Origin: Planotetraspora silvatica
GTDB lineage: Bacteria; Actinomycetota; Actinomycetes; Streptosporangiales; Streptosporangiaceae
Length of the DNA stretch: 64,000 bases
Assembly: GCF_016863315.1 (NCBI RefSeq)
Contig: NZ_BOOQ01000044.1
Coordinates: 1 to 64,000 of the forward strand
Direction of reading: 5' to 3'
Below are positions 1 through 64,000 of the stretch, piece after piece; position 1 is the first letter of the stretch, and each line of letters starts with the position of its first letter. The notes under the pieces were generated by a model. The model had not been told where the DNA came from and made no database searches. It saw only the letters and a list, made by a program, of their open reading frames with translations. The translations under genes and the position numbers were made by a program.

Positions 1-85
1 GACCCCACGACCCCAGTGACCCCACGACCCCAGTGACCCCACGGCCCCGGCGACTCGGGTGACCCCGCGACTCGAGTGACCCCGA
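1..85. repeat. degenerate short tandem repeat, ~17-bp unit
   Basis: The first bases are built of a roughly 17-bp unit, gaccccacgaccccagt, present twice exactly (1-17 and 18-34) and then decaying into related gaccccgcgactcgagt-type copies to about position 85. The array runs off the left edge of the window, so its true copy number is unknown. It lies upstream of the two-component operon. It could be non-coding or the end of a repetitive coding region that lies outside the window. Confidence 0.6.
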
Positions 86-138
86 GGTCGCTCTCTGGAG
101 TGACGACACCTCAGGGAGATCGGCGGACAATTCCAGGC

Positions 139-252
139 GTGAACCTGACGACAGGAATCGACCAGGTCGAACGGAACATCGCCTCGTTCGATCTCCGCAA
201 GGCGCTGAGTTCCCCCATGGATCTCCTGATCGGCGTCACCCTGGCCGTTCTT
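139..252 (+). other. displaced N-terminus of the histidine kinase (frameshift)
   Basis: Frame 1 from the GTG at 139 encodes VNLTTGIDQVERNIASFDLR and continues to the hydrophobic DLLIGVTLAV. After about 247-253 (gttcttc) this frame becomes low-quality Arg/Gly-rich protein. Frame 2 from the same point continues plausibly as FFGLLGARYANGAIEMAG and runs into the kinase that follows. The two parts join if one extra base sits in gttcttc. Frame 2 has a TGA just upstream of the junction, so the kinase cannot extend back in its own frame. A real mutation and a sequencing error cannot be told apart here. Confidence 0.6.
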
Positions 253-292
253 CGGGCTCCTGGGCGCAAGGTACGCAAATGGGGCCATAGAG

Positions 293-1318
293 ATGGCGGG
301 CATCGTCCTGGCGACTGGACCGCAGGTCATGCGCCGCGCCTACCCGTGGCTGACCGTCGTCCTCACGTTCCTCGGCGCCGTCCTCATCGCGATGTTCCCG
401 CAGATGCCCGCCGCCTGGGTGCTCCCCGTGCTCATATCGGCGGCGCTGTCCTTCTACACGATCCAGCGCGAACTGAACCGGCGGGCGGCCTGGCTCTTCG
501 CGGGGGTCATCGGGGTGCCCCTGTTCCTCGTCGCCGCCGGTGGCGCCTACGTGTACCGGTACCCCTTTTTCCTGATCGCGGCCGTCGGCGGAGCGGTCCT
601 GCTCGCAGGGGTGACCATGCTGGCCGACGTACGGCGGAGCCGGACAGAGGTCAGGGAGGTGCGCGCGGACAATCTGGAGACGCTGCGGGAGCAGGCGGCC
701 ATGGCCGAGCGGGCGCGGATCGCCAGGGAGATGCACGACGTCGTCGCCCATTCCATCTCCATGGTCGCGGTCCAGGCCGAGACCGCGCCGTACACCATCA
801 CGAACCTGAGCGACGAGGCCAAGCAGGAGTTCGCGGAGATCGCCACGGCGGCCCGCGGGACGCTGACCGAGATGCGGCGGCTGCTCGGGGTGCTCCGCGC
901 GGACGTTCCTCCGGAGATGGCACCGCAGCCGGGGCTGGCCCAACTGCCCGAACTGCTCGAACATCACGGCGGTGACGTGGATCTCGACATCGTCGGGGAG
1001 GATAAGGAACTCCCGCAGGCCGTGGACGTGTCGGCCTACCGGATCATCCAGGAGTCCCTGACCAACGCCAGAACACACGCTCCGGGGGCCCGGGTCTCCA
1101 TCGAGATCACCTATCGGCCCACGCTGCTCGCCCTCAGGATCGCCGACGACGGCCCCGGCCCCTCGGCGCAGGAAGACACCGCGGACAGACCGCGCGAGAC
1201 TCCGGGGCACGGGCTGATCGGCATGCGGGAACGGGCCGTGGCCCTGGGCGGCTGGTTCGTCGCCGGACCGGCCCCGGCCGGAGGCTTCCTCATCCAGGCA
1301 GGGCTTCCGCTCGAATGA
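293..1318 (+). CDS. sensor histidine kinase (NarL/DesK type), N-terminally interrupted
   Basis: Membrane histidine kinase that would autophosphorylate and pass phosphate to the regulator encoded directly downstream. From the ATG at 293, hydrophobic segments lie at about residues 16-36, 42-58, 66-88 and 92-112. They are followed by a HisKA_3 dimerisation helix with the phospho-acceptor His at residue 148 (AREMHDVVAHS), and an HATPase region with the N-box SLTNARTHA and the G-box DDGPGP. The ATG at 293 has no convincing ribosome binding site. About 50 more residues, including a first membrane helix, lie in another frame from 139, so the real gene is probably 139-1318 with a one-base frameshift near 250. 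The stop overlaps the regulator start as ATGA. The signal sensed is unknown. Confidence 0.85.
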   Translation: MAGIVLATGPQVMRRAYPWLTVVLTFLGAVLIAMFPQMPAAWVLPVLISAALSFYTIQRELNRRAAWLFAGVIGVPLFLVAAGGAYVYRYPFFLIAAVGGAVLLAGVTMLADVRRSRTEVREVRADNLETLREQAAMAERARIAREMHDVVAHSISMVAVQAETAPYTITNLSDEAKQEFAEIATAARGTLTEMRRLLGVLRADVPPEMAPQPGLAQLPELLEHHGGDVDLDIVGEDKELPQAVDVSAYRIIQESLTNARTHAPGARVSIEITYRPTLLALRIADDGPGPSAQEDTADRPRETPGHGLIGMRERAVALGGWFVAGPAPAGGFLIQAGLPLE

Positions 1319-1962
1319 TCAAGGTTCTCGTGGCCGACGACCAGCCGGTGGTGCTCAGGGGGTTCACCGCCGTGCTCGCCGCACAACCGGACATCGCCGT
1401 CGTCGGCGCCGCCGCCGACGGCGGAGAGGCCGTACGGCTCGCGCGCGCCGAACGTCCCGACGTCGCCCTGCTCGACATCCGCATGCCGGTCATGAACGGC
1501 ATCGAGGTCGCCCGGGCCGTCACCGGGCTGGGCGCCAAAGCACTCATGATCACGACCTTCGACCTGGACGAGTACGTCTACGAGGCGCTCCTCGCGGGGG
1601 CGAGCGGCTTCCTTCTGAAGGACATCCGGGCCGACGATCTGGCGGACTCGGTGCGCGTCGTCGCGCGTGGGGACGCGCTGCTCGCACCACAGGTGACCAG
1701 GCGCCTGATCGCCGAGTTCACCGCGCGACGGCGGGCCGCGGCGGCGACGTCGCTCACGCCACGGGAATCGGAGGTCCTCCAGTTGATCGCCCGCGGGTTG
1801 TCCAACTCCGAGATCGCGGCGGAGCTGGTCGTGACCGAGCACACGGTGAAGACCCATGTGGCACGGCTGTTGGCCAAACTCGGCCTCCGCGACCGCACCC
1901 AGGCCGTGATCCACGCGTACGAGACCGGGCTCGTCCGGGCCGGGGACCGTGACCCCGGCTGA
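1315..1962 (+). CDS. response regulator, NarL/LuxR family
   Basis: DNA-binding response regulator, partner of the upstream kinase (4-base ATGA overlap implies translational coupling). The receiver domain spans residues 1-115 with the acidic pair D8/D9, the phospho-acceptor Asp 54 (ALLDIRMP), a conserved Thr in MITTFD and the Lys of LLKDIRAD. A LuxR-type helix-turn-helix follows at about 147-208 (LTPRESEVLQLIARGLSNSE). Length of 215 aa is normal for the family. Targets cannot be read from the sequence. No obvious effector gene such as an ABC transporter follows, because the next genes are on the opposite strand. Confidence 0.93.
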   Translation: MIKVLVADDQPVVLRGFTAVLAAQPDIAVVGAAADGGEAVRLARAERPDVALLDIRMPVMNGIEVARAVTGLGAKALMITTFDLDEYVYEALLAGASGFLLKDIRADDLADSVRVVARGDALLAPQVTRRLIAEFTARRRAAAATSLTPRESEVLQLIARGLSNSEIAAELVVTEHTVKTHVARLLAKLGLRDRTQAVIHAYETGLVRAGDRDPG

Positions 1963-1972
1963 CCCCGGCGGG

Positions 1973-3244
1973 TCAGGGCGCGACGACCAGCCGCAGGCCC
2001 TCGGCCTGGAGGGAGTCCGCCGTGACGTACGGCTGCTCGCTCACGATGTCGGTCATGGTCAGCGGAAGGTCCAGCCTCGGCACCAACTTCAGTGCCCTGA
2101 CCAGCACATTGGGGTGCTCGGCCGTGAACTCCTGGTGCAGGCCGAGGAGCGTGCCGGTCATCTTGGTCGTGTAGATGTCGACGTTTCCAGCGAAGGTGAA
2201 GGTGCTCCCCGTCAGGGTGGTGCGTCCCATCGTCTGCCGCGGCCCGGACAACACTGCCCGGTCCATGGTGAACCACAACATCTTGACCGTGCCGTTCTGG
2301 GTGGGCAGTTCCACGACGCCGTGGAACTTCATCCCCGTCATGGTCAGCGACGGCGCGCTCACCGACGCCGCCTCTGTGGCCACCACCGGCGCCGCGGGAC
2401 CGCTGATCGCCCCGGTCGCGTGCAGCGCGGTTCCGGACATCAGGACCAGCGGCAGTGCGGCGATCGCCAGCACCCTGCCGCCAGGGCCCGCCTTCCCGCC
2501 CGGTCCGGCACCCGAACCGCCGCCACTAGGACCGTGACCCAGACCGTGACCCGGGCCCGCCGTACCGTCATCCGGACGGCCGGCGCTGTGGGCACCGCCG
2601 CCACTGCCGCCACTGCCGCCGCTACCGCCACCACCGGTCGAACCACCGTCGCCGGGCAAGGGCTCCCGGCCCGGCGCCGCGGACCCCTCGGCTCTAGCCG
2701 AATCACCGCCCGAATCACCGGCTGAGACACCGGCCGACGCGTCCTTGACCCGCCCGATCCACACGCTCGAGGCGCCACCGGAGGGCTCGTCAGGAGAGGC
2801 GGGAAGCGCGTTCGCGAGTTCGTCGCCGCTGACGACGCGCCGCCGCGTGAAGGTCAGCCCCGTCGCCGCCGGCGGGGCCTGCGAGTCAGCCGGCTCGTCC
2901 GCGGCGGGCTCGGGGGTCCAAGCCGCCGCGAGCGCCCCTCCGACGAGGCCCAGCAACATGCCGACGAGGAATCCGCCCAGATTGGCGTAGACGAAGGACG
3001 CGAGCGACACGAGCACGGCCACGACGCCCAGAAAGATCCGCTGGCCGGGCTGCCACCACAGCAGCAGGCCGACGGCGATCAGCACCAGCGCGATCAGATA
3101 GCTGGCCCCGACCGTGCCCGACTGGATCACCAGGGGCAACGCCTGCGAGGCGAACGGGATGCTCAGCAGTTCCACCCCGCCGAGGATGGTCAGCAGGCCG
3201 CCCCAGAAGGGCCGGGTCCTGCGCCACGGCGTCGCATCGCTCAC
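1973..3244 (-). CDS. DUF6114-like membrane protein with long disordered linker
   Basis: Membrane protein of unknown function, 423 aa, GTG start at 3244. The N-terminal ~100 residues hold three to four membrane helices and resemble DUF6114 proteins of actinomycetes. Residues about 110-240 are a Gly/Ser/Pro/Asp-rich linker. A further hydrophobic helix (about 245-270) is followed by a ~140-residue domain related in style to the DUF6230 protein encoded just upstream: it is rich in beta-type sequence and refers to one long extracytoplasmic domain. It lies 103 bp downstream of the DUF6230 gene on the same strand. DUF6230/DUF6114 pairs are a common actinomycete arrangement, so the two probably work together at the cell surface. 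Biochemical role unknown. Confidence 0.7.
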   Translation of the reverse strand: MSDATPWRRTRPFWGGLLTILGGVELLSIPFASQALPLVIQSGTVGASYLIALVLIAVGLLLWWQPGQRIFLGVVAVLVSLASFVYANLGGFLVGMLLGLVGGALAAAWTPEPAADEPADSQAPPAATGLTFTRRRVVSGDELANALPASPDEPSGGASSVWIGRVKDASAGVSAGDSGGDSARAEGSAAPGREPLPGDGGSTGGGGSGGSGGSGGGAHSAGRPDDGTAGPGHGLGHGPSGGGSGAGPGGKAGPGGRVLAIAALPLVLMSGTALHATGAISGPAAPVVATEAASVSAPSLTMTGMKFHGVVELPTQNGTVKMLWFTMDRAVLSGPRQTMGRTTLTGSTFTFAGNVDIYTTKMTGTLLGLHQEFTAEHPNVLVRALKLVPRLDLPLTMTDIVSEQPYVTADSLQAEGLRLVVAP

Positions 3245-3347
3245 GAACGCCTGCCGAAACGGCCGGACGACGTGTCCCCGGGCAGAGACACCCGAAGCGG
3301 CACCCGGAGCAGAGGCACCCGGAAGACGGGCCCCGACGGCGAGGACA

Positions 3348-3944
3348 TCAGAAGCACTCGTGCTTACCGGGCTCGACCGTCAGCTTGAGGCCGGGCAACT
3401 TGAAGGTCGCCGCATTGACGGCCCACGAGACCTGCTTGAAGCCGGTGATCGTGACGGCACTGGCCTGCTGCCCGAACATCCCCGAGGCACCCGCTCCGCC
3501 GGAGACCGCGTCGAGGGTCCCGGCGTCCCTGCCCACCTGGATGCGCGTGAAGACGGCGTTGCCCTGCAACTGGGACGCATCGACGATCATGTTCTCCGCG
3601 ACCACGGGGCTCTTGCCCGTCCCCGCGGTCAGCTTGATGGTCACCGCGCCCACCGGCGAGTCGACCAGCACGGTCTGGCACATGTTCGTGAGCGTGGCGT
3701 GCCGGATGCCCGACACCGCGACGGGGATCTTCTGGCCCTTCTTGTTCTGGACCAGGCTGCCGTACTGGACGAACCCCTGCCCCCGGAGCTTGTCGGCGGA
3801 GACCTTGAAGGTGTCGCCCGAGACCACGAACGACGCTCCGATCGCGCCTTCCGCGGTGGCTCCGACGAGCACCGAGGCGATCGCGATCGCGGGCACGAAG
3901 ACCAGCGCGAAGCGCTTCCATCGCACACGTCCCTGCTCGACCAT
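3348..3944 (-). CDS. DUF6230 family exported protein
   Basis: Protein of about 198 aa starting MVEQGRVRWKRFAL, with one N-terminal hydrophobic segment (about residues 12-32) acting as signal or anchor, then a beta-rich domain. The ATG at 3944 is chosen over the longer frame to 3989 because GGGAGG sits 5 bases upstream of it. The family is annotated DUF6230 and often, without strong support, cholesterol esterase. No Ser-His-Asp hydrolase signature is evident here. It is paired with the DUF6114-like gene downstream. The upstream region holds inverted-repeat motifs described separately. Confidence 0.75.
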   Translation of the reverse strand: MVEQGRVRWKRFALVFVPAIAIASVLVGATAEGAIGASFVVSGDTFKVSADKLRGQGFVQYGSLVQNKKGQKIPVAVSGIRHATLTNMCQTVLVDSPVGAVTIKLTAGTGKSPVVAENMIVDASQLQGNAVFTRIQVGRDAGTLDAVSGGAGASGMFGQQASAVTITGFKQVSWAVNAATFKLPGLKLTVEPGKHECF

Positions 3945-3967
3945 GGGCACCTCCCGCGAGGCAAAAT

Positions 3968-3995
3968 GGGTAAAGCCCAAGTTACCCACGGGTAC
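3968..3995. promoter_or_regulatory. GGGTAA/TTACCC inverted repeats upstream of DUF6230 gene
   Basis: Two interleaved inverted repeats lie 24-51 bases upstream of the DUF6230 start: GGGTAA (3968-3973) with TTACCC (3982-3987), and GTTACCC-AC-GGGTAC (3981-3995). This is the form of a dimeric repressor site, for example of TetR type. The identity of any regulator is not known. Confidence 0.4.
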
Positions 3996-4214
3996 GGAGA
4001 GGTAAAGGAAACACGCATCACATTTTCGTCACGCTGCGCTCCAGGTCGCAGTGCGATCGGCGGGTACCACTGTCGCCCTCAACCTCGAAAGATTCCGAGA
4101 TATCCCGATAAATCGCGACGAGTTATGTCCCCGGCGCACCATCACGGCGCAGCGGAGAGGCGCAGCGGACGCGAGAGCGGCCGGTGACCCGACGGGGCGT
4201 CGAGGGTCGTCCCG

Positions 4215-5153
4215 TCACCGCACCTGCGATGAGGGCGCCTGCTCGGCGCGATCGAGGTCGGGCTCCAGGTAGATGACCCGGGCGATCGGGACGGCGGCGC
4301 GGACGCGCTGCTCGGCCTCGTCGATCCCCCTGGCGATCTCGGTCGCCGTGTCGTCGTGGTCGACCGCGATCTTCGCCGCCACGAGGAGCTCCTCGGGGCC
4401 CAGGTGGAGCGTGCGGAGGTGGATGACCTTGGTGACCTCGGGGGCGTTCTCCAGGGCCGCGCAGATCTGCTCCTCGACCTCGGGCGCGGCGCTCTCCCCG
4501 ATCAGCAGGGACTTGGTCTCCATCGCGAGGACGAAGGCGATGACGGCGAGCAGCACGCCGATCATGATCGTCCCGATGCCGTCCCAGACGGCGTCGCCGG
4601 TGACCACGGCCATGGTCACGCCGAATAGCGCGAAGATGAGGCCCAGCAGCGCGCCGAGGTCCTCCAGCAGGACGACGGGCAACTCGGGGGCCTTGGCCCT
4701 GCGGATGAACCTCACCCACGACGCGTCGCCCTTGTGGGGCAACGACTCCTTGATGGCGGTCCTGAACGAGAAGCCCTCGGCGATGATGGCGAAGATCAGC
4801 ACACCGAAGGCCCAGATGGGCGACTCCACGGGGTGCGGGTCAGCGATCTTGTGCCAGCCCTCGTAGATGGAGAACAGCGCGCCGATGCTGAACAACACGA
4901 GGGCCACGACGAAGGCGTAGAAGTACCGCTCACGGCCGAACCCGAACGGGTGGGTGCGGGTCCGCGCCCGCTCCGCCCGTTTGCCGCCCAGCAGCAGCAG
5001 AGCCTGGTTCCCGGAGTCGGCCACCGAGTGGACGGACTCCGCGAGCATCGATGACGACCCCGTGAAGATGAACGCCACGAATTTCGCCACCGCGATCGCC
5101 AGGTTGGCGCTCAGCGCCGCGATGATCGCCTTGGATCCGCCACTCGCACTCAC
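4215..5153 (-). CDS. cation diffusion facilitator (CDF) family transporter
   Basis: Divalent metal/proton antiporter of 312 aa, expected in the cytoplasmic membrane and exporting ions such as zinc, cobalt, iron or manganese. About six membrane helices occupy residues 8-190. The helix-II metal site is visible as SMLAESVHSVADSGNQALL, with Asp and the preceding His/Glu, and the cytosolic-loop motif HPFGFGRERYFYAF follows. The C-terminal ~85 residues form the cytoplasmic ferredoxin-like domain (VIHLRTLHLGPEELLVAAKI). It is separated from its neighbours by non-coding gaps. Metal specificity cannot be assigned. Confidence 0.93.
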   Translation of the reverse strand: MSASGGSKAIIAALSANLAIAVAKFVAFIFTGSSSMLAESVHSVADSGNQALLLLGGKRAERARTRTHPFGFGRERYFYAFVVALVLFSIGALFSIYEGWHKIADPHPVESPIWAFGVLIFAIIAEGFSFRTAIKESLPHKGDASWVRFIRRAKAPELPVVLLEDLGALLGLIFALFGVTMAVVTGDAVWDGIGTIMIGVLLAVIAFVLAMETKSLLIGESAAPEVEEQICAALENAPEVTKVIHLRTLHLGPEELLVAAKIAVDHDDTATEIARGIDEAEQRVRAAVPIARVIYLEPDLDRAEQAPSSQVR

Positions 5154-5196
5154 AAGAACTCCTCAGGAATCGGCCAAAAAGATCCTAGAGCGAAAT

Positions 5197-6339
5197 TCAG
5201 GCCCTGAGTTCCGTGACGTCCGAAAACGACTCCGGGTCGATGCCGTATCCCAGCGCGGCATAGACGGCCGCGTAGTCGCCCAGACCGATCAGCGACGCGA
5301 GCCGCTCCAGCGGCTGGACGCCGTCGGCCACGACCTCGGAGACGGGAACGCCCCTGTCCTCGGCCAGCCCGACGGCCGCCGTACGGTTCCTGACGACCTG
5401 CTCCTGCTCCTCGGCGTCACGCAGCAGGACGAGGCGCAGCTTGGCGCCCTCGCCACCCGGCTCGTCGGCGAAGGGGTCGGCGAAGACGTCCCGCCCCGCG
5501 AGGGGCCCGCTGAACGCGGCGAGCTGATGCCGGCTCTCCGGGATCTCTCCCCAGATGGCCGGATATTTGGCGATCTCGTTGAGCCGGAACGCCAGCCAAC
5601 GGGCCGCGGCCCCGGCCAGGGGTGAACTGCCCCAGATCATCGGGACGCTCCCCGCCAGCTCGGTCGCGAGCGTCTTCCCGGGGTTGATGAACGACTCGCT
5701 GGACGGCCGGCATCGGTGGGCGATGTCCTCCAGCCGCACGGCCGCCGCCTCGAACACGTCCTCGCCGGCCTCCACCAGCCCGAGCGCCGAGGCCGCGACG
5801 ACCAGCGGGACGGCGAGTTCCCACAACGTCCCGCCCGGCCGCGCGGCCTCGCCCTCCAGCGGCACGTACGGCCCGCCGGCCCGCGTCACCACATGCTCGA
5901 GCGGGGACCGCGCCGGTCCGACACCCATGATCGAGGCGCCGCGCCGGGCGGCTTCCGCCGCCGGGGCGAAGGTCTCCTCGCCGTCGCCGGGACGCGAGAC
6001 CGCCATGACGATGTCGGCGGCGCCGACCCAGCCCGGCAGCCGGTGGCCGCGGACGGTGACGACCGGCAACGGCGCGCCGTACCCGATGACGGCGTCGAGC
6101 ACGTCGCCCGTCACGGCGGAGCCGCCCGTGCCCACCACCACGATCGCCCGGGGACGGCCGAACCGCGCGAGGGAGGCCACCTGCGCCTCGACGGCGGCCC
6201 GGTAGGCGGTGCGCACCCGAGCCGCCGAGGACGCGACGGCCCGCAGCACGCCCGAGGGATCGCCCTCGGCCAGATATGCCTGGTCGTCGAGGCGATCCGG
6301 CTCGAACACCGTGCCGGGCGCCGCTCCGGCGTCGGTCAT
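5197..6339 (-). CDS. SIS-domain phosphoglucose/phosphomannose isomerase-like protein
   Basis: Protein of 380 aa resembling the bifunctional phosphoglucose/phosphomannose isomerase family (TobH-like in mycobacteria), which would interconvert fructose-6-P with glucose-6-P or mannose-6-P. An N-terminal SIS fold carries the phosphate-binding VVVGTGGSAVTGDVL near residue 62. The C-terminal isomerase region carries WGEIPESRHQL. The ATG at 6339 overlaps the stop of the Trm112-like gene by 4 bases (ATGA), so the longer frame to 6465 is rejected. It forms one operon with Trm112 and phosphomannomutase upstream, which fits a supply line for mannose-1-P and GDP-mannose. Confidence 0.85.
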   Translation of the reverse strand: MTDAGAAPGTVFEPDRLDDQAYLAEGDPSGVLRAVASSAARVRTAYRAAVEAQVASLARFGRPRAIVVVGTGGSAVTGDVLDAVIGYGAPLPVVTVRGHRLPGWVGAADIVMAVSRPGDGEETFAPAAEAARRGASIMGVGPARSPLEHVVTRAGGPYVPLEGEAARPGGTLWELAVPLVVAASALGLVEAGEDVFEAAAVRLEDIAHRCRPSSESFINPGKTLATELAGSVPMIWGSSPLAGAAARWLAFRLNEIAKYPAIWGEIPESRHQLAAFSGPLAGRDVFADPFADEPGGEGAKLRLVLLRDAEEQEQVVRNRTAAVGLAEDRGVPVSEVVADGVQPLERLASLIGLGDYAAVYAALGYGIDPESFSDVTELRA

Positions 6340-6509
6340 GCCTTGCGAGCCTCGTCGACCAGGAGAACCGGGATGTCGTCGCGGACCGGATAGACCAGCC
6401 CGCACTCCGAGGACGTGCAGGCGAGCTCGTCGGTGTCGCTCTCCACACGCAGGGGGGACTTGCACGCCGGACAGGCCAGAATGTCCAGCAGCCAGTCGTC
6501 GATCTTCAA
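6336..6509 (-). CDS. Trm112-like zinc-ribbon protein (57 aa)
   Basis: Small protein of 57 aa starting at a TTG at 6509, with GGAG 9 bases upstream; the longer frame to 6632 lacks conserved sequence. It has the Trm112/YcaR layout: LLDILACPACKSPL followed by ELACTSSECGLVYPVRDDIPVLL, giving four Cys (CxxC and a second CxxxxC pair) for one zinc. Trm112 proteins act as partners and activators of methyltransferases in eukaryotes and archaea. The bacterial role is poorly defined. It sits between phosphomannomutase (5 bp upstream) and the isomerase gene (4-bp overlap). Confidence 0.88.
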   Translation of the reverse strand: MKIDDWLLDILACPACKSPLRVESDTDELACTSSECGLVYPVRDDIPVLLVDEARKA

Positions 6510-6514
6510 CTCGG

Positions 6515-7870
6515 TCAGCTCCTTACCACAGCGAGCACTTCGTCGCGCACGGTGGCCATCATGTTCTCGTCGGTCGCCTCGGCGTTGAGCCGCAGCAGCG
6601 GCTCGGTGTTGGACGGGCGCAGGTTGAACCACCAGCCGGAGCCGGTCACGGTGAGACCGTCCAGCTCGTCGAACCTAACACCCTCTCGTCCCGAGAATGT
6701 CGCGCGAACCCTGTCGAGCGCCGCGCCCTGGTCGGAGACCGTGCTGTTCAGCTCGCCCGACGCCGCATACCGCGCGTAGGGCGACAGCGTCTCCGACAGC
6801 GGCCTGTCCTGTTCGCCGAGCGCCGCCAGCACGTGCAGCGCGGCCAGCATCCCGGAGTCGGCGAACCAGAAGTCACGGAAGTAGTAGTGGGCCGAGTGCT
6901 CGCCCCCGAAGACGGCGCCGGTCCTGGCCATCTCGGCCTTGATGAACGAGTGCCCCACACGCGTGCGCACCGGGACGCCGCCGTGCTCGGCGACGATCTC
7001 CGGGACGCCCTGGGACGTGATCAGGTTGTGGATGACCGTGGCCCCCGGATGCCGGGCCAGCTCCCGGACGGCGACCAGCGAGGTGATCGTGGACGGGGAG
7101 ACCGACTCGCCGTTCTCATCGATCACCCAGCAGCGGTCGGCGTCGCCGTCGAACGCCAGGCCGATGTCGGCTCCCCGGTCGACGACCGCCTGCTGCAGGT
7201 CGCGCAGGTTCGCCGGCTCGAGCGGGTTCGCCTCGTGGTTGGGGAAGGTCCCGTCGAGCTCGAAGTAGAGCGCGGTCAGCTCGATCGGCAGCCCCTGGAA
7301 GACGGGGGGAACCGTGTATCCGCCCATGCCGTTGCCGGCGTCGACCACGACCTTGAGCGGCCGGATGCCCGACAGGTCGACCAGCGATTTGAGGTGCCCG
7401 GCGTAGTCCGTCAGCAGGTCCCGCCGCGTCACCTCGCCCTTGCCCGGGACGCCGCCCAGACCGGCGGCCAGCAGCTCGGCGGCACGGTCGCGGATCTCGG
7501 TGAGGCCCGTGTCCGCGCCCACAGGCACCGCGCCGGCCCGGCACATCTTCATGCCGTTGTACCGCGCGGGGTTGTGGCTGGCGGTGAACATGACCCCGGG
7601 GAGCCCGAGGGCGCCGCTGGCGTAGTAGAGGAGGTCCGTCGAGCCGAGGCCGGCGTTCACGACGTCGGCGCCGCGCGAGGTCGCCCCGCGCGCGAAGGCC
7701 GCGGCCAGCGGGACCGAGGAGGGCCGCATGTCATAGGCCATCACCATGGCCGCGGCATCGGTCACCTCGACGAACGCCGCTCCGACGGCCTCGGCGGCCT
7801 CCTCGTCGAGCTCGTCCGGCACGACGCCGCGCACGTCGTACGCCTTGAAAATCCTGCTGAGATCGGCCAC
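6515..7870 (-). CDS. manB: phosphomannomutase/phosphoglucomutase
   Basis: Alpha-D-phosphohexomutase of 451 aa that converts mannose-6-P to mannose-1-P (or glucose phosphates), feeding GDP-mannose and wall glycan synthesis. The active-site serine loop is TASHNPARYNGMK, the metal-binding loop DGDADRCW, the sugar-binding loop GGEHSAHYYFRD and the phosphate-binding loop LRPSNTEPLLR, in the usual order. The GTG at 7870 (VADLSRIFKAYDVRG) is preferred over 7903 because the conserved fold begins there. It is the first gene of the mutase-Trm112-isomerase operon. Synteny with DUF3499 and whiB matches mycobacterial ManB, but activity on glucose substrates is also possible. Confidence 0.93.
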   Translation of the reverse strand: MADLSRIFKAYDVRGVVPDELDEEAAEAVGAAFVEVTDAAAMVMAYDMRPSSVPLAAAFARGATSRGADVVNAGLGSTDLLYYASGALGLPGVMFTASHNPARYNGMKMCRAGAVPVGADTGLTEIRDRAAELLAAGLGGVPGKGEVTRRDLLTDYAGHLKSLVDLSGIRPLKVVVDAGNGMGGYTVPPVFQGLPIELTALYFELDGTFPNHEANPLEPANLRDLQQAVVDRGADIGLAFDGDADRCWVIDENGESVSPSTITSLVAVRELARHPGATVIHNLITSQGVPEIVAEHGGVPVRTRVGHSFIKAEMARTGAVFGGEHSAHYYFRDFWFADSGMLAALHVLAALGEQDRPLSETLSPYARYAASGELNSTVSDQGAALDRVRATFSGREGVRFDELDGLTVTGSGWWFNLRPSNTEPLLRLNAEATDENMMATVRDEVLAVVRS

Positions 7871-7964
7871 GACAGTCCCCGGACTCCTTGATGTCTCGCA
7901 CATGAGCCTATAGCGCCTGATCGTTCCGTACGGCGGGTGAAATCGCGGTGCCGTTACGAGGAGG

Positions 7965-8360
7965 TCACCGCTCCCGGTTGGGCTGGGCCGACTTCAGGAC
8001 CCGGAGGTGCCCTCGCCTGCCGACCTCGACCGCCTGGCCGATGGGCTCCCCCGCGGCGGGGGCGGGGCGGGCGGCCTCGCGGACCGCGTTGGCGAGCGCC
8101 TCGAGATCGTCTCCGCTGGGCGAGCCGGCCTCCGACGGGAGGCGGACGACCTCCCAGCCGCGTGGCGCAGTGAGCCGTTCCGCGTGCTCCGCACACAGGT
8201 CGTAACAGTGCGGCTCGACGTACGTCGCCAGGGGCCCGAGGACGGCGGTCGAGTCGGCGTAGACATACGTGAGTGTGAAGACGGCAGGCTGCCTGCAGGC
8301 GGTACGGGAACAGCTGCGGACGGGGCTCACGGAGGGACCGTATCCGGTCCGCGTGCACAT
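7965..8360 (-). CDS. DUF3499 family protein
   Basis: Conserved actinobacterial protein of unknown function, about 131 aa from the ATG at 8360, which has GGTGG a few bases upstream; a GTG at 8330 (VSPVRSCSRTACRQPA) is the other candidate. The core holds a CxxxxC pair (CSRTAC), LTYVYADSTAVLGPLATYVEP, then HCYDLCAEHAERLTAPRGWE, which suggests a metal-binding Cys/His cluster. It lies between phosphomannomutase and the divergent metallopeptidase-like gene, the order found around whiB2/manB in other actinobacteria. Confidence 0.85.
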   Translation of the reverse strand: MCTRTGYGPSVSPVRSCSRTACRQPAVFTLTYVYADSTAVLGPLATYVEPHCYDLCAEHAERLTAPRGWEVVRLPSEAGSPSGDDLEALANAVREAARPAPAAGEPIGQAVEVGRRGHLRVLKSAQPNRER

Positions 8361-8458
8361 TGCCACCACCCCGAAGCTCTTATCGAGCGTGTCGCCACAA
8401 TTCGGACAGCGGCGATACGGCTCGCCGCGCGTCACGGGCGGCGCTTTAAGCTGACTCC

Positions 8459-8932
8459 GTGACAGAGCCGAGCGAGCGTGGCGACATGCCGCAGCCGAAG
8501 CGACGCGTGCGCCGACGTGATCGGCACGGCCGCGGGATGCGCGGCCCGCTGGCCCCATCTCACGTGCCCATCTCGAAGTCCCGCGGCGAACGGTTCGACG
8601 ACCTGGTGCTCGAGGCGGTCGACCGGCTCAAACCGCGCTGGGGCGCCCAGCTCGCCTCCGTCGAGTTCGCCGTCGAAGAGGTCCCCCCGGTGAACGAGCT
8701 GATCGACGGGCCCGCGAGATTGTCGTCCGACCCCATCCCCTTCGGCAGGGCCGATCCGGCGAGCGGTGGGGATCCCGCCGCGGTGGTCGTCTATCGCCGC
8801 CCCCTCGAGGCGCGCGCACGAGACCGGGACCAGCTCGGCACGCTCGTCTTCGACGTCGTCGTGGAGCAGGTCGCCAGCCTTCTCGGTCAGACCCCCGAGA
8901 CGATCGACCCCGGATACGACGACCGCCACTAG
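8459..8932 (+). CDS. metallopeptidase-family (zincin-like) protein, HExxH absent
   Basis: Protein of 157 aa, GTG start at 8459, matching in length and C-terminal pattern the actinobacterial metallopeptidase-family proteins next to DUF3499. The helix that would carry HExxH reads LVFDVVVEQVASLLG, so the zinc-binding His pair is missing and peptidase activity is doubtful. The first ~35 residues are Arg-rich (RRVRRRDRHGRGMRGP), possibly contacting nucleic acid. It is divergent from DUF3499. The loss of HExxH seems general in the actinobacterial branch (my recollection of the mycobacterial homologue), not special to this strain. Confidence 0.8.
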   Translation: MTEPSERGDMPQPKRRVRRRDRHGRGMRGPLAPSHVPISKSRGERFDDLVLEAVDRLKPRWGAQLASVEFAVEEVPPVNELIDGPARLSSDPIPFGRADPASGGDPAAVVVYRRPLEARARDRDQLGTLVFDVVVEQVASLLGQTPETIDPGYDDRH

Positions 8933-8943
8933 AGCGGCCCTCT

Positions 8944-10497
8944 TCACGGCAGGACGGCGCTCGGCGAGTCGGCGGTGGGCGGGACGAGCGCCCAGATGGT
9001 CGCGGGAGCGAGCGGCTGGACCGTGATCAGCTGACCGCTGGGGGTGTCCTCGATGAGCACCCGTCCGCCGTACACGGGTCCCGACCCGGGCTGCGGCTGG
9101 ATGACGACGCTGAACCCCGACTCGCCACCCGGCGGTGCGGCCAGCTTGATCTCCTTGGTCCGGGCGGCGGGCACCTTGACCTCGACGGGCTCCGGCACGG
9201 CGCCCCTCTTCGGCACCAACTGGACCTTGAGCGTGGCCTCCGCGGACGGGGCCGACAGGACCAGACGTGACTCCTGCTTGCGGGTGACCCGGTTGTCCGC
9301 CACGACGCTGCCCAGATCGATGGGCGACGCCCCCGCGGTGAAGGCGACGTCCTGGCTCAGGCCCGTCCCGGTGATCTTCATGCCCGCGATGATCGGGACG
9401 TCCGAGGTCAGGACGATGGCGGCGGGCTGGCCGCCGATTCCCGTGGACAGGTCGAAGGTGCTCGTCGAACCCGCCAGGACATCGACGGTCTCCTTGTTCT
9501 TGAGCGCGTAGGAACCGTCCTTGAGCACGGCCTTCACCTGGACGACGGTGTCCTGCTCGCCCGGAGCCGTCACATAGAGCTCCCGGAGCCCGGCCATACC
9601 CGGGATCCCGGGGACCACGACCTGGGTGGACGGAGGCGCGGCCACGGGCAGCCAGTCGACGCCCTTGTCCTTTCCGAGCACCGCCTTGATCGCGGCCGCC
9701 ACGCGTCCGCCGCTCGTGCTGACCTCCACGGCCATCACCAGCGGAGAGGGGGCGAGGTCGCTCAGCTTGACCGTCCGGTGCTCGCCCGGCTGGAGGACCA
9801 TGCCGCTCCCCCGGTCGCTGAGCACCGGTCCCTCACCGGCGTAGATCATGACCTCTACGTTGGCGGGGGCGGAGTCGGCGTTGGTGAGGTACAGCGTCAT
9901 GGCGGCCGCGGCGGGCCCGGGCCCGACGAACCAGGCGTCCGCCCCCGGCTCGACGCACCGCGTGGACGCCAGGCCCCGCTGGCTTCCCGCGTCCAACCGC
10001 GCCGTCTGCGCGGCCTCGAGTCCGGCCGCCATCGATCCGGTGCCCGCGACGGCGAGCGGGGCGGTGCCGGCCTTCATGTCCTGCTGCCACAGGACGCCGG
10101 GCTGCTCGAGCGCCGTCGGCGGCTTCTCCGCCTTGTCTGCGGCGCCCTTCTTGGCGCCCTTCTGAGGAACGCCCTTCTGAGGAGCGCCCTTCTGCGGGGC
10201 GTCCTTGCCTGGGGGGTCCTGGGGCGGGGCGCCCTCACCGGGGGCCGGGGCCTCCTTGATCTCGCCCACGGTGGCACTCCCCTGGCCTTGGGCGCCGGGC
10301 GGCGTCACCACGCTCACCCTGCTGCCGCCAGGAGACGGGCAGACGGTCGTCAGGGACTCCATGAGGGCCCGGACGGGCTTGGGCGGCGTGTGGACCACCG
10401 GGGCGGGCCGGCTCGCGTAGGCGACGCCGTAGAGGGCGCCGAGCGCCACGAGCACCAGCGCGAGCAGGCCGAAGCGGTTCTCGATCAGACTCTTCAC
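8944..10497 (-). CDS. DUF5719 family membrane-anchored protein
   Basis: Protein of 517 aa with one N-terminal membrane helix (about residues 9-28), a Pro/Gly/Lys-rich stretch containing back-to-back QKGAP/QKGVP/QKGAK repeats (about 103-117), and a long beta-rich extracytoplasmic region. It matches the DUF5719 type. The start overlaps the last bases of the giant glycosyltransferase gene upstream (10494), so they are translationally coupled and probably act together in surface glycan assembly. No catalytic motif recognised. Confidence 0.8.
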   Translation of the reverse strand: MKSLIENRFGLLALVLVALGALYGVAYASRPAPVVHTPPKPVRALMESLTTVCPSPGGSRVSVVTPPGAQGQGSATVGEIKEAPAPGEGAPPQDPPGKDAPQKGAPQKGVPQKGAKKGAADKAEKPPTALEQPGVLWQQDMKAGTAPLAVAGTGSMAAGLEAAQTARLDAGSQRGLASTRCVEPGADAWFVGPGPAAAAMTLYLTNADSAPANVEVMIYAGEGPVLSDRGSGMVLQPGEHRTVKLSDLAPSPLVMAVEVSTSGGRVAAAIKAVLGKDKGVDWLPVAAPPSTQVVVPGIPGMAGLRELYVTAPGEQDTVVQVKAVLKDGSYALKNKETVDVLAGSTSTFDLSTGIGGQPAAIVLTSDVPIIAGMKITGTGLSQDVAFTAGASPIDLGSVVADNRVTRKQESRLVLSAPSAEATLKVQLVPKRGAVPEPVEVKVPAARTKEIKLAAPPGGESGFSVVIQPQPGSGPVYGGRVLIEDTPSGQLITVQPLAPATIWALVPPTADSPSAVLP

Positions 10498-13355
10498 ACC
10501 GGCACCCGATCCTCACCAGCCCGGCGGCGTCCCCGGGGTTCCTCCTGTGGCACGTCGGCGTACTGCTCCTCGGCCTCGGCCGTACGGGCGCCCGGCGAGG
10601 CCAGGATCAATATGACGAGCAGGATGGTCGCCTGAGCCCACAACCAGATCCTGTGCATGGAGTCGCCTCCCGACGGAGGAGGCGGCGCCGGAGCGGGCTG
10701 GGCCAGCCGCCACAACCCCCCGGCCGCCGACAGGCTCATCCGCACCAGAGCCGGTTCGGAGTCCAGCGTGCGGTGCAGGGACGCCTCGACCGGCCCCGGC
10801 ACGCTGACGAACTGCACGCCGTACTGGGCGAGCGTCTGGGCGTAGGTGCCGCCGCGGCCGGAGGCGAGGCCGGCGACGGCCGTGCCGAACCGCTGGGAGG
10901 CGTCCTCCGGAGACTCGAGATCGGACTCCCCGATCAGGGGGGCGCCGCCGCGCAGGACGCTGTAGGTGACGACGCCGTCCCTCGGGCGCAGCACCAGCGT
11001 GCCCTGCCCCTTCGCCGATCCGACGGCGGCGAGCAGGGGCATGGGGTCGCGCACCCCCCGCTGGAGCGGTTCTTCCGCGCCGGACCTGACCCACACCGCC
11101 GCCGCCGCGAGAGGCGTCGCGAACGCCACGACGACGATCAGCCCGGCCGCGACGCGGCGGAGCCTGCCCGTGGCGGCGAACTCCCCGATCCAGCGGGCCG
11201 GGCGGGCGGCCGCCACGAGCAGCCCGGTGGCGGCGAAGGCCAGGGGGACTCCCGGCCAGACGGGGACGCCGTGGACCGTCAGGCGGCCGACGACGATCGC
11301 CACCAGGACGCCGAAGAGCATGACTCCCCAGCCGATCGCCACGACCATCTGGTGACGGCGTACGAGCAGGGCGGCGAGCGCGACGGCCACCAGGCCCGCG
11401 GTGACCCAGATCGGCGGCGTGCCGGGGCCGCCGGGGCTCAGCATCAGCAGGTTCTCCGCCCCCAGCCGGGGGTCGGTCAGCGCGATGTCGTGCAGACCCG
11501 ACTCGAGCAGGATCCGGCCGGGGTCCTGGACGAGCCGGCCGAGCCACGGGAAGAGCAGGACGATCGGGGTGCCGAGGCCGATCGCGAGCGCCACGCCCAC
11601 GCCTTTGCGCACGCCGGCGAAGGACACCGCCGCGAGCGCGCCCAGGATGGCCACCAGCACGTAGAGGAGCGGGACGAAGGCCGTGCCGACCGCGAGGAGG
11701 AGGCCGAACCCCCAGGCCGCGCGGCGTGAGCCCGCGACGATCCTGGTCGCGAGCGCCGCGTAGACGGGAAGCAGCACGAAGACGATCGCGGTGCCCAGGC
11801 GCCCGCTCGCGATCACCCCTGTCGCGACCGGCAACAGGGCGTAGGTGGCGGCCAGCCACACCCTCGCGGGCGTGTACGAGATCATCTTCTTGGTCGCCGC
11901 GTATGCGGAGAAGCCGGCCAGCGGCACACAGCCCAGGAGCAGGACGGAGACCGCCAGCCACGTCTTGCCCAGGAAGATCGTGGAGACCAGGGCCAGCAGC
12001 GCGACGTACGGAGGGGCCCAGGTGTCCGAGCCGAGGCCCGTCACGTGGTGGCTCTCGGTGTAGAGGCGCCAGAGGTCGGAGGCCCCGCCGGTGATCGGCA
12101 CCAGTGAGCCGCCGCCGAGGAGGCCGCCGTAGAGAAGCGACCTCTCGGCCGCCAGAGTGACGGCCAGGAGCACGAGGCAGAGCAGGACGCCGGGGCTCGT
12201 GAACATCCGCTGCATCAGGCCGGAGTCGCTGAGCAACTCCTCGCCGTCCTCCTCGTCCGTCTCCGCCGCGGCGTGGTGCCGGCCGGCCGAGTCGACGGGC
12301 CCGGCGCCCGCGATGAAGCTCTGCACCATGTCGGCCAGCCGCCTGAACGCCGCACCCGAAGGGGTGAGCAGTCGCGCGACCGACGGGTATCCCTGCTTAC
12401 GCCACTGTCTGCGCCGTCTGCGCGCTCGCATCAGCCGTCCGGGACGGCCGATGACGGAGGCCAGCGCGGCCATCTCGTCGAGGGCGTTCGCGGGTTGCTT
12501 GGCCACGAGGAACAGGACGGTCCTGAACACCGATCCGAAGATGTTCCGGAAGATCGACCGCATCAGCGCCCAGAGCGGCAGGTTCGCCATGATGACCAGC
12601 AGCGCGTTGCGCCGGTCGAGCCTGCGCGGATGCTCGTTGCTCACCGAGAGCCGTCTGCGGCGTCGGGTCGCGGCCTCGGCGTGCCAGGCCACGGCCTCCG
12701 TCACGTTGACCACCCGGTGCCCCGCGGCCCGGGCCCGCCAGCACAGGTCGAGGTCGTCGCGGAACAGCGGGAGCTCCGGGTCGAGGCCGGACAGCTGGTC
12801 CCAGACGTCGCGCCGGATCAGCATGCCCGCCGTCGAGACCGACAGCACGTCGCGGAGGCCCTCGCCGTCGTGCTGGCCCTGGTCGTACTCCCTCGGTTCC
12901 AGGCCGGTGTCCCGCATCCCCGATCGGCTGACGGTGACGCCGATCTCCAGCAGCGAGCGCCTGTCGAGCCAGTCGAGGAGTTTGGGCCCGAGGATCGCGG
13001 CGCCCGGATCCTGGTCGGCGGCCCACAGCAGGGCCTGCAGCGCCTGGGGGTCGGGGGCGCAGTCGTCGTGGAGCAGCCAGACCCACTCGTCGACGTGCGG
13101 TTCGTGTCCCTGGGCGCGCGGAAGCCTGTCCAGGACTTCGTGGACGGCCTCGCCGAAGCCGGTGGACCTCGGCATGGTCAGCACGTTGCCGGCGCCGAAG
13201 GCCTCGGTCAGCATCTGCCCGCCGCCGTCGCGGCTGCCGTTGTCGACGCCGACGACGCGGTCAAGCGGCCGGGTCTGGCGCCGGACCGCCGCCAGTGTCT
13301 CCTTGAGCCAGCGTGCGCCGTCGTGAGCGACGACGATCGCGGTGACCGATTGCAC
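10494..13355 (-). CDS. large membrane glycosyltransferase, GT2 fused to multi-helix domain
   Basis: Protein of 953 aa starting at the GTG at 13355 (AAGGA 6 bases upstream). Residues 1-250 are a GT-A family 2 glycosyltransferase: AIVVAHDGARWLKETLAAV at the start, WLLHDDCAPD as the DxD-type metal site, and RDDLDLCWRARAAGHR as the acceptor region. After a basic juxtamembrane segment come roughly 12-14 membrane helices (about 375-780) and a C-terminal extracytoplasmic part with a last helix near 920. It probably transfers a sugar at the membrane during cell-wall or glycolipid synthesis. It is coupled to DUF5719 downstream. Donor and acceptor are unknown. Confidence 0.85.
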   Translation of the reverse strand: MQSVTAIVVAHDGARWLKETLAAVRRQTRPLDRVVGVDNGSRDGGGQMLTEAFGAGNVLTMPRSTGFGEAVHEVLDRLPRAQGHEPHVDEWVWLLHDDCAPDPQALQALLWAADQDPGAAILGPKLLDWLDRRSLLEIGVTVSRSGMRDTGLEPREYDQGQHDGEGLRDVLSVSTAGMLIRRDVWDQLSGLDPELPLFRDDLDLCWRARAAGHRVVNVTEAVAWHAEAATRRRRRLSVSNEHPRRLDRRNALLVIMANLPLWALMRSIFRNIFGSVFRTVLFLVAKQPANALDEMAALASVIGRPGRLMRARRRRRQWRKQGYPSVARLLTPSGAAFRRLADMVQSFIAGAGPVDSAGRHHAAAETDEEDGEELLSDSGLMQRMFTSPGVLLCLVLLAVTLAAERSLLYGGLLGGGSLVPITGGASDLWRLYTESHHVTGLGSDTWAPPYVALLALVSTIFLGKTWLAVSVLLLGCVPLAGFSAYAATKKMISYTPARVWLAATYALLPVATGVIASGRLGTAIVFVLLPVYAALATRIVAGSRRAAWGFGLLLAVGTAFVPLLYVLVAILGALAAVSFAGVRKGVGVALAIGLGTPIVLLFPWLGRLVQDPGRILLESGLHDIALTDPRLGAENLLMLSPGGPGTPPIWVTAGLVAVALAALLVRRHQMVVAIGWGVMLFGVLVAIVVGRLTVHGVPVWPGVPLAFAATGLLVAAARPARWIGEFAATGRLRRVAAGLIVVVAFATPLAAAAVWVRSGAEEPLQRGVRDPMPLLAAVGSAKGQGTLVLRPRDGVVTYSVLRGGAPLIGESDLESPEDASQRFGTAVAGLASGRGGTYAQTLAQYGVQFVSVPGPVEASLHRTLDSEPALVRMSLSAAGGLWRLAQPAPAPPPPSGGDSMHRIWLWAQATILLVILILASPGARTAEAEEQYADVPQEEPRGRRRAGEDRVPV

Positions 13356-13503
13356 GTCAGGTCCTTGGGGGTCGTCGTACGGCTGAGCGCCGCCCACGAT
13401 ACGGCAACCTGGGACAGCCGATCACATGTGCGCCGAACCGTTAGATCCGATAGATCCGAAGAGGCCCGGCTCGAACCGGCTGATCACCCGTATGAAGCAC
13501 TGA

Positions 13504-13544
13504 GCGGGGGTCACGCGTTCCGATCCGGAACGTGTGACCCCCGC
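13504..13544 (-). terminator. strong hairpin terminator after whiB
   Basis: An 18-bp stem with one mismatch, arm 13504-13521 beginning gcgggggtcac and arm 13527-13544 ending gtgacccccgc, closed by a 5-base loop. It begins 32 bases past the whiB stop. There is no long U-run, as is common in high-GC actinomycetes. It separates whiB from the glycosyltransferase gene downstream. Confidence 0.75.
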
Positions 13545-13575
13545 CCAGTGTTCACAACGTGGTTCTCAAGATGGT

Positions 13576-13833
13576 TCAAACAGCCTGACGCTTGATCCTG
13601 CGACGTTCCCGCTCAGAGAGCCCACCCCAGATGCCGAAGCGCTCATCGTGCTCGAGCGCGTATTCCAGGCACTCCGCTCGCACTTCGCACGAACGGCACA
13701 CCTTCTTGGCTTCTCTGGTGGAGCCACCCTTCTCGGGAAAGAACGCCTCGGGGTCGGTCTGAGCGCACAAAGCGCGCTCCTGCCACCCAAGATCCTCACC
13801 ATCGAGCGCCTGTGCCATGACCGGATCGGCCAT
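13576..13833 (-). CDS. whiB: WhiB family iron-sulfur transcription factor (WhmD/WhiB2 type)
   Basis: Redox-sensitive [4Fe-4S] regulator of 85 aa starting MADPVMAQALDGED. The ATG at 13833 has a near-perfect GGGAGG 7 bases upstream, so the longer frame to 13920 is rejected. Four cluster-binding cysteines occur in RALCAQTD, KKVCRSCEVRAECLEYA (CxxCxxxxxC), followed by the GIWGG turn and the basic C-terminus RERRRIKRQAV that binds DNA. Size, sequence and its place next to fbiA match WhmD/WhiB2, which controls septation and sporulation in actinobacteria. It has its own promoter and a hairpin leader (separate entries). Confidence 0.95.
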   Translation of the reverse strand: MADPVMAQALDGEDLGWQERALCAQTDPEAFFPEKGGSTREAKKVCRSCEVRAECLEYALEHDERFGIWGGLSERERRRIKRQAV

Positions 13834-13879
13834 TGCACACCTCCCTGTCGCTCGCCCGCCCACAATGGAGCCCCCCAAA

Positions 13880-13912
13880 ACGCCTCCCCCGTACCCACCC
13901 TCGGGGAGGCGT
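13880..13912 (-). promoter_or_regulatory. 10-bp perfect hairpin in whiB 5' leader
   Basis: Arms 13880-13889 and 13903-13912 (acgcctcccc / ggggaggcgt) pair perfectly around a 13-base loop. In the whiB transcript direction the hairpin is followed by a short TTTT. It starts about 16 bases past the predicted -10 and ends about 47 bases before the whiB start. It could be an attenuator or a stabilising 5' structure. Confidence 0.55.
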
Positions 13913-13927
13913 AACAACACGTCTGTA

Positions 13928-13957
13928 ATTACACGCGCGTGCCGCGTGTGGCGTCAA
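13928..13957 (-). promoter_or_regulatory. whiB promoter candidate
   Basis: On the minus strand TTGACG (13957-13952) is followed after 18 bases by TGTAAT (13933-13928). These are close to vegetative -35 and -10 boxes. The predicted start of transcription is near 13921, about 90 bases upstream of the whiB ATG. Confidence 0.55.
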
Positions 13958-14023
13958 GCGGCATAACGATACCCGGGGAAAGACGCGCTTGCCCCGGTTC
14001 GTACGCCCAGTTGTTCGGTCCTA

Positions 14024-15817
14024 TCAGCGTTCGGAACCATACCAATGGGGGCTGGTGTCGGCTCCGTGCCCGGCCTGATCAGTGCCGGAACCTTCCTCAT
14101 ACTTTGCCTGGGACCGTTCGGGGGCGTAGATGGCCGTCGGGTCGAGGGGCTCTTCCCTCCTGCTGGGGCCGCTGAGCGCGTCTCCCTGGTAGGCGGGAGG
14201 GTCCAGGCGGGTGGTCTGCTGGTCCGAAGGCGCGCCACCGGGTGTCGTGTAGGGCGCCGGCTGCTGGGGGTGGCCCAGAGGGTTGCCGTAGTAGTCCGCC
14301 GCCGGAGGCGCGGCGGGGGTGGGGGGATAGTCCGTCGGCGTTCCGAGCTGCTGGTAGCTCTGTGCCTGCTGATAGGCCTGGGCGAGCTGCTGCTCCCGGG
14401 GGTCGGCGGGGGCGGGCTGATCGTAGGCGGGCTGGGGGGCGCCGTCGAAGCCGCCCTGGGCAGGCGCGTCACCGGCGGGCGGGAACGGGGCGCCCGAGTA
14501 GCCGGAGAAGGACGAGCCGCCCTGCTGGCCGTACTGCTGGGCGGGGTCGGCCTGCTGGCCGTACTGCTGGGAGGGGTCGGCCTGCTCGTACGGCCTGGCG
14601 TCGCCGGCGGCGTGGGATCCCGAGGGCCCGGCCGGGGCGGGAGCGGCGTGGGAGCCGGACTGTCCGAAGGAGGAATCCTGGTAGGGGCTCTGGGCGAACC
14701 CGCGCCCCTCGGTTCCCTGAGACTGCTGGAAGCCGCCGCTCTCCTGCTGACCCCCGAAGGGCTGCTGGGCGTAACCGCCGGCCTGCGGCTGCTGAGACTG
14801 GGGCTGCTGCTGTGACGCGTATCCGTACTGGTCGTACGCCGGGGACTGGGGGTAGCCCTCGTACGTCTGGCCGGGAGCGGTGGAGTCGGGCTGCTGTCCG
14901 TAGGACGCGGCGGCGGGCGCGTCCGCGCCATATCCCTGGTTCGAGCCGTAGGCCTGCCCGCCGGGGCCCTGCTGGTAGCCGGCCGAGCCGTACTGGTCCG
15001 AGTAGTGCGCGCCCGTCTGGAAGTCCGGCTGCGGCTGCGCGTCCGGGGCCGAGGCGGCCGACTGGGGGTAGGGCGTCTGGGCCGCGTACCCGGCCCCCTG
15101 GGCGGCGGCGGGAGCGCCATAGCCCTCCTGCGACCTGTCCGGCGCGTACAGCGACGCGTAGGGGTCCTGCGCGTACTGCTGGTCGACGGGGGCGGGCAGC
15201 TGGGCGTACGGCGACGCGACGTCAGCGGCCGGCTGGCCCTGCGGCGTCTGCGCGTACCCCTGGCCGTATCCCTGGGCGGCATACGGATCCTGGGGGTAGC
15301 CGTTGCCCTCACGCTGGGCGTCGTAGAGGCCCTCACCGCCGGTCTTGGCCGGCCGGACGGCCGCCGGGAATCCCGCGGCCGAATTGGCCGCGAAGGCCAG
15401 GCCGAGGAATACCAGTCCGGCTGACGGGAGGCCGACGATCAGGCTCTCGAACTTGTCGCGGAAGGTCAGGACGTCGCCGAACAGCACACCCAGCACGGTG
15501 ACGAGGCTGAACAGGAGGCACACGGCCAAGGTGCCCGCGGCGATGCGACCGACCAGTTGGGCCCGCGGCGTCCGCTCACCGAACTTGATCACGAGCAGGA
15601 CCGCGATCACGACGAGGGCGATGGAGGTGGGCGCGGTGAAGGTCTTCAGTGCGGTGGCGGAGCGCAGGCCGAAGGAGTTCGCCGACGCACCGGACCCGAC
15701 GGGAATCAGCAGCCGCATCAGGCCGGTGAGGACGTTCGTGATCGCGACCGCGAGCATGACCAGCGCGGCCGGCTCACGGAGCCGTCCGGTTTCGACCTTG
15801 AGCACAACTACCCCCAT
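14024..15817 (-). CDS. membrane protein with Gln/Tyr/Pro/Gly-rich low-complexity tail
   Basis: Protein of 597 aa from the ATG at 15817 (GTG at 15805 is an alternative with better-placed Gs). The first ~155 residues carry four membrane helices (LVMLAVAITNVLTGLMRLL, SIALVVIAVLLVIKFG, GTLAVCLLFSLVTVLGVLFG and SAGLVFLGLAFAANSAAGFP). The remaining ~430 residues are low-complexity, rich in Gln, Tyr, Gly, Pro and Ala, with YGQQ/YAQ/DPSQQY motifs and one exact internal 30-bp duplication. Such tails are seen on actinomycete division and growth-zone membrane proteins, but the function here is unknown. It lies between whiB and fbiA. The frame upstream of 15817 overlaps fbiA and is not coding. Confidence 0.8.
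   Translation of the reverse strand: MGVVVLKVETGRLREPAALVMLAVAITNVLTGLMRLLIPVGSGASANSFGLRSATALKTFTAPTSIALVVIAVLLVIKFGERTPRAQLVGRIAAGTLAVCLLFSLVTVLGVLFGDVLTFRDKFESLIVGLPSAGLVFLGLAFAANSAAGFPAAVRPAKTGGEGLYDAQREGNGYPQDPYAAQGYGQGYAQTPQGQPAADVASPYAQLPAPVDQQYAQDPYASLYAPDRSQEGYGAPAAAQGAGYAAQTPYPQSAASAPDAQPQPDFQTGAHYSDQYGSAGYQQGPGGQAYGSNQGYGADAPAAASYGQQPDSTAPGQTYEGYPQSPAYDQYGYASQQQPQSQQPQAGGYAQQPFGGQQESGGFQQSQGTEGRGFAQSPYQDSSFGQSGSHAAPAPAGPSGSHAAGDARPYEQADPSQQYGQQADPAQQYGQQGGSSFSGYSGAPFPPAGDAPAQGGFDGAPQPAYDQPAPADPREQQLAQAYQQAQSYQQLGTPTDYPPTPAAPPAADYYGNPLGHPQQPAPYTTPGGAPSDQQTTRLDPPAYQGDALSGPSRREEPLDPTAIYAPERSQAKYEEGSGTDQAGHGADTSPHWYGSER
14521..14580. repeat. 30-bp tandem duplication inside the low-complexity tail
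   Basis: Two 30-bp units, 14521-14550 and 14551-14580, differ at a single base and encode the repeated QQYGQQADP segment of the membrane protein tail. It shows repeat-length plasticity of the tail. Confidence 0.85.
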
Positions 15818-15977
15818 CGGTCCAAAAGGCACCAGGGCAGTTTCCCACATGCCAGACATTGGTGTCGGCTGACCCAAGAACCTCATTCGGCGCAGATGTA
15901 CATATAGCCCCGTTTGCCGCACATGTCGGGGGGTGGGTGTTCGCAGTCCGCTGAACGGCCGGTGGAAGACTGTCGGC

Positions 15978-16916
15978 ATGCGCATCGTGTCCCTGGCCGG
16001 AGGAATCGGCGGCGCCCGGTTCCTTCGCGGCCTCAAGGCGGCGGCCCCCGGCTCCGACATCACCGTCATCGGAAACACGGGTGACGACATCACCCTCTTC
16101 GGCCTCCGGGTCTGCCCCGACCTGGACACCGTCATGTACACCCTCGGCGGCGGGATCGACGAGGAGCAGGGCTGGGGCAGGTCCGGCGAGAGCCACGTCG
16201 TCAAGGAGGAACTGGCCGCCTACGGCGTGGAACCCCAGTGGTTCGGCCTCGGCGACCGCGACTTCGCGACCCACATCGTGCGAAGCCAGATGCTCGCGGC
16301 GGGCTACCCGCTCTCCCAGGTGACCGAGGCGTTGTGCGACCGCTGGCAGCCGGGAGTGCGGCTCCTGCCGATGTCCGACGACCGCACCGAGACCCATGTG
16401 GTCATCTCGGACGAGAACGGCAGGCGGGCCGTCCACTTCCAGGAGTGGTGGGTCAGACTGCGGGCCTCCCTGCCGGCCGAGCAGATCGGTCTGGTGGGCG
16501 CGGAAGACGCCACGCCGGCTCCCGGCGTCCTCGAGGCGATCGGCGAGGCGGACCTGGTGATCCTTCCCCCGTCGAACCCGGTCGTCAGCATCGGGACCAT
16601 CCTCCAGATCCCCGGCATCCGGGCGGCGCTGGAGGACAAGACGGTCGTCGGCGTCTCCCCGATCATCGGCGGCGCGCCGGTGCGGGGCATGGCCGACGCC
16701 TGCCTGACCGCGATCGGCGTCGAGACCAGCGCGCAGGCGGTGCTCGAGTTGTACGGCTCCCGCCTCATCGACGGGTGGCTGGTGGCCGAGGAGGACAAGG
16801 GCGTCGCCCTGGACGGCGTGACCGTCGAGGCCAGGCCCCTTCTCATGGACTCCCCCGAGGCCACCAGGGACATCGCCGCCGCGGCCCTCTCCCTCGCCCA
16901 CACCCTCCACGCGTGA
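15978..16916 (+). CDS. fbiA: 2-phospho-L-lactate transferase / F420 intermediate synthase CofD
   Basis: Enzyme of coenzyme F420 synthesis that joins FO to a phosphoenolpyruvyl or phospholactyl guanosine diphosphate donor to give (dehydro)F420-0. The 312-aa protein begins MRIVSLAGGIGGARFLRGL, the characteristic nucleotide-binding N-terminus. It continues with GNTGDDITLFGLRVCPDLDT (metal and substrate site), GWGRSGESH, LPPSNPVVSIGTIL and the SPIIGGAPVRGMAD segment. The ATG at 15978 is preferred to 15933 because the family starts exactly there. fbiB follows 153 bp downstream with an unusual repeat between them. Length is typical. Confidence 0.95.
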   Translation: MRIVSLAGGIGGARFLRGLKAAAPGSDITVIGNTGDDITLFGLRVCPDLDTVMYTLGGGIDEEQGWGRSGESHVVKEELAAYGVEPQWFGLGDRDFATHIVRSQMLAAGYPLSQVTEALCDRWQPGVRLLPMSDDRTETHVVISDENGRRAVHFQEWWVRLRASLPAEQIGLVGAEDATPAPGVLEAIGEADLVILPPSNPVVSIGTILQIPGIRAALEDKTVVGVSPIIGGAPVRGMADACLTAIGVETSAQAVLELYGSRLIDGWLVAEEDKGVALDGVTVEARPLLMDSPEATRDIAAAALSLAHTLHA

Positions 16917-17070
16917 TCATGCACAGGTTCGGAGATCACCCTCCCCACCTGCGAACACCCCGGTCGTGATCATGCGCACCTTCGGCGGCGGCCCCGCCCA
17001 CCAGCGAAAACGCGTTTCGTGATCATGCAGAGAAGACCCGCTACCGAGAACACGCTCCGAGAGGAACCCG
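16912..17070. repeat. 53-bp imperfect tandem repeat between fbiA and fbiB
   Basis: The 11-mer CGTGATCATGC, containing the palindrome TGATCA, occurs at 16912, 16965 and 17018, exactly 53 bases apart each time. Units one (16912-16964) and two (16965-17017) agree at 37 of 53 positions by eye. The third (17018 on) keeps only the first part and runs to the fbiB start. The first copy overlaps the fbiA stop codon. Function unknown. Confidence 0.7.
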
Positions 17071-18350
17071 TGGCCATCACCATCACCGGCATTCCCGGAC
17101 TGCCCGAGGTCCAGGCCGGGGACGACATCGCCCGTCTCGTGGCGGAAGCCGTCCCCGCCCTTGAGGACGGCGACGTCCTCGTCGTCACCTCGAAGATCGT
17201 GAGCAAGGCCGAGGGCCGCGTCCGCGAGGGCGACAGCCGTACGGCGGCGATCGAGGAGGAGACCGTCCGCGTCGTGGCGCGACGCGGAGACACCGTCATC
17301 GCGCAGACCAGGCACGGTTTCGTCATGGCCGCGGCGGGCGTCGACGCCTCGAACACCTCGCCGGGCACGATCCTGCTGCTGCCCGAGGACCCCGACGGCT
17401 CCGCCCGGCGGATCAGGGACGGACTGCGCGAGGCGCTGGGCGTCGAGGTCGGCGTGATCGTCTCCGACACCTTCGGACGTCCCTGGCGGCACGGCCTGAC
17501 CGACGTGGCGATCGGCGCCGCCGGAGTGCGCCCCCTCGACGATCTCCGCGGCCGGACCGACTCCTACGGCAATCCGCTCAACGCGACCGTCACCGCACTC
17601 GCCGACGAGATCGCCGCGGCGGGCGAACTGGTGAAGGGCAAACTCGGCGGCGTCCCCATCGCGATCGTGCGCGGCCTCGCCGACCTGGTCACCGCCGACG
17701 ACGGCCCGGGCGCCCGCGTTCTCATCCGGCCCGCCGACGAGGACATGTTCCGGTACGGCTCGGCCGACGTCGTCTTCGCCCGCCGGACGATCCGCGAGTT
17801 CTCGCGGGAAGAGGTCGACCCGGCGGCCGTACGGCGGGCGGTGGCGGCCGCCGTCGCCGCGCCCGCCCCCCATCACACGACGCCGTGGCGTTTCGTGCTG
17901 CTGGAGACCCCGCGGGCCCGTACGGAGCTGCTCGACGCGATGAGGGCCGCCTGGATCGACGACCTGCGCTCCGACGGCTTCAGCGAGGAGTCGATCGCCC
18001 GGCGGGTCAAACGGGGGGATGTGCTGAGGAACGCCCCCTACCTGGTGGTCCCCTGCCTGGTCATGGAGGGTTCGCACACCTACAGGGACGACCGGAGGAA
18101 CGCCTCGGAGCGGGAGATGTTCGTGGTGGCGACGGGCGCGGGCGTGGAGAACCTGCTCGTTCAGCTCGCGGTGGAAGGCCTCGGCTCCGCATGGGTGTCG
18201 TCCACGATGTTCTGCCGGGATGTCGTGCGCAAGGTGCTCGATCTGCCGCAGGACTGGGATCCGATGGGGGCGGTGGCCGTCGGCCACGCGGCGGGTCCGG
18301 CGCGCGAGCGGCCACATAGAGATGCGGGCGACTTCATTGTCACCCGCTGA
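17070..18350 (+). CDS. fbiB: F420-0:gamma-glutamyl ligase fused to nitroreductase domain
   Basis: Bifunctional F420 enzyme of 426 aa. Residues 1-245 are the CofE-type ligase that adds gamma-linked glutamates: [15 protein letters not shown] near the start, [21 protein letters not shown] as the central active-site stretch, and [19 protein letters not shown]. Residues from about 252 form an FMN-dependent nitroreductase fold ([46 protein letters not shown]) that in mycobacterial FbiB reduces dehydro-F420-0. The GTG at 17070 is chosen because AGAGGAA is 4 bases upstream; the ATG at 17019 lies inside the repeat. The fusion is typical of actinobacteria. Confidence 0.94.
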
Positions 18351-18387
18351 ACCATGCTAAACCATGACAAACGGCACTAAGCACGCA

Positions 18388-20154
18388 TCAACCCTGCGGT
18401 GACCCGCAGGTCGGATGACACAACCGCCGGGCCAGCGCGGAGAGGAACACGTCGATGATCTGGCCCGGCTCCTGTGCGACGTAGAGCTGGCCGTTCGTCA
18501 CGGAGACGATCTCGTTCAGCGCACCCTGGTCGGCGCCCTCGCCGAACGCGACCACGATGACCTGGACGGGCTTGTCCGGATCCCACTCGTCCCGCAACTC
18601 CTCGACGAGCTTCTCGCGGGAGACGCCCTTCCCGTCGTCGCGACCGGCGGTCAGCAGGAGCAGCGAGTTGTTCATCAGCGGGTCGTAACCTTCGGACACC
18701 GAGCGGAAGCCCCGGAGGATCGCGTCGTAGAGCGAACTCGACCGGCCGGGCGCGGCCTTGATCGCCTGGACCGTCCGCAGCAGCCGGGTCCGCCGGATCT
18801 CCTGGCCGCCCGCCGGCTCCGCGATCGGGCCGAGGCTCACGAGTTCGCGCTCGTCCCGCCCGGCGCCGAGATCCCTGGCGAACTCCCACAGCCCGAGATC
18901 GGTCCCGTCCGGGAACAGTTGCAGGCCGAGCGTGGCGGCCTCGACGGCGACGTCGTGCCGTGTCCTGCCGCCCTCCCTGATGGGCTCCGCGGTCTCCTTG
19001 GACGCGTCGGCCAGGACGAGGATCCGGCTCGGCGGGGCGAGACGGCTCCAGGCGTCCAGCGCCTCGTCGATGACCTCGGGGGTGATCGACGGCCGGGGTT
19101 TCGGCTGCTCCACCGGGATGTCCGTGCCCGGCCAGTACGGAGGCTCCTTCCCGTCCGCCGTCCGGAAGCCGTCGTGCCGCATCTCCTCCTGGACGGCGGG
19201 CGTGCGCAACCACCGCGCGAAGAGCCGGGAACCCTCCGCCCTCCCCCTGTCCGATGCCGTCACGACGTACGGATAGTCGAGGTCGATCGTCCCCTCGGTG
19301 GGCTGGAGTGCGGCAACGGGTTCGACCGACACGTCGCGGTTGTGCGACCAGACCGTCTGCTCGGGCACGATCGCCACGGGACGGGTCCACAGGCCCGTGT
19401 CGCCCACGGCGGCCAGAGTGCTCCTGTAGTCGGGGGCCGATCCGGCCTGGGCCATCCGGACGAAGGCGGTGAGGTCCTTGTCCGCCTTCTCCCCCGTCCC
19501 AACGAGGTCCCGCGCGGCGGCGACGGTCGCGATGCCCGCTCCGGACGTCGACGGGTCGGGGATCCGCACGATGTCCGGCTCGTCCTCGGTCGGCTGCAAC
19601 CGCCCGTGGACGGTGGCGGGGAAGACCATGTTCCAGCTCATCGCCGTACGGCCGGCCGCGAACTTCCTGGCGAGCGCCCGCGTGGTGGCGAACACCAGCG
19701 GAGACGTGGCGACGACGGCCTCTCCGGGTGCGAGGTCCTTCGCTCCCTGCTTGCGGGCGAGCCGCACCCAGGCGGTGGAGTCGGCCACCCAGCCGTCCGG
19801 CCGCCCGGGAAGGACGCCGGCGCGGTCGCCGATGAGCGTCCGCAGAACCGGCGCGGGCGGCTGTTCGGCCACCTGGACCCGCACGCAGCGGCCGTCCACC
19901 CCCGCGTTCGAGGCGTTGAACCCGTCAGCCGCCTCCATCACGGGCGCCGCGACGTCGACCGCGGACGCCACGCTGACGATGATCGGATCCCGGGCGGAGC
20001 ACGCTCCTCCGGCCCTGTTCACGATGGCGAAGACCGCTCCCGCGAGGACGGCCACGACGGCGAGGCTCGACACGGCGCCCCGCCACATGGCCTGCCGGCG
20101 GCGCCGTTCGGCGGTGAAGCCGGTGCGGTGTCGACCGGATCGCACGGTGACCAT
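18388..20154 (-). CDS. substrate-binding and von Willebrand factor A domain protein
   Basis: Exported protein of 588 aa. A basic N-terminus and one membrane helix (about residues 27-46, ending FAIVNRAGGACSA, where the Cys could be a lipobox-like site) precede a periplasmic-binding-protein-like domain of about 280 residues (VSVASAVDVAAPVMEAADGFN). A VWA domain follows from about residue 375: the MIDAS-like line reads ILVLADASKETAEP, so the usual DxSxS is altered to DASKE. Later come SLYDAILRGFRSV and LLLLTAGRDD, normal for VWA. The family occurs widely in actinomycetes without an assigned role. It lies divergent from nothing obvious, downstream of fbiC on the same strand by 147 bp. Confidence 0.8.
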   Translation of the reverse strand: MVTVRSGRHRTGFTAERRRRQAMWRGAVSSLAVVAVLAGAVFAIVNRAGGACSARDPIIVSVASAVDVAAPVMEAADGFNASNAGVDGRCVRVQVAEQPPAPVLRTLIGDRAGVLPGRPDGWVADSTAWVRLARKQGAKDLAPGEAVVATSPLVFATTRALARKFAAGRTAMSWNMVFPATVHGRLQPTEDEPDIVRIPDPSTSGAGIATVAAARDLVGTGEKADKDLTAFVRMAQAGSAPDYRSTLAAVGDTGLWTRPVAIVPEQTVWSHNRDVSVEPVAALQPTEGTIDLDYPYVVTASDRGRAEGSRLFARWLRTPAVQEEMRHDGFRTADGKEPPYWPGTDIPVEQPKPRPSITPEVIDEALDAWSRLAPPSRILVLADASKETAEPIREGGRTRHDVAVEAATLGLQLFPDGTDLGLWEFARDLGAGRDERELVSLGPIAEPAGGQEIRRTRLLRTVQAIKAAPGRSSSLYDAILRGFRSVSEGYDPLMNNSLLLLTAGRDDGKGVSREKLVEELRDEWDPDKPVQVIVVAFGEGADQGALNEIVSVTNGQLYVAQEPGQIIDVFLSALARRLCHPTCGSPQG

Positions 20155-20176
20155 CCTTCACAACGTCGGTCAAGTT

Positions 20177-20204
20177 TCCTTACTCGAAGCCATGATTGTG
20201 TCAA
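20177..20204 (-). promoter_or_regulatory. promoter candidate for the VWA gene
   Basis: On the minus strand a perfect TTGACA (20204-20199) is followed after 16 bases by TAAGGA (20182-20177), 22 bases upstream of the coding start. The -10 box is weak, and the call rests on the exact -35. Confidence 0.4.
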
Positions 20205-20301
20205 GCACCCCCACATCCGGCGCAAGTGTCGTCAGCCGGAAACGTAGAACTTGTTATAACCCACCCGGCCCCGACACCATGCCCGGACTGAAAAAGCGGG
20301 A

Positions 20302-22953
20302 CTAGGCGACTGGCCGCCCCGAGCCCGCCGGACGAAGCGAGACCAGAGGCACCGTACGCCGGACGCTCCCGCACACTCCGTCGCTCCGCCGGGCCGCCTC
20401 CATCCGCTCGGCGCTCGGCGTGCCGTACGACGTGGTGCGCTGCCGGAGCGTCCGCCCGGTCGGCGCGACCATGTCGGCCATCTGACTGATCGTGCGGTAG
20501 GACCCGTTCTCCGATCCCGCCATCCGGCTGATCGTCTCCTCCATCAGCGTTCCGCCGAGGTCGTTGACGCCGCCGTCCAGCACGGACCGGCACAGGTCGT
20601 CCTGCAGCTTGACCCACGAGCACTGGATGTTCGCGATCGCGCCGTGCAGCATGATCCGCGCCAGCGCGTGGACGGCCCGGTTCTCGCGGGCGGTCGGCCC
20701 CGGCCGTGCGATCCCGGCGAGGTAGATCGGGGCGCTGGTGTGGACGAACGGCAACAGGACGAATTCGCTGAAGCCCCCGGTGTCCTCCTGGATCGACCGG
20801 ATCAGCCTGATGTGCCGCACCCAGTGCTCATGGGTGTCCACGTGGCCGTACATCATGGTCGACGTCGTCGGGATGCCCACCTTGTGCGCGGTCGTGACGA
20901 CGTCCACCCACTCCCGGGTCGGGAGCTTGCCCTTGGTGAGCACCCAGCGCACGTCGTCGTCGAGGATCTCGGCCGCGGTGCCGGGCAGGGAGTCGACTCC
21001 GGCCTCCTTCGCGGCGTGCAGCCACTCGGCGATGGACAGGTTCGTACGGCTCGCGCCGTTGATGACCTCCATCGGCGAGAACGCGTGGACGTGCATGTCG
21101 GGCGTGCGTTCCTTGACCGCCCGGGCGATGTCGAAGTAGGCGGTGCCCGGCATGTCGGGATGAATGCCGCCCTGCATGCACACCTCGGTCGCGCCGGCGT
21201 CCCAGCCCTCCTGCGCCCGGTCGGCCACCTCGCTCAGCGACAGCGTGTAGGCGTCCGCGTCGGTGCGGCGCTGCGCGAACGCGCAGAACCGGCAGCCGGT
21301 GTAACAGACGTTGGTGAAGTTGATGTTGCGGTTGACGACGTAGGTCACGTCGTCTCCCACGGCCTCCCGCCGCAGGCCGTCCGCGATCCGGCACAACTCG
21401 TCCAGGCCCGCGTCGTCGGCGCCGGCTCCCGACGGATCGCCCGCCAGGTCGATCAGCGCCAGCGCCTGGTCGTCCGTCAGGCTCGCGGGGTCGCTCTCCG
21501 CCTGCCGGAGGGCCGCCCGCACGGTTCCGTCCACCCGGCCCGTACGGCTGAGGCCCGCGCTGGGGAGGCGGTCGCGCAGGGCCTCCCAGTCGCCGTAGAC
21601 GTCGTCGAAGTCGTCGCGGCGGTCGTGCGTCCGCCCCTCGGAGTCGATGGCCGTGTGCAGGTCGGACCGGCCCGAGGTCCGCAGACCGCCCTGGAAGCCC
21701 CCATCGGGCTCCTGCCACGGCCGGCCCTCCAGGACCGCGTCCGGCCGGGCGAGGCCCGTCTCGGGGTCGGCCAGGGCCTCCACGTGGCCGAGCAGGCGCG
21801 GGTCCAGCCAGGGCTCACCCGCCAGCACGTACTCCGGATAGATGGTCAGGCGTTCCCGCAACTCGAACCCGGCGTCGGCGGTCCGGGCGGCGAGGTCGTC
21901 GATCTGGGGCCACGGGCGCTCGGGGTTCACGTGGTCGGGCGTCAGCGGGGAGACGCCGCCCCAGTCGTCGATGCCCGCACGCAGCATCAGCGCGAACTCG
22001 TCGCCGATCAGGTTGGGCGGGGCCTGGATGCGCACCTTTGGGCCCAGCACCAGGCGTGCGACGGCGATCGTGGCGGCGAGTTCGTGCAGGTCGGCGTCCG
22101 GCATGCCGCGCATCGCCGTGTCGGGCTTGGCGCGAAAGTTCTGGACGATGACCTCCTGGACGCCGCCGTACTCCCGCGCGACCCGGCGGATCGCGAAAAT
22201 CGACTCAGCCCTGTCCTCGATGGTCTCCCCGATGCCGATGAGGATGCCGGTGGTGAACGGCACGTTCGACCGTCCGGCGTCCTCGAGCACGCGGAGCCGT
22301 ACGGCCGGGTCCTTGTCCGGGGAGCCGTAGTGCGCCTGGCCCTTCTCCGTGAACAGCCGCTCCGACGTGGTCTCGAGCATCATCCCCATCGAGGGGGCGA
22401 CCGGCTTCAGCCGCTGGAGGTCGCGCCACGTCAGAACGCCCGGGTTGAGGTGCGGAAGCAGCCCCGTCTCCTCCAGCACGCGGATCGCCATCGCGCGGAC
22501 GTAGGACAGCGTGTCGTCGTAGCCGTGCGCGTCGAGCCATTCGCGGGCCTGGTGCCACCGGTCCTCAGGACGGTCCCCCAGGGTGAAGAGGGCCTCCTTG
22601 CAGCCCATGGCCGCCCCCTGGCGGGCGATCTCGAGGACCTCGTCCGGCGACATGAAGGCGCTGTCGAGCTTGTGCGGCGCGGTGGCGAACGTGCAGTAGC
22701 CGCAGCGGTCCCGGCACAGCCGCGTCAGCGGGATGAACACCTTCCGGCTGTAGGTCACGATCCCCGGCCGTCCCACGGCCGACAGCCCGGCGTCCCTTAC
22801 GCGCGCGGCATGGTCGAGAAGAACCTCGAGGTCCTCGCCGCGCGCCTGCAGCAGGATGGCCGCCTCGGCGACGTCGAGCGTCTTGCCGTCCCGGGCACGC
22901 GCGAGCGCGCGCCGAGTCCCGTTGTCACCGTTCATGGCCCTGTGTCCCGTCAT
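20302..22953 (-). CDS. fbiC: FO synthase, bifunctional FbiC (CofG-CofH fusion)
   Basis: Radical SAM enzyme of 883 aa that makes the F420 chromophore FO (7,8-didemethyl-8-hydroxy-5-deazariboflavin) from tyrosine and a flavin precursor. The N-terminal half is CofG-like with its [4Fe-4S] cysteines C80, C84 and C87 in [12 protein letters not shown]. The C-terminal half is CofH-like with a second cluster near residues 549-557 ([11 protein letters not shown]). Other family signatures are [17 protein letters not shown] in the first half and [12 protein letters not shown] in the second. The start at 22953 or the ATG at 22935 (MNGDNG) are both possible. With fbiA and fbiB this gives the core F420 pathway in one 7-kb stretch. 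Confidence 0.97.
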
Positions 22954-23018
22954 ACGCGCACACTACGACCCCCTGAGTACGCCAGGCTTACTCAGCCCCC
23001 CAAGAGCATTTACTCGGG

Positions 23019-23981
23019 TCAGAAGGACCGGTAGTCGCGGGGGGCCATTCGGGGGCCGCGGGCCGGGGGTCGCAGGCCGCTGAGCTCGATCAGCTTGACG
23101 ACCCGATGACGGTGGCCCCGGAAGGGCTCGAGAAGCTCAAGCATGCCCGCGTCGTCGGTCTTCTCGCCGGTGAACGCCCAGCCGACCATGCCCGGCAGGT
23201 GGAAGTCCCCCACGCTCGGCGCGTCGGGGTCTCCGTGGCTCCGCTGGCGCACCTCCGCCGACGTCCACACCCCGATGCCGGGAAGGGCCCGCAGCAGCCG
23301 GTCCGCCTCGGCGGAATCGAGGCCGCCGAGAGCCGTCGCCTCCAGCTTCTCCGCATGATGGGCGGCATTGATGATCGTCCTGGCCCGCACGGCCTCGGCC
23401 CCGGCCCGATGCCAGTCCCAGGACGGGATCGCGCGCCACACCTGAGGCGGCGGCATCACCGCCATCCCCTCCGGCGCGGGCCCGGGGGCGGGCTCGCCGT
23501 ACTTGCGCATGAGCCAGCGCCACGCCCGCCAGGCCTCCCTGCCGACGACCTTCTGCTCCAGCACCGCCGGCACGAGCGCCTCGAACACGCGGAGCGTCCG
23601 CCCGATCCGCAGCCCCGGATGCCGGGCGGCCAGACCGGCGACCAGCGTGACGGCGGCGTCCCGCCGCGTGGCGGTCAGCGACCCGGCGAATCCGGAGACG
23701 TCGTCGTCGGCGCCCAGTGCCTGCGGAAGCGTCTCCAGCAACCACTCCGCCCCGGGCCCCCAGGCCTGTCCGTGCACCTCACCGCGACGGTCCGCGACTC
23801 GCAGCGTGCCGGGCCCCTCGGGTGTGCGGGACGTCCGCCAGATCGCTCCGTCAGGCGTACGGCACCACGCGGGATCGCCTCCCCCGCGCCGGTGCGGCGA
23901 CAGCGTGAGCCCGACGTCGATCGTCGTGGGCGGGGTCCATCTGCGCTCCCTGAGCACCGTCGCTGCGCCGGCTGACGGCAT
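23019..23981 (-). CDS. DNA-3-methyladenine glycosylase family protein (HhH-GPD, AlkA-like)
   Basis: Base-excision repair glycosylase, 320 aa, that would remove alkylated purines from DNA. The helix-hairpin-helix is LLRALPGIGVWTSAEVRQRS, and the catalytic Asp follows in SVGDFHLPGMVGW. Upstream FEALVPAVLEQKVVGREAW is the usual start of the HhH-GPD fold. The ATG at 23981 has GGGAGG 8 bases upstream, so the frame to 24092 is rejected. It is next to a sugar nucleotidylyltransferase with which it has no obvious link. Confidence 0.87.
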   Translation of the reverse strand: MPSAGAATVLRERRWTPPTTIDVGLTLSPHRRGGGDPAWCRTPDGAIWRTSRTPEGPGTLRVADRRGEVHGQAWGPGAEWLLETLPQALGADDDVSGFAGSLTATRRDAAVTLVAGLAARHPGLRIGRTLRVFEALVPAVLEQKVVGREAWRAWRWLMRKYGEPAPGPAPEGMAVMPPPQVWRAIPSWDWHRAGAEAVRARTIINAAHHAEKLEATALGGLDSAEADRLLRALPGIGVWTSAEVRQRSHGDPDAPSVGDFHLPGMVGWAFTGEKTDDAGMLELLEPFRGHRHRVVKLIELSGLRPPARGPRMAPRDYRSF

Positions 23982-24061
23982 CGGCCTCGCCTCCCCCGTC
24001 CCAGCATGCCGCCGGGCGGCAGTGTGGGGAACCCCGGCGGTCCCGTCGCCGATCGGCATGC

Positions 24062-25165
24062 TCAGAGGTCGCTCGAGAACCGCACCGAGCACTCGGGCAG
24101 GGACACACCCGGCCAGATGCGCAGGCCCGACATGAGTTCGTTGCCCTCGCCGATCCGCGCGCCGTCGCCCACGACCACTCCGCGCAGGACGGCCCCGGGC
24201 GCGACGTGGGCGCCCACGCCGACCACCGAGTCGACGACGACGGCCCCGCAGCCCACGACGCAGTCGTCGGCCAGGACGCTGCCGCGGACGCTGGCTCCGG
24301 CCTCGACCGTCGCGCGGGCGCCGACGACCGTGCCGCCCGTCACCTTCGCCTCGGGTGACACCACGGCCCCGTCCAGCAGGAGGGACTCGCCGGCGGCACC
24401 AGGCAGGGCCGGAGACTCGAGCCTGCCTTGGACGAGGTCGGCGGAGCCCTGCACGAACGCGGCCGGCGTGCCGACGTCGAGCCAGTAGGACGCGTCGGCG
24501 TAACCGAGCACCATCTGGCCCGCCTCGATGAGGCCCGGGAAGGTCTCCCGCTCCACCGACACGACCTCGCCCTGGGGAATCAGGTCGATGACCGATCGCT
24601 GGAACACGTAGCAGCCCGCGTTGATCCGGTTGGTCACCGGATTGGGCGTCTTCTCCAGGAACGCGGTCACCACGCCGTCCGGAGAGGTCGGCACGCAGCC
24701 GAACCGTGAGGGGTCCTCGACCTCCGTCAGATGCAGCGTCACCGCCGCCCCCCGGGAGCGGTGGAAGTCCACCTGGGCCGAGATGTCGTGGCCCGAGAGG
24801 ATGTCGCCGTTGAGAATCAGCACGGGGGCGTCCTGCGGGCAGGTGAGCGCCTCGGCGGCGTTGCGGATCGCACCGCCGGTGCCCAGCGGCGTCTCCTCCG
24901 TCATGTACACGATCTCGAGCCCGAACGCCGCCCCGTCGCCGAACGCGTCGGCGAACATCGAGGCGCGGTAGGAGGTGGCGAACACGACCCGGCGAACCCC
25001 GTGCGCCTGCGCCTTGGCGAGCATGTGCGCCAGGAAGGGGACACCGGCCGTGGGAAGCAACGGCTTGGGCGTGTGCAACGTCAATGGCCGTAGTCGGGTC
25101 CCCTGACCCCCTACGAGCAGAATCGCCTCGAGGGGCTCCGGCGACCGCAAAGAACTCTCGCTCAC
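24062..25165 (-). CDS. sugar-1-phosphate nucleotidylyltransferase (mannose-1-P guanylyltransferase type)
   Basis: NDP-sugar synthase of 367 aa. The N-terminal Rossmann-like pyrophosphorylase starts LEAILLVGGQGTRLRPLTLH (GxGxRLxPLT) and continues PKPLLPTAGVPFL, NGDILSG (metal-binding Asp) and FLEKTPNP. From about residue 255 a left-handed beta-helix carries hexapeptide repeats (VVSPEAKVTGGTVVGARATV). This architecture fits the actinobacterial ManC-like enzyme that forms GDP-mannose from mannose-1-P. Together with phosphomannomutase at 6.5-7.9 kb it supplies mannosyl donors for the GT genes around it. Use of glucose-1-P cannot be excluded. Confidence 0.87.
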   Translation of the reverse strand: MSESSLRSPEPLEAILLVGGQGTRLRPLTLHTPKPLLPTAGVPFLAHMLAKAQAHGVRRVVFATSYRASMFADAFGDGAAFGLEIVYMTEETPLGTGGAIRNAAEALTCPQDAPVLILNGDILSGHDISAQVDFHRSRGAAVTLHLTEVEDPSRFGCVPTSPDGVVTAFLEKTPNPVTNRINAGCYVFQRSVIDLIPQGEVVSVERETFPGLIEAGQMVLGYADASYWLDVGTPAAFVQGSADLVQGRLESPALPGAAGESLLLDGAVVSPEAKVTGGTVVGARATVEAGASVRGSVLADDCVVGCGAVVVDSVVGVGAHVAPGAVLRGVVVGDGARIGEGNELMSGLRIWPGVSLPECSVRFSSDL

Positions 25166-25180
25166 AGCCGCGAGGTTAGC

Positions 25181-26308
25181 CTAGCTCTCGATCGCCCGCT
25201 GGTATGCCACGAGATGGGCTTCCGCCGACAGCCGCCAGGTGAACTCCTGGGAACGGGCGGCGCCCGCCGACGCCAGAGCCTCCCGGCGTTCCGGCGACTC
25301 CAGGAGCGCCCGCAACGCGTCGCCGATGGCGTCCGCCTCGGGTTCGGTGTAGGCCACGGCGTCGCCTCCGACCTCCGGCAGCGAGGTCCTGTGCGTCGTC
25401 AGCACCGGCGCCCCGCAGGCCATCGCCTCCAGCACCGGCAGCCCGAACCCCTCGCCTCTGGACGGGAACGCGACGACGAGCGCGCCGCCGAGGAAGCCCG
25501 GCAGGTCGGCGAAGGGCAGGTAGCCCGGCCGTACGACCCGGATCTTGGGCGGCAGTTCCGCGACCACGGCGTCCACTTCGTCGTCCCAGTTCGGGCCGCC
25601 CGCCAGCACCAGCGCGGGCGGCTCGTCCAGATGCCGTACGGCCCTGGCGAAGCCCCTGATCAGGTTCGGGACGTTCTTGCGGGGTTCGATCGCGCCGAGA
25701 TAGGCGACGTACGGGTGACCATGGATGCCGAACCGGTCGGCCACCCGCTTGGTCTCGAGCTCGGTGGGCGGGTGGAACAGCGCCGGGTCCACGCCGTGGT
25801 AGGCGACGTCGATCCGCGTGGGGTCGGCCGCGAGCACCCTGACCAGCTCGTCTCTCGTGGCCTTGGACGGCACGATCATCCGGGTCGCGTGGCGGACCGC
25901 CGTACGGGTCGCGGAGCGGAAGAAGGAGGCGTTGACGGTGCCGTGCTGCTCGGCGTCGGTGAAGCAGGTGGCGTCGTGGACGGTCGCCACGGTCGGCAGG
26001 CCGGACCGGAGCGGTATCGAGTAGAAGGGGGCGTGGATCACGTCGGCGCCCAGCTGGCGGGCCAGGACGGGCACGCTGGTCTGCTCCCAGACGAGGCGGG
26101 CGCCGCGGTTGGTGATGGCGGGCGGTCCCGGAAGGATGCGGGCGGAGGGGGCGAGCTTGCCGTACCTCTCGGCGTCGGACCGCTGGCAGATGACCGCGAG
26201 ATCGGCGCCCGCCTGGTGGAGGGCGGCGACCAGTCCGTCGACGTATCGGATAAGAGCACCACGATCGGTGGGAACGGCCGCCGCGTCGACGACCACACGG
26301 GGTTTCAA
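25181..26308 (-). CDS. glycosyltransferase family 4
   Basis: GT-B retaining glycosyltransferase, 375 aa. The N-terminal domain has DAAAVPTDRGALIRYVDGL and HDATCFTDAEQHG. The donor-binding C-terminal domain has YLGAIEPRKNVPNLIRGF, LVLAGGPNW and the EGFGLPVLEAMACG motif whose Glu residues hold the nucleotide sugar. A mannosyl- or related transferase is likely, given the nucleotidylyltransferase gene directly downstream on the same strand (15 bp). The 260 bp upstream of it (26309-26568) hold no gene that I can support. Confidence 0.88.
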   Translation of the reverse strand: MKPRVVVDAAAVPTDRGALIRYVDGLVAALHQAGADLAVICQRSDAERYGKLAPSARILPGPPAITNRGARLVWEQTSVPVLARQLGADVIHAPFYSIPLRSGLPTVATVHDATCFTDAEQHGTVNASFFRSATRTAVRHATRMIVPSKATRDELVRVLAADPTRIDVAYHGVDPALFHPPTELETKRVADRFGIHGHPYVAYLGAIEPRKNVPNLIRGFARAVRHLDEPPALVLAGGPNWDDEVDAVVAELPPKIRVVRPGYLPFADLPGFLGGALVVAFPSRGEGFGLPVLEAMACGAPVLTTHRTSLPEVGGDAVAYTEPEADAIGDALRALLESPERREALASAGAARSQEFTWRLSAEAHLVAYQRAIES

Positions 26309-26568
26309 GAAGATCGCTCCCCTCAGCGAGGCTCACGACCAGGGGTCTCCTGATCGACTTGCCTCTCAGCCGGGTGTCATCCCGGAGAGATGGGCCTGAG
26401 GGCGGAACTCCCGTCAGCCAACGGGCGCCTCCTTCCCCCGGGCCACCCTTCAGCGTTCACTCTATGGCTGGCTTCCCCGCAACCGTGAGGGATATCACAC
26501 GCCTATCCGTGTCACTCTGGCGGAATCATCGGTGAATTCGCACCTAACACACGAATTGCCAGTGATGA

Positions 26569-27507
26569 TCAGTGCTTTTCGGCAGGTTGACTCGTTTGGG
26601 GGACCGAACCGCGCGCCGCCGCACCGGCCATCCCCGCGCACACCAGGTCGCCCACCGAGACGATGAGCCGGGAGCACAGGGCCGCCGCGATGGCGGAACC
26701 GCGGTCCAGCACCGGGGCGAGCGCGGCCACCATCGCCACCTCACGGACTCCCGCTCCGGCGGGGAAGACGATCGCCAGGGTCCCCAGACACCACGCCAGC
26801 GCGAAGGCGCCGAAGCTGAGGATCACCGCGTCGGTCCCGGTGGCGCCGAGACCGTGGACGATCAGCGCGAGGTGGGCGCCGTACAACGCCCAACCGGCGA
26901 GCGCCCACCCGACGGCGGCGAGGATGCCGCGGCGGGTCAGCGGCCGTTCGAGGGGCGGCCTGCGCAGCCGCCTCAGCCCGAAGCCGATCACCGCGTTCAC
27001 GATCGCCGGATGGAGGGCCACGACGAGCACGGGGACCAGGAGCAGCAGCCAGGCGTAGCGCGCGACCGAATCGCCGCCGATCACGGGGAGGGTGACCACC
27101 CCCACGAGCAGGCCGCTCGCCAGATAGATCGGATACGTCAGGAAGAACGCCGCGGCGCTGCGGGATCGCGGGATGCCGTGATCGCGGCCCATCTCCATCT
27201 GGGCGAGCATGACGTGGACCGCCGAGCCGGGGATGTACTTGCCGAGCTGGCCGATGAAGAAGATCTTGGCCGCGCTGGTGAGCGACAGGGGTGAGCCGAA
27301 TTCGGCGAGCAGGGAGCGCCACATCATCATCCCCGCGCCCAGTGCCCCGAGCACGGCGACGAACGCCCCTGCCAGTTCGGGCCATGACAGCCGGGCGAAG
27401 CCGTCGGAGACCGCCCCCCACTGCCCCGCGAGGCTCCAGGCGCCGAAGCCGAGGGCGACGAGCAGGAACAGTCCTCGTACGGCCTTGCGGCGGCTCATCC
27501 GGCTCAT
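26569..27507 (-). CDS. lysylphosphatidylglycerol synthase TM-region family (flippase-like) protein, copy 1
   Basis: Integral membrane protein of 312 aa with about 8 helices, of the UPF0104/AglD-like family of lipid-linked transporters or synthases. Family marks are KIFFIGQLGKYIPGSA and FPAGAGVREVAMV. The ATG at 27507 overlaps the stop of the methyltransferase gene by 4 bases. It is clearly related to the 332-aa protein on the other side of that methyltransferase (GQLGKYVPGG; VPAGIGVREGAMV). It may translocate or modify a lipid-linked glycan. No C-terminal aminoacyl-transfer domain is present. Confidence 0.85.
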   Translation of the reverse strand: MSRMSRRKAVRGLFLLVALGFGAWSLAGQWGAVSDGFARLSWPELAGAFVAVLGALGAGMMMWRSLLAEFGSPLSLTSAAKIFFIGQLGKYIPGSAVHVMLAQMEMGRDHGIPRSRSAAAFFLTYPIYLASGLLVGVVTLPVIGGDSVARYAWLLLLVPVLVVALHPAIVNAVIGFGLRRLRRPPLERPLTRRGILAAVGWALAGWALYGAHLALIVHGLGATGTDAVILSFGAFALAWCLGTLAIVFPAGAGVREVAMVAALAPVLDRGSAIAAALCSRLIVSVGDLVCAGMAGAAARGSVPQTSQPAEKH

Positions 27508-28385
27508 GGGGTGCGGACCTGCTCGGGGGGCTGCGGGAGCGCGGCGCCGAGCGGCCGGCCCTGGGTCTTCGTCGCCACCCACAGGTAGGTGGGGACCACC
27601 GGCCGCATGGCGGTCAGCGCGGGCCGCGGAGCCCGCTCGAGCACTCCCTTGGCCGCGCGGCCCACGGCCCCGGGGAAGAGCTCTCCACCGGCGAACCGGT
27701 CCGGCGAGGCGAGCACCGGGAAGGTGTAGTCCCACACGTGGAAGGCGGAGAGCATCCGGCGCAGCCCGCCCCGCGTGCGGAAACGCTCGTAGTAGTGGTC
27801 GGCGCGCCCGAACGCCCGCACGTAGCGGTCGGCGGCGCCGGCCGGCAGGTAGGACAGGAAGGGCAGCTTGTAGTGCGGCTCCATCACGCCGAGCCGATTG
27901 CCGAGCCCGAGATAGAGAACGCCGTCGTCGGACAGCACGCGGTGCATGTCCGCGATCACCGAGTCGGGGTCCACCACGTGCTCGTAGATGTGGTTGAACA
28001 CGAGCACGTCCACCGATCCGTCGGGGAACGGCAGGGCCCCGCCGTCCGCACAGACGAACTCGACCCGCTCGCCGAACCTCTCCGACGCCTTCCTGAGACC
28101 GGGGACGTCGATGTCGACGCCGAAGGTCCGGCCGGCGCCCGCGGCCGCGAGCTCGTCGGCGATGAATCCGGCCGAGCAACCGATGTCGGCCACGGTCAGC
28201 CCCGACAACACGCTGCCGGGCTCGGCCGCGTCCCTGCCCAGGTAGTGCGCGAGCACGGCGAGGATCTTCGCGGCCTTGCGGCGCCGCTTCTCCTCGTCGA
28301 GCATCGCGCCCTGGAACTCGGAGTACTCCAGCTGGGCGGCGCGTTCTCTGCTCACCGGTCGATCACCGCTACCTCCGTCCGTCAA
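27504..28385 (-). CDS. class I SAM-dependent methyltransferase
   Basis: Methyltransferase of 293 aa. Motif I of the SAM-binding fold is VADIGCSAGFIADELAAAG, motif II ends FGVDIDVPGL, and VEFVCADGGALPFPDGSVDV with VLVFNHIYEHV gives motifs III/IV. It overlaps the flippase-like gene downstream (ATGA) and is divergent from a second flippase-like gene 94 bp away. The setting among glycosyltransferases suggests a glycan or glycolipid methyltransferase, but the substrate is not shown. Confidence 0.85.
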   Translation of the reverse strand: MTDGGSGDRPVSRERAAQLEYSEFQGAMLDEEKRRRKAAKILAVLAHYLGRDAAEPGSVLSGLTVADIGCSAGFIADELAAAGAGRTFGVDIDVPGLRKASERFGERVEFVCADGGALPFPDGSVDVLVFNHIYEHVVDPDSVIADMHRVLSDDGVLYLGLGNRLGVMEPHYKLPFLSYLPAGAADRYVRAFGRADHYYERFRTRGGLRRMLSAFHVWDYTFPVLASPDRFAGGELFPGAVGRAAKGVLERAPRPALTAMRPVVPTYLWVATKTQGRPLGAALPQPPEQVRTP

Positions 28386-28479
28386 GGTGCCCCACAGTAC
28401 CGCCGACAGGCCGCGGCGCCGGTCCCCGTGACCGAGCTGGGCCTACCAGCGGGTAGCTTCCACGCCCTACCATCGGCGG

Positions 28480-29478
28480 ATGCCGAGCCACCCCCCGGGC
28501 CCCGTGTCTTCAGCGCAGACCAGCCGTCCGCCCGCCACCCGGCTGGAACGTCTGCGGTCGAGCCGCGTGCCCAGAGTCCTGCTGGTCCTGGTCGCGCTGG
28601 GCTTCCTCGCGCACGGTCTCGCCGGGAACTGGCCGGGCACCACCGCGGCGGTCTCCCGCCTGTCCTGGTGGTCGCTGGGGGTGTGCTTCGTCTCCGTTCT
28701 CGTGGGCCTCGGGTTCATGCTCCTCGCCTGGCGCGAGATCCTGAAGGGCCTCGGCTCCCCGCTGCCGCTCGGGGTGGCGTCCCGGGTGATGTTCGTCGGC
28801 CAACTCGGCAAGTACGTCCCCGGCGGGATCTGGGCGTTCGCCGCGATGATCGAGCTGGCCCGCGACCACGGCGCCCCTCCCCGGCGCACGTTCAGCGCGA
28901 CGGCCCTCGGCCTGGTGACCTCACTCGGCTGCGCGCTCGCCCTCGCCGCGGCCACGCTCTCGGGCCAGATCCTCAGAGAGGGCTGGTACCTGCTGGCCCT
29001 CATCCCTCTCATCGTGGTCGGGCTCCACCCCCGGGTGATGACCTGGGGGCTGAACCTGGCTCTGCGCATCGCCAGGAAGGAACCGCTCGACCAGACCCTG
29101 AGCGGGGCGGTCATGGCGAGGGCCGCCGGCTGGACCGTGATCGGCTGGCTCGTCTACGGCGTCCACCTATGGGTCCTGGTCGGCGGCATGCGGCCGGGCG
29201 GCCTCTCCCTGTACGCGGTCGCCGCCGGGGCGTACGCGCTCGCCTGGACGACGGGCATCCTGACCGTCGTCGTGCCCGCGGGCATCGGTGTGCGCGAGGG
29301 CGCGATGGTCATCGCCCTGGCGCCGGTCCTCGACGCGCCGAGGGCCCTGGTCGTGGCCGTGGTGTCACGGGTGGCTTTCACACTCGCCGACGTCACCTGG
29401 GCCGCCCTGGGGGTGATCTCGCACAGGCTCACGCGCGCCCCGTCCGACGTCCCCGCCGGTCAGGCGCCCGTCGGATGA
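28480..29478 (+). CDS. lysylphosphatidylglycerol synthase TM-region family (flippase-like) protein, copy 2
   Basis: Membrane protein of 332 aa with about 8 helices, paralogous to the 26.6-kb gene: shared landmarks are MFVGQLGKYVPGGIWAF, LIPLIVVGLHPRVM and VVPAGIGVREGAMVIALAPVLD. The first ~30 residues are a Pro/Ser/Arg-rich extension. It is divergent from the methyltransferase and convergent with the GT4 that follows (15 bp between stops). Likely role is in handling lipid-linked saccharides; this is inference from family and context. Confidence 0.85.
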   Translation: MPSHPPGPVSSAQTSRPPATRLERLRSSRVPRVLLVLVALGFLAHGLAGNWPGTTAAVSRLSWWSLGVCFVSVLVGLGFMLLAWREILKGLGSPLPLGVASRVMFVGQLGKYVPGGIWAFAAMIELARDHGAPPRRTFSATALGLVTSLGCALALAAATLSGQILREGWYLLALIPLIVVGLHPRVMTWGLNLALRIARKEPLDQTLSGAVMARAAGWTVIGWLVYGVHLWVLVGGMRPGGLSLYAVAAGAYALAWTTGILTVVVPAGIGVREGAMVIALAPVLDAPRALVVAVVSRVAFTLADVTWAALGVISHRLTRAPSDVPAGQAPVG

Positions 29479-29492
29479 CCCTCAGCTGATCG

Positions 29493-30572
29493 TCAGATGA
29501 CCGCGGCGAGGAGGGTGCCGAGGTACACGGCCCAGAACGGGTCGGGATCGACCGCCTTGACGCCGCTCCGCAATCGCGCGGGCGTGCCCGGCTCGTAGAA
29601 GCGCTTGAGCGCCTCCGCCAGCGCGCCCGCCGAGCCCGGCTCGACGAGCAGCCCGTCGACGCCGTCGTTCACGTTGTCCGCCAGCGCCCCGACACGGGTG
29701 GCGATCACCGGAACCCCGTGCTCGTGACCCAGCCACACGTTCTGACTGGCCGTCGCGGAGCGATAGGGCAGCACGAGGGCGTCCGTCTCGGCGAACAGCC
29801 CCGGCACGTCCTGCGCCGCGACATACCCCGGGCGCAGGTCGACGCGGTCCGCCAGCCCCAGCTCGGCGATCAGGGCCTTGGTCCCCTCCAGCCCTCCCCA
29901 GAACTCGCCCGCGACCGTCAGCCCGACTCCCGGAATCTGCGCCAGTGCGCGAAGCAGCAGATCAAGCCCCTTGTACGGCCGGACGATGCCGAAGAACAGC
30001 AGCCTGCCGTACGGCTCAGGCCCTCCGGAGGCCCTGATGTCGCGGGTGGGCAGGTGCGGGGCGAGGCCGGCCACCCGCACGGGGACGGAGGTCAGCCCGC
30101 GGGCCATGCCGGCCTGCTCCTCGGAGTGGACGAGGACCTCGTCCACCCTGCCGAGCAGGGCTTTCATCAGCGGCCGGTCGTACGGCTTGCGCTCGTGCGG
30201 CAGCACGTTGTGGCACAGCGCGACCACCCTGGCCTTGCGGCGCAGGCCGTACAGGATGCCGAGGTAGGCGGGCACCTGCACCGGACTGAGCACGGCGAGG
30301 ACGACGAGGTCGAAGCCCCGCAGCCGTCTCCCGCAGCCGATCCACCCGTCGGGGCGGCGCCAGTCGAGCTCCCGCCGGGTGTCCGGGTACGGCTCTCCCT
30401 CGGGCGCGTCGATCGTCTGCTGCCCGGGATAGAGGAAGCCCGGATACTGCGCCCTCCACGACTCGATCACGACCTCGTGGCCCTCGGCGCGCAGCCGGCG
30501 GGCCAACTCGGTCGTGTGATGGGCGCCGCCGCCCTTGTAGGGATACGTCGGACCGACGATCGCAACTTTCAT
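29493..30572 (-). CDS. glycosyltransferase family 4
   Basis: GT-B enzyme of 359 aa with the glycine-rich N-terminal start VAIVGPTYPYKGGGAHHTTE, a linker LFFGIVRPYKGLDLLLRAL opening the donor domain, and LPYRSATASQNVWLGHEHG in place of the more usual EGFGLxxxE pattern, so the second acidic residue is not in the standard place. It lies 13 bp upstream of nothing coding on its own strand except the GT2 that precedes it (30586). With that GT2 it forms a two-gene operon. Confidence 0.85.
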   Translation of the reverse strand: MKVAIVGPTYPYKGGGAHHTTELARRLRAEGHEVVIESWRAQYPGFLYPGQQTIDAPEGEPYPDTRRELDWRRPDGWIGCGRRLRGFDLVVLAVLSPVQVPAYLGILYGLRRKARVVALCHNVLPHERKPYDRPLMKALLGRVDEVLVHSEEQAGMARGLTSVPVRVAGLAPHLPTRDIRASGGPEPYGRLLFFGIVRPYKGLDLLLRALAQIPGVGLTVAGEFWGGLEGTKALIAELGLADRVDLRPGYVAAQDVPGLFAETDALVLPYRSATASQNVWLGHEHGVPVIATRVGALADNVNDGVDGLLVEPGSAGALAEALKRFYEPGTPARLRSGVKAVDPDPFWAVYLGTLLAAVI

Positions 30573-30585
30573 CGACGCGGGTCGC

Positions 30586-31485
30586 CTACTCGCCCCTGGA
30601 CCGGACGATGAGGTCGGCCAGGAGCGCGAGCGACCCGATCAGCAGGCCGGACAGGAAGATCACAATGGTGTTGCTGGTCAGGTAGAAGCCGTAGCGCACC
30701 ACGTCGTACACGCCCTTGACCAGCCCGATGCCGACCAGCCAGAGCGCCGGGGGCATGAGCACCTTGAGCGGATTGAAGTACATGACCATCCGCAGGACCT
30801 GCAGGATGTAGCGGTAGGCGTCGGAGACGAAGCTGAACTTCGACTTCCCGGCCCGCTTGGCGTACTCGATCGGCAGGTAGTACACGTCATGCTGGTTCGA
30901 CAGGAACGCCAGCGTGATCGTCGTGACGCAGGAGAACCCGGGCGGCAGCAGCCGCAGGTACGGCTTGGCGACCGACTTGCGGAACGCCCGCAGGCCCGAG
31001 TTGAGGTCGGGGATCCGCTGCCCGGCGAGCCGCTCGGCGACCTTGCGGATGAACCACTTGGCCGGCACCCGCAGTAACTTGTGCGACCCCTCCTCGGTGG
31101 TCCTGGCGCCGACGACCTGGTCGACGGTGTGATCCTTCTCGAGGATCTGGACCAGCTCGGGGATCCGCTCGTTCGGGTAGGTCATGTCCGCGTCGGTCCA
31201 CACGACGATCTCGCCGCGGGCCTCCTGGGAGCCGATCCTGCGGACCGTGCCCGACCCGCCGTTGCGGTGGAACGCCTTGATCCGCATGTTCGGGTAGTTC
31301 GGCGCCGCCTCCTGGAGGCGGGCGAGGGTCTGGTCGCTCGAGCAGTCGTCCACGGCCACGAGCTCATAGGTGTAACCGCTCGCGTCCATGGCCGCGCAGA
31401 TGCGCTCGACCTCGTCGACCACGTGATCCTGCTCGTTGTAGCACGGCAGGACGATCGTCACGTAAGGGTTCTCCGCGGCAGTCAC
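30586..31485 (-). CDS. glycosyltransferase family 2, dolichyl-phosphate-mannose-synthase-like, with C-terminal helices
   Basis: Protein of 299 aa starting at the GTG at 31485 (GGAAG 4 bases upstream); the longer frame to 32166 is antisense to a real gene. The GT-A domain has VTIVLPCYNEQDHVVDEVER, LVAVDDCSSDQT, VWTDADMTYP (DxD) and DLNSGLRAFRKSV. Two membrane helices follow from about residue 235 (LWLVGIGLVKGVYD; IVIFLSGLLIGSLALLADL). It likely loads a sugar onto a polyprenyl phosphate for use by the GT-C-type proteins upstream. Confidence 0.88.
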   Translation of the reverse strand: MTAAENPYVTIVLPCYNEQDHVVDEVERICAAMDASGYTYELVAVDDCSSDQTLARLQEAAPNYPNMRIKAFHRNGGSGTVRRIGSQEARGEIVVWTDADMTYPNERIPELVQILEKDHTVDQVVGARTTEEGSHKLLRVPAKWFIRKVAERLAGQRIPDLNSGLRAFRKSVAKPYLRLLPPGFSCVTTITLAFLSNQHDVYYLPIEYAKRAGKSKFSFVSDAYRYILQVLRMVMYFNPLKVLMPPALWLVGIGLVKGVYDVVRYGFYLTSNTIVIFLSGLLIGSLALLADLIVRSRGE

Positions 31486-31595
31486 AGCGCTTCCAAGGTC
31501 TCGGGCGTGGTCACGTCCGGTCAGGGTACTCTGCCCAGCCGAACGGCGACCCAACATCTCCGACTCGTACGGCCCCGCCCTCGGGGTCGCCGGCG

Positions 31596-33815
31596 TCAGG
31601 CGGGCATGGTCATCCAGACGTCGATGGTGAGCGACCAGGTGCCGTCGGGCGGGTCGACGAGGGAGCGCTCGTCCTGCCGGCTGCGCAGTTTCACCACCTG
31701 CGTGGGCGGCCCGTACGGCCAGAGCTGGTCGGGCTCGGCGGCGAGCAGCACGGGGAGGCGGCCCGTCTGCCTGACCTTGTCCACCAGGCGCTCGATGTCG
31801 GATTGCATGGGCACGTCGCTGCCCTGGGGATAGGCCACCCGGGCGGTCGGCACGCCGCACTCGCCCCGGACGACCTGGGTGATGCGGTCGCCCGTCGCCC
31901 GCTCGACGATCAGCACGGACGCGTTCGGCGGGATCGCGGCGCACAACCCCGCCACGGCGGCGGCCTCTCCCCTGTCCACAGGGGTGAAGGCGGTGCCGAT
32001 CGAGGTGATCGCGGCAGGCACGACCAGCAACACCGCCCCCGCCGTCACCAGCAGGCGTGAGCCGTACCCCCAGCGGTGCGCCCGCCGCCGGACCCAGCGC
32101 AGGCCCCACACCGCGAGCAGGATCATCCCCGGGATCACGATCGGCACCAGCCGCCGCGACGCCCACGGGTGGTCAGGCGTGATCGCGGGCCGCCAGAGCG
32201 TCGTCACCGTCGTCCAGCCGATGATCGCCAGAGGCAGGAGCCAGCCGAACTCCCTCCCCCTGGCCATCCGGCGCGCGAGCACGGCCGCGGCGAGCGTGGC
32301 GAGCACGACGACGGGGACGCCGACGTACCAGATCACCCAGTACAGCGAGTCCTCGTAATAGAGCCGGGTGGGATCGATCGGCAGGTGATTGACCTGCTGC
32401 GTCTTACTGATGAAGTTCGCGGTCAGCTCGTCCTCCGGCGTCATCGCGACGCGGCGAACGGTCTGCAGCCACGGCCGTACGGCCAGGCCCGCGACGACCA
32501 GCACGACGAGACCCGCGGCGATGTCGGGCACCCGGCGGGCGAGCCGTCCCTCGGAGAGCGCGCTCACACGTCCCGCGATCCAGGGCGCCAGCGCCGCCGC
32601 GACGACGGTGAGAACGAGCACCGCGACACAGATGGCGATCAGCGGCTTGAGCGAGCTGGACAGGTAGCTGAGGTAGGGCCGCGCGAGGGCGTAACAGGCG
32701 GCGAACCCCAGCCCCGCGCCGCACAGGAGCCCGATGAGCAGGGGCGCTCCGAGCCTCCCCTCGGGCGCGCGCTCCTTCATGGCGTCTCGGGCGCGTGACA
32801 GCCGGGCCAGGGCGATGAGCAGTCCGGCGTAGGCCAGCACCGGCAGGACGTCCCTGAGCCCGTCGATGCGCACGAGCACCGTCAGCCCGAACGCCAGGCC
32901 CGCGAACGCCGCCATCAGGCGGGCGCCGGCGGGCTGCGCCCTTCGCGCCGTCTCCGCGGGTGTGGCCGGTGCGAGGTATCCGAGACCGAGGAGCCCCGCG
33001 CGGAGGCGGAAACGGGCGTCGAGCAGGAGGCTCATCGCGCCGAACACCAGGATCAGTGACGGGATCTCGCTGAACGTCGTCCGGGACGTGTACAGGACGG
33101 GCATGCTCACGGCGAAGACCAGCGCCGCCAGGGGCGCCCAGCGCGCGCCGACGAGGCGGGCGGCGGTCCCGCCGACGGTGAGCACCGCGAGGGCTCCGAG
33201 GATCGGCGGCACGAGCACGAGCCCGGGGACGCCGCCGAGCCAGTAGCCGATCGCGTGGATCATCGGGGGGCCGGCCATGAACTGCGGGACGATCCCGCCG
33301 TCCCACGCGTAGAAGCCCATGCTCGCGAACCGCAGCGCGGGGTCGGAGCCGCCGAAGTCGCCCAGGGGGATCGGCAGCGAGCCGTGCCTCGCCAGCCAGA
33401 TCGCGTATTGCGCGTAGGTGGCGGGATCACGCCGGACGATCAGTTGCTCGCCGTGGAGGAGCCCGTTGAAGATCCCCGAGGCGGCCGCGATGCCGAGGAC
33501 GGCCGCCGTGGGCCATGCCGCGGACTCCACCACCTCGGGCAGGCGGCGCAGGCCGAACCAGCAGAAGGCGACGGCCAGCGCGCCGCCGGCGATCAGCATG
33601 GGCAGTGGCCTGAACCAGCCGAGCAGCAGCAGCGGCAGCCCGGCCACCAGCCACCCGCTGAGGGCGAGCGCGGGCACGGCGGAGGCGACGGCGAGCAGCC
33701 GGCCCGCCGACGGCCATGTCGTCCGCCGATGGGCGAGATCGAAAGCGTTCTTCAGGATGAGGTGAGCGTAGCCGTCCCGTCCGGCGATCGCCCTTCGTGA
33801 CGGCAAGCCGATCAT
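31596..33815 (-). CDS. large polytopic membrane protein, GT-C glycosyltransferase-like
   Basis: Protein of 739 aa starting MIGLPSRRAIAGRDGYAH at the ATG at 33815, which has GGAGG 4 bases upstream (the frame to 33953 is rejected). It has about 12-14 membrane helices. The first extracytoplasmic loop holds VRRDPATYAQYAIWLARHG, the position of the catalytic Asp in GT-C enzymes that use polyprenyl-phosphate sugars. The last ~130 residues form an extracytoplasmic domain. It is divergent from a second membrane protein of similar type, with 82 bp between the starts. GT-C assignment is inference. Confidence 0.7.
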   Translation of the reverse strand: MIGLPSRRAIAGRDGYAHLILKNAFDLAHRRTTWPSAGRLLAVASAVPALALSGWLVAGLPLLLLGWFRPLPMLIAGGALAVAFCWFGLRRLPEVVESAAWPTAAVLGIAAASGIFNGLLHGEQLIVRRDPATYAQYAIWLARHGSLPIPLGDFGGSDPALRFASMGFYAWDGGIVPQFMAGPPMIHAIGYWLGGVPGLVLVPPILGALAVLTVGGTAARLVGARWAPLAALVFAVSMPVLYTSRTTFSEIPSLILVFGAMSLLLDARFRLRAGLLGLGYLAPATPAETARRAQPAGARLMAAFAGLAFGLTVLVRIDGLRDVLPVLAYAGLLIALARLSRARDAMKERAPEGRLGAPLLIGLLCGAGLGFAACYALARPYLSYLSSSLKPLIAICVAVLVLTVVAAALAPWIAGRVSALSEGRLARRVPDIAAGLVVLVVAGLAVRPWLQTVRRVAMTPEDELTANFISKTQQVNHLPIDPTRLYYEDSLYWVIWYVGVPVVVLATLAAAVLARRMARGREFGWLLPLAIIGWTTVTTLWRPAITPDHPWASRRLVPIVIPGMILLAVWGLRWVRRRAHRWGYGSRLLVTAGAVLLVVPAAITSIGTAFTPVDRGEAAAVAGLCAAIPPNASVLIVERATGDRITQVVRGECGVPTARVAYPQGSDVPMQSDIERLVDKVRQTGRLPVLLAAEPDQLWPYGPPTQVVKLRSRQDERSLVDPPDGTWSLTIDVWMTMPA

Positions 33816-33897
33816 GAGTCCTCCACGCGAACGCAGGTCACGACCGGTCCCGGGAGCCGGTAGCGTACGCGGGAGATCTCCGGCAGCGGGAGTGAAG

Positions 33898-35385
33898 GTG
33901 GCGCAGACGGGGCGAATCACATCGTGGACCCGGCGACACGGGTGGTTTCTCACGGTGTTCGCGCTGGGCTCGGCCCTCCGGATCGTGACGATGGCCGGCT
34001 TCCGGCCCGCGCTCTGGTTCCCGGACTCCTACACCTACGTCGTGACGGCCATGCGCCCCCGGCCCGACCTGGTCCGCCCGGCCGGTTACTCGATGTTCCT
34101 GCGTCTGCTGGAGCCGTTCCACAGTTTCGCCGCGGTCACTCTCGTGCAGCACCTGCTCGGCCTGCTGGTCGGCGTCCTGATCTACGTGACCGTCCTGCGC
34201 GCCGGAGGGCGCGCCTGGCTGGCGGCGCTGACCACGGTCCCGGCGCTGCTCGACGCCTATCAGATCCAGCTGGAGCACCTGCTGGTCTCCGACTCCCTGT
34301 TCACCCTGCTCGTCGTCGCGGCCGCCTGCCTCCTGGCGCGCGGCCCCGCCGTCTCCCCACGTACGGCTCTCGCGCTGGGACTACTCCTGGCCGCGGCGAC
34401 CCTGACCAGGACCATCGGCCTTCCGCTGATCGCCGTGTTCGGGCTGTACGTGGTGTGGCGCGGCGTCCGGGAGGGGGGCTGGAGACGGCTCCCCCGGACG
34501 CTCGGCGTGTTCCTCCTGGCCGGCCTGATCCCCATCGGGGCGTACGGCGGCTGGTTCTACGCCACCTACCACCGAGTGGGCCTGGTGGGGTCGAACGGGG
34601 TGTTCCTCTACTCCCGGACGATGATGTTCGCGGACTGCGCCACGATGCGGCCGCCTCCTGACCTGGCCGTCCTGTGCGATCCGCGGCCGCCGTCGGCTCG
34701 GCCGTCGCCTCCGGACTACATCTGGAACGCCGCGTCTCCCCTGGTCCGGCTTCCCGGCATCACCTTCTCCCAGGCGAACGACGCGCTCGCCAACCGGTTC
34801 GGCATGCTCGCGATCCGGAGCCGGCCGCTGGACTTCGCGGGCTCCGTGCTGACCGAGTTCGCCCGCTCCTTCACCCTTGGCCGGCCCGTCTACCCGGACA
34901 AGGCGACCTACGAGTCCTATGAGTTCCCCGTCGTCGCTCCTCCCCCTCCGGACCGGGACCCGGCGGTGGCCGGGGCCGCCCTCGCCGAGCGGTACGAACG
35001 GGGCCCGCTCACGGTGACGATCGCCGAGCCGTACGCGGGGTGGATGCGGGCCTACCAGGGCGTGGCCTACCTGCCGGGGGCGCTCCTGCTCGTCCTGCTG
35101 CTCGTGCCGCCGGCGGCCGTCCTCCTGCGCCTGCGGAGTCACGGGGCGCGGCGTTCCCCTGGCATCGAAGGCGGGGACGGCCTGGCCACATGGGCCGTCT
35201 GGCTGACCGCGGTGGCCCTGCTGGCGGTGCCTGCCGCCACGGCGGCCTTCGACTACCGGTACGTCCTGCCCGCGGCGCCGCTCGCCTGCCTGGCCGCCGC
35301 TCTGGCCGTCGTCCGGGCGCTCCCCGGCGCCCGTACGACCTCTCCCGACCCGGTCGAGACCAGCGATGATCAGGTCGTTTTGTGA
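33898..35385 (+). CDS. polytopic membrane protein, GT-C/ArnT-like
   Basis: Protein of 495 aa from the GTG at 33898 (VAQTGRITSW), with GGGAG 5 bases upstream; the frame could start at 33814 but that would overlap the divergent gene. About 9-10 membrane helices. The first loop reads LWFPDSYTYVVTAMRP, with an Asp in the place of the GT-C catalytic residue. A long extracytoplasmic loop lies at about 230-350. It probably transfers a sugar from a lipid carrier outside the membrane. It is followed by 260 bp that contain the leader ORF of the LCP gene. Confidence 0.72.
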   Translation: MAQTGRITSWTRRHGWFLTVFALGSALRIVTMAGFRPALWFPDSYTYVVTAMRPRPDLVRPAGYSMFLRLLEPFHSFAAVTLVQHLLGLLVGVLIYVTVLRAGGRAWLAALTTVPALLDAYQIQLEHLLVSDSLFTLLVVAAACLLARGPAVSPRTALALGLLLAAATLTRTIGLPLIAVFGLYVVWRGVREGGWRRLPRTLGVFLLAGLIPIGAYGGWFYATYHRVGLVGSNGVFLYSRTMMFADCATMRPPPDLAVLCDPRPPSARPSPPDYIWNAASPLVRLPGITFSQANDALANRFGMLAIRSRPLDFAGSVLTEFARSFTLGRPVYPDKATYESYEFPVVAPPPPDRDPAVAGAALAERYERGPLTVTIAEPYAGWMRAYQGVAYLPGALLLVLLLVPPAAVLLRLRSHGARRSPGIEGGDGLATWAVWLTAVALLAVPAATAAFDYRYVLPAAPLACLAAALAVVRALPGARTTSPDPVETSDDQVVL

Positions 35386-35571
35386 AATCCCAGTAAACCT
35401 GGAGTTTGCCGCATACCCTGAAATGTCCTGGTTTTAGTATGCTCGGCCCTCGCACCATTACGGTGCGGAGCACCGCGATCAGGGCTTACGACTCACCGAT
35501 CGGGGCGCCTTGTGTGCTTCCGTGACCTAATCTCGGAGCGCGGCAAAGTGATCGCCATTCAAGGAGGACAC

Positions 35572-35649
35572 GTGTGCAGGCGAAGCAGTAGTCCCTCCCA
35601 CTGTTCGCCCGCCGGTCCGATGGTCGACTCGGCGAAGGAGGCCCGGTGA
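35572..35649 (+). CDS. 25-aa leader ORF translationally coupled to LCP gene
   Basis: A short ORF with an excellent ribosome binding site (AAGGAGG, 5 bases upstream of the GTG at 35572) encodes MCRRSSSPSHCSPAGPMVDS then AKEAR. Its TGA (35647-35649) overlaps the GTG start of the LCP gene (35646-35648) as GTGA. This is the layout of a leader peptide used for translational coupling. A second GTG at 35574 would give only five codons. Whether a peptide is made is unknown. Confidence 0.5.
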   Translation: MCRRSSSPSHCSPAGPMVDSAKEAR

Positions 35650-37649
35650 GCGACCGCCGTCGCGTCTCCCCCGGCGACCCGACTCCCCCATCTGGCGACC
35701 AGAGGGTCTGGAGCGACCCGCGCGGCGGCCGGGATCACTTCGGGCAGGACTCGAACGGCTTCGGCGCCGACCCGTTCGGGGGCGACTCCTACGGGGGCTT
35801 CTTCGGTGACGACGCCCATGGGGCGGACTCTTTCGGCGCGGACTCGTTCGGGCAGCCCGCCCACGACGCCCCGCGCGGCCGGCGCTCCGATGCCAGAGCG
35901 GGCGACGTGCCCGCCGGCCGGGACGCGTACGACGACCTCTACGAGGACGAGGCGCCCAAGCGCCGCCGCAGGCGCGGAGGCGGGGACGAAGAGGACGAAC
36001 TCGCGTCCGTCGGCGCCGGCGCCCGGTCCAGCCGTGCACGCGGTCGTGGACGGGGCGGCGATTCGGCGGAGCCCGCGCTCGCGACCGGGTACGGGGCAGG
36101 CGGCACGGGAGACTTCGAACCGCCGGACGGCAAGTCCGGCGACGGCGCGAAGCGCACCCTCGGCGTCGTGGGCTGGATCAGCATCGTGCTCACGAGCGTC
36201 CTGGTCCTCGGCACGCTGACCGCCTACAAGGTCTACCGGGACACCTTCGGCCTCATCAAGCGCGGAGCCTCGACGGACGACCTCGACAAGAACCGTCCCG
36301 TCAACCAGACCGGCGCGATCAACGTGCTCCTCGTGGGTTCGGACACCCGCGCCGGGGACAACGCGAAGTACGGCAAGGGTCTCGTCAACGACGGCGAGCG
36401 CACGGACACGATCATGCTGCTGCACGTCGCACCCAACCGGGACGGCGCGACGCTGGTCAGCTTCCCCCGCGACTCCATGGTGCAGATCCCCCAGTGCCGC
36501 AACACCCAGACCAAGGCCGTCACGCCGGCCCACCTCGGCATGATCAACTCCGCGTTCTTCGACGGCGGGATGATCTGCACGCGGCGGACCATCGAGACGC
36601 TCACCGGGATCCCGGTCGACCACTACGTGAAGATCGACTTCACCGGCTTCAAGAACATCGTGAACGCGCTGGACGGGATCACGATCTGCGTGCCCCAGGA
36701 CGTGAACGACGACCAGGCCAAGCTCCACCTGAAAAAGGGCACGCACCTGGTGAAGGGCGAGACCGCCCTCGCCTACGTGAGGGCGCGGCACGGTCTGGGT
36801 GACGGCAGCGACATCTCCAGGATCAGGCGGCAGCAGGTCTTCATCTCCCAGATCGTCAAGAAGGCGACGAGCAGCTCGATGCTCACCGACGTCGGCAAGC
36901 TCAACGCGTTCATCAAGGCCACCGCCGCATCGGTGACCATGGACGACGCGCTCAACGCGGGCGAGATCCTGCAGATCGCACAGAGCGCGCAGAAGCTGAG
37001 CGCGAGCGGTTTCAAGGCCACCACGGTCCCCTGGGAGGCGTACACCCCCGACCCCAACCGGGTGCAGTGGAAGCAGCCGGCCGCGAACAACCTGTTCAAC
37101 GCGATCAAGGGTGACACCGTGGTCGCCAGCCCCACGCCGAGCCCCGCCAAGGCCACCGCGCCTGCCGGCGGCACGAGCACCGGCACCACCGGCGGCACCG
37201 GGACGACCGGCACGCCGGAGGCCCCCGTCACCAGGCCGCAGCAGGTGAGGGTGGCCGTGTACAACGGCACCAACACCGGCGGCAAGGGCAAGGAGGTCGC
37301 GGACGAACTCACCGCACAGGGCTTCAAGGTCGTGAGCATCGGCAACGCCACGAAGGCGGGCGGCGCCGACCAGCCGAAGACATTCGTCCGCTACGAGGGT
37401 GCGGGCGCGGCCTCCACCAAGATCCTCACCGCCAAGCTGCTCAACGAGGTGACCCCGGAGATCGGCAAGGTCACGGCGAGCGCCCCGTCGACCAAGTACA
37501 CCCCCTCCACGCCTCCTCCGGGCCCGAAGGCCAAGGCGAGCGGCCCGACGCTCCAGTTGGTCGTCGGCGCCGACTGGAAGGGCATCCGCATCCCGCTCAA
37601 GGTGGGCGACGACGCGGTGACGTCCAAGACCAACATCTGTGCCGGCTGA
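35646..37649 (+). CDS. LytR-CpsA-Psr (LCP) family protein with LytR C-terminal domain
   Basis: Membrane-anchored phosphotransferase-type ligase of 667 aa that in this family attaches glycopolymers such as teichoic acid or arabinogalactan to peptidoglycan. Residues 1-170 are a disordered cytoplasmic region rich in Gly/Asp/Phe repeats (DSFGADSFGQ) and basic clusters (KRRRRRGGG). One helix spans 171-195. The LCP domain follows (INVLLVGSDTRAG; GERTDTIMLLHV; LVSFPRDSMVQIP; YVRARHGLGDGSDISRIRRQ, with the conserved Asp and Arg residues). A Thr/Gly/Pro linker leads to a LytR_C domain near 535-610. GAAGGAGG lies 5 bases before the GTG start. Confidence 0.92.
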   Translation: MSDRRRVSPGDPTPPSGDQRVWSDPRGGRDHFGQDSNGFGADPFGGDSYGGFFGDDAHGADSFGADSFGQPAHDAPRGRRSDARAGDVPAGRDAYDDLYEDEAPKRRRRRGGGDEEDELASVGAGARSSRARGRGRGGDSAEPALATGYGAGGTGDFEPPDGKSGDGAKRTLGVVGWISIVLTSVLVLGTLTAYKVYRDTFGLIKRGASTDDLDKNRPVNQTGAINVLLVGSDTRAGDNAKYGKGLVNDGERTDTIMLLHVAPNRDGATLVSFPRDSMVQIPQCRNTQTKAVTPAHLGMINSAFFDGGMICTRRTIETLTGIPVDHYVKIDFTGFKNIVNALDGITICVPQDVNDDQAKLHLKKGTHLVKGETALAYVRARHGLGDGSDISRIRRQQVFISQIVKKATSSSMLTDVGKLNAFIKATAASVTMDDALNAGEILQIAQSAQKLSASGFKATTVPWEAYTPDPNRVQWKQPAANNLFNAIKGDTVVASPTPSPAKATAPAGGTSTGTTGGTGTTGTPEAPVTRPQQVRVAVYNGTNTGGKGKEVADELTAQGFKVVSIGNATKAGGADQPKTFVRYEGAGAASTKILTAKLLNEVTPEIGKVTASAPSTKYTPSTPPPGPKAKASGPTLQLVVGADWKGIRIPLKVGDDAVTSKTNICAG

Positions 37650-37660
37650 GGTGAGCCGCG

Positions 37661-37684
37661 GCCGGGCGGGCATACCCGCCCGGC
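37661..37684 (+). terminator. hairpin terminator after LCP gene
   Basis: A perfect 10-bp stem gccgggcggg / cccgcccggc with a CATA loop starts 12 bases after the LCP stop. No U-run follows. The next 240 bases to the acyltransferase start hold no gene that I can support. Confidence 0.7.
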
Positions 37685-37924
37685 GAGTTCGCTTGACCAC
37701 TCCAGTCGACTGGTGTCAGATGTGTCATGTTTCACCTCGTGCGCGACATCCGATCTAGGGGACGTTAAGGTAAAGAACCGGTGAACGCGCCCTGTTCACC
37801 CATTCGACTGATCCGCAAGGGCGCCTTCGCTAATGTCCGATACGGGCCGCGCCGCGGATCCCCAGGATCCGCCCCCGCATGAGCAACCGCCGATCCCCCC
37901 GACAGATAGCAGAGCGTTTCTCTC

Positions 37925-39679
37925 GTGAGTGACTCCCGCCACCAATCTCCGGTTCAGCCTTCGGGATCAGGTGTCACCCCCGATGCCGAAGACGGGCCCA
38001 CCGGCGTGATCAGCCGCATCTCGGGCGATCGGCCGCCACCACGAGGGGACGGACTCGAGGCGGGCCGCCGCGAAACCGGTCCGGCCTCAGGGCCCTTCGA
38101 TGTTCCCGCTCCGATCGACAAGCCGCCGCTGCCCGTACGGCAGCCGCGCAGGCGGGGAGCCGTCGCGGCGGCCGGCCAGGCGGATCAGGAGACGCCGGCT
38201 CAGGGGTTCGACTACTTCGCCGCCTCCGCCTCGCCCAAGAGCGGCGGTTCCGACCCCCGCTCACCGGAGACGTCGGGGGCGTGGGCGCTCCAGGGCACCG
38301 GGCCGCACGCCTTCCCCGCCTCGGCCCGGGACCCCCGGGCCCCGCAGTGGCCGGATACCACGCAGGCCGGCGGGCCCGCCGGCCAGTGGGATCCGTGGAG
38401 CCGGACGGCGCAGGACGGCAACGGGGGCGCCCGGCAGGCCTTCGACGGGACCGGGACCACCGACAGGCCGACCCGGGACAGGCCGATGCGGGACCGGCCC
38501 ATTCGGGATCTGCCCGACGAGGACCTCTCCGTGCCCGCGTGGGCGTCGGCACCGGCCCGGACGGCCACGGGACCGCTTCCCCAGGAGTTCACCCAGGGGA
38601 CCCGCCAGGCCGCACCGCCCGGATGGGACGGCCAGGAGCCCGAGCGGGAGCCCGAGCCCGCGCCCCAGAGCAAGAAGCGGCCGCGCGAGCCTTTCCTCGA
38701 CAACGTCAAGTTCGTCCTGATCGCGCTCGTCGCCACCGGCCATTCACTCGTCCCGACCCTGGCGGCCGACTCGTCCCGCGCGGCCTATCTGTTCATCTAC
38801 GTCTTCCACATGCCGCTGTTCGTCACCATCAGCGGCTACCTGTCCAGGAACTTCTGGAACTCCAGCACGAAGACCACCAAGCTCATCGACAACTTCCTGA
38901 TCCCCTACGTCGTCGTCGAGATCGGCTACGCCGGACTCCGCACGGCCTTCGGGCACAAGTTCAGCATCTCGATCACCGATCCCGCCTGGCTGAACTGGTA
39001 CCTGCTCGCTCTGCTGCTCTGGCGGCTGTCGACGCCCGTCTGGCAGCGCGTGCGCTTCCCGCTGGTGATCGCGGTGATCATCTACGTGGTCGCGGGGATG
39101 ACGGATCTCTCCGGCGACTTCAGCGTCGACCGGTTCTTCGGGCTCCTGCCCTTCTTCGTCCTGGGACTGGTGATCAAACCGGGCCTGTTCGAGTTCCTCG
39201 CCCGCGCGTGGGTGCGGGTGCTGTCGGTCCTCGTGATCGCCGGTGCCGCCGCCGTGGCCGTCTACCTGGTCAAGAACTACTCCGTGAAGCTCGGCCCGAT
39301 CTACTACAGCCAGAGCTACCCGGATCTCCACCTCATCTGGTGGAAGGGCATGGTCCTGCGGATGGCGCTCCTCGGCGCCGCGCTCACGATGTCGGCCGCC
39401 GTGCTCTCGCTGATCCCCCGATCCGAGACCTGGTTCTCCGACCTCGGCACGCGCACGCTGTACTGCTACCTCCTGCACGGCGTCCCGGTGATGATCGCGA
39501 AGGAGATGGGCTGGCTGAGCGCCCCGTGGCTGTTCGGCCCGCTCGGAGTGGCGGCCATCGCGAGCGCCTGTTTCGCCCTGGCGATCGTGCTCTGCATGCC
39601 CATCACACGCACGTTCTTCAAGTGGCTGCTGGAGCCCCGGCTCAGCTGGCTCTACCGGAAGTCCGAGCAGCCGGCCTAG
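37925..39679 (+). CDS. acyltransferase family 3 membrane protein with long disordered N-terminus
   Basis: Protein of 584 aa. The first ~250 residues are Pro/Arg/Gly/Asp-rich and disordered, with a short repeated TDRPTRDRPMRDRPIRDLP run. The rest is a ten-helix acyltransferase-3-like domain opening FLDNVKFVLIALVATGHSL (the conserved His) and AYLFIYVFHMPLFVTISGYL. Members of the family O-acetylate or O-acylate wall polysaccharides and lipids. The GTG at 37925 has no strong ribosome binding site, so a start further inside the disordered region is possible. Neighbouring LCP and GT genes support a surface-glycan role. Confidence 0.87.
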   Translation: MSDSRHQSPVQPSGSGVTPDAEDGPTGVISRISGDRPPPRGDGLEAGRRETGPASGPFDVPAPIDKPPLPVRQPRRRGAVAAAGQADQETPAQGFDYFAASASPKSGGSDPRSPETSGAWALQGTGPHAFPASARDPRAPQWPDTTQAGGPAGQWDPWSRTAQDGNGGARQAFDGTGTTDRPTRDRPMRDRPIRDLPDEDLSVPAWASAPARTATGPLPQEFTQGTRQAAPPGWDGQEPEREPEPAPQSKKRPREPFLDNVKFVLIALVATGHSLVPTLAADSSRAAYLFIYVFHMPLFVTISGYLSRNFWNSSTKTTKLIDNFLIPYVVVEIGYAGLRTAFGHKFSISITDPAWLNWYLLALLLWRLSTPVWQRVRFPLVIAVIIYVVAGMTDLSGDFSVDRFFGLLPFFVLGLVIKPGLFEFLARAWVRVLSVLVIAGAAAVAVYLVKNYSVKLGPIYYSQSYPDLHLIWWKGMVLRMALLGAALTMSAAVLSLIPRSETWFSDLGTRTLYCYLLHGVPVMIAKEMGWLSAPWLFGPLGVAAIASACFALAIVLCMPITRTFFKWLLEPRLSWLYRKSEQPA

Positions 39680-39787
39680 CCTCTCGGGGCCGCCGACCGG
39701 CCGCTACAGCCGGAAATTAAGCAGCAGTTCGGCGGCCATTCACCCGGCGCATTCGGACACTTCGGACCGAACAGCAAGCCTCCCCCT

Positions 39788-40924
39788 ATGAGGGTATGCG
39801 TCGGCACGATAGTCCATCATCCGGAGGACGCACGGATCACCCACCGGCAGATCCGTGCACTGCTCGACGCGGGTCATCAGGTCACCTTCATCGCGCCGTT
39901 CACCCACTGCAACGTGACACCGCCGCCGGAGATCCGGCCCATCGACGTCCCTCGGGCCGTGGGCCTGCACCGGAGGAAGGCCATCAGAGCCGCCCGCACG
40001 GCGTTGAAGCGGGGCGTGAAGGACGCCGACATCCTCCTCATCCACGACATCGAACTGCTGCTGGCGCTGCCCCGTAAGAGGCCGCCGACCGTCTGGGACG
40101 TCCACGAGGACACCGCGGCGGCGATGGAGGCCAAGACCTACCTCCCCGAGGCCATGCGGAGCGTTCTCCCTCCGCTGATCAGAGGCATGGAGGGCCGGGC
40201 GGAGCGGCGCATGCACCTGTTCCTCGCGGAGGAGTCCTACCGGGACCGCTTCGTGGGCGACCACCCGGTGATCCCCAACCTCACCTATGTGCCGGACACC
40301 CCTCCCCAGGCCCCGGGTGACAACCGGATCGTCTACATCGGCCAGCTCGCCCGGGCGCGCGGCGCGCTCGAGATGATCGAGCTCGCGCGGCGGCTTCGCG
40401 GCCACGGGATCCGGCTCGACCTGATCGGCCCAGCCGACGCCGACGTCCGGCCCCTGCTGAGGGACGCGCAGCGGGAAGGCGTCCTCGACTGGTTCGGGCA
40501 CGTGCCCAACCAGCACGCGCTCAGGATGGCCGAGGGCGCGCTCGCGGGGCTCTCCCTGCTGCACGACCTGCCGAACTACCGGGGGTCGACGCCCACGAAG
40601 GTCATCGAGTACATGGCGCGAGGCATTCCGGTGATCACTACGCCGCTGACCAGGGCGGCCTCCCTCGTCGGGCGGGTCGACTGCGGCACCATCGTCCCGT
40701 TCGGCGACGTGGAATCCGTGGTGAGCGCGGTGACGCAGGCCGTGCTCCGGCTCCGCGACAACCCCGAGCGCCGCAACGCGATGGGGGCGCGCGGCTATTT
40801 CGAGGCGCTGCACCACCACCACTGGCCCCTGGTGTCCGGCGAGTTCGTCGGCCACCTGGAGCGCTGGGCCGACACGCCGGGCTCGTCACAGGCCCGGCAG
40901 CCCGACCGCGCCATCCCGGTCTGA
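39788..40924 (+). CDS. glycosyltransferase family 4
   Basis: GT-B glycosyltransferase of 378 aa. The N-terminal domain starts RVCVGTIVHHPEDARITHRQ, with a glycine-poor acceptor loop, and VWDVHEDTAAAMEAKTY. The donor domain begins IVYIGQLARARGALEMIEL, then LDLIGPADADV, and ends with GSTPTKVIEYMARGIPVITT, where the Glu of KVIEYM replaces the EGFG-type motif. That pattern occurs in GT4 enzymes of capsule and wall clusters. It stands alone between two intergenic gaps. Confidence 0.85.
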   Translation: MRVCVGTIVHHPEDARITHRQIRALLDAGHQVTFIAPFTHCNVTPPPEIRPIDVPRAVGLHRRKAIRAARTALKRGVKDADILLIHDIELLLALPRKRPPTVWDVHEDTAAAMEAKTYLPEAMRSVLPPLIRGMEGRAERRMHLFLAEESYRDRFVGDHPVIPNLTYVPDTPPQAPGDNRIVYIGQLARARGALEMIELARRLRGHGIRLDLIGPADADVRPLLRDAQREGVLDWFGHVPNQHALRMAEGALAGLSLLHDLPNYRGSTPTKVIEYMARGIPVITTPLTRAASLVGRVDCGTIVPFGDVESVVSAVTQAVLRLRDNPERRNAMGARGYFEALHHHHWPLVSGEFVGHLERWADTPGSSQARQPDRAIPV

Positions 40925-41033
40925 CCGCGCGAGCCGCCGAATCGACCGGCCCGCACGGCCCGCACGGCCTGACAGCATGACCTGGCAGCACGGCGGCTAC
41001 CGCGGGGTCACCCGGGCTTGCTGTACTGGGAGC

Positions 41034-41792
41034 ATGGCAAGCCATCTCATCCTGGGCCGCCGGGTCGACATCCCGCTGGAGATTCGCGACGCCACGGTGT
41101 GCAGCGCGACCTACCTCGTGCGGGCCGACGCCGCCCGGGCCGTCCTCGCATACTCAGGGATGGACGTCACGGAGCTCCTGCCGGGCAAGGCGGCCTGCAC
41201 GCTGGTCTTCGCGCAGTATCGGGACTCGGCTCTGGAGGACTACCACGAGTTCGGCGTCGCCTTCCTGGTACGACCGCCGGAGGCGGAGCCTCCGCCGTCA
41301 CGCGGCCTCCTGGCGGGCGTCAGGGACATGCGCAGGGCGGGCTTCGGCACCTTCGTCCACTGGCTGCCGGTCGACCGGAGGCTCACGCTGGAGGCCGGCC
41401 GGGCCATATGGGGCTTTCCCAAGGAACTCGCCGACATCGAGATCCGGCTCGGCACGCCGTACAAGCGGTGCATTCTGCGCAAGGACGGGCGATTGGTCAT
41501 CGACCTGCTGATCCGGCCGGGCACACCGCTTCCGGGGACGGGCTCGATCGCGATGGACGCCTACGCGCATCTCGACGGGGTCACCCGGCGCGTGCCGTGG
41601 TCGATGCGGCCCCGGGGAATCCGCGCCCGGCCCGGCGGCGCGCTGATCCGGCTGGGCAACCATCCGATAGCCAAGGAGCTGAGCGAACTCGGGCTGCCCA
41701 AGCGGGCGTTGATGACGAGCTCGATCAGCCATCTGTCGATGTCGGTCGGTGAGGCCCGCCCACTGCCGTCCTCGCGGCCGGCCGAGGCCTGA
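41034..41792 (+). CDS. acetoacetate decarboxylase family protein
   Basis: Protein of 252 aa from the ATG at 41034 (MASHLILGRRVDIPLEIRDA); GGGAG lies almost directly before it, so the exact start is uncertain and 40977 is the alternative. The acetoacetate-decarboxylase fold is shown by VHWLPVDRRLTLEAGRAIWG followed by FPKELADIEI, whose Lys matches the Schiff-base lysine. Many actinomycete members of this family are not decarboxylases of acetoacetate, so the substrate is open. It is convergent with the GT2 gene that follows. Its role beside glycan genes is not clear. Confidence 0.82.
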   Translation: MASHLILGRRVDIPLEIRDATVCSATYLVRADAARAVLAYSGMDVTELLPGKAACTLVFAQYRDSALEDYHEFGVAFLVRPPEAEPPPSRGLLAGVRDMRRAGFGTFVHWLPVDRRLTLEAGRAIWGFPKELADIEIRLGTPYKRCILRKDGRLVIDLLIRPGTPLPGTGSIAMDAYAHLDGVTRRVPWSMRPRGIRARPGGALIRLGNHPIAKELSELGLPKRALMTSSISHLSMSVGEARPLPSSRPAEA

Positions 41793-41817
41793 CCGCACGG
41801 ACCGTCCGCTGCGGGAT

Positions 41818-42708
41818 CTAGACGATCGGCGGGCGGCCGAGGCGGAGCATGCGCCAGGCGGTGCGCCAGGCCATCGGGCGGCGCTCGCCCGCGGGCTGGC
41901 GCAGCCCTTCGCCGAACCCGTGGAACCACGCCTTGAGCGCGCTCGTCGCCCGGACGCGGGCGAGGGTCAGCGCGATCCAGTTGAACAGATACAGGACGGC
42001 CAGCGGCCACGGCAGGTTCCGCCGGGCCAGCCAGACCCGGTTGCGGGCGTTCATCCGGTAGAACTCGGCGTGCCGGCTCGGCAACACCAGGGGGTGGTAC
42101 ATGACCGGCTCGGCGTCGTACTCGATGCGGTAACCCTCGCCGAGCAGCCGCCAGGCCAGGTCGGTCTCCTCGTGCGCGTAGAAGAAATTCTCCGGCAAGC
42201 CGCCGACCTGCAGGTACGCCGACTTCCTGATCGCGCACGCGCCGCCGAGGAAGGTGGTGACGGGCGAGGACCGCTCCGGGTCCCCCGCGCGCAGCCGGGG
42301 AACGTGCCGCCGTTGCACCGAGCCCCCCTCCGGCTCCATGACCCGGAAGGAGATGACGGCGAGGTCGGGCTCGTGGGTGAACCTCTCGCGAACATGCGCG
42401 GCGACCTTGGAGCCGGCGTACCAGCCGTCGTCGTCGAGGAAGAGGACGACGTCGCCCGAACACTCCTGGACGCCTCGGTTACGCCCCTCGGGTATGCCCA
42501 CGTTGTACGGAAGCCGTACCGTCTTGATCGCAGCGGCCGAATCGGGCAGCGGCTGGGCGGTCAGTCCCGGCACGTCGGCGCCGTTGCCGACGATCACCAC
42601 TTCGACGTCGCCGTCGGTCTGGGTCAGGGCGGACTCGACCGCCCGGTCGAGCTCGGCGACCCTGTTGCCCATGGTGAGGATGACGCACGAAAGCTTCACC
42701 GCGGTCAT
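41818..42708 (-). CDS. glycosyltransferase family 2
   Basis: GT-A glycosyltransferase of 296 aa: LSCVILTMGNRVAELDRAVE at the start, VIVGNGADV, NVGIPEGRNRGV, FLDDDGWYAG (DxD) and FFYAHEETDLAWRLL for the acceptor loop. A single hydrophobic stretch near residue 240 may bind the membrane. It is the last gene of the minus-strand series running down from 47.8 kb, after a 190-bp gap that holds an A/T-rich inverted repeat (CTTATTT at 42783-42789 and AAATAAG at 42796-42802). It likely adds a sugar to the polymer or lipid built by that cluster. Confidence 0.87.
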   Translation of the reverse strand: MTAVKLSCVILTMGNRVAELDRAVESALTQTDGDVEVVIVGNGADVPGLTAQPLPDSAAAIKTVRLPYNVGIPEGRNRGVQECSGDVVLFLDDDGWYAGSKVAAHVRERFTHEPDLAVISFRVMEPEGGSVQRRHVPRLRAGDPERSSPVTTFLGGACAIRKSAYLQVGGLPENFFYAHEETDLAWRLLGEGYRIEYDAEPVMYHPLVLPSRHAEFYRMNARNRVWLARRNLPWPLAVLYLFNWIALTLARVRATSALKAWFHGFGEGLRQPAGERRPMAWRTAWRMLRLGRPPIV

Positions 42709-42782
42709 CGCCTCAGCATCGGGACGGCTACATACGATTTCATGATCACCGAGTCTGTATGGCCGGGCAATCCGGAATCCGC

Positions 42783-42802
42783 CTTATTTACTGAAAAATA
42801 AG
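42783..42802. repeat. A/T-rich inverted repeat between CDP-alcohol transferase and GT2 genes
   Basis: CTTATTT (42783-42789) and AAATAAG (42796-42802) pair perfectly around six bases. It stands out in this GC-rich sequence. It may be a terminator for the genes upstream or a promoter-proximal operator for the GT2 gene. Confidence 0.4.
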
Positions 42803-42898
42803 AGTATCGGAACTCCCGGGAAACCCCTACCAAACCACGCATGTACGGACGACCGGTTTCCCCTTGGCCATCGGTCCGATACGTGCGCGCGGTGTTGA

Positions 42899-43657
42899 TC
42901 ACGAGAGCCGCCTCGACGCGAGGATGCTCACCAGATGCAGGATGAGCTGGAGGACGGCGATGATCGCGCACGCGACGACGAGGATCCGGGTGGCGGGGAA
43001 CCAGAAGTCCAGAACGGCGGCCACCACGACGATGATCGACAACTCGATGGCCTGGATGACCCGGTGGAACCGGAGCGCTCCGACCACCTTTCTGGCCAGG
43101 CCGAGACGGCTCGACGTGAACTCCCCCGCCGACGTCTCGGTCGCCGCGACGAGGCCCGAACGGGCCCGGGCGACGTCCACGAGGTCGGTCTCCGACTTGA
43201 TCAGGATCGCGCCCAGAGCCGCGGCGAAACCGAGGATGGTGTACCAGTCGGGGACGGTCTCCGAGGCCCGGAAACCCAGGCCGATGAGCAGCGCGGCCTC
43301 GGCGAAGTAGTGACCCACCCGGTCCAGGTAGATCCCGGTGATCGACGTCCGGCGCGTCCAGCGGGCGAGCTCGCCGTCCGAGCAGTCGAGCAGGAGGTAG
43401 AGCTGGATCAGCAGGGCCGCCGCCAGCGCCGCCCAGAACCCCGGCAGGGCCAGTACGGCTCCCGCCGCAACTCCGGACACGATCATCAGACCGGTGACCT
43501 GGTTGGGCGTGATGGGCGTCTTGGCCAGCAGCCAGGTGGCATAGATGGACAGGTGCCTCATGTAGAGCAGGCCCGCCCAGTGTTCACCACTGCGGCGGTC
43601 CATCGTGGTCTGCGGTTGGGCGACCGCGCGAAGCTCAGCGACCGACGGCGTGGACAT
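42899..43657 (-). CDS. CDP-alcohol phosphatidyltransferase family protein (fourth Asp replaced by His)
   Basis: Membrane enzyme of 252 aa with about six helices that would move an alcohol phosphate from a CDP-alcohol to an acceptor alcohol. The signature reads DCSDGELAR, eight residues, then GIYLDRVGH: the usual DxxDGxxARx8GxxxDxxxD ends with His in place of the fourth Asp, which normally acts as catalytic base. The ATG at 43657 is used; a TTG at 43666 is possible. The start overlaps the dehydrogenase gene by about 23 bp, indicating coupling. It may transfer a polyol phosphate onto a lipid or glycan. Confidence 0.85.
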   Translation of the reverse strand: MSTPSVAELRAVAQPQTTMDRRSGEHWAGLLYMRHLSIYATWLLAKTPITPNQVTGLMIVSGVAAGAVLALPGFWAALAAALLIQLYLLLDCSDGELARWTRRTSITGIYLDRVGHYFAEAALLIGLGFRASETVPDWYTILGFAAALGAILIKSETDLVDVARARSGLVAATETSAGEFTSSRLGLARKVVGALRFHRVIQAIELSIIVVVAAVLDFWFPATRILVVACAIIAVLQLILHLVSILASRRLS

Positions 43658-44693
43658 ATCCCTCAACTTTCGCGCGGACCTCGGTCTCCGAAAGCCGAAG
43701 GTGCTCGAGGATGGTGTAACGGCCGGGCCGCGTGCTCGGAGCCAGCATCACCGCGGCGGTGAACTGCTCGAGGGTCAGGCCGACATCTCCCGGGACGACG
43801 GGCAGATCGTGGCTCCTGAGGCAACCGGCGACGTCGTCGAGCCGGCGGGAGTCCTCGCGGAGGTAGAAGCAGAACGCCGCGCCGATCCCGGCCAGCTCGC
43901 CGTGGTTGGACGTTCCGGGGTAGAGCTGATCCACAGCATGCAGGATCTCATGATCACCGCCGCTGCTCGGCCGGCTTGACCCGGCGATGACCATAGACAT
44001 GCCAGACAGAATCAAAGCTTCCGCGAGGACGGTCAGGAAGGCGTCGGACTCGATCGAGTCCGACCGCCCGAGCACCGCCTCCGCCGCCGTGCGCGCCATG
44101 GAGATCGCCAGCCCGTCGATGGGCTCGCCGCGCTCGATGTTGCCGAGGTGCCAGTCCTCGATGGCCGACAGGTTGCTCACCACGTCGCCGACGCCGCTCC
44201 TGACCAGGGCGGCCGGGGCGTCGTGCACGAAGTCGAGGTCGACCATGATCGCCAGCGGCATGGGCACGCCGAACGAGCCCTTCCCGCCCTCGTGGATCAG
44301 GGAGGCGACCGGCGAGCAGATGCCGTCGTGCGAGAGGTTGGTCGCCACCGCCACCATCGGGATGCCGGCCAGCGAGGCGGCGTACTTGGTCGCGTCGATG
44401 GTCTTGCCGCCGCCGACTCCGACGACGGCCTCATAGGCGCCCTTGCGCAGGTCGGCGCCGAGCGAGACGGCCGCGTCGACGGTGCCGTCGGGCACCCGGA
44501 AGACCCGCGCCTCTCCCAGCGAGGGGGCGATGACCTCGGCGATCCTGTCGCCCTGGCTCGTGCCCACGGCGACCGCGACCCGGCCGGAGGTGGCGACCCG
44601 GCTGTCGGCCAGCAACGCGCCGAGTTGGGCTATCGCGCCCCGCCGGACCTCCATCGTGAGGGGGGCGGGGAGCATTCTTGCCAGAATCGGCAT
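43635..44693 (-). CDS. glycerol-1-phosphate dehydrogenase family (Fe-ADH-like) protein
   Basis: NAD(P)-dependent dehydrogenase of 352 aa. It fits the sn-glycerol-1-phosphate dehydrogenase/AraM group better than ordinary alcohol dehydrogenases: VGVGGGKTIDATKYAA binds the cofactor pyrophosphate, and NLSHDGICSPVASL is the group signature. The metal ligands appear as Asp in RSGVGDVVSNLSA, His in SSGGDHEILHAVD and His in TSNHGELAGIG. It would reduce dihydroxyacetone phosphate to sn-glycerol-1-phosphate, the archaeal-type enantiomer, but other keto-polyol phosphates are possible. GGAG is 5 bases before the ATG at 44693. It is flanked by a nucleotidylyltransferase and a CDP-alcohol transferase. Confidence 0.85.
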   Translation of the reverse strand: MPILARMLPAPLTMEVRRGAIAQLGALLADSRVATSGRVAVAVGTSQGDRIAEVIAPSLGEARVFRVPDGTVDAAVSLGADLRKGAYEAVVGVGGGKTIDATKYAASLAGIPMVAVATNLSHDGICSPVASLIHEGGKGSFGVPMPLAIMVDLDFVHDAPAALVRSGVGDVVSNLSAIEDWHLGNIERGEPIDGLAISMARTAAEAVLGRSDSIESDAFLTVLAEALILSGMSMVIAGSSRPSSGGDHEILHAVDQLYPGTSNHGELAGIGAAFCFYLREDSRRLDDVAGCLRSHDLPVVPGDVGLTLEQFTAAVMLAPSTRPGRYTILEHLRLSETEVRAKVEGYVHAVGR

Positions 44694-44758
44694 GAGAACT
44701 CCTCAGGCGGCGAGAACGTCGTGCGCGTGGGGTCGGGGAGCCGGGCGGCCCGGTGGTC

Positions 44759-45490
44759 CTAGTAGCGGCATGCGATCTCACGGGCCTTCGCAAGGTCGTC
44801 GTGGTTGTCCACCTCGACCCAGTCGACCTTGCCGATCGGCGCCACCGCGATCTTCTCTCCACGGGCGACCATCTCCTGGTAGCCGTCCTCGTAGTAGAGC
44901 TGCGGGTCGCGCTCGAACGTCGTCTGGAGGGCGTCGGCCAGCCGCTCCGCCGCTCCGGGCCTGATCAGCGTCGCGCCGATGTACTCGCCGTACGCCTCGG
45001 ACGGCTCCATGAGCTTGGTGATCCTCTTGAGCCGGCCGTCCTCGAGGGTGACCTTCATCTCCTCGTCGCCGAGGGACTTCACGTCGTCGACCGCGAGCAG
45101 GACGTCCCCGCCGTCGTCAGCGGACAGCAGCGTCCGCTCCACGGAGACCGGGTGGACGGTGTCCCCGTTGACCAGCAACGCACCCTGCCCGAAGTAGTCA
45201 CGCGCGCACCACAGGGAGTACGCGTTGTTCCACTCTTCGGCCTTGTCGTTGTGGACGAGCGTCAGCGTGACCCCGTGACGGCGCTCGAGGTCGGCCTTGC
45301 GCTCGTGTACGGCCTGCGCCTGGTAGCCCACGATGACCACGACCTCGCGGAGGTCTACCGCCGCGAGGTTGCGCAGGGCGATGTCGAGGATCGTGGTCTC
45401 ACCGTCGACCGGCACCAGTGCCTTGGGCAGGGTGTCGGTGTACGGCCGCAGGCGGCGTCCAGCCCCTGCTGCCAGCACCATTCCGAGCAA
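44759..45490 (-). CDS. NTP-transferase (cytidylyltransferase-like) for a polyol or choline-type phosphate
   Basis: Nucleotidylyltransferase of 243 aa: VLAAGAGRRLRPYTDTLPKA is the GxGxRLxP nucleotide loop, LVNGDTVHPVS holds the metal-binding Asp, and KVDWVEVDNHDDLAKARE the C-terminal metal/product site. This short form with EVDNHDDL resembles phosphocholine and inositol-1-phosphate cytidylyltransferases rather than hexose ones. The start is a TTG at 45490 with GGAG 9 bases upstream; an ATG at 45481 is possible. The dehydrogenase follows after 65 bp. I infer it activates the product of that enzyme with CTP. Confidence 0.85.
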   Translation of the reverse strand: MLGMVLAAGAGRRLRPYTDTLPKALVPVDGETTILDIALRNLAAVDLREVVVIVGYQAQAVHERKADLERRHGVTLTLVHNDKAEEWNNAYSLWCARDYFGQGALLVNGDTVHPVSVERTLLSADDGGDVLLAVDDVKSLGDEEMKVTLEDGRLKRITKLMEPSEAYGEYIGATLIRPGAAERLADALQTTFERDPQLYYEDGYQEMVARGEKIAVAPIGKVDWVEVDNHDDLAKAREIACRY

Positions 45491-45538
45491 TTTCTCGCAC
45501 TCCTCGAGGTCGACCGTCAGACAGTAACCTCAAAGGTT

Positions 45539-45579
45539 AGTTGGCTTTTGGTCCGGATTGTGTAAGCCAGAGTTGGCTT
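45539..45579. repeat. 9-bp direct repeat in the nucleotidylyltransferase promoter region
   Basis: agttggctt occurs at 45539-45547 and 45571-45579, 32 bases apart, about three helical turns. It lies 49-89 bases upstream of the nucleotidylyltransferase start, in a comparatively A/T-rich 134-bp gap that probably holds its promoter. It could be a tandem activator or repressor site. Confidence 0.4.
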
Positions 45580-45624
45580 GTAGTTAACCATGCGTGCCGT
45601 ACCGGTGTGTTCGCGGAATGCGGC

Positions 45625-46245
45625 TCAGCCGGGCTCCGCGGCGCCCGCCACCTCCGCCCGACGGGGTACGGCGAGCCAGGAGGTGAGGCTCTCCCAGAGG
45701 AACAGGCCCCACAGGTAGACCGCGAGAATCCAGAAGTCAGCGGTCACCGCGCCGAACAGGCCGCCGGCGGCGATGACCAGCATGCGACCGTCCCAGCCCA
45801 GCCCGGCCATGGCGAGCCACTGCGGCGGATAGACGTGCTGACGCACGCGGTAGACGGTGTCGTAATGATGGAAGGCCATGGCGCCCAGCACCGCCATGAT
45901 CAGCAAAGGTGGCACGGAACGGGCGAACCCGATCGAGGCGACGAAGCCGTACTCCGTGAGCCGCAGGATCGGTGGGACGAGCCAGTCGAGCCGCCCGTCG
46001 TGCCGGTGCGAGCTGCCCGAGCCGGCCAGCAGCAGGGCCGCCGCCGGGGCGAACACCGCGACGTCGTCGACGCTCGCCACTCCCATGACCAGGAGGACCC
46101 CGGTCACGAAGGCCCCCACGAGCGCTGGAGGAAGCGGGGGCAGCTGGCCGACGACCAGGAGACCCATGCTCCTCGCCAGCAGCCCGTCGTCGCGGTAGGC
46201 CACCACGGCGCTGCGCGGCACGGGTGTCATCTGTACGGAGATCAT
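45625..46245 (-). CDS. DUF5941-like membrane protein
   Basis: Protein of 206 aa from the ATG at 46245 (GAGG 6 bases upstream), with about five hydrophobic segments and a central FHHYDTVYRVRQHVYPPQWL. It resembles the DUF5941 region that in other actinomycetes accompanies or is fused to a CDP-alcohol phosphatidyltransferase. Here the two are separate genes only 22 bp apart, so a gene split or a natural two-gene form is likely. Function unknown; it probably works with the CDP-alcohol transferase upstream. Confidence 0.6.
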   Translation of the reverse strand: MISVQMTPVPRSAVVAYRDDGLLARSMGLLVVGQLPPLPPALVGAFVTGVLLVMGVASVDDVAVFAPAAALLLAGSGSSHRHDGRLDWLVPPILRLTEYGFVASIGFARSVPPLLIMAVLGAMAFHHYDTVYRVRQHVYPPQWLAMAGLGWDGRMLVIAAGGLFGAVTADFWILAVYLWGLFLWESLTSWLAVPRRAEVAGAAEPG

Positions 46246-46267
46246 GAATTGCCTCGCATCATGCTCA

Positions 46268-47824
46268 TCATGCGAAGGACCTCGCGATCCGGCCGGCGAG
46301 CGTGTAGAGGAGCGCGCCACCGCCCCAGGTCAGCAGGGCCAGGAACGTCACCCGGGCGTCGAACAGTGCGGCCGTGACGGCTATCAGCGCCATCCGCTCC
46401 CCGATGGGCAGCACGATGATCTTCTTGAGCCAGTAGGCCGCACCCGAGTCGAGCCGTCTCGACAGTGCGAGCACGGACGCGGCCCCGGTGGCCGGGGGAC
46501 GCGTTCCCTGCACGGTGTCCCACGCATCGGCGAGCGAATACTCCCGTTCCGCCGGGTCGGCCGCCTTGGCGGCGTCCGCCACCGACCCCGAATAGGAGAA
46601 GTCGACCAGGTGCCTGACCGTCTGGAGGATCATCACCGCGACGGCCAGCGTCCAGATGCCGCGGGGCCCCTCCGGCGCCGCCGCGTAGCCTACGGCGAGG
46701 CCCGCGTACACGACGTACTCCTTCACCCGGTCGGAGATCGCGTCGAGCCAGTTCCCCAGCGGAGAGAACGTGCGGGTGTAGCGGGCGAGCTGTCCGTCGA
46801 CGCAGTCGAGCACGAAGGACAGGTAGAGCGCGAGGGCGCCGATGATCTGGGCGAGCCGGTCGCCCTCGGAGAACCAGACCGCGGCGATGGCGGCCAGGCC
46901 GATGGAGATGCCCGTGACCGCGTTCGGCGTGAGGCTCAGCCGGGCGGCCGGCCGTACGAGATGGCGCGACCACGAGCTGACGCAATAGGTCGCGAAGAAA
47001 CCGTCACCGGTCTTGATGGCCGCGTCCAGCCGGGCCGCCTGCTCGTCGACCTCGGCGAGCCGCTGAACGGCCGCGTCCGCCGCGATCTGACCGGCGACCC
47101 TCTCGCAGTGCAGCGGGCCGATGGCGGCGGCGCGTACGGGCACTCCCGCACGCACGAGCCCGGCCAGTAGCAGGTCGGCGACCTCGGTGTCCCCCGCGCG
47201 GCCGAGCTGACGGCTCTGCGCGAGCCGGGCGAGCTCGTCGGCCACATCGGCGAGGCTCCCGAGATGCGCCTCCCCCACCTGGAGGACTCCGCGGAAGGTG
47301 CCGTTGGCCCACTCGACCTGGTGGAAGGAGTTCCCCGCGGAGAGCACCGTGCTCGACTCGGTCCTGACCGGCGGGCGGAGCGGCCCCGCCTCCCCGTTCC
47401 CGACGATGGCGCCGGTGCCCCTCGACGGATGCTCGAGCAGGGCGGCCAGCGCCTCGGTGTGGGCGACCACGTCACCCGACAGGACGGCCACCGCGCTCGT
47501 GGACGACCTGGCCACTCTCGCCACGATCCGCAGGTCCTCCGCGAGCCCGTCGCTCGCCGTGACGGTGTGCCGGAACTCGGCCGCGCCGTCCAGGCCCGCC
47601 ACGTCGTCCAGGCCCCGGAAGCTGTCGTCCCCGCGCGTGACCACGTGGACGTCCCGGACCGGCAGCAGGATCAGCTGACGCGTGAGCCTGCCGAGGAGGC
47701 TGCCGCCCGCGCAGGCCAGCCCGGCGAGCGGCGTGGTGGCGAAGACCACCACCACACTCCGGGCGGCCTCCGCACGGGACACGAGATTGTCCGAGACGCC
47801 GTGCCTGCTCAGATCTGCGCCCAT
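46268..47824 (-). CDS. CDP-alcohol phosphatidyltransferase with degenerate nucleotidyltransferase-like N-domain
   Basis: Protein of 518 aa. Residues about 10-240 look like a decayed nucleotidyltransferase fold (VVVFATTPLAGLACAGGSLL where a GxGxR loop would be; AVAVLSGDVVAHTEALAALL). The C-terminal half is a CDP-alcohol transferase with the complete signature DCVDGQLAR...GNWLDAISD and about six helices. The NTase plus CDP-alcohol transferase order recalls the archaeal/thermophile inositol-phosphate cytidylyltransferase-phosphotransferase fusion. The ATG at 47824 has GGGAA 4 bases upstream; 47890 is the longer alternative. First gene of the minus-strand operon, divergent from the IspD-SDR gene. 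Confidence 0.82.
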   Translation of the reverse strand: MGADLSRHGVSDNLVSRAEAARSVVVVFATTPLAGLACAGGSLLGRLTRQLILLPVRDVHVVTRGDDSFRGLDDVAGLDGAAEFRHTVTASDGLAEDLRIVARVARSSTSAVAVLSGDVVAHTEALAALLEHPSRGTGAIVGNGEAGPLRPPVRTESSTVLSAGNSFHQVEWANGTFRGVLQVGEAHLGSLADVADELARLAQSRQLGRAGDTEVADLLLAGLVRAGVPVRAAAIGPLHCERVAGQIAADAAVQRLAEVDEQAARLDAAIKTGDGFFATYCVSSWSRHLVRPAARLSLTPNAVTGISIGLAAIAAVWFSEGDRLAQIIGALALYLSFVLDCVDGQLARYTRTFSPLGNWLDAISDRVKEYVVYAGLAVGYAAAPEGPRGIWTLAVAVMILQTVRHLVDFSYSGSVADAAKAADPAEREYSLADAWDTVQGTRPPATGAASVLALSRRLDSGAAYWLKKIIVLPIGERMALIAVTAALFDARVTFLALLTWGGGALLYTLAGRIARSFA

Positions 47825-47949
47825 CGCGTTCCCGCTTCCCAGCTCGACCACCCCCCCGAGAGTCACATCGCAACGTAACCGAGTGATCACGAGGTGGCAA
47901 TCGCCTTGCCCTTCTCCTGACGCGGGTATGGTCAGGTGGGGAGGAGATC

Positions 47950-49356
47950 ATGATCGCGGAGTCACGCCTTCGGACGGTCGGAGTGGTGCTTGCCGGAGGT
48001 ATCGGGCAGCGGATGGGCCTGAACACGCCGAAGCAGCTACTGAAGATCGCCGGCAGGACGATCATCGAGCACACGCTCGACACGTTCGACGGCCATCCGG
48101 AGATCAACGAGGTCGTGGTGCTGATGGCCCCCGGCTTCGTCGACGAGGCCGCGGAGCTGGTGCGCAGGAACGGCTACACCAAGGTGAGCAAGATCCTCGA
48201 AGGCGGCGCGAGCCGTACCGAGTCGACGTGGCGCGCCCTGCAGTCGCTGGGCGAACAGGAGTGCGACGTGCTGCTGCACGACGCCGTCCGGCCGTTCGTC
48301 GAGCCGCGGGTGATCAGCGAGTGCGTCGCCGCGCTCCGCCACCATGAGGCCGTGGACGTGGTGATCCCGTCGTCCGACACCGTCCTGGTCGCCGCCCCCG
48401 GGCCGCACGGCGACATCGTCCACGAGATCCCCGACCGCTCCCTGCTCCGGCGGGGACAGACCCCTCAGTGTTTCCGGTTGTCGGTCATCCGCGAGGCCTA
48501 CCGGCGGGCCTTCGCCGACCCCGGGTTCGGCGCGAGGCCCGCGACCGACGACTGCGGCGTCATGGTGCGCTACCTGCCGGACGTGCCGATCCACCTGGTC
48601 GCGGGCAGCGAGCAGAACATGAAGGTCACCCATCCGATCGACGCGTTCATCGCGGACGGGCTCTTCCGGCTGCGTGGACGGGCGGCTCCGGCGCTCACCG
48701 ACGACGAGTGCCGCCGCGGTCTCGACGGCAGGACGCTGGTGGTCTTCGGCGGCGGGCACGGCGTCGGAGCCGAGCTCGCCGACCTCGCCAAGGGTTACGG
48801 CGCGACGGTCCGCTCGTTCTCCCGGAGCCGGGGCGGGGTGCGCGTGGAGGACGCCGGCGCCGTGGACGACGCGCTCGCGCACGTGCACGCCGAGACCGGC
48901 CGCATCGACCACGTCGTGAACGCCGCCTCGGCCCTGCACGTCGGCAGGCTGGCCGACACCGGGCAGACCGCCCTCGCCGAGATCGTGGCGGTCAACTACC
49001 TCGGCCCGGTCAACATCGCCAGGGCCTCGCTCGGGTATCTGGCCGAGACCCGCGGGCGCCTCCTGCTCTGTGCGTCGTCCTCGGACGTCCGCGGGCGGGC
49101 GGGCCGCAGCCTCAACTCGTCCACGGCGGCCGCCGTCGTGAACCTCGCCGAGGCGCTCGCGGACGAATGGGCCCCCCAGGGGGTCCGGGTCAACTGCCTG
49201 AACCCCGAGCGGGCGGTCACGGCCACTCCTGTCGCGCCCTCGGCGGACTCCGGTGTCACCGGCACGATTCCACCGGAGGCCGTCGCCCGCACCAGCCTCG
49301 ACGTCCTGCTGTCCGACCTCACGGGACAGGTGGTGGACATCCGCCTCAGGCGATGA
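47950..49356 (+). CDS. bifunctional-type IspD-like cytidylyltransferase fused to SDR domain lacking catalytic Tyr/Lys
   Basis: Protein of 468 aa. Residues 1-235 are an IspD/TarI-like cytidylyltransferase: VVLAGGIGQRMGLNTPKQLL, GGASRTESTWRAL, LLHDAVRPFV, RRGQTPQCFRL and TDDCGVM. From about 258 an SDR Rossmann domain begins VVFGGGHGVGAEL. In the Bcs1-type relatives (ribitol-5-P cytidylyltransferase with ribulose-5-P reductase) the SDR site is YxxxK. Here the matching stretch reads SLNSSTAAAVVNL, so Tyr is Asn and Lys is Ala, and reductase activity is unlikely. GGGGAGGAG lies 3 bases upstream of the ATG. The glycerophosphotransferase gene follows after 34 bp. Confidence 0.87.
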   Translation: MIAESRLRTVGVVLAGGIGQRMGLNTPKQLLKIAGRTIIEHTLDTFDGHPEINEVVVLMAPGFVDEAAELVRRNGYTKVSKILEGGASRTESTWRALQSLGEQECDVLLHDAVRPFVEPRVISECVAALRHHEAVDVVIPSSDTVLVAAPGPHGDIVHEIPDRSLLRRGQTPQCFRLSVIREAYRRAFADPGFGARPATDDCGVMVRYLPDVPIHLVAGSEQNMKVTHPIDAFIADGLFRLRGRAAPALTDDECRRGLDGRTLVVFGGGHGVGAELADLAKGYGATVRSFSRSRGGVRVEDAGAVDDALAHVHAETGRIDHVVNAASALHVGRLADTGQTALAEIVAVNYLGPVNIARASLGYLAETRGRLLLCASSSDVRGRAGRSLNSSTAAAVVNLAEALADEWAPQGVRVNCLNPERAVTATPVAPSADSGVTGTIPPEAVARTSLDVLLSDLTGQVVDIRLRR

Positions 49357-49390
49357 TCGGAAACGCCCTCCCCTGGGTAGGCAGCGGTGC

Positions 49391-51253
49391 ATGGAGGGAT
49401 CGTTCACGGGGAGAAACGCCCTGCTCATCGGGGTGTTGCTCGCTTCTTATCCGGCATTGCTCGCGGCCGCGCTGTGGCCCGCCACATGGGCCTTCGCGGT
49501 CGCGGCGGCTCTGTCGTACGCGGCGGAGGCCGGCCTGCGCAAAGCCGTCCGCGACCGACTCGGCAGGATTCATCTCGGATCGATGCTCCGGTACACGGCC
49601 AGGGAACTCGCCGTCGTGGTGCTGCTCGCGCGCGTGGCGGGAACCGAGTCCCGCGGTTTCCTCCTGTTCGCCGGCGGGCTGTTCGCCCTCCACTGCGTGT
49701 GCGTCGCGCAGACCGCGCTGGCGACCTATCTGAACAGCTGTCACCACCTCATGCCGGTCACCGCGGCGAACCTCGACCTGTCGGCGCTGCGGATCCCGCC
49801 CGCACCCCCCGCGAGGCTCGTGGCGTGGCGTGGCACCCGGTTGCTGCCCCTCGACGCGCTGCCCGTGGGGCTCGCCGCGTTCGGCGCGCTCTCGGCCACC
49901 CCCTGGCCCGGCGTCGCCGGCGCGGCCGCCGCGGTCCTCGTGGTGCTCGCCGCCGCCCTCACACTCGTCCCGCACGTACGGCGGGCGACCCACCTGCGGG
50001 ACCGCGCTCAGGTCATCCAGGCGGTCGACGAGCAGGTGCGCGCGTACGCGCCCGAGGTCCTGCTCTATTTCTCCGGCTCGGTGAAGTCGGTCTACCAGGC
50101 GACCATGTGGCTGGAGACCCTGGAGCGCATCGGCCGCAGGACGGTCGTCGTCCTGCGGCAGCGCAGCCTGCCCGCCGTCCTGGGACCGACCACGCTGCCG
50201 GTGGTGTGCATCCCCTCGGCCGTCGACCTCATGAACTTCCGCGGCCTCGACTCGGCCGGTGTCGCCCTGTTCGCGGCCAACGTGGGCAACAACATCCACC
50301 TGCTCAGGAAGCCGGGCGTCACCAGCGTGTTCATCGGGCACGGGGACAGCGACAAGGAGGCCTCGTTCAACCCGTTCACGAAGGTGTACGACGAGGTCTG
50401 GGTCGCGGGCCCGGCCGGGCGGGAGAGGTACCGGCACGCCGAGGTCGGGGTCCGTGACGAGGCCATCGTCGAGGTGGGCCGCCCCCAACTCGCCGCGGTG
50501 CTTCGCGGCAGCCCGTACACCCGGGGGACGCTGCCGGTGCCGACGGTTCTCTACGCGCCGACGTGGGAGGGCTGGACCACCGACCTGTTCCACACCTCGA
50601 TCGACCTCATGGGTCCGCGTCTGGTGCGGGCGTTGCTGAACGAGCCCGTCCGGCTGATCTACCGGCCCCATCCGCTGACCGGCCACAGGTCGGCGGCCGC
50701 GCGGGCCGCGCATCGGAAGATCATGGCTCAGCTGCGGGACGCCCACGCGGACGGCCCGTGGGCACACGTGGCGGTGACCGGCGGAGGGCCCGATCTCTAC
50801 GAGTGCTTCAACCAGGCCGACCTGCTTATCGGAGACATATCGAGCGTCGTGTCGGACTTCGTGGCGAGCGGCAAGCCGTACGTCGTGACGAACGTCGCGG
50901 GGCTGCCCGACGACGAGTTCCGCGCGCGCTGTCCCAGCGCGCGTGCGGCCTACCTCCTCGGCCATGACCTCGGCGGCCTTACCGGCGTCCTCGCCTCCCT
51001 CAGGGAAGGCGAGGACACCATGGCCGCGGCCCGCCGCGAACTGCGCGCCCACCTGCTGGGCCCCGACGAACCGGACGCGCTCACCCGCTTCGACGAGGCG
51101 GTCGGCAGAGCGGTCGCCCGTTCACGTGCCGGACGGGCCGTCGGGACCGGCGGAGCCTCAGTCCTCGAACAGGTCCTGCAGGCGCGCCCGCTCGGCCTCG
51201 GGCCGGGTCTTGCTGAGCCGGGACGGGCTGGTGAGGAAGCCGGTGCCCCATGA
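49391..51253 (+). CDS. CDP-glycerol glycerophosphotransferase family protein with N-terminal membrane domain
   Basis: Protein of 620 aa. The first ~210 residues hold about six membrane helices. The catalytic domain (about 225-585) resembles teichoic-acid polyol-phosphate polymerases: FIGHGDSDKEASFNPFTKVY with the catalytic His, LYAPTWEGWTT, LIYRPHPLTG and DLLIGDISSVVSDFVASGKP. It would transfer glycerol phosphate or a similar polyol phosphate from a CDP donor. The ATG at 49391 is chosen because the membrane domain starts there, although its ribosome binding site is weak. The last ~35 residues are low-complexity and overlap the convergent GT2 gene by 96 bp, so the stop may have been extended by mutation. 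Confidence 0.85.
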   Translation: MEGSFTGRNALLIGVLLASYPALLAAALWPATWAFAVAAALSYAAEAGLRKAVRDRLGRIHLGSMLRYTARELAVVVLLARVAGTESRGFLLFAGGLFALHCVCVAQTALATYLNSCHHLMPVTAANLDLSALRIPPAPPARLVAWRGTRLLPLDALPVGLAAFGALSATPWPGVAGAAAAVLVVLAAALTLVPHVRRATHLRDRAQVIQAVDEQVRAYAPEVLLYFSGSVKSVYQATMWLETLERIGRRTVVVLRQRSLPAVLGPTTLPVVCIPSAVDLMNFRGLDSAGVALFAANVGNNIHLLRKPGVTSVFIGHGDSDKEASFNPFTKVYDEVWVAGPAGRERYRHAEVGVRDEAIVEVGRPQLAAVLRGSPYTRGTLPVPTVLYAPTWEGWTTDLFHTSIDLMGPRLVRALLNEPVRLIYRPHPLTGHRSAAARAAHRKIMAQLRDAHADGPWAHVAVTGGGPDLYECFNQADLLIGDISSVVSDFVASGKPYVVTNVAGLPDDEFRARCPSARAAYLLGHDLGGLTGVLASLREGEDTMAAARRELRAHLLGPDEPDALTRFDEAVGRAVARSRAGRAVGTGGASVLEQVLQARPLGLGPGLAEPGRAGEEAGAP

Positions 51254-52228
51254 CAGGTGCATCGTCGCGTAGACGAGCGGGAGCCGCAGGAGCGCGGCCG
51301 GGGACAGGCCTCGTCCGGTGAGCACCGACCCGGCGAGGATCGCCACGATGTAGGCGGCGGGAATCAGCAATCCCGGCCAGAAGAACGGTGAGACGACCAG
51401 ACCGAGGACGATGGCCAGCACCGCCGCGGGCGGGGCCAGGTAGCGCAGGTTGATCGTGCCCTTGTGGGTGCGCGAGACGACCCGCCGCCACCGGCCGTAG
51501 TGGAAGTACTGCTTCGCCAGCGCCCGGGCGTTCGGCCGGGGCCGATAGGACACCCGCATGCGCGGCTGGAACCACACCAGGCCGCCGGTCTCCCGGATGC
51601 GGTGGTTCATCTCCCAGTCCTGGGCACGCTGGAAGTGCTCGTCGTAGCCGCCGACCCGGTCCAGCGCCTCACGCCGGAACACGCCGAGATAGACGGTGTC
51701 CGCCGGGCCGGCCTCGCCGCCGGTGTGGAACCGCGCGTTGCCGACACCGATCTTGGAGGTCATCGCGCACGCCACGGCCTGCTCGAACGGGCTGACCCCT
51801 TCGGCGGCCATGATGCCGCCGACGTTGTCGGCGCCGGTCTCCTCCAGGGTCTCCACGGCTGCGCGCAGATAGTCGGCTGGGAGCATCGCGTGCCCGTCGA
51901 CCCGGGCGATGACGGGATTGCTCGAGGCGGCGACGGCCACGTTCAATCCGTTGGGAGTGCGGCCGGTCGGGTTGGCCACGACGACGACGCGGGAGTCCTC
52001 GGCCGCGATCGCGTCGGCGACCTCCTGCGTGCGGTCTCGGGACGGGCCGACGCTGATGACGACCTCGATGGGACCGTCGTACTTCTGGTCGAGGACCTGC
52101 ATGACGGCATCGCGCAGGTGCCGTTCCTCGTTGAGTACCGGCATGATCACCGATATGGGGGGCCAGTCGCGCGTGGGGGTCTGGCCAGTTTGGCGCGAGT
52201 CGGGAAAGGGCTTCATGGCTGCGCTCAC
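51158..52228 (-). CDS. glycosyltransferase family 2 with C-terminal membrane helices
   Basis: GT-A enzyme of 356 aa: ISVIMPVLNEERHLRDAVMQ, VVISVGPSRDRT, VARVDGHAML (the DxH/DxD site) and YDEHFQRAQDWEMNHRIRE (the ED and QxxRW-like region). About four helices lie after residue 255. It is of the type that extends exopolysaccharide or wall glycan at the membrane. The GTG at 52228 or the ATG at 52216 may be used. It is divergent from the LCP gene (47 bp) and its 3' end overlaps the glycerophosphotransferase gene tail to tail. Confidence 0.87.
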   Translation of the reverse strand: MSAAMKPFPDSRQTGQTPTRDWPPISVIMPVLNEERHLRDAVMQVLDQKYDGPIEVVISVGPSRDRTQEVADAIAAEDSRVVVVANPTGRTPNGLNVAVAASSNPVIARVDGHAMLPADYLRAAVETLEETGADNVGGIMAAEGVSPFEQAVACAMTSKIGVGNARFHTGGEAGPADTVYLGVFRREALDRVGGYDEHFQRAQDWEMNHRIRETGGLVWFQPRMRVSYRPRPNARALAKQYFHYGRWRRVVSRTHKGTINLRYLAPPAAVLAIVLGLVVSPFFWPGLLIPAAYIVAILAGSVLTGRGLSPAALLRLPLVYATMHLSWGTGFLTSPSRLSKTRPEAERARLQDLFED

Positions 52229-52275
52229 GCTACTGTACGGAGGGGTGGAGACGGCAACCGAAAGGGTGACCGCGA

Positions 52276-53820
52276 ATGCCTGGCGACGACGATGAGATCG
52301 GCGACTCCGGCGTCCACGTAGGCGGCGACGCCTACGGCGGGATCAGGATCGCAGCCCGTCGCGCCCGCCGAAGCCGGACGAACCTCCGCTCTCTTCTCAT
52401 CTCGGGCTCGTTGTCCAGCGCCGTTCTGATCGGATCCGGCGTGCTGTGGGTGATCCCCAACTACGCGGCGAGCCAGATCCAGTCCGTCGACGCGGGCACC
52501 ACCGACACCCCCGCGCAGGGGGCGATGAACATCCTGCTCGTCGGCGTCGACAAGCGCGACGACCTCAGCAGGCGGCAGCAGAACCAGCTCCACCTCGGCC
52601 GCGAGGCCGGCGAGCGCAGCGACACGATGATGGTGCTCCACCTTTCCGAGGACCACAAGAAGGTCACGGTCGTCAGCCTGCCCAGGGACACCTGGACCGA
52701 GATCCCCGGCAACGGCACGCACAAGATCAACTCGGCGTACCAGTTCGGCGGGGCGAAGCTGGCGGTGAAGACGGTCGAGCAGGCCACCGGGCTGCGCATC
52801 AACCACTACGTCGAGGTCAACGTGCTCGGCTTCATCGACGTCGTGGAGTCGCTGGGCGGCGTCACCGTCTGCACTCCCATCGCCATCGACGACCCGAAGA
52901 CCAAGCTCTCCCTGCGGCCGGGCACCTACAACCTCAACGGCGTCGACGCGCTCGCGTACGCGCGTACGCGAGCCACGGCCCGCGCGGACCTCGACCGCAT
53001 CGACCGGCAGCAGCAGGTCATCTCGGCGCTTCTCGGCAAGGCGCTCAGCGGCGGCACCCTCGCCAATCCGGCCAAGCTCGCCGGGCTGGTCAGTTCCACG
53101 CTCAAGACGCTGACCGTGGACAAGGCCCTGTCCGACGATCTGCTCGGGCTGGCCAACCAGCTCAAGGACGTCTCCACCGACGACGTGTCGTTCGCGACCG
53201 TGCCGCTGTCCGACGTGAACTACAAGGCGCCGACGGGCGAGTCCGCCGTGTTGTGGGACAAGCCGGCCGCGCGGGAGCTGTTCCGGCAGATCTCGGCGGA
53301 CGAATTGCAGGCCGGGCCGGTCAAGCGCCGCTCCCCCGCCCCGTCCGCGCCGGTCTCCGCTCCGGCTTCCCCGCCCGCCTCCGCGCCGCCCTCCCCGGGC
53401 GCCACGCCGTCCGCGTCCGCGACCGCGACCGCGCTGACGATTCCCCCGGGACGCATCGCGGTCCGCGTCCTCAACGGCACCCTGATCACCGGGCTGGGCG
53501 CCAAGACCAAGGCGAGCCTGCTCGCGGCGGGCTTCATGGTCCCCTCGACTCCCGGTGACGTGCCCGAACGGAACGTCACCAACACCGTGATCCGTTATCC
53601 AGCCGGCCGCGAGGACTCGGCCCGGACGGTGGCCGCCGCGTTCCCCGGAGCCGAGCTGCGGGAGCGGAAGGACATCCAGAGCATCGAGGTCGTCGTCGGC
53701 CAGAAGAACAACAAGGTCAAGAAGGTGAAGGTCGCGACCGTCAAGCCGTCTTCCACGCCGGCGTCGATCCCCTCCGCCCGTACGGCCACGCAGAACATCT
53801 GCAAGAACCAGGCGAACTGA
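52276..53820 (+). CDS. LytR-CpsA-Psr (LCP) family protein, second copy
   Basis: Ligase-type protein of 514 aa expected to attach an anionic glycopolymer to peptidoglycan from its lipid carrier. A short basic cytoplasmic region (IRIAARRARRSRTNLRS) precedes one helix at about 39-60. The LCP domain has MNILLVGVDKRDD, GERSDTMMVLHL, VVSLPRDTWTEIP, HKINSAYQFGG and YARTRATARADLDRIDRQQQ, with the Asp/Arg residues that bind the pyrophosphate. A Pro/Ala/Ser linker leads to a LytR_C domain (about 390-470). It differs from the 35.6-kb copy in lacking the long disordered N-terminus. Position at the end of the polyol-phosphate block supports wall attachment of that polymer. Confidence 0.92.
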   Translation: MPGDDDEIGDSGVHVGGDAYGGIRIAARRARRSRTNLRSLLISGSLSSAVLIGSGVLWVIPNYAASQIQSVDAGTTDTPAQGAMNILLVGVDKRDDLSRRQQNQLHLGREAGERSDTMMVLHLSEDHKKVTVVSLPRDTWTEIPGNGTHKINSAYQFGGAKLAVKTVEQATGLRINHYVEVNVLGFIDVVESLGGVTVCTPIAIDDPKTKLSLRPGTYNLNGVDALAYARTRATARADLDRIDRQQQVISALLGKALSGGTLANPAKLAGLVSSTLKTLTVDKALSDDLLGLANQLKDVSTDDVSFATVPLSDVNYKAPTGESAVLWDKPAARELFRQISADELQAGPVKRRSPAPSAPVSAPASPPASAPPSPGATPSASATATALTIPPGRIAVRVLNGTLITGLGAKTKASLLAAGFMVPSTPGDVPERNVTNTVIRYPAGREDSARTVAAAFPGAELRERKDIQSIEVVVGQKNNKVKKVKVATVKPSSTPASIPSARTATQNICKNQAN

Positions 53821-54009
53821 CCAAGGCGCGTTGCCGCCGGAAAGCCTGAACCTCCTGTTCGCGGGGCGGAAGCCGAGACGGAGTCGCGCCCCACGGCCCA
53901 CTTCGGCGCGCGCCGGCACGTCCACCGCGAATTGAGGATCATCCGCTGATTCGCGCCGCCAACCACGCACCCCACCATCACTATCGATCGTCATAGATAT
54001 TGTCGAGTC

Positions 54010-54027
54010 TGTAGTAGATGTACTACA
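54010..54027. promoter_or_regulatory. perfect TGTAGTA-N4-TACTACA operator candidate
   Basis: A perfect 7-bp inverted repeat with a 4-base centre ends 9 bases before the ATG of the ABC ATPase gene. It lies in an A/T-rich patch unlike the surrounding DNA. An operator for a dimeric regulator is likely, perhaps the XRE-type protein encoded at the end of the same operon or a GntR-type repressor elsewhere. Confidence 0.6.
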
Positions 54028-54036
54028 TTCCATGGC

Positions 54037-54861
54037 ATGGATACTGTGATCAACGTCCGCGGGCTGCGGATGTCGTACGGCGAGCGACAGGTCCTGCGCG
54101 GGATCGACCTGGACCTGCGACGGGGCGAGACCGTCGCCCTGCTCGGCCCGAACGGCGCCGGGAAGACGACCACGATCGAAATCCTCCAAGGGCTGCGGAC
54201 CAGGACGGCGGGCGAGGTCCAGGTGCTCGGCGAGGACCCGGCGCGCGGCGGAGACGCCTGGCGGGCGAGGCTCGGCACGGTGCTGCAGGACTGGCGCGAC
54301 CACCCTCGCTGGCACGTGCGGACCCTGCTCGACCATGTCGCCGCCCACTACCCCACCCCGTGGGACACCGGAGAGCTGCTGAAGACGCTCGGCCTCGACG
54401 GGCACGCGATCGCCAGGGTCCGGGAGTTGTCCGGCGGGCAGCGCAGACGGCTCGACGTGGCGCTGGGCATCGTCGGCCGGCCCGAACTGCTCTTCCTCGA
54501 CGAGCCGACCACCGGCTTCGACCCGGAGGCGCGCAGGGAGTTCCACGAACTCATCGAGGGCCTGGACACCACGGTCCTGCTCACCACGCACGACCTGGCC
54601 GAGGCCGAGCGGCTCGCCGACCGCGTCGCCGTGCTCCTCGACGGCCGGATCGCCGTCTTCGGCACCCCGCAGGAGGTGGCGACAGCCGTACAGGCTCCCT
54701 CCCTGGTGCGGTGGCGGGACGGGACCGAGCAGACCGACGACCCGTCGGAGCTGGCCTGGCGGCTGCACCAGCGGTACGGCGGACCGGTCCCCGAACTGGA
54801 GATCCGGCGGCCGAGCCTCGAAGAGAGCTACCTCAACCTGGTGGAAAGGAGCGCGGCATGA
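54037..54861 (+). CDS. ABC transporter ATP-binding protein
   Basis: ATPase subunit of 274 aa for an ABC-2 type exporter. Walker A is LLGPNGAGKTTTIE, the Q-loop region GTVLQDWRD, signature LSGGQRRRLDVALG, Walker B LLFLDEPTTGFDP and the H-loop LLTTHDLAEAE. The last ~60 residues form the extra domain common in drug and lipid exporters. The stop overlaps the permease start (ATGA), so both are made together. Substrate unknown. Confidence 0.95.
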   Translation: MDTVINVRGLRMSYGERQVLRGIDLDLRRGETVALLGPNGAGKTTTIEILQGLRTRTAGEVQVLGEDPARGGDAWRARLGTVLQDWRDHPRWHVRTLLDHVAAHYPTPWDTGELLKTLGLDGHAIARVRELSGGQRRRLDVALGIVGRPELLFLDEPTTGFDPEARREFHELIEGLDTTVLLTTHDLAEAERLADRVAVLLDGRIAVFGTPQEVATAVQAPSLVRWRDGTEQTDDPSELAWRLHQRYGGPVPELEIRRPSLEESYLNLVERSAA

Positions 54862-55637
54862 CCACGATGACGCTGGGGATCAGGCGCGGCCTGATCGAGC
54901 AGAACGCCATCCTGCGTGACCGCAAGGAACTGAGCACCAACATCGCGGGCCTGATCATGTACCTGATGCTCATCCTCTGGATCGGCCGCAACCCCGCAGG
55001 CGGCGGCGTCGGGATGACCGCGTTCATGACGGTGGGCTTCGTCGCGTTCACGGTGTTCTCCGCCGGGATCATGACGCTGCCGATGCTGATCGCGGCCGAC
55101 CGCGAGGAGGGCGCGCTGCTCCGGCTGCGCATGCTTCCGCGTGGCATCCCCGTCTACATCACGGGCAGGGCGGTGTCGCTGACGCTGCACATCGCCGTGC
55201 ACTCGGCGCTCATGCTGGCGATCGGCGGCGCGATCGGCGGCCTCGCGCTGCCCTCGAGCCTGTACGGCTGGGCGACGCTGATCTGGGTGCTGGGCCTGGG
55301 CGCGCTCTCGGTCATCCCTCTGGGGGCGATGATCGGGGCGATGTTGCCCACCGCCAAGGCGGCCGCGGCGGCCGTCGGCCTCCCGAGCATGCTGCTGATG
55401 ATCGCTTCGGGGGTCATGGTCCCCATGACGATGATGCCCGCGCCCGTGCAGTGGGCCGCGCAGATCTTCCCGCTCTACTGGCAGGGACACGGACTGCGGG
55501 CGGCGTTCTTCGCCTCCCCCGGCGGCGAACTGCACGGCACGTGGGAGCTCGGCACGGCCGCGATGGTGATGGGCGCCTGGGCGGTCGCCGGTATGGTGCT
55601 GGCACCGTGGCTGCTGCGCAGGGTCACAGGCAAGTGA
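54858..55637 (+). CDS. ABC-2 type transporter permease
   Basis: Membrane subunit of 259 aa with six helices, partner of the ATPase upstream. The helix pattern (NIAGLIMYLMLILWIG; FMTVGFVAFTVFSAGIMTLP; ALSVIPLGAMIGAMLP; SMLLMIASGVMVPMTMMPAP; MGAWAVAGMVLAPWLLRR) and the MMPAPVQWAAQIFPLYW loop are typical of ABC2_membrane proteins. A conserved cytosolic ADREEGALLRLRMLPRG loop contacts the ATPase. Confidence 0.93.
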   Translation: MTTMTLGIRRGLIEQNAILRDRKELSTNIAGLIMYLMLILWIGRNPAGGGVGMTAFMTVGFVAFTVFSAGIMTLPMLIAADREEGALLRLRMLPRGIPVYITGRAVSLTLHIAVHSALMLAIGGAIGGLALPSSLYGWATLIWVLGLGALSVIPLGAMIGAMLPTAKAAAAAVGLPSMLLMIASGVMVPMTMMPAPVQWAAQIFPLYWQGHGLRAAFFASPGGELHGTWELGTAAMVMGAWAVAGMVLAPWLLRRVTGK

Positions 55638-55646
55638 GGATTCCCG

Positions 55647-55874
55647 GTGTCCAACGAGGTCGTCTACAACAGGATCCCGATGCTCAGGGCGGAGCGTGGG
55701 ATCTCCCGCAAGGATCTGGCCACGGCTCTGGGTGTGCACTACCAGACGGTGGGCTACCTGGAGCGGGCCGAGTACAGCCCCTCGCTGTTCCTCGCATTGA
55801 AGATCGCCGAATACTTCGAGGTGCCGGTGGAGGTCGTCTTCTCCCTCCATCCGTTCGCCAGGCTGGGGTCGTGA
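55647..55874 (+). CDS. small XRE-family helix-turn-helix regulator
   Basis: DNA-binding protein of 75 aa, GTG start at 55647. The HTH reads IPMLRAERGISRKDLATALG followed by VHYQTVGYLERAEYSPSLFL, close to the YgzD/Cro-like mini-regulators that often follow exporter or small membrane protein genes. It starts 9 bp after the permease stop and its own TGA shares one base with the next ATG. It could control this operon through the palindrome at 54010-54027. Confidence 0.9.
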   Translation: MSNEVVYNRIPMLRAERGISRKDLATALGVHYQTVGYLERAEYSPSLFLALKIAEYFEVPVEVVFSLHPFARLGS

Positions 55875-56404
55875 TGAACACGTGGGAGAAGCGGCGGGAC
55901 CGGCTGGAGAGCCTCCCGGCCAATCGCTGGTGGTCGACCAGGCCGGCGCGGCGGCGTCTGGTGGTCGCGGGCACGGCGGCGCTGGTCGTCCTCTGGGCGG
56001 GACTGGTGGTGATCGCCCAGTACGCGCCGAGCGACCTGGCGCGCAACGTCTACCTGTCCATGTTCGGCCTCAGCCTGGTGGTCGGACTCCCGGTCATCAG
56101 CTGGCTGCACGCGGCCACGCGGGGCGCCCTCTACCTTCCTGAGCGCTTCCTCGACGAGCGTCAGCTGATCGAAAGACGCCGGGCCTACACGTCGGCCCAC
56201 GGCGCCACCACCCTCGTCCTCGGCACGCTGTTCGTGCTGGCGAACTTCGTGAGCTGGCAGGACGGCCCTCTCTCGATCACCATCCCAATGGCGCTGATCG
56301 CCCCGACGGCGCTGACGCTGGCCGCGACCCACTACACGATGCCGCTGCTCATCGCCGGCTGGCGCCTGCCCGACCCGCCGCCGGACGACGACGAGGACGA
56401 GTAG
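55874..56404 (+). CDS. four-helix membrane protein of unknown function
   Basis: Protein of 176 aa with about four membrane helices (LVVAGTAALVVLWAGLVVIA; VYLSMFGLSLVVGLPVISWL; TTLVLGTLFVLANF; ITIPMALIAPTALTLAATHY), a basic N-terminus and an acidic tail (PPPDDDEDE). The ATG at 55874 shares one base with the stop of the XRE gene. It is the last gene of the ABC exporter operon, so a role with the exporter or its regulator is likely but unproven. Confidence 0.75.
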   Translation: MNTWEKRRDRLESLPANRWWSTRPARRRLVVAGTAALVVLWAGLVVIAQYAPSDLARNVYLSMFGLSLVVGLPVISWLHAATRGALYLPERFLDERQLIERRRAYTSAHGATTLVLGTLFVLANFVSWQDGPLSITIPMALIAPTALTLAATHYTMPLLIAGWRLPDPPPDDDEDE

Positions 56405-56436
56405 GAGAAGCAGGACAAGCAGGGGGGCGTCGGCGA

Positions 56437-56973
56437 TCAGGCGTGAGACGCCCATTCCCCGGCGAGAAGGCCCAGGACTGCCTCATCCGCGTACGCACCC
56501 CAGACCCAGGCGGAGCGCCTCAGCGTGCCCTCCCGGACGAACCCCGCTCTGATCGCGGCCGCGATCATCGGGGCGTTGTCCGTGAGGGTCTCGATCTGCA
56601 GACGCCGCAATCCGAGTACGGCGAACCCGTACTCGGACAGCGCGCCGAGGACATCGGCGGCCAGCCCGCGGCCGCGGAACGCGGGTCGCAGGGAGATCCC
56701 CACGTGGGCCGTCCTGTTGTGCGTGTCGATGCCCCAGAGCAGGGCCTCGCCGGCCAGTTCCCGCGACTCCGACTCCACCACGGAGAAGCACGCCGCGTCG
56801 TCCGACGGCGCGGCCACCGCGTACGGCGAGTGCCCCGAGGCCGGCGCGATGGGGCGCCACGGACGCGAGTCCGCCCGCGACCGTGTCACCACGTCGTCGT
56901 ACAGCTCGGATTGGAGAACGGGGACGTCACCGTCATGCCGGGCCCGCAGGATGACCCTCTCGCCGTGTATCAC
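56437..56973 (-). CDS. GNAT family N-acetyltransferase
   Basis: Acetyltransferase of 178 aa of the RimJ/RimL type. The acetyl-CoA loop reads LRPAFRGRGLAADVLGALSE (RGRGLA), preceded by IDTHNRTAHVGISLR, and followed by LRRLQIETLTDNAPMIAAAI with GFVREGTLR at the end of the fold. Substrates of this branch are N-terminal amines of proteins or small molecules. It is convergent with the ABC operon. Confidence 0.9.
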   Translation of the reverse strand: MIHGERVILRARHDGDVPVLQSELYDDVVTRSRADSRPWRPIAPASGHSPYAVAAPSDDAACFSVVESESRELAGEALLWGIDTHNRTAHVGISLRPAFRGRGLAADVLGALSEYGFAVLGLRRLQIETLTDNAPMIAAAIRAGFVREGTLRRSAWVWGAYADEAVLGLLAGEWASHA

Positions 56974-57369
56974 GGAGCATTGCTACAGGAGGGGCCGTAG
57001 ACGATCAACCGGATAACCCGCGGATGCTAGGGGAGTATGTCGGCATTGGTCCGCGGTCCCATGGTCATCATGCGCTCGATCTGCCCCTCGGTCGGCGGCC
57101 CCGGCAGCTCGCCGGGCACGGCCTTGGGGAAGACCCCGCCCTCCCCGCGGACCGGAAGACGGGGTTTTCGCATGTCAGCGGCTACTTCAGCAACTTGCGG
57201 GCCATCACCTGGCCAGGCCACTGGGATAGGGGTGACAAGAGTTGGCCACGCGGCGCTCGAATGCTCACCTGCCGGGAATCAATGGGGTTACTCGCCCATT
57301 CGCCTGCAATCGTGATCAATGGTCGAGTTCAGATCGTGGCAGGCCTGACCGAGTACGGGGAGATCTGAG
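56974..57369. other. 396-bp intergenic region with a hairpin repeat
   Basis: No gene with support. It contains the first copy of the 30-bp terminator-associated repeat (57160-57189). A minus-strand frame of 48-64 codons ending at 57027 crosses the same repeat and is not convincing. The last ~30 bases carry the GGGGAG site of the phosphodiesterase gene. Confidence 0.5.
57133..57189 (+). repeat. terminator-associated 30-bp repeat, copy 1
   Basis: A short stem (accccg 57133-57138 / cggggt 57160-57165) is followed by TTTT and then a conserved tail; 57160-57189 agrees with 59961-59990 at 28 of 30 positions. The hairpin plus T-run looks like a rho-independent terminator in plus orientation. Confidence 0.65.
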
Positions 57370-58275
57370 TTGCGCCGAGTCGGCCTCATCGTCACGACCG
57401 CCCTGGCCGCCATGGCGGTGGTCGCGACCACAGCGGCCGCCGATCCATCAACGGTGATCGGCGTCGCCCACCGCGGAGCGTCGGCGTACGCGCCCGAGAA
57501 CACCGTCGCGGCCTTCGAGCTGGCCGCCGAGCAGGGCGCGGACATGTTCGAGCTCGACGTTCAGGAGACCAAGGACCACAAGCTGGTCCTGATGCACGAC
57601 ACGACGCTGAACCGCACCACAGACGCGGAAAAGGTCTTTCCCAACCGGAGCTCCTGGAAGGTGGGCGACCTGACCCTCGCGCAGATCCGCAAGCTCGACG
57701 CCGGTTCGTGGGCCGACGCCGATTACGAGGGCGAACCGGTGCCCACTCTCGGCGAGGCGCTGGGCGCGATGCGGGGAAGCGGGCTCGACCTGCGGCTGGA
57801 GATCAAGTCCCCGCACCTCTACCCGGGCATCGAGGGCCGCATCGCCGGCACGCTGCGCCGCAACTCCTCGTGGCTCAGCGAGAACCGGCTCGTCATCCAG
57901 TCGTTCGACAGGGACTCCCTGCGTACCTTCAACAAGGAGCTGCCCCAGGTGCCCATCGGCCTGCTCGGGACACCGAGGACCGCGGATCTCGACGACCTCG
58001 CCAAATTCGCCGACGAGATCAACCCGCCGTACGCCGACGTCACCCCCTCCTACGTCAAGTGCGTACACGACAACGGCATGAAGATCTTCACCTGGACCGT
58101 GAACGATCCCGACGACATGAGCCGCATGACCTCCTACGGCGTAGACGGCATCATCACCGACAAGCCAGACGTGCTGAGCGAGATGGCCGCCACCCCGGAC
58201 CAGCTGCCGATCACCACGGAGATCACGCACCTCCAGGGGCCTGTTCCTGCTCGGCTACAACATGATCGCGGCTAG
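57370..58275 (+). CDS. secreted glycerophosphodiester phosphodiesterase
   Basis: Protein of 301 aa starting at a TTG at 57370 (GGGGAG 7 bases upstream). An N-terminal signal peptide (LIVTTALAAMAVVATTAAAD) exports it. The GDPD active site is VAHRGASAYAPENTVAAFE with the catalytic HR, then FELDVQETKDHKLVLMHD giving ExD and the second His. It would release sn-glycerol-3-phosphate from glycerophosphodiesters, and could also degrade teichoic-acid-like polymers. The last ~20 residues (ITHLQGPVPARLQHDRG) do not look like the usual family end and may result from a late frameshift. Confidence 0.9.
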   Translation: MRRVGLIVTTALAAMAVVATTAAADPSTVIGVAHRGASAYAPENTVAAFELAAEQGADMFELDVQETKDHKLVLMHDTTLNRTTDAEKVFPNRSSWKVGDLTLAQIRKLDAGSWADADYEGEPVPTLGEALGAMRGSGLDLRLEIKSPHLYPGIEGRIAGTLRRNSSWLSENRLVIQSFDRDSLRTFNKELPQVPIGLLGTPRTADLDDLAKFADEINPPYADVTPSYVKCVHDNGMKIFTWTVNDPDDMSRMTSYGVDGIITDKPDVLSEMAATPDQLPITTEITHLQGPVPARLQHDRG

Positions 58276-58308
58276 GGCGATCATCACGGTCATCCCGACG
58301 CCGGCCGT

Positions 58309-59025
58309 CTACCCGTGTCTGCGGGTCTTCACCACGACGGTCTCCGCCGCCTTGTCATGCAGGCACTGCCGTGCCATCGGGTCCTGGAACAACCAGAGGC
58401 TGTTCGCGAGCGCGAAGAGGCCTCCGATGATCGGCACGGCCGGAGGCAGGGCGTAGACCGCCGCCCTGCGCCAGGCCGCGCCGGGGGTGACGCGCACGCG
58501 CGTGGACATGGCGACCACCTCGATCTTCAGCAGGCGCTTGCCCAGAGTGCGACCCCATACCGCATGCTGGATCCCGTCGTAGACGAAGCACAGGGCGGCC
58601 GCGATGGGCGCCATGAGAAGCCCCCACTTGAACGTCGTCACCTCGAACGCCAGGAGATCCTGCACGTCGACGGGGCGGCCCTCGGCCGACTGCCGCATGA
58701 TCGCGAGAAACTCGTCGGAGATCGAGAACACCAGGAGCACGTAGGCCGGTGAGATGAGGACGCTGAGGATCGTGCTGTCGATCAACCTGGCGAGAAGCCG
58801 CTCCCACCACTCGGCGAGCGTCGGGTCGCCCACCGGCCGGCGGAACGCGGCCGGCGGGCCTGGCGGTGGCCACTGACCACCCGGCGGATAGACGGGCGGC
58901 GCATACCCGGGCCACCGGGGGCCGGTGGCGTAAGGGTGTGGGCCGGTCGATGGGCCCGGAGGGGGGTATCCGGCGCCGAGCGGTGGATTGGGAGGGGCGG
59001 GCTGTTCGCCAGGGGGCTCGGTCAT
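58309..59025 (-). CDS. RDD family membrane protein with proline-rich N-terminus
   Basis: Protein of 238 aa from the ATG at 59025 (GGATGG upstream; 59043 is an alternative). Residues 1-70 are Pro/Gly-rich. An RDD domain with three to four helices follows: LLARLIDSTILSVLISPAY (the Arg-Asp pair), VYDGIQHAVWGRTLGKRLLK and AAVYALPPAVPIIGGLF, ending near the conserved QDPMARQCLHDKAAETVVV. RDD proteins are thought to be membrane transport or scaffold proteins. The two convergent stops leave 33 bp to the phosphodiesterase gene. Confidence 0.87.
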   Translation of the reverse strand: MTEPPGEQPAPPNPPLGAGYPPPGPSTGPHPYATGPRWPGYAPPVYPPGGQWPPPGPPAAFRRPVGDPTLAEWWERLLARLIDSTILSVLISPAYVLLVFSISDEFLAIMRQSAEGRPVDVQDLLAFEVTTFKWGLLMAPIAAALCFVYDGIQHAVWGRTLGKRLLKIEVVAMSTRVRVTPGAAWRRAAVYALPPAVPIIGGLFALANSLWLFQDPMARQCLHDKAAETVVVKTRRHG

Positions 59026-59185
59026 GCCGCCATCCTGAGGCATCCGGTGCTGGCCAATCCACCCTTATCTGGACGATCCGTTCCTGGGCCGTCTTCCGCC
59101 GCGCTACCGGCTCGTTCTACGCCACACGGCACTGCGACAACTTCTCGGAAGCGACTGTCCTCATTGACATCATCGCTCCTAAGAG

Positions 59186-59212
59186 AGAGCATTGCTCTCG
59201 AAGCAGAGCAAT
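59186..59212. promoter_or_regulatory. overlapping AGAGCAAT inverted repeats (operator candidate)
   Basis: ATTGCTCT (59191-59198) and AGAGCAAT (59205-59212) form a perfect 8-bp inverted repeat with a 6-base centre. A second, overlapping palindrome AGAGCA-T-TGCTCT lies at 59186-59198. The site ends 25 bases before the membrane protein start at 59238, where a repressor would cover the promoter. TetR-type binding is a guess. Confidence 0.6.
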
Positions 59213-59237
59213 GAGTCGCCTTTATGGGAGGCCTGAC

Positions 59238-59882
59238 ATGACCGCCGTTCCCCCCGCACGCTCGACCGCCCTGTCCCTCGGCGGGGCCGGGATCCTGTTC
59301 CTGCTGTATCCGGTGATCCGGCCCTACTCGGACGAAACGTCGGCGGCCGGGGCACGGGCGATGGCCTCGTCCGCCTGGATGGCCGCCCACCTGCTCGCCG
59401 TGGCCGGGTTCATCCTGCTGACGCTGGGCCTGCTGGGCCTGTACCTCGTACTCGGCCGACGCCTCGCGCTGCGCGCCGCCATCACAGCCTGGATCGGCGT
59501 GGGGCTCACGCTGCCCTATTACGGCGCCGAGGTGTTCGGCCTGAACGTCATCGCCGTGCGCGCCGTGCGCGACCGGGACGCCTCGCTGCTGCAACTGGCC
59601 GACCAGTTCCGATACGGCCCGGCCGCGATCACCATGTTCGGGGCCGGGCTCGTGCTGCTCGCCGTCGGCGCGGTCATGGCGGCGGTGGCGGTCTGGAGGT
59701 CGGGCGCGCTTCCACGCTGGAGCGCGGTCCCACTCGCGGCCGGCTTCGTCCTGTTTCTCCCGCAGTTCTTCGGTACGCCGGCGCTGCGCATGGCGCACGG
59801 CGCACTGATCGCGGTCGGCGGCGTCTGGCTCGGCGTCGCGCTCTGGCGGGCGCGCCGCGCCCCGCTCTCGCGGACCGCCTGA
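59238..59882 (+). CDS. six-helix membrane protein of unknown function
   Basis: Protein of 214 aa starting MTAVPPARSTALSLGGAGIL at the ATG at 59238, which has GGGAGG 6 bases upstream; earlier in-frame ATGs are rejected on this ground. About six helices. No catalytic motif seen. The strong inverted repeats directly upstream suggest it is tightly controlled, as are many small actinomycete membrane proteins of TetR regulons. No regulator gene is adjacent. Confidence 0.78.
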   Translation: MTAVPPARSTALSLGGAGILFLLYPVIRPYSDETSAAGARAMASSAWMAAHLLAVAGFILLTLGLLGLYLVLGRRLALRAAITAWIGVGLTLPYYGAEVFGLNVIAVRAVRDRDASLLQLADQFRYGPAAITMFGAGLVLLAVGAVMAAVAVWRSGALPRWSAVPLAAGFVLFLPQFFGTPALRMAHGALIAVGGVWLGVALWRARRAPLSRTA

Positions 59883-59935
59883 GTGGACCGGCGACGGAGC
59901 AAGATCCTTTAGGCGTGCCGGATCGGGGCATGACG

Positions 59936-59990
59936 AACCCCGCCGCCCACACCAGGGAAGCGGGGTTTTCGCATGCCAGGGGCTACTTCA
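59936..59990 (+). repeat. terminator-associated 30-bp repeat, copy 2
   Basis: A perfect 8-bp stem AACCCCGC (59936-59943) / GCGGGGTT (59960-59967) ending in a T-run, then the conserved tail shared with 57160-57189 (28 of 30). It lies 54 bases after the membrane protein stop and can act as its terminator. Confidence 0.7.
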
Positions 59991-60038
59991 AAGATCTCCC
60001 ATGGTGTGCGGACGGACGACGAGTCCGTCTGGAGGAGA

Positions 60039-61916
60039 TCACGACTGGCCAGAGATATATGTGCACTGGTCGAAAGTGTTGGTGCCGGGACCGCCGGCGC
60101 ATGAGTTCAAGAACCGGGGCCCGCCATCGAGGTAGTCGTCACCGACCATACCGACGAGGACGTCCTTCTCACCATCCCCGCCGTAGAGCTGGTCGTCGCC
60201 GGCCATGCCGAGCAACGTGTCGCTGCCGTCCTGGCCGAACAGCCACTCTCTGTTTTCGCGGCCGCTCAACGTGTCATTGAAGGCGGAGCCGAAGATCGCC
60301 TCGAAGTCGTTGAAGACCTGGTCGCCTTCGCCCGGCATGCCATTGGGCGTCAAGCGGCTGAGACTCACGTCCACTCCAGCCGTGGCCGAGCCGTACAACA
60401 CCGCGTCCGTGCCGTATCCACCGTTCATCGAGTCGGCGCCGTCGGCGCCGTCGACCACGTCGTTGCCCTCGTTACCTTCGATCCGGTCGTCACCCCCGCC
60501 GCCGTAGATGGCGTCGTCACCGGTGCCACCGTCAATGGTGTCATCGCCGCCCAGACCGCATATAACGTCGTTGCCGCCGTAACCGTAGATGATGTCCGGA
60601 TCAGGAGAACCGTAGATGACGTCGTCGCCGGGCGAGCCGTAGATGGTGCCAGAGCCTTCGATCGTGCCGAAGTCACCGGCGCAGTCCTGAGCTTGATCGC
60701 GGCGGACAACGCCTGCCCACCCGTTCTCGGTGATGCCAACGACGGCGAGGTAGCGGCCGGTCCTCGACAGTGCGGGCATGTACCCCAACTCGGTGCCGTC
60801 CACGTTGGTCAGCGTTCTCTGGCTTCCCGTCGCGAGGTTCCGAAATATCAGCCTGCGGATCGTGCCACCTCGGTAGGCAACGTAGCGGCCGTCCGCGGTG
60901 ATTCGCGGTGTGGAGAAGGCGTCCGTCGGCGCGTCACCAGTGGCCCCTCCGGTCTCGTCGGTGCTGACCAGGGTGGTGGTCCCAGTTCTGAGGTCCTGGA
61001 GATACACGTCGGGCTGGTCGTTGGCGTCCTGTGGCAGCAGCCGCTCCCGTGTCGTGAACACGAGCTTGCCGTTGTTGCTGATGGAGGGCGGAGCCCACAC
61101 CGGATAGCGCTCTGGAGCGGTGTCGAGGATTCGGGTGTATCGCCCGGTGACCTGGTCGAGAACCGACAGGTGAGTCGTCTCGTCGGCTTCCTGCCACCGG
61201 TAGGCGACGTACTGGCCGCCCGGGCTCACCCCCGCGTGGGTGTAGTTCTCGGCGAGGTTCGCGTTATCCGGGGCCAGCGGATCCTTGAACAGCCGCGTTA
61301 CGCCACTCACGAGGTCGTGGACGTACATGCGGTCCCCCGGCGTTGTCACGCCGGGGACCAGATCCGTGGCCATCGAGTGGAAGACCACGGTACGGACGCC
61401 GTCGAACGTGGCGTTGTTCCCCTGCCCATCGGGAATGGCGTCCTGCGTATCACGGACATCGCTCGCAACCGACCAGGTGACGGCACCGGTAGTGAGGTCC
61501 ATCGCGTTGATGCGGCAACTGTAACCCTGCGCGCAGGGGGTGCGGTACACGACCTGAGTGCCGTTCTCATTGAGACCCAGGCTGAGTCCGGGGACGGTCT
61601 TCGTCTCTCCCGTCTTCAGGTTGGTCACGTACGACGTGTAATCCCAGCCTGGGGGGTTGGGATTATCGAGGATGTAACTGACCACGCTGCCGTCAGCGCT
61701 GATGCCACCCGATTCCCCAAAGTAGACCGAGTAGCCTCCCGGCTCGAGGTATGACGTCTGGTGAATCCCAACTTCCGGAAGGTGCAGGCTTCGGATGACC
61801 TCGAGATCTGGGCCTCCGCCGGCCGACGCCGGAGCAGGCTGAATCGCCAACGTCGCAGACAGTGTTACCGCCGCCAGCGCAAGGGCGGTTCTTCCTGACC
61901 TCATGAGACGTCTCAC
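60039..61916 (-). CDS. secreted beta-propeller protein with RTX-type calcium-binding repeats
   Basis: Exported protein of 625 aa, start GTG 61916 with AGGAAG 4 bases upstream. A signal peptide (ALALAAVTLSATLAIQPAPA) is followed by PD40/TolB-like propeller blades over residues about 50-410 (GISADGSVVSYIL; GVSPGGQYVAYRW; SISNNGKLVFTTR; RITADGRYVAYRG). From about 425 come RTX nonapeptides of the GGxGxDxI type (YGYGGNDVICGLGGDDTIDG; GNEGNDVVDGADGADSMNGG; FGQDGSDTLLGMAGDDQLYG) that fold on calcium. Cysteines near the C-terminus (NSCAGG; DQCTYI) suggest a disulfide. RTX repeats are less common in actinobacteria than in Gram-negatives. It has no adjacent type I secretion genes, so export by Sec is likely. 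Confidence 0.88.
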   Translation of the reverse strand: MRRLMRSGRTALALAAVTLSATLAIQPAPASAGGGPDLEVIRSLHLPEVGIHQTSYLEPGGYSVYFGESGGISADGSVVSYILDNPNPPGWDYTSYVTNLKTGETKTVPGLSLGLNENGTQVVYRTPCAQGYSCRINAMDLTTGAVTWSVASDVRDTQDAIPDGQGNNATFDGVRTVVFHSMATDLVPGVTTPGDRMYVHDLVSGVTRLFKDPLAPDNANLAENYTHAGVSPGGQYVAYRWQEADETTHLSVLDQVTGRYTRILDTAPERYPVWAPPSISNNGKLVFTTRERLLPQDANDQPDVYLQDLRTGTTTLVSTDETGGATGDAPTDAFSTPRITADGRYVAYRGGTIRRLIFRNLATGSQRTLTNVDGTELGYMPALSRTGRYLAVVGITENGWAGVVRRDQAQDCAGDFGTIEGSGTIYGSPGDDVIYGSPDPDIIYGYGGNDVICGLGGDDTIDGGTGDDAIYGGGGDDRIEGNEGNDVVDGADGADSMNGGYGTDAVLYGSATAGVDVSLSRLTPNGMPGEGDQVFNDFEAIFGSAFNDTLSGRENREWLFGQDGSDTLLGMAGDDQLYGGDGEKDVLVGMVGDDYLDGGPRFLNSCAGGPGTNTFDQCTYISGQS

Positions 61917-62426
61917 AGAACTTCCTTGATCAGATCCAGAGCGGGCGTCACCTACGGCTCAGGCGTGTGATTGGCCATGAAGAGCGAGATGATCAGGCTG
62001 ATCATGAGCGGATCCGTTTTCCCACCAGCGAATCTGGCATGAACATCAAGCCAAGCCTGTAACTACTCCTACTGCGAGAGTTCGCCCCTGATCACCTCAT
62101 TACGAGTTAAGACACGACCGTCCAGAAGCGTCCACCGTTATCTCAATGGCCCTGGTCGGACGGTGTTGATGAGGTCATTCGGTCCAGCATCGTCCAGACC
62201 CGTCCACGGGTGTTGTTAGCAGCCGCGTTAGCAAGATCACTTAATAGGACGCTCGTCGGGGCGCCATCCGTGGCCACCGTGAACAGTGCCGATCCCGATG
62301 CAACCTCGCGCACCTGGTCAACTGGTAGGTCCTCGACACCGGCCGGCGCGGACGCCTGAGCGACTTCCCGGATCGATCTGCCAGCACGGCGTGGCCTGGT
62401 ACGCCGGCCGTCCGGTGGTCCCGCTG
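61917..62426. other. 510-bp region without a supported gene
   Basis: Contains an open minus-strand frame (62143-62481 at most) whose last ~70 codons read smoothly (DLPVDQVREVASGSALFTVA, ending SSTPSDQGH) but match no family that I know and overlap the methyltransferase gene end. It may be a remnant. G+C is lower than in the neighbouring genes near 62020-62130. No clear RNA gene or attachment site seen. Confidence 0.35.
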
Positions 62427-63017
62427 TCATGGCTGGGGACGACGGCAGTGATACACCAGGGCCGGAGGCAGATTCGCCCACACGGTCCGCCCGAGTACGA
62501 CTTCTTCGAACCGATCCGCCAATGACCGGCGGAACCGGCGAGCCGGGATGGACCGGCGGGCATGGACATAGGCGAAGGTCGTGAATGCACCCTGTGGTGA
62601 CAAGGCATCCACGACGGCGTCGAGCAGTTCACGCTGTCGATCGTGCCGAAACGACGCCCACGGCAGGCCGCTGATGATGGCATCGGCCTGACCGAGGCCG
62701 CGCTCGGCGAGGATGGTGGAGACGTCACGGGCATCCGCCGTGACCGCGTCGAGGCCGGCGAAGCGTTCGGCCAACAGGGCGGTGAAACGCTCATTGACGT
62801 CGAAGGCGATATGCCGCCCGCGCCCGTCGAGTCGCTCTTGAATCGTCCGGCTGAACGCACCGGTGCCGGAGCCAAGTTCCACGACGACCGGTTGCCCCAT
62901 TGACGGAATCGGTGATGTTATCTGCCGGGCGAGAGCTTTGCCGCTCGGTATCACCGATGCGACAACGGTTGGCGCCTTGGCGAACTCACGGATGAACGGA
63001 ATGAGAGTGTTGTTCAC
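62427..63017 (-). CDS. SAM-dependent methyltransferase (phospholipid/rRNA-adenine type fold)
   Basis: Methyltransferase of 196 aa, GTG start at 63017. It opens NNTLIPFIREFAKAPTVVAS then VIPSGKALARQI, the start seen in PmtA-like phosphatidylethanolamine N-methyltransferases, and has motif I VVVELGSGTGAFSRTIQERL, then HIAFDVNERF and ADAIISGLPWASF as the catalytic-site loop. It may methylate a membrane lipid; an rRNA target is less likely because of the SGLPW motif. Neighbours give no further help. Confidence 0.83.
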   Translation of the reverse strand: MNNTLIPFIREFAKAPTVVASVIPSGKALARQITSPIPSMGQPVVVELGSGTGAFSRTIQERLDGRGRHIAFDVNERFTALLAERFAGLDAVTADARDVSTILAERGLGQADAIISGLPWASFRHDRQRELLDAVVDALSPQGAFTTFAYVHARRSIPARRFRRSLADRFEEVVLGRTVWANLPPALVYHCRRPQP

Positions 63018-63213
63018 GACGTCTTCTTTCTAACCGACGAAACAGCACCACATCCCGGCGGGCACCGCCAATCGGGGTACTCGCACAAGCCCCCTTACGG
63101 GATGCGGGCCGGGCCTACCCCCCGATCGGATGGACGCCAAGGAGGCTGCGGTCCGCGAGTTTCCTCTACCAGGTGAGGAGCGGTGGAGGACGATCAGCGA
63201 GGCCGGGTGTGCG

Positions 63214-63618
63214 TTACACGACCTTGGGCTGGTCGATCAAGGTGCCGGCCTCGTGGTAGAAAAGCCGATTCTCGACGATCTTGCCGTCCTTGATGGTGAA
63301 TTGCTCGATGAAGCGGGTCAGCTCTCCCGTCGCGACGTCCGTGATGCCGACGCACGCCGCGACGCGGTCGCCGTCCGCGATGGTGTAATGCACCGTGATC
63401 TTGGAGACGTCGAGGTAGTTCGGCAAGACCTGGGCGAGGCCGAGGAATTCGTCCTTGCCGTGGTAAGCCTTCCCGAAGGGCAGGAACACCGGCTCGATGA
63501 CCGCGACGTCCTCGGACAGGTAGGAGAAGACTCCCTCGACGTCGCCGTTGTTCGCCGCTGCGAACATGGCTTCGACGATCGCGCGGTTCTGCTCGGTCAG
63601 TGATGTATCTGCGGACAT
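63214..63618 (-). CDS. NTF2-like / SnoaL-type nuclear transport factor 2 family protein
   Basis: Protein of 134 aa starting MSADTSLTEQNRAIVEAMFA at the ATG at 63618, with AGGAG 7 bases upstream (frame to 63696 rejected). The cone fold is seen as FAAANNGDVEGVFSYLSEDV and VHYTIADGDRVAACVGITDV, with RFIEQFTIKDGKIVENRLFY near the end. Such proteins are small isomerases, hydrolases or ligand-binding proteins. It lies downstream of the aldo/keto reductase fragment in the same direction, 95 bp away, perhaps as one operon. Confidence 0.87.
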   Translation of the reverse strand: MSADTSLTEQNRAIVEAMFAAANNGDVEGVFSYLSEDVAVIEPVFLPFGKAYHGKDEFLGLAQVLPNYLDVSKITVHYTIADGDRVAACVGITDVATGELTRFIEQFTIKDGKIVENRLFYHEAGTLIDQPKVV

Positions 63619-63713
63619 GGCGTTTCTCCTTTGAGGCGCAGGCTCTCGTGCGTCGAGAACCCCGTTGGGGTCCGGTGTTCGGGCTGGTGGCGGCACACTC
63701 GTCGCTGTTGGTT

Positions 63714-64000
63714 TCAGCGGTCGATCATGGACTCGTTGAAGTCGTCGTGCCGGGCGCCGGTGGCCGGCGTGAGGGTGTCGAGCCGCTGCAACTGGTCGGC
63801 GGTCAGGATGACGCCGTCGGCGGCCGCGATGTCCCGCACTTCCTCCACAAGCTGCAGGTTCTGGTAGAAGGCCTCGCCGATAAAGCGCGGATTGGTCTTG
63901 CGCCAGTCGCCGTCGGGAATCTCTTCCGGCGTGCGGATCTGGCCGGTCAGGAACCCGTGCCCGAGCGGCGCATAGGGGACGAGGCCAATGCCCAGCTCGC
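63714..64000 (-). pseudogene. aldo/keto reductase, C-terminal part, with internal in-frame deletion
   Basis: Partial gene: its 5' end lies beyond the window. Read from the right edge it gives [56 protein letters not shown] and then directly [20 protein letters not shown] to a stop. In ordinary aldo/keto reductases of this group about 45 residues lie between IAAxxG and LTADQL, including the IPGTKR NADPH-binding segment. That part is missing here without a frameshift. The protein probably cannot bind cofactor normally, so I call it a likely pseudogene; an assembly error is possible. Confidence 0.6.

Follow-up and report, generated by a model that had tools for sequence, protein, structure and literature searches.

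Enzymes of the glycerol-1-phosphate dehydrogenase (G1PDH) family make glycerol phosphate in its archaeal, mirror-image form. In Bacillus, the G1PDH AraM belongs to a pathway with PcrB. Studies of the lipid divide have included counts of actinobacterial G1PDH genes (PMC5059525, PMC6431249), and a syntenic region with araM, tagG, tagH, and genes for a CDP-OH transferase, a family 2 glycosyltransferase (GT2), and a sugar-phosphate nucleotidyltransferase (NTase) is conserved across Streptomyces genomes (PMC13118837). In teichoic acids, phosphatidylglycerol supplies the sn-1 form of glycerol phosphate, outside the membrane, and cytosolic CDP-glycerol supplies the sn-3 form (PMC7086022, PMC5974469). 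The donor of the Archaeoglobus enzyme AF2299 is CDP-glycerol, and its donor pocket holds the glycerol of that molecule (PMC4634129).

The cluster described here lies in a 64,000-nucleotide stretch of Planotetraspora silvatica DNA (the window; Table 1) and has the same gene set as the Streptomyces region. Since it was already noticed there (PMC13118837), this is not a first sighting; however, that report gives synteny only and no mechanism, whereas we describe the gene order, the pairing, the pattern of decay, and the domain build and propose a mechanism in another actinobacterial order. With the Bacillus AraM-PcrB pathway the cluster shares a G1PDH-family enzyme in a bacterium, but PcrB (GGGPS) is absent and the partner gene encodes a cytidylyltransferase-type NTase. 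With wall teichoic acid synthesis by TagD, TagB, and TagF it shares a PF04464 polyol-phosphate transferase and an LCP ligase, both present here, and, in other lineages, a TagGH-like exporter; it differs in its predicted sn-1 enantiomer, in the CDP-OH transferases of its core, and in having no TagD homologue. A TagD-type CDP-glycerol synthase had no match in the P. silvatica genome or in four congeners, and none exceeded the cut-off in a set of 26 (B. subtilis served as the positive control). As in AF2299 and IPCT-DIPPS of Archaeoglobus, a cytidylyltransferase-like domain is joined to a CDP-alcohol phosphotransferase, but in CDPt2 that domain is without a nucleotidyltransferase signature, and here there are a separate, active-looking NTase gene and a wall-polymer neighborhood. 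The S. pyogenes qim operon was rejected as a parallel (no matching genes), and the pneumococcal Gtp1-3 (CDP-2-glycerol) pathway was set aside as a model because the literature search yielded nothing usable.

Table 1. Genes of the cluster, with positions in the window and best domain matches
Gene	Product	Position	Strand	Evidence and remarks
GT2a	Family 2 glycosyltransferase	41818..42708	-	PF00535, 65 bits; final gene of minus-strand operon; present in 70/70 loci
CDPt1	CDP-alcohol phosphotransferase-family membrane protein	42899..43657	-	PF01066, 27 bits
G1PDH	G1PDH-family dehydrogenase (EgsA/AraM type)	43635..44693	-	PF13685, 105 bits
NTase	LicC/IPCT (sugar-NTase) type; TTG start	44759..45490	-	PF00483/PF12804
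DUF5941	Membrane protein	45625..46236	-	PF19365, 91 bits
CDPt2	Degenerate cytidylyltransferase-like and CDP-alcohol phosphotransferase domains	46268..47890	-	PF01066, 45 bits
IspD-SDR	IspD-SDR fusion	47950..49356	+	PF01128, 153 bits; SDR, 70 bits
GroPT	Membrane-anchored PF04464 polyol-phosphate transferase	49388..51253	+	PF04464, 39 bits
GT2b	Membrane GT2, convergent with GroPT	51158..52228	-	PF00535/PF13641; 69/70 loci
LCP2	LCP and LytR_C protein	52276..53820	+	PF03816, 164 bits; PF13399, 57 bits

The preliminary description placed these genes correctly, with one omission: it overlooked an operon member, the DUF5941 gene. All named genes between positions 41818 and 53820 have the coding signal of high-GC DNA (third-position GC, 0.86 to 0.94), and profile searches of the window found domain matches for each of them. 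Its layout of divergent operons plus a convergent pair was also right; the convergent GroPT and GT2b genes overlap by 96 nt, and the CDPt1 and G1PDH genes overlap at the end of the latter.

Co-occurrence of the genes in other genomes, which the preliminary description had named as a check on its reading, proved to be wide. A block of seven genes (GT2a, CDPt1, G1PDH, NTase, DUF5941, CDPt2, and IspD) was intact and collinear in all 70 named Streptosporangiales loci. Among 297 actinobacterial genomes sampled across the phylum, 33 had a G1PDH gene, which was adjacent to the NTase gene in 28; in 11 of the adjacent pairs, the two genes had the same 10-bp overlap. Thus, the grouping is far above chance. 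DUF5941 is a stable member of the operon and in other actinobacteria is fused to CDPt2 (a 617-amino-acid protein in L174), and its structure model was poor (pLDDT, 65).

A TagH/TagG-like exporter adjoins the operon in other actinobacterial lineages, and the window has no TagGH gene. The ABC transporter at 54037 to 55637 was dropped as a candidate, being DrrA-like. Matches to TagG in 63 of the 70 loci were judged an artefact because the N-terminal end of the query open reading frame, from L033, is antisense to IspD; the trimmed permease query gave one 27% match in the P. silvatica genome (G000:C69).

The pathway that we infer, with all its substrates, its enantiomer, its acceptor, and its polymer structure, is as follows. 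The G1PDH-family enzyme would reduce dihydroxyacetone phosphate (DHAP) to sn-glycerol-1-phosphate, which the LicC-type NTase would convert with CTP to CDP-sn-1-glycerol. CDPt2 with DUF5941, and CDPt1, would then move glycerol-1-phosphate to a lipid-linked glycan acceptor shaped by GT2a and GT2b. The product would be exported, perhaps by a transporter like the TagGH-like one that adjoins the operon elsewhere, and an LCP protein, with LCP2 as the proposed ligase, would join it to peptidoglycan. That the minus-strand operon encodes both the synthesis and the use of cytosolic CDP-sn-1-glycerol, and that the glycerol-1-phosphate ends in a surface or wall glycopolymer, is in our judgment an evenly balanced proposition. 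Against it, the G1PDH scored 233 bits with the NCBIfam equivalog model NF002022, below the cut-off of 413; CDPt1 is without the catalytic-base aspartate; and TagGH is missing from the window. A narrower version is tentative, and we would not bet on it: an actinobacterial wall glycopolymer of sn-glycerol-1-phosphate would be made via cytosolic CDP-sn-1-glycerol, with AF2299-like transferases replacing TagB and TagF as glycerophosphate transferases or polymerases, and with CDPt1 active without the usual catalytic aspartate.

Both CDP-alcohol phosphotransferases are closest to AF2299 (62 bits for CDPt1, as its best solved relative), which by sequence supports the use of a CDP-alcohol transferase in a glycerol branch. 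CDPt2 has the full motif, D1xxD2GxxAR...GxxxD3xxxD4; all motif residues, including D362, D365, D383, and D387, are invariant in 34 sequences. The motif of CDPt1 is D1xxD2GxxAR-x8-GxxxD3xxx(H/A), so the fourth aspartate is missing and the motif incomplete; that position is H or A in 21 of 21 aligned sequences. In MtPIPS, the Asn mutant of the catalytic-base aspartate is nearly inactive (PMC4634129). The start of CDPt2 is uncertain, and residues 1 to 42 are disordered. Its AlphaFold model (pLDDT, 81) has the two-domain build of AF2299 and IPCT-DIPPS, and the best Foldseek match was IPCT-DIPPS (4mnd; E = 2e-15), with AF2299 next. A profile alignment of the N-terminal domain with the NTase was suggestive only (P = 0.022); the predicted fold of this domain is settled by the structure model.

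The solved proteins nearest to CDPt2 produce small, soluble phosphodiesters rather than polymers, which counts against a polymer pathway. The product of the operon could instead be a membrane phosphoglycolipid or else a small, soluble phosphodiester of the diglycerol phosphate or glycerophospho-inositol type. CDP-OH transferases belong, classically, to lipid or solute metabolism. AF2299 and IPCT-DIPPS use soluble substrates (PMC4634129). However, GT2a is in the operon in all 70 loci, the LCP gene adjoins it here and the TagGH-like glycopolymer exporter elsewhere, and the G1PDH-NTase pair of a divergent group lies beside exopolysaccharide genes; we consider a lipid or solute product unlikely, though a serious contender.

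Rather unlikely, in our view, is that the substrate of the G1PDH-like enzyme is a different ketose phosphate or a polyol and that the NTase activates the resulting product, so that no sn-glycerol-1-phosphate is involved. The score far under the equivalog cut-off fits this, as does a fold shared with glycerol dehydrogenases, dehydroquinate synthases, and 2-deoxy-scyllo-inosose synthase. But the nearest solved structures are 3ce9 and archaeal G1PDHs (173 to 207 bits, versus at most 70 for glycerol dehydrogenases), an SRPxSGxxH region is common to the enzyme and archaeal G1PDH, and the AF2299-like transferases point to CDP-glycerol. The enzyme also exceeded the PF13685 cut-off of 28 bits, and D170, H248, and H264, which we take to be the Asp-His-His metal ligands of G1PDH, are invariant in 17 aligned sequences.

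The NTase is closest to LicC, PntC, and inositol-1-P cytidylyltransferases. Its best solved relative is LicC (1jyk; 67 bits), with which it has in common the motifs GxGxRLxPxT..PKALV and NDKxxxxNNxYSL. The preliminary description's cytidylyltransferase-type assignment is consistent with this similarity to a CTP-using type, and we propose that the NTase is a CTP:sn-glycerol-1-phosphate cytidylyltransferase; against this, substrates of LicC-type NTases also include phosphocholine, phosphonates, inositol-P, and phosphoglycerate.

No PcrB/GGGPS was found in the whole P. silvatica genome, extending what the preliminary description had noted for the window, and in the 297 actinobacterial genomes PcrB matches were just short fragments below 25 bits. 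The sampled actinobacteria have no recognizable GGGPS, leaving G1PDH without a role. Probably, the cluster incorporates archaeal-type glycerol phosphate in a polymer of the cell surface; this would account for the retention of G1PDH in bacteria that make no archaeal lipids, and a cytosolic CDP-sn-1-glycerol route would, if true, be a third option for teichoic-acid glycerol phosphate. A cell wall role of G1PDH can be tested directly and cheaply, given its fixed pairing with an NTase of cytidylyltransferase type and with transferases of CDP-glycerol type. These observations also caution against inferring archaeal lipids from G1PDH alone.

The preliminary description had proposed a two-branch pathway, and the evidence above favors its glycerol-1-phosphate branch. 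The other branch, a second CDP-polyol from the window IspD-SDR, is unsupported: the IspD part is intact, but the SDR part has lost the catalytic Tyr and Lys of YxxxK (NSSTA in place of YSSAK). It is further weakened by the joint loss of the SDR and the PF04464 gene in 17 of 70 loci, whereas IspD and the glycerol-1-phosphate operon were lost in none, and by a separate, intact paralogous triad in the same genome (G000:C2), whose SDR keeps YSSAK. A single mixed polymer, in which glycerol-1-phosphate is combined with a CDP-polyol (probably ribitol) supplied by this fusion to the PF04464 transferase, is accordingly improbable, even though the PF04464 gene is adjacent, an intact SDR and PF04464 are retained together in 35 of 70 loci, and the IspD domain is nearest to TarI (102 bits, the nearest solved, with 96 bits for M. 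smegmatis IspD [2xwl], and below both NCBIfam cut-offs). We favor a separate, decaying IspD-SDR and PF04464 module whose IspD part may be kept for another reason. A third PF01128 match (G000:C9) was rejected as an IspD, its sequence looking like GlmU, and the genome has no IspD beyond the two copies. Because the interval between carD and ispF lacks ispD in this genome, which also weakens the second branch, one of the two is probably the isoprenoid enzyme, and the window IspD may serve isoprenoid synthesis.

The genes listed in the preliminary description were all in place, each with the codon-position composition typical of real genes and with the expected domains. Its account of the operon held for these genes but left out one minus-strand member, a DUF5941 gene. 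The complete order in the minus-strand operon is CDPt2, DUF5941, NTase, G1PDH, CDPt1, and GT2a, where CDPt1 and CDPt2 are CDP-alcohol (CDP-OH) transferases, NTase is a LicC/IPCT-type nucleotidylyltransferase, G1PDH belongs to the sn-glycerol-1-phosphate (G1P) dehydrogenase family, and GT2a is a family 2 glycosyltransferase. The start of CDPt1 falls within the 3' end of G1PDH. The plus strand encodes an IspD-SDR fusion and, after it, a PF04464 protein; a second family 2 glycosyltransferase gene, GT2b, is convergent with the PF04464 gene and runs into it, and GT2b is divergent from the gene for LCP2, an LCP-LytR_C protein. As an observation, the gene cluster is solid. Upstream lie genes for another LCP-LytR_C protein and for a membrane protein of the acyltransferase-3 type; their presence suggests that the cell-envelope island is wider than the cluster.

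Locations of features in the window and elsewhere. G000 is the window's own genome (8.66 Mb), C its contigs (the window is on C44), and L individual loci or stretches.
Feature	Location	Strand
Coenzyme F420 genes	window 15933-22953	
Second LCP-LytR_C protein	window 35646-37649	
Acyltransferase-3 membrane protein	window 37925-39679	
DUF5941	window 45625-46236	minus
IspD-SDR fusion	window 47950-49356	plus
PF04464 protein	window 49388-51253	plus
GDPD phosphodiesterase	window 57370-58275	
GDPD gene adjoining IspD	L033:3749-4501	
Paralogous triad	about G000:C2:508-514 kb (L057)	
GT2-PF04464 fusion cluster	G000:C23:150-170 kb (L059)	
carD-ispF	G000:C57:47.7-48.65 kb (L200:1004-1971)	

The block was found again in 20 relatives with its order mostly unchanged. 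In all 70 named loci that had at least 8 kb on either side, GT2a, CDPt1, G1PDH, NTase, DUF5941, CDPt2, and the IspD domain were kept in identical order and strand. We also sampled 297 genomes across the phylum, in 33 of which the G1PDH match was strong, scoring 150 bits or more. The NTase gene was within 260 bp of G1PDH in 28 of these 33, and in 11 of the 28 the two genes overlapped by exactly 10 bp. One more genome had a weaker NTase match adjoining G1PDH; in the other four, the NTase was 3.3 kb away, was 15 kb away, was at a contig end, or had no match. The co-occurrence check proposed in the preliminary description, when run, thus recovered both the seven-gene block and the close G1PDH-NTase pair. 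The pair was also kept in a divergent group, where its neighbours include a polyprenyl glycosylphosphotransferase gene and further genes of the exopolysaccharide type. In several genomes of another family (f16), probably Streptomyces, the order is TagH-like, TagG-like, GT2a, CDPt1, G1PDH, NTase, and a CDPt2-DUF5941 fusion, in agreement with the Streptomyces syntenic region already listed in PMC13118837.

The best-supported mechanism for these genes is the first half of the scheme in the preliminary description, in which G1P would be activated with CTP and used by a CDP-alcohol transferase. For this mechanism, whose product and enantiomer are predictions, we judge the chances to be about evenly balanced. 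The G1PDH-family protein is 100% identical to its counterpart in Planotetraspora mira NBRC 15435, which places the window in Planotetraspora or a very near relative within the Streptosporangiales and not in Streptomyces. It scored 173 to 207 bits against three solved G1PDH sequences and 3ce9, versus at most 70 bits against other glycerol dehydrogenases. Its metal ligands are invariant in the alignment; its profile match did not reach the archaeal equivalog cut-off. The nearest relatives of the NTase are LicC and other cytidylyltransferases that act on small alcohols in phosphorylated form, and the phosphoglycerate cytidylyltransferase CpgD likewise uses a choline-phosphate-cytidylyltransferase-like fold (PMC13228409). 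TagD-type enzymes had no match in the window's own genome or in four congeners, and nothing above the cut-off appeared in 26 genomes. CDP-glycerol, if it is made, would therefore need another enzyme, for which the NTase is the obvious candidate.

Both CDP-alcohol transferases have AF2299 as their nearest relative, and AF2299 has room for the glycerol moiety of CDP-glycerol (PMC4634129). For CDPt2, the AlphaFold model (pLDDT, 81) matches IPCT-DIPPS and AF2299 across both domains. Because the cytidylyltransferase-like domain of CDPt2 is without the usual signature, that domain is probably inactive. In the CDPt1 family of CDP-OH transferases, His or Ala replaces the fourth aspartate, the catalytic-base residue, in all aligned members; MtPIPS needs this position (PMC4634129).

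Entry of G1P into PcrB-type ether lipids is unlikely, because PcrB/GGGPS was not found in the window's own genome and gave only fragments of at most 24.7 bits in the 297 actinobacteria.

The second half of the earlier scheme, in which the IspD-type enzyme supplies the polymerase with a second CDP-polyol, is doubtful here. The SDR motif reads NSSTA in the window copy versus YSSAK in its paralogue. YxxxK was kept in 35 of the 70 loci, all 35 of which kept the PF04464 gene; among the 35 loci without YxxxK, PF04464 was kept in 18 and lost in 17 (Fisher P = 1e-6, uncorrected for shared descent). The motif of IspD itself was intact in 70 of 70. Across the window fusion and L061-L140, the SDR domain decays stepwise and the PF04464 gene is then lost, with IspD intact.

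The paralogue belongs to a triad near uppS and recO that encodes CDPt2-like, IspD-SDR, and PF04464 proteins in one direction (identity, 39%, 61%, and 63%, respectively), with the SDR YxxxK intact and neither G1PDH nor NTase present. The window's own genome has IspD domains only in these two fusions, and its carD and ispF genes, 17 bp apart, have no ispD between them; therefore, one fusion probably serves the MEP pathway. The decay pattern suggests that this is the window copy.

Elsewhere in the genome, large GT2-PF04464 fusion proteins clustered with another CDP-OH transferase probably form a separate teichoic-acid locus. Near the window's cluster is a secreted-looking GDPD glycerophosphodiester phosphodiesterase; a GDPD gene also adjoins IspD in one related locus. 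The window's coenzyme F420 genes encode CofD, FbiB, and an FO synthase with two fused radical-SAM parts.

Follow-up and report, generated by a model that had tools for sequence, protein, structure and literature searches.

The SDR half of a cytidylyltransferase–SDR (CT-SDR) fusion protein of the soil actinomycete Planotetraspora silvatica is, judged by its sequence, by comparison with relatives and by its predicted structure, a decaying remnant that still folds, and the active site of the CT half is intact. The CT has most likely been kept since the Streptosporangiaceae have lost the canonical ispD gene, with the CT taking over the cytidylylation of MEP. The fusion lies in a window of 64,000 nucleotides (the whole stretch of DNA that was analysed), whose relevant features are as follows:

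47950–49356, + strand: CT-SDR fusion coding sequence, 468 aa, Bcs1/Acs1-type architecture
47983–48660, + strand: IspD/TarI-type CT domain, residues 12–237 (Pfam IspD, 153 bits)
48454–48456, + strand: Gly169 of the xQTPQ motif, still Gly in the window protein
48718–49353, + strand: SDR domain, residues 257–468, catalytically degenerate (adh_short, 69.8 bits)
48748–48768, + strand: Rossmann glycine motif GGGHGVG, residues 267–273, kept
49075–49077, + strand: Ser376, at the catalytic Ser position, kept
49114–49116, + strand: Asn389 instead of the catalytic Tyr (phmmer alignment to solved SDRs)
49126–49128, + strand: Ala393 instead of the catalytic Lys (same alignment)
49391–51253, + strand: CDP-polyol:polyol-phosphate transferase (PF04464), start codon inferred
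43635–44693, − strand: glycerol-1-phosphate dehydrogenase-like gene (NF002022), the '43.6-kb dehydrogenase'
46268–47890, − strand: CDP-alcohol phosphatidyltransferase-domain protein, a conserved cluster neighbour with a homologue that also adjoins the intact paralogue

The two active sites of the window protein

The window protein has an IspD/TarI-type CT fused N-terminally to an SDR, which is the Bcs1 type of architecture. An earlier note on this DNA had aligned the SDR by eye, with Asn for the catalytic Tyr and Ala for the catalytic Lys, and phmmer alignment to solved SDRs places Asn389 and Ala393 at these positions. The same residues are found in the separately sequenced Planotetraspora mira (L001, 95% identity), so a sequencing error is ruled out. 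A Tyr/Lys pair elsewhere in the SDR site, which the note had named as grounds for rejecting its claim, was looked for and not found. K281 is the only Lys in the SDR half and Tyr occurs there only at positions 283, 350 and 363, which rules out a relocated pair.

Compared with classical SDRs, the window protein has the GxxxGxG motif (as GGGHGVG) and the Ser/Asn residues (S376 and N349), and also retains Asn324, but YxxxK is absent. The substrate-side motif, missed by the earlier note, is also gone; it reads NPERTxTPMRxRAFGxEP in intact proteins and NPERAVTATPVAPSADSG here. The Bcs1-type reductase site (YxxxK plus NPERTxTPMR) is thus missing. AlphaFold2 predicted two well-folded domains (mean pLDDT 84); confidence was low at residues 378–382 and at 421–438, where the lost substrate-side motif lies. 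The note's view that the fold and Rossmann motif are kept agrees with this model outside those two segments, and its judgement that reductase chemistry is unlikely is supported too: such chemistry is very unlikely, and we infer that this half has no reductase activity.

In the CT half, the CTP/MEP site residues R21, K28, D111, R114, T144, R163, T171, D200 and K225 are all there. The protein scored 161.4 bits against the NCBIfam ispD equivalog TIGR00453, under the 181.3-bit cut-off, and in the tree its CT falls outside the clade of canonical actinobacterial IspDs. The best sequence matches of the CT are to TarI, the ribitol-5-phosphate cytidylyltransferase (4JIS, 6XHP, 2VSH), with HDAVRPF and GQTPQ in common; unlike TarI, it is fused to an SDR remnant and occurs in genomes without canonical IspD. 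Its fold and catalytic residues are also those of IspD, the MEP cytidylyltransferase, a role that we propose for the Streptosporangiaceae CT. The bifunctional CDP-ribitol synthase Bcs1 of Haemophilus influenzae (PMC10299916) likewise joins a CT to an SDR and is encoded in a polyol-phosphate polymer cluster, next to a polymerase. Intact relatives keep YxxxK as Bcs1 does, whereas the window SDR lacks the catalytic pair and the substrate-side motif, leaving the CT as probably the main function. Across both domains, the top Foldseek match was human ISPD/CRPPA (4CVH), which has the same architecture at 18% identity; the mouse protein, Ispd, shows no activity with MEP (PMC4873967).

SDR states and selection among homologues

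Intact orthologues at the same cluster position (in Microbispora, Herbidospora and others) carry an almost invariant YTSSSYTRGRAxYSLYSSxKAAVVNL. The segment YSLYSS[TA]KAAVVNL occupies the same columns in the Microbispora and Herbidospora orthologues and in a CT-SDR paralogue from the window's own genome (61% identity, G000:C2:510630-512015), in which Tyr and Lys are kept. At these two positions the window and P. mira have N/A, P. kaengkrachanensis and P. phitsanulokensis Q/T, and P. thailandica A/R, with Q/M, D/R, G/S, E/G, Y/V, H/R, G/A and T/A in other degenerate orthologues. The earlier note had suggested checking whether N/A is conserved among homologues; the replacement pair instead differs by lineage, ruling out a conserved new N/A site.

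Erosion runs across the whole SDR. In many degenerate orthologues, deletions are accompanied by erosion of the glycine motif (which is eroded or deleted in G001, G007 and G034; some of the genomes with G handles are draft assemblies), and in the close relatives G016, G019 and G047 the SDR is entirely gone. All 13 degenerate SDRs are in frame. The CT active-site residues are unchanged in each of these 13 proteins, and the CT site is invariant in every SDR state. A CT tree, built without the diagnostic column 169, nested the degenerate Planotetraspora clade inside intact lineages and indicated further separate SDR losses in G008 and in a six-row clade (G007, G013, G016, G019, G031, G047). We count at least three losses, though the careful tree does not settle how the CT-only and fused lineages branched at depth. 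Two phylogenetically independent contrasts fell on well-supported branches; independent-pairs tests went mostly in one direction, with too few pairs for significance.

Selection was estimated as dN/dS in six species pairs, using the same four Planotetraspora genomes for the degenerate copy and the intact paralogue. The SDR of the degenerate copy gave 0.60–0.90 in five of six pairs, with confidence intervals mostly including 1, compared with 0.11–0.22 for the paralogue. In the window–P. mira pair some constraint is still visible (0.33, CI 0.16–0.65). For the CT, dN/dS was 0.19–0.34 in the degenerate copy (0.60, imprecise, for window–P. mira) and 0.09–0.19 in the paralogue. The SDR half is therefore relaxed and the CT half constrained, the window copy's CT being somewhat more relaxed than the paralogue's. 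The lineage-varying residues, the absence of the SDR in close relatives and its high dN/dS together argue for decay, with no new conserved site.

In the alignment, column 169 (in xQTPQ) stands out as the single strongly discriminating column, separating intact from SDR-less proteins completely: Gly is found in 43/43 intact CT-SDRs and 0/34 SDR-less proteins. The residue has changed in 9 of the 13 degenerate proteins, and the four with Gly all belong to Planotetraspora sensu stricto. Canonical IspD has Val or Ala here, at a position two residues before a substrate-contact Thr in E. coli IspD numbering.

Cluster neighbours

The gene order GT2, CDP-alcohol transferase, glycerol-1-phosphate dehydrogenase-like, nucleotidyltransferase, membrane protein, CDP-alcohol transferase, CT, GT2, LCP is kept in most members of the Streptosporangiaceae, whatever the SDR state. 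The dehydrogenase-like gene (43635–44693), the NTP transferase and the two CDP-alcohol transferases make up a core that is conserved across the family.

The earlier note proposed that the reduction step has passed from the SDR to the 43.6-kb dehydrogenase, which would explain why the two genes are clustered. The gene does share the cluster and is a relative of NAD(P)-dependent polyol-phosphate dehydrogenases (NF002022, 233 bits, under its 413-bit cut-off). However, it stands at the same place beside degenerate and CT-only genes and, at 85–90% identity, equally beside fully intact CT-SDRs. Its presence is thus independent of SDR state, so neither the takeover nor the reason given for the clustering is supported; compensation is rejected on the synteny, and we regard this version as very improbable. 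A better candidate for the reductase is the intact paralogue at G000:C2, which has a polyol-phosphate polymerase of its own next to it. The paralogue sits in a block of its own, consisting of a CDP-alcohol transferase, a membrane protein, the CT-SDR and the polymerase. This block (L064:7614-13070) adjoins RecO and an undecaprenyl-diphosphate-synthase-like gene and looks like a duplicate of the four genes in the window.

The gene whose presence tracks SDR state is the CDP-polyol polymerase, found within 5 kb of 29/32 intact, 3/12 degenerate and 1/33 SDR-less loci. It adjoins the CT-SDR in the window and in P. mira. By blastn it has been deleted in two sister species, cleanly in P. kaengkrachanensis (L002) and with 42 bp left in P. 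phitsanulokensis (L019). Polymerase remnants suggested by tblastn in these species were rejected, being by blastn mostly overlaps with neighbouring genes. Since the window and P. mira keep the polymerase and the two sisters have lost it, SDR decay preceded polymerase loss in the Planotetraspora lineage.

Loss of ispD and competing explanations

In other members of the class, carD, ispD and ispF lie side by side. The carD–ispF gap is 706–1119 bp, with ispD inside, in seven canonical genomes, and only 20–79 bp, with ispD gone, in 17 sampled Streptosporangiaceae genomes including the window's. In the window's genome (L114:7702-8669, G000:C57), CarD is followed after ~20 bp by IspF; across the family this operon lacks canonical ispD. 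A Pfam IspD search of 40 family genomes gave a single strong homologue for 33 and two for six, the window's among them; one incomplete assembly had none, and in none of the 40 was a strong homologue beside ispF. The window's genome has Dxr, IspE and IspF and lacks HMG-CoA reductase, so some enzyme must make the MEP step. It holds two DXP reductoisomerase genes (G000:C34:22469-23614 and G000:C52:48481-49644). For the MEP step, our homologue searches gave no candidate other than the cluster CT and its paralogue; the genome holds two CTs, the second also intact, and either could be IspD. In five genomes (G009, G028, G030, G036, G037) the sole IspD homologue is an intact CT-SDR, which would then have to serve both pathways. 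In a genome of another family (f16; L152, G077:C52), the carD–ispF gap is 1322 bp without IspD, and the only strong IspD homologue is again an intact CT-SDR. A partial literature search found no paper describing ispD loss in Streptosporangiaceae. IspD has been described as evolutionarily rigid in a survey of the MEP pathway (PMC10663253). That survey, however, recognised IspD by a lenient domain E-value, at which a TarI-type substitute would not be told apart from canonical IspD.

We consider it probable that an ancestral CDP-ribitol synthase has lost its SDR to decay while its CT was kept as an IspD replacement in the ispD-less Streptosporangiaceae. The ancestor would have been bifunctional, its SDR reducing ribulose-5-phosphate with NADPH and its CT making CDP-ribitol with CTP. 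With canonical ispD lost, the cluster CT would have taken over the conversion of MEP to CDP-ME, and the intact paralogue may supply CDP-ribitol where Planotetraspora still needs it. Redundancy or loss of the ribitol module would then have left the SDR, but not the CT, free to decay. Several observations count against this account. The window CT keeps the ribitol-type Gly169, adjoins a polymerase gene and is somewhat relaxed relative to the paralogue; the genome has a second intact CT, which could share MEP cytidylylation; the window–P. mira SDR shows constraint and all degenerate SDRs are in frame; and independent contrasts are few.

The retained Gly169 and polymerase would fit a division of labour, in which ribitol-5-phosphate comes from the SDR of the paralogue and the window CT converts it to CDP-ribitol for the adjacent polymerase, leaving the window SDR redundant. 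The paralogue's SDR is intact and constrained, and P. mira shares Gly169 and the polymerase. Ribitol-5-phosphate could moreover be shared in free form, since Zolli et al. 2001 (cited in PMC10299916) state in their title that the Haemophilus enzyme does not channel its substrate. However, two sister Planotetraspora have no polymerase here and still have an intact CT site, and other lineages keep the CT without a ribitol module in the sampled neighbourhood. We see such a division as possible but unlikely. The in-frame SDRs, and the fold and glycine motif kept in the window, would also suit a structural or regulatory pseudo-oxidoreductase, an idea raised by the earlier note, acting for example in dimerisation or NADPH-dependent control of the CT. 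Human ISPD, with the same two domains, makes CDP-ribitol (PMC4873967). A conserved role of this kind sits poorly with a glycine motif eroded or deleted in three genomes, lost positions that vary, SDR dN/dS near neutral in most pairs and a domain dropped by close relatives, and we think it improbable. That the SDR still reduces by some mechanism without Tyr and Lys has almost no probability in our estimate: Ser376, Asn349 and the cofactor motif remain, but the site has no other Lys, the substrate-side motif is lost and the substitutions are lineage-random.

Extended to the whole family, the proposed replacement becomes a broader scenario, for and against which we see the case as evenly balanced. 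A CDP-ribitol-type CT of a cell-wall polymer cluster would have replaced the essential IspD, deleted from carD-ispD-ispF; fusions that are intact and the only IspD homologue of their genome would provide precursors for both isoprenoids and ribitol polymers; and repeated loss of the ribitol module would have made the fusion a dedicated IspD, its SDR tail dying and its residue 169 altered. The prediction of dual-substrate enzymes is directly assayable. The series from intact through degenerate to absent SDR is a natural experiment on substrate specificity in IspD, TarI and ISPD, and such CT-SDR fusions should not be annotated as oxidoreductases. An entire actinomycete family seems to have put a cell-wall enzyme in the place of IspD, an exchange of which the decaying SDR tail would be the trace.
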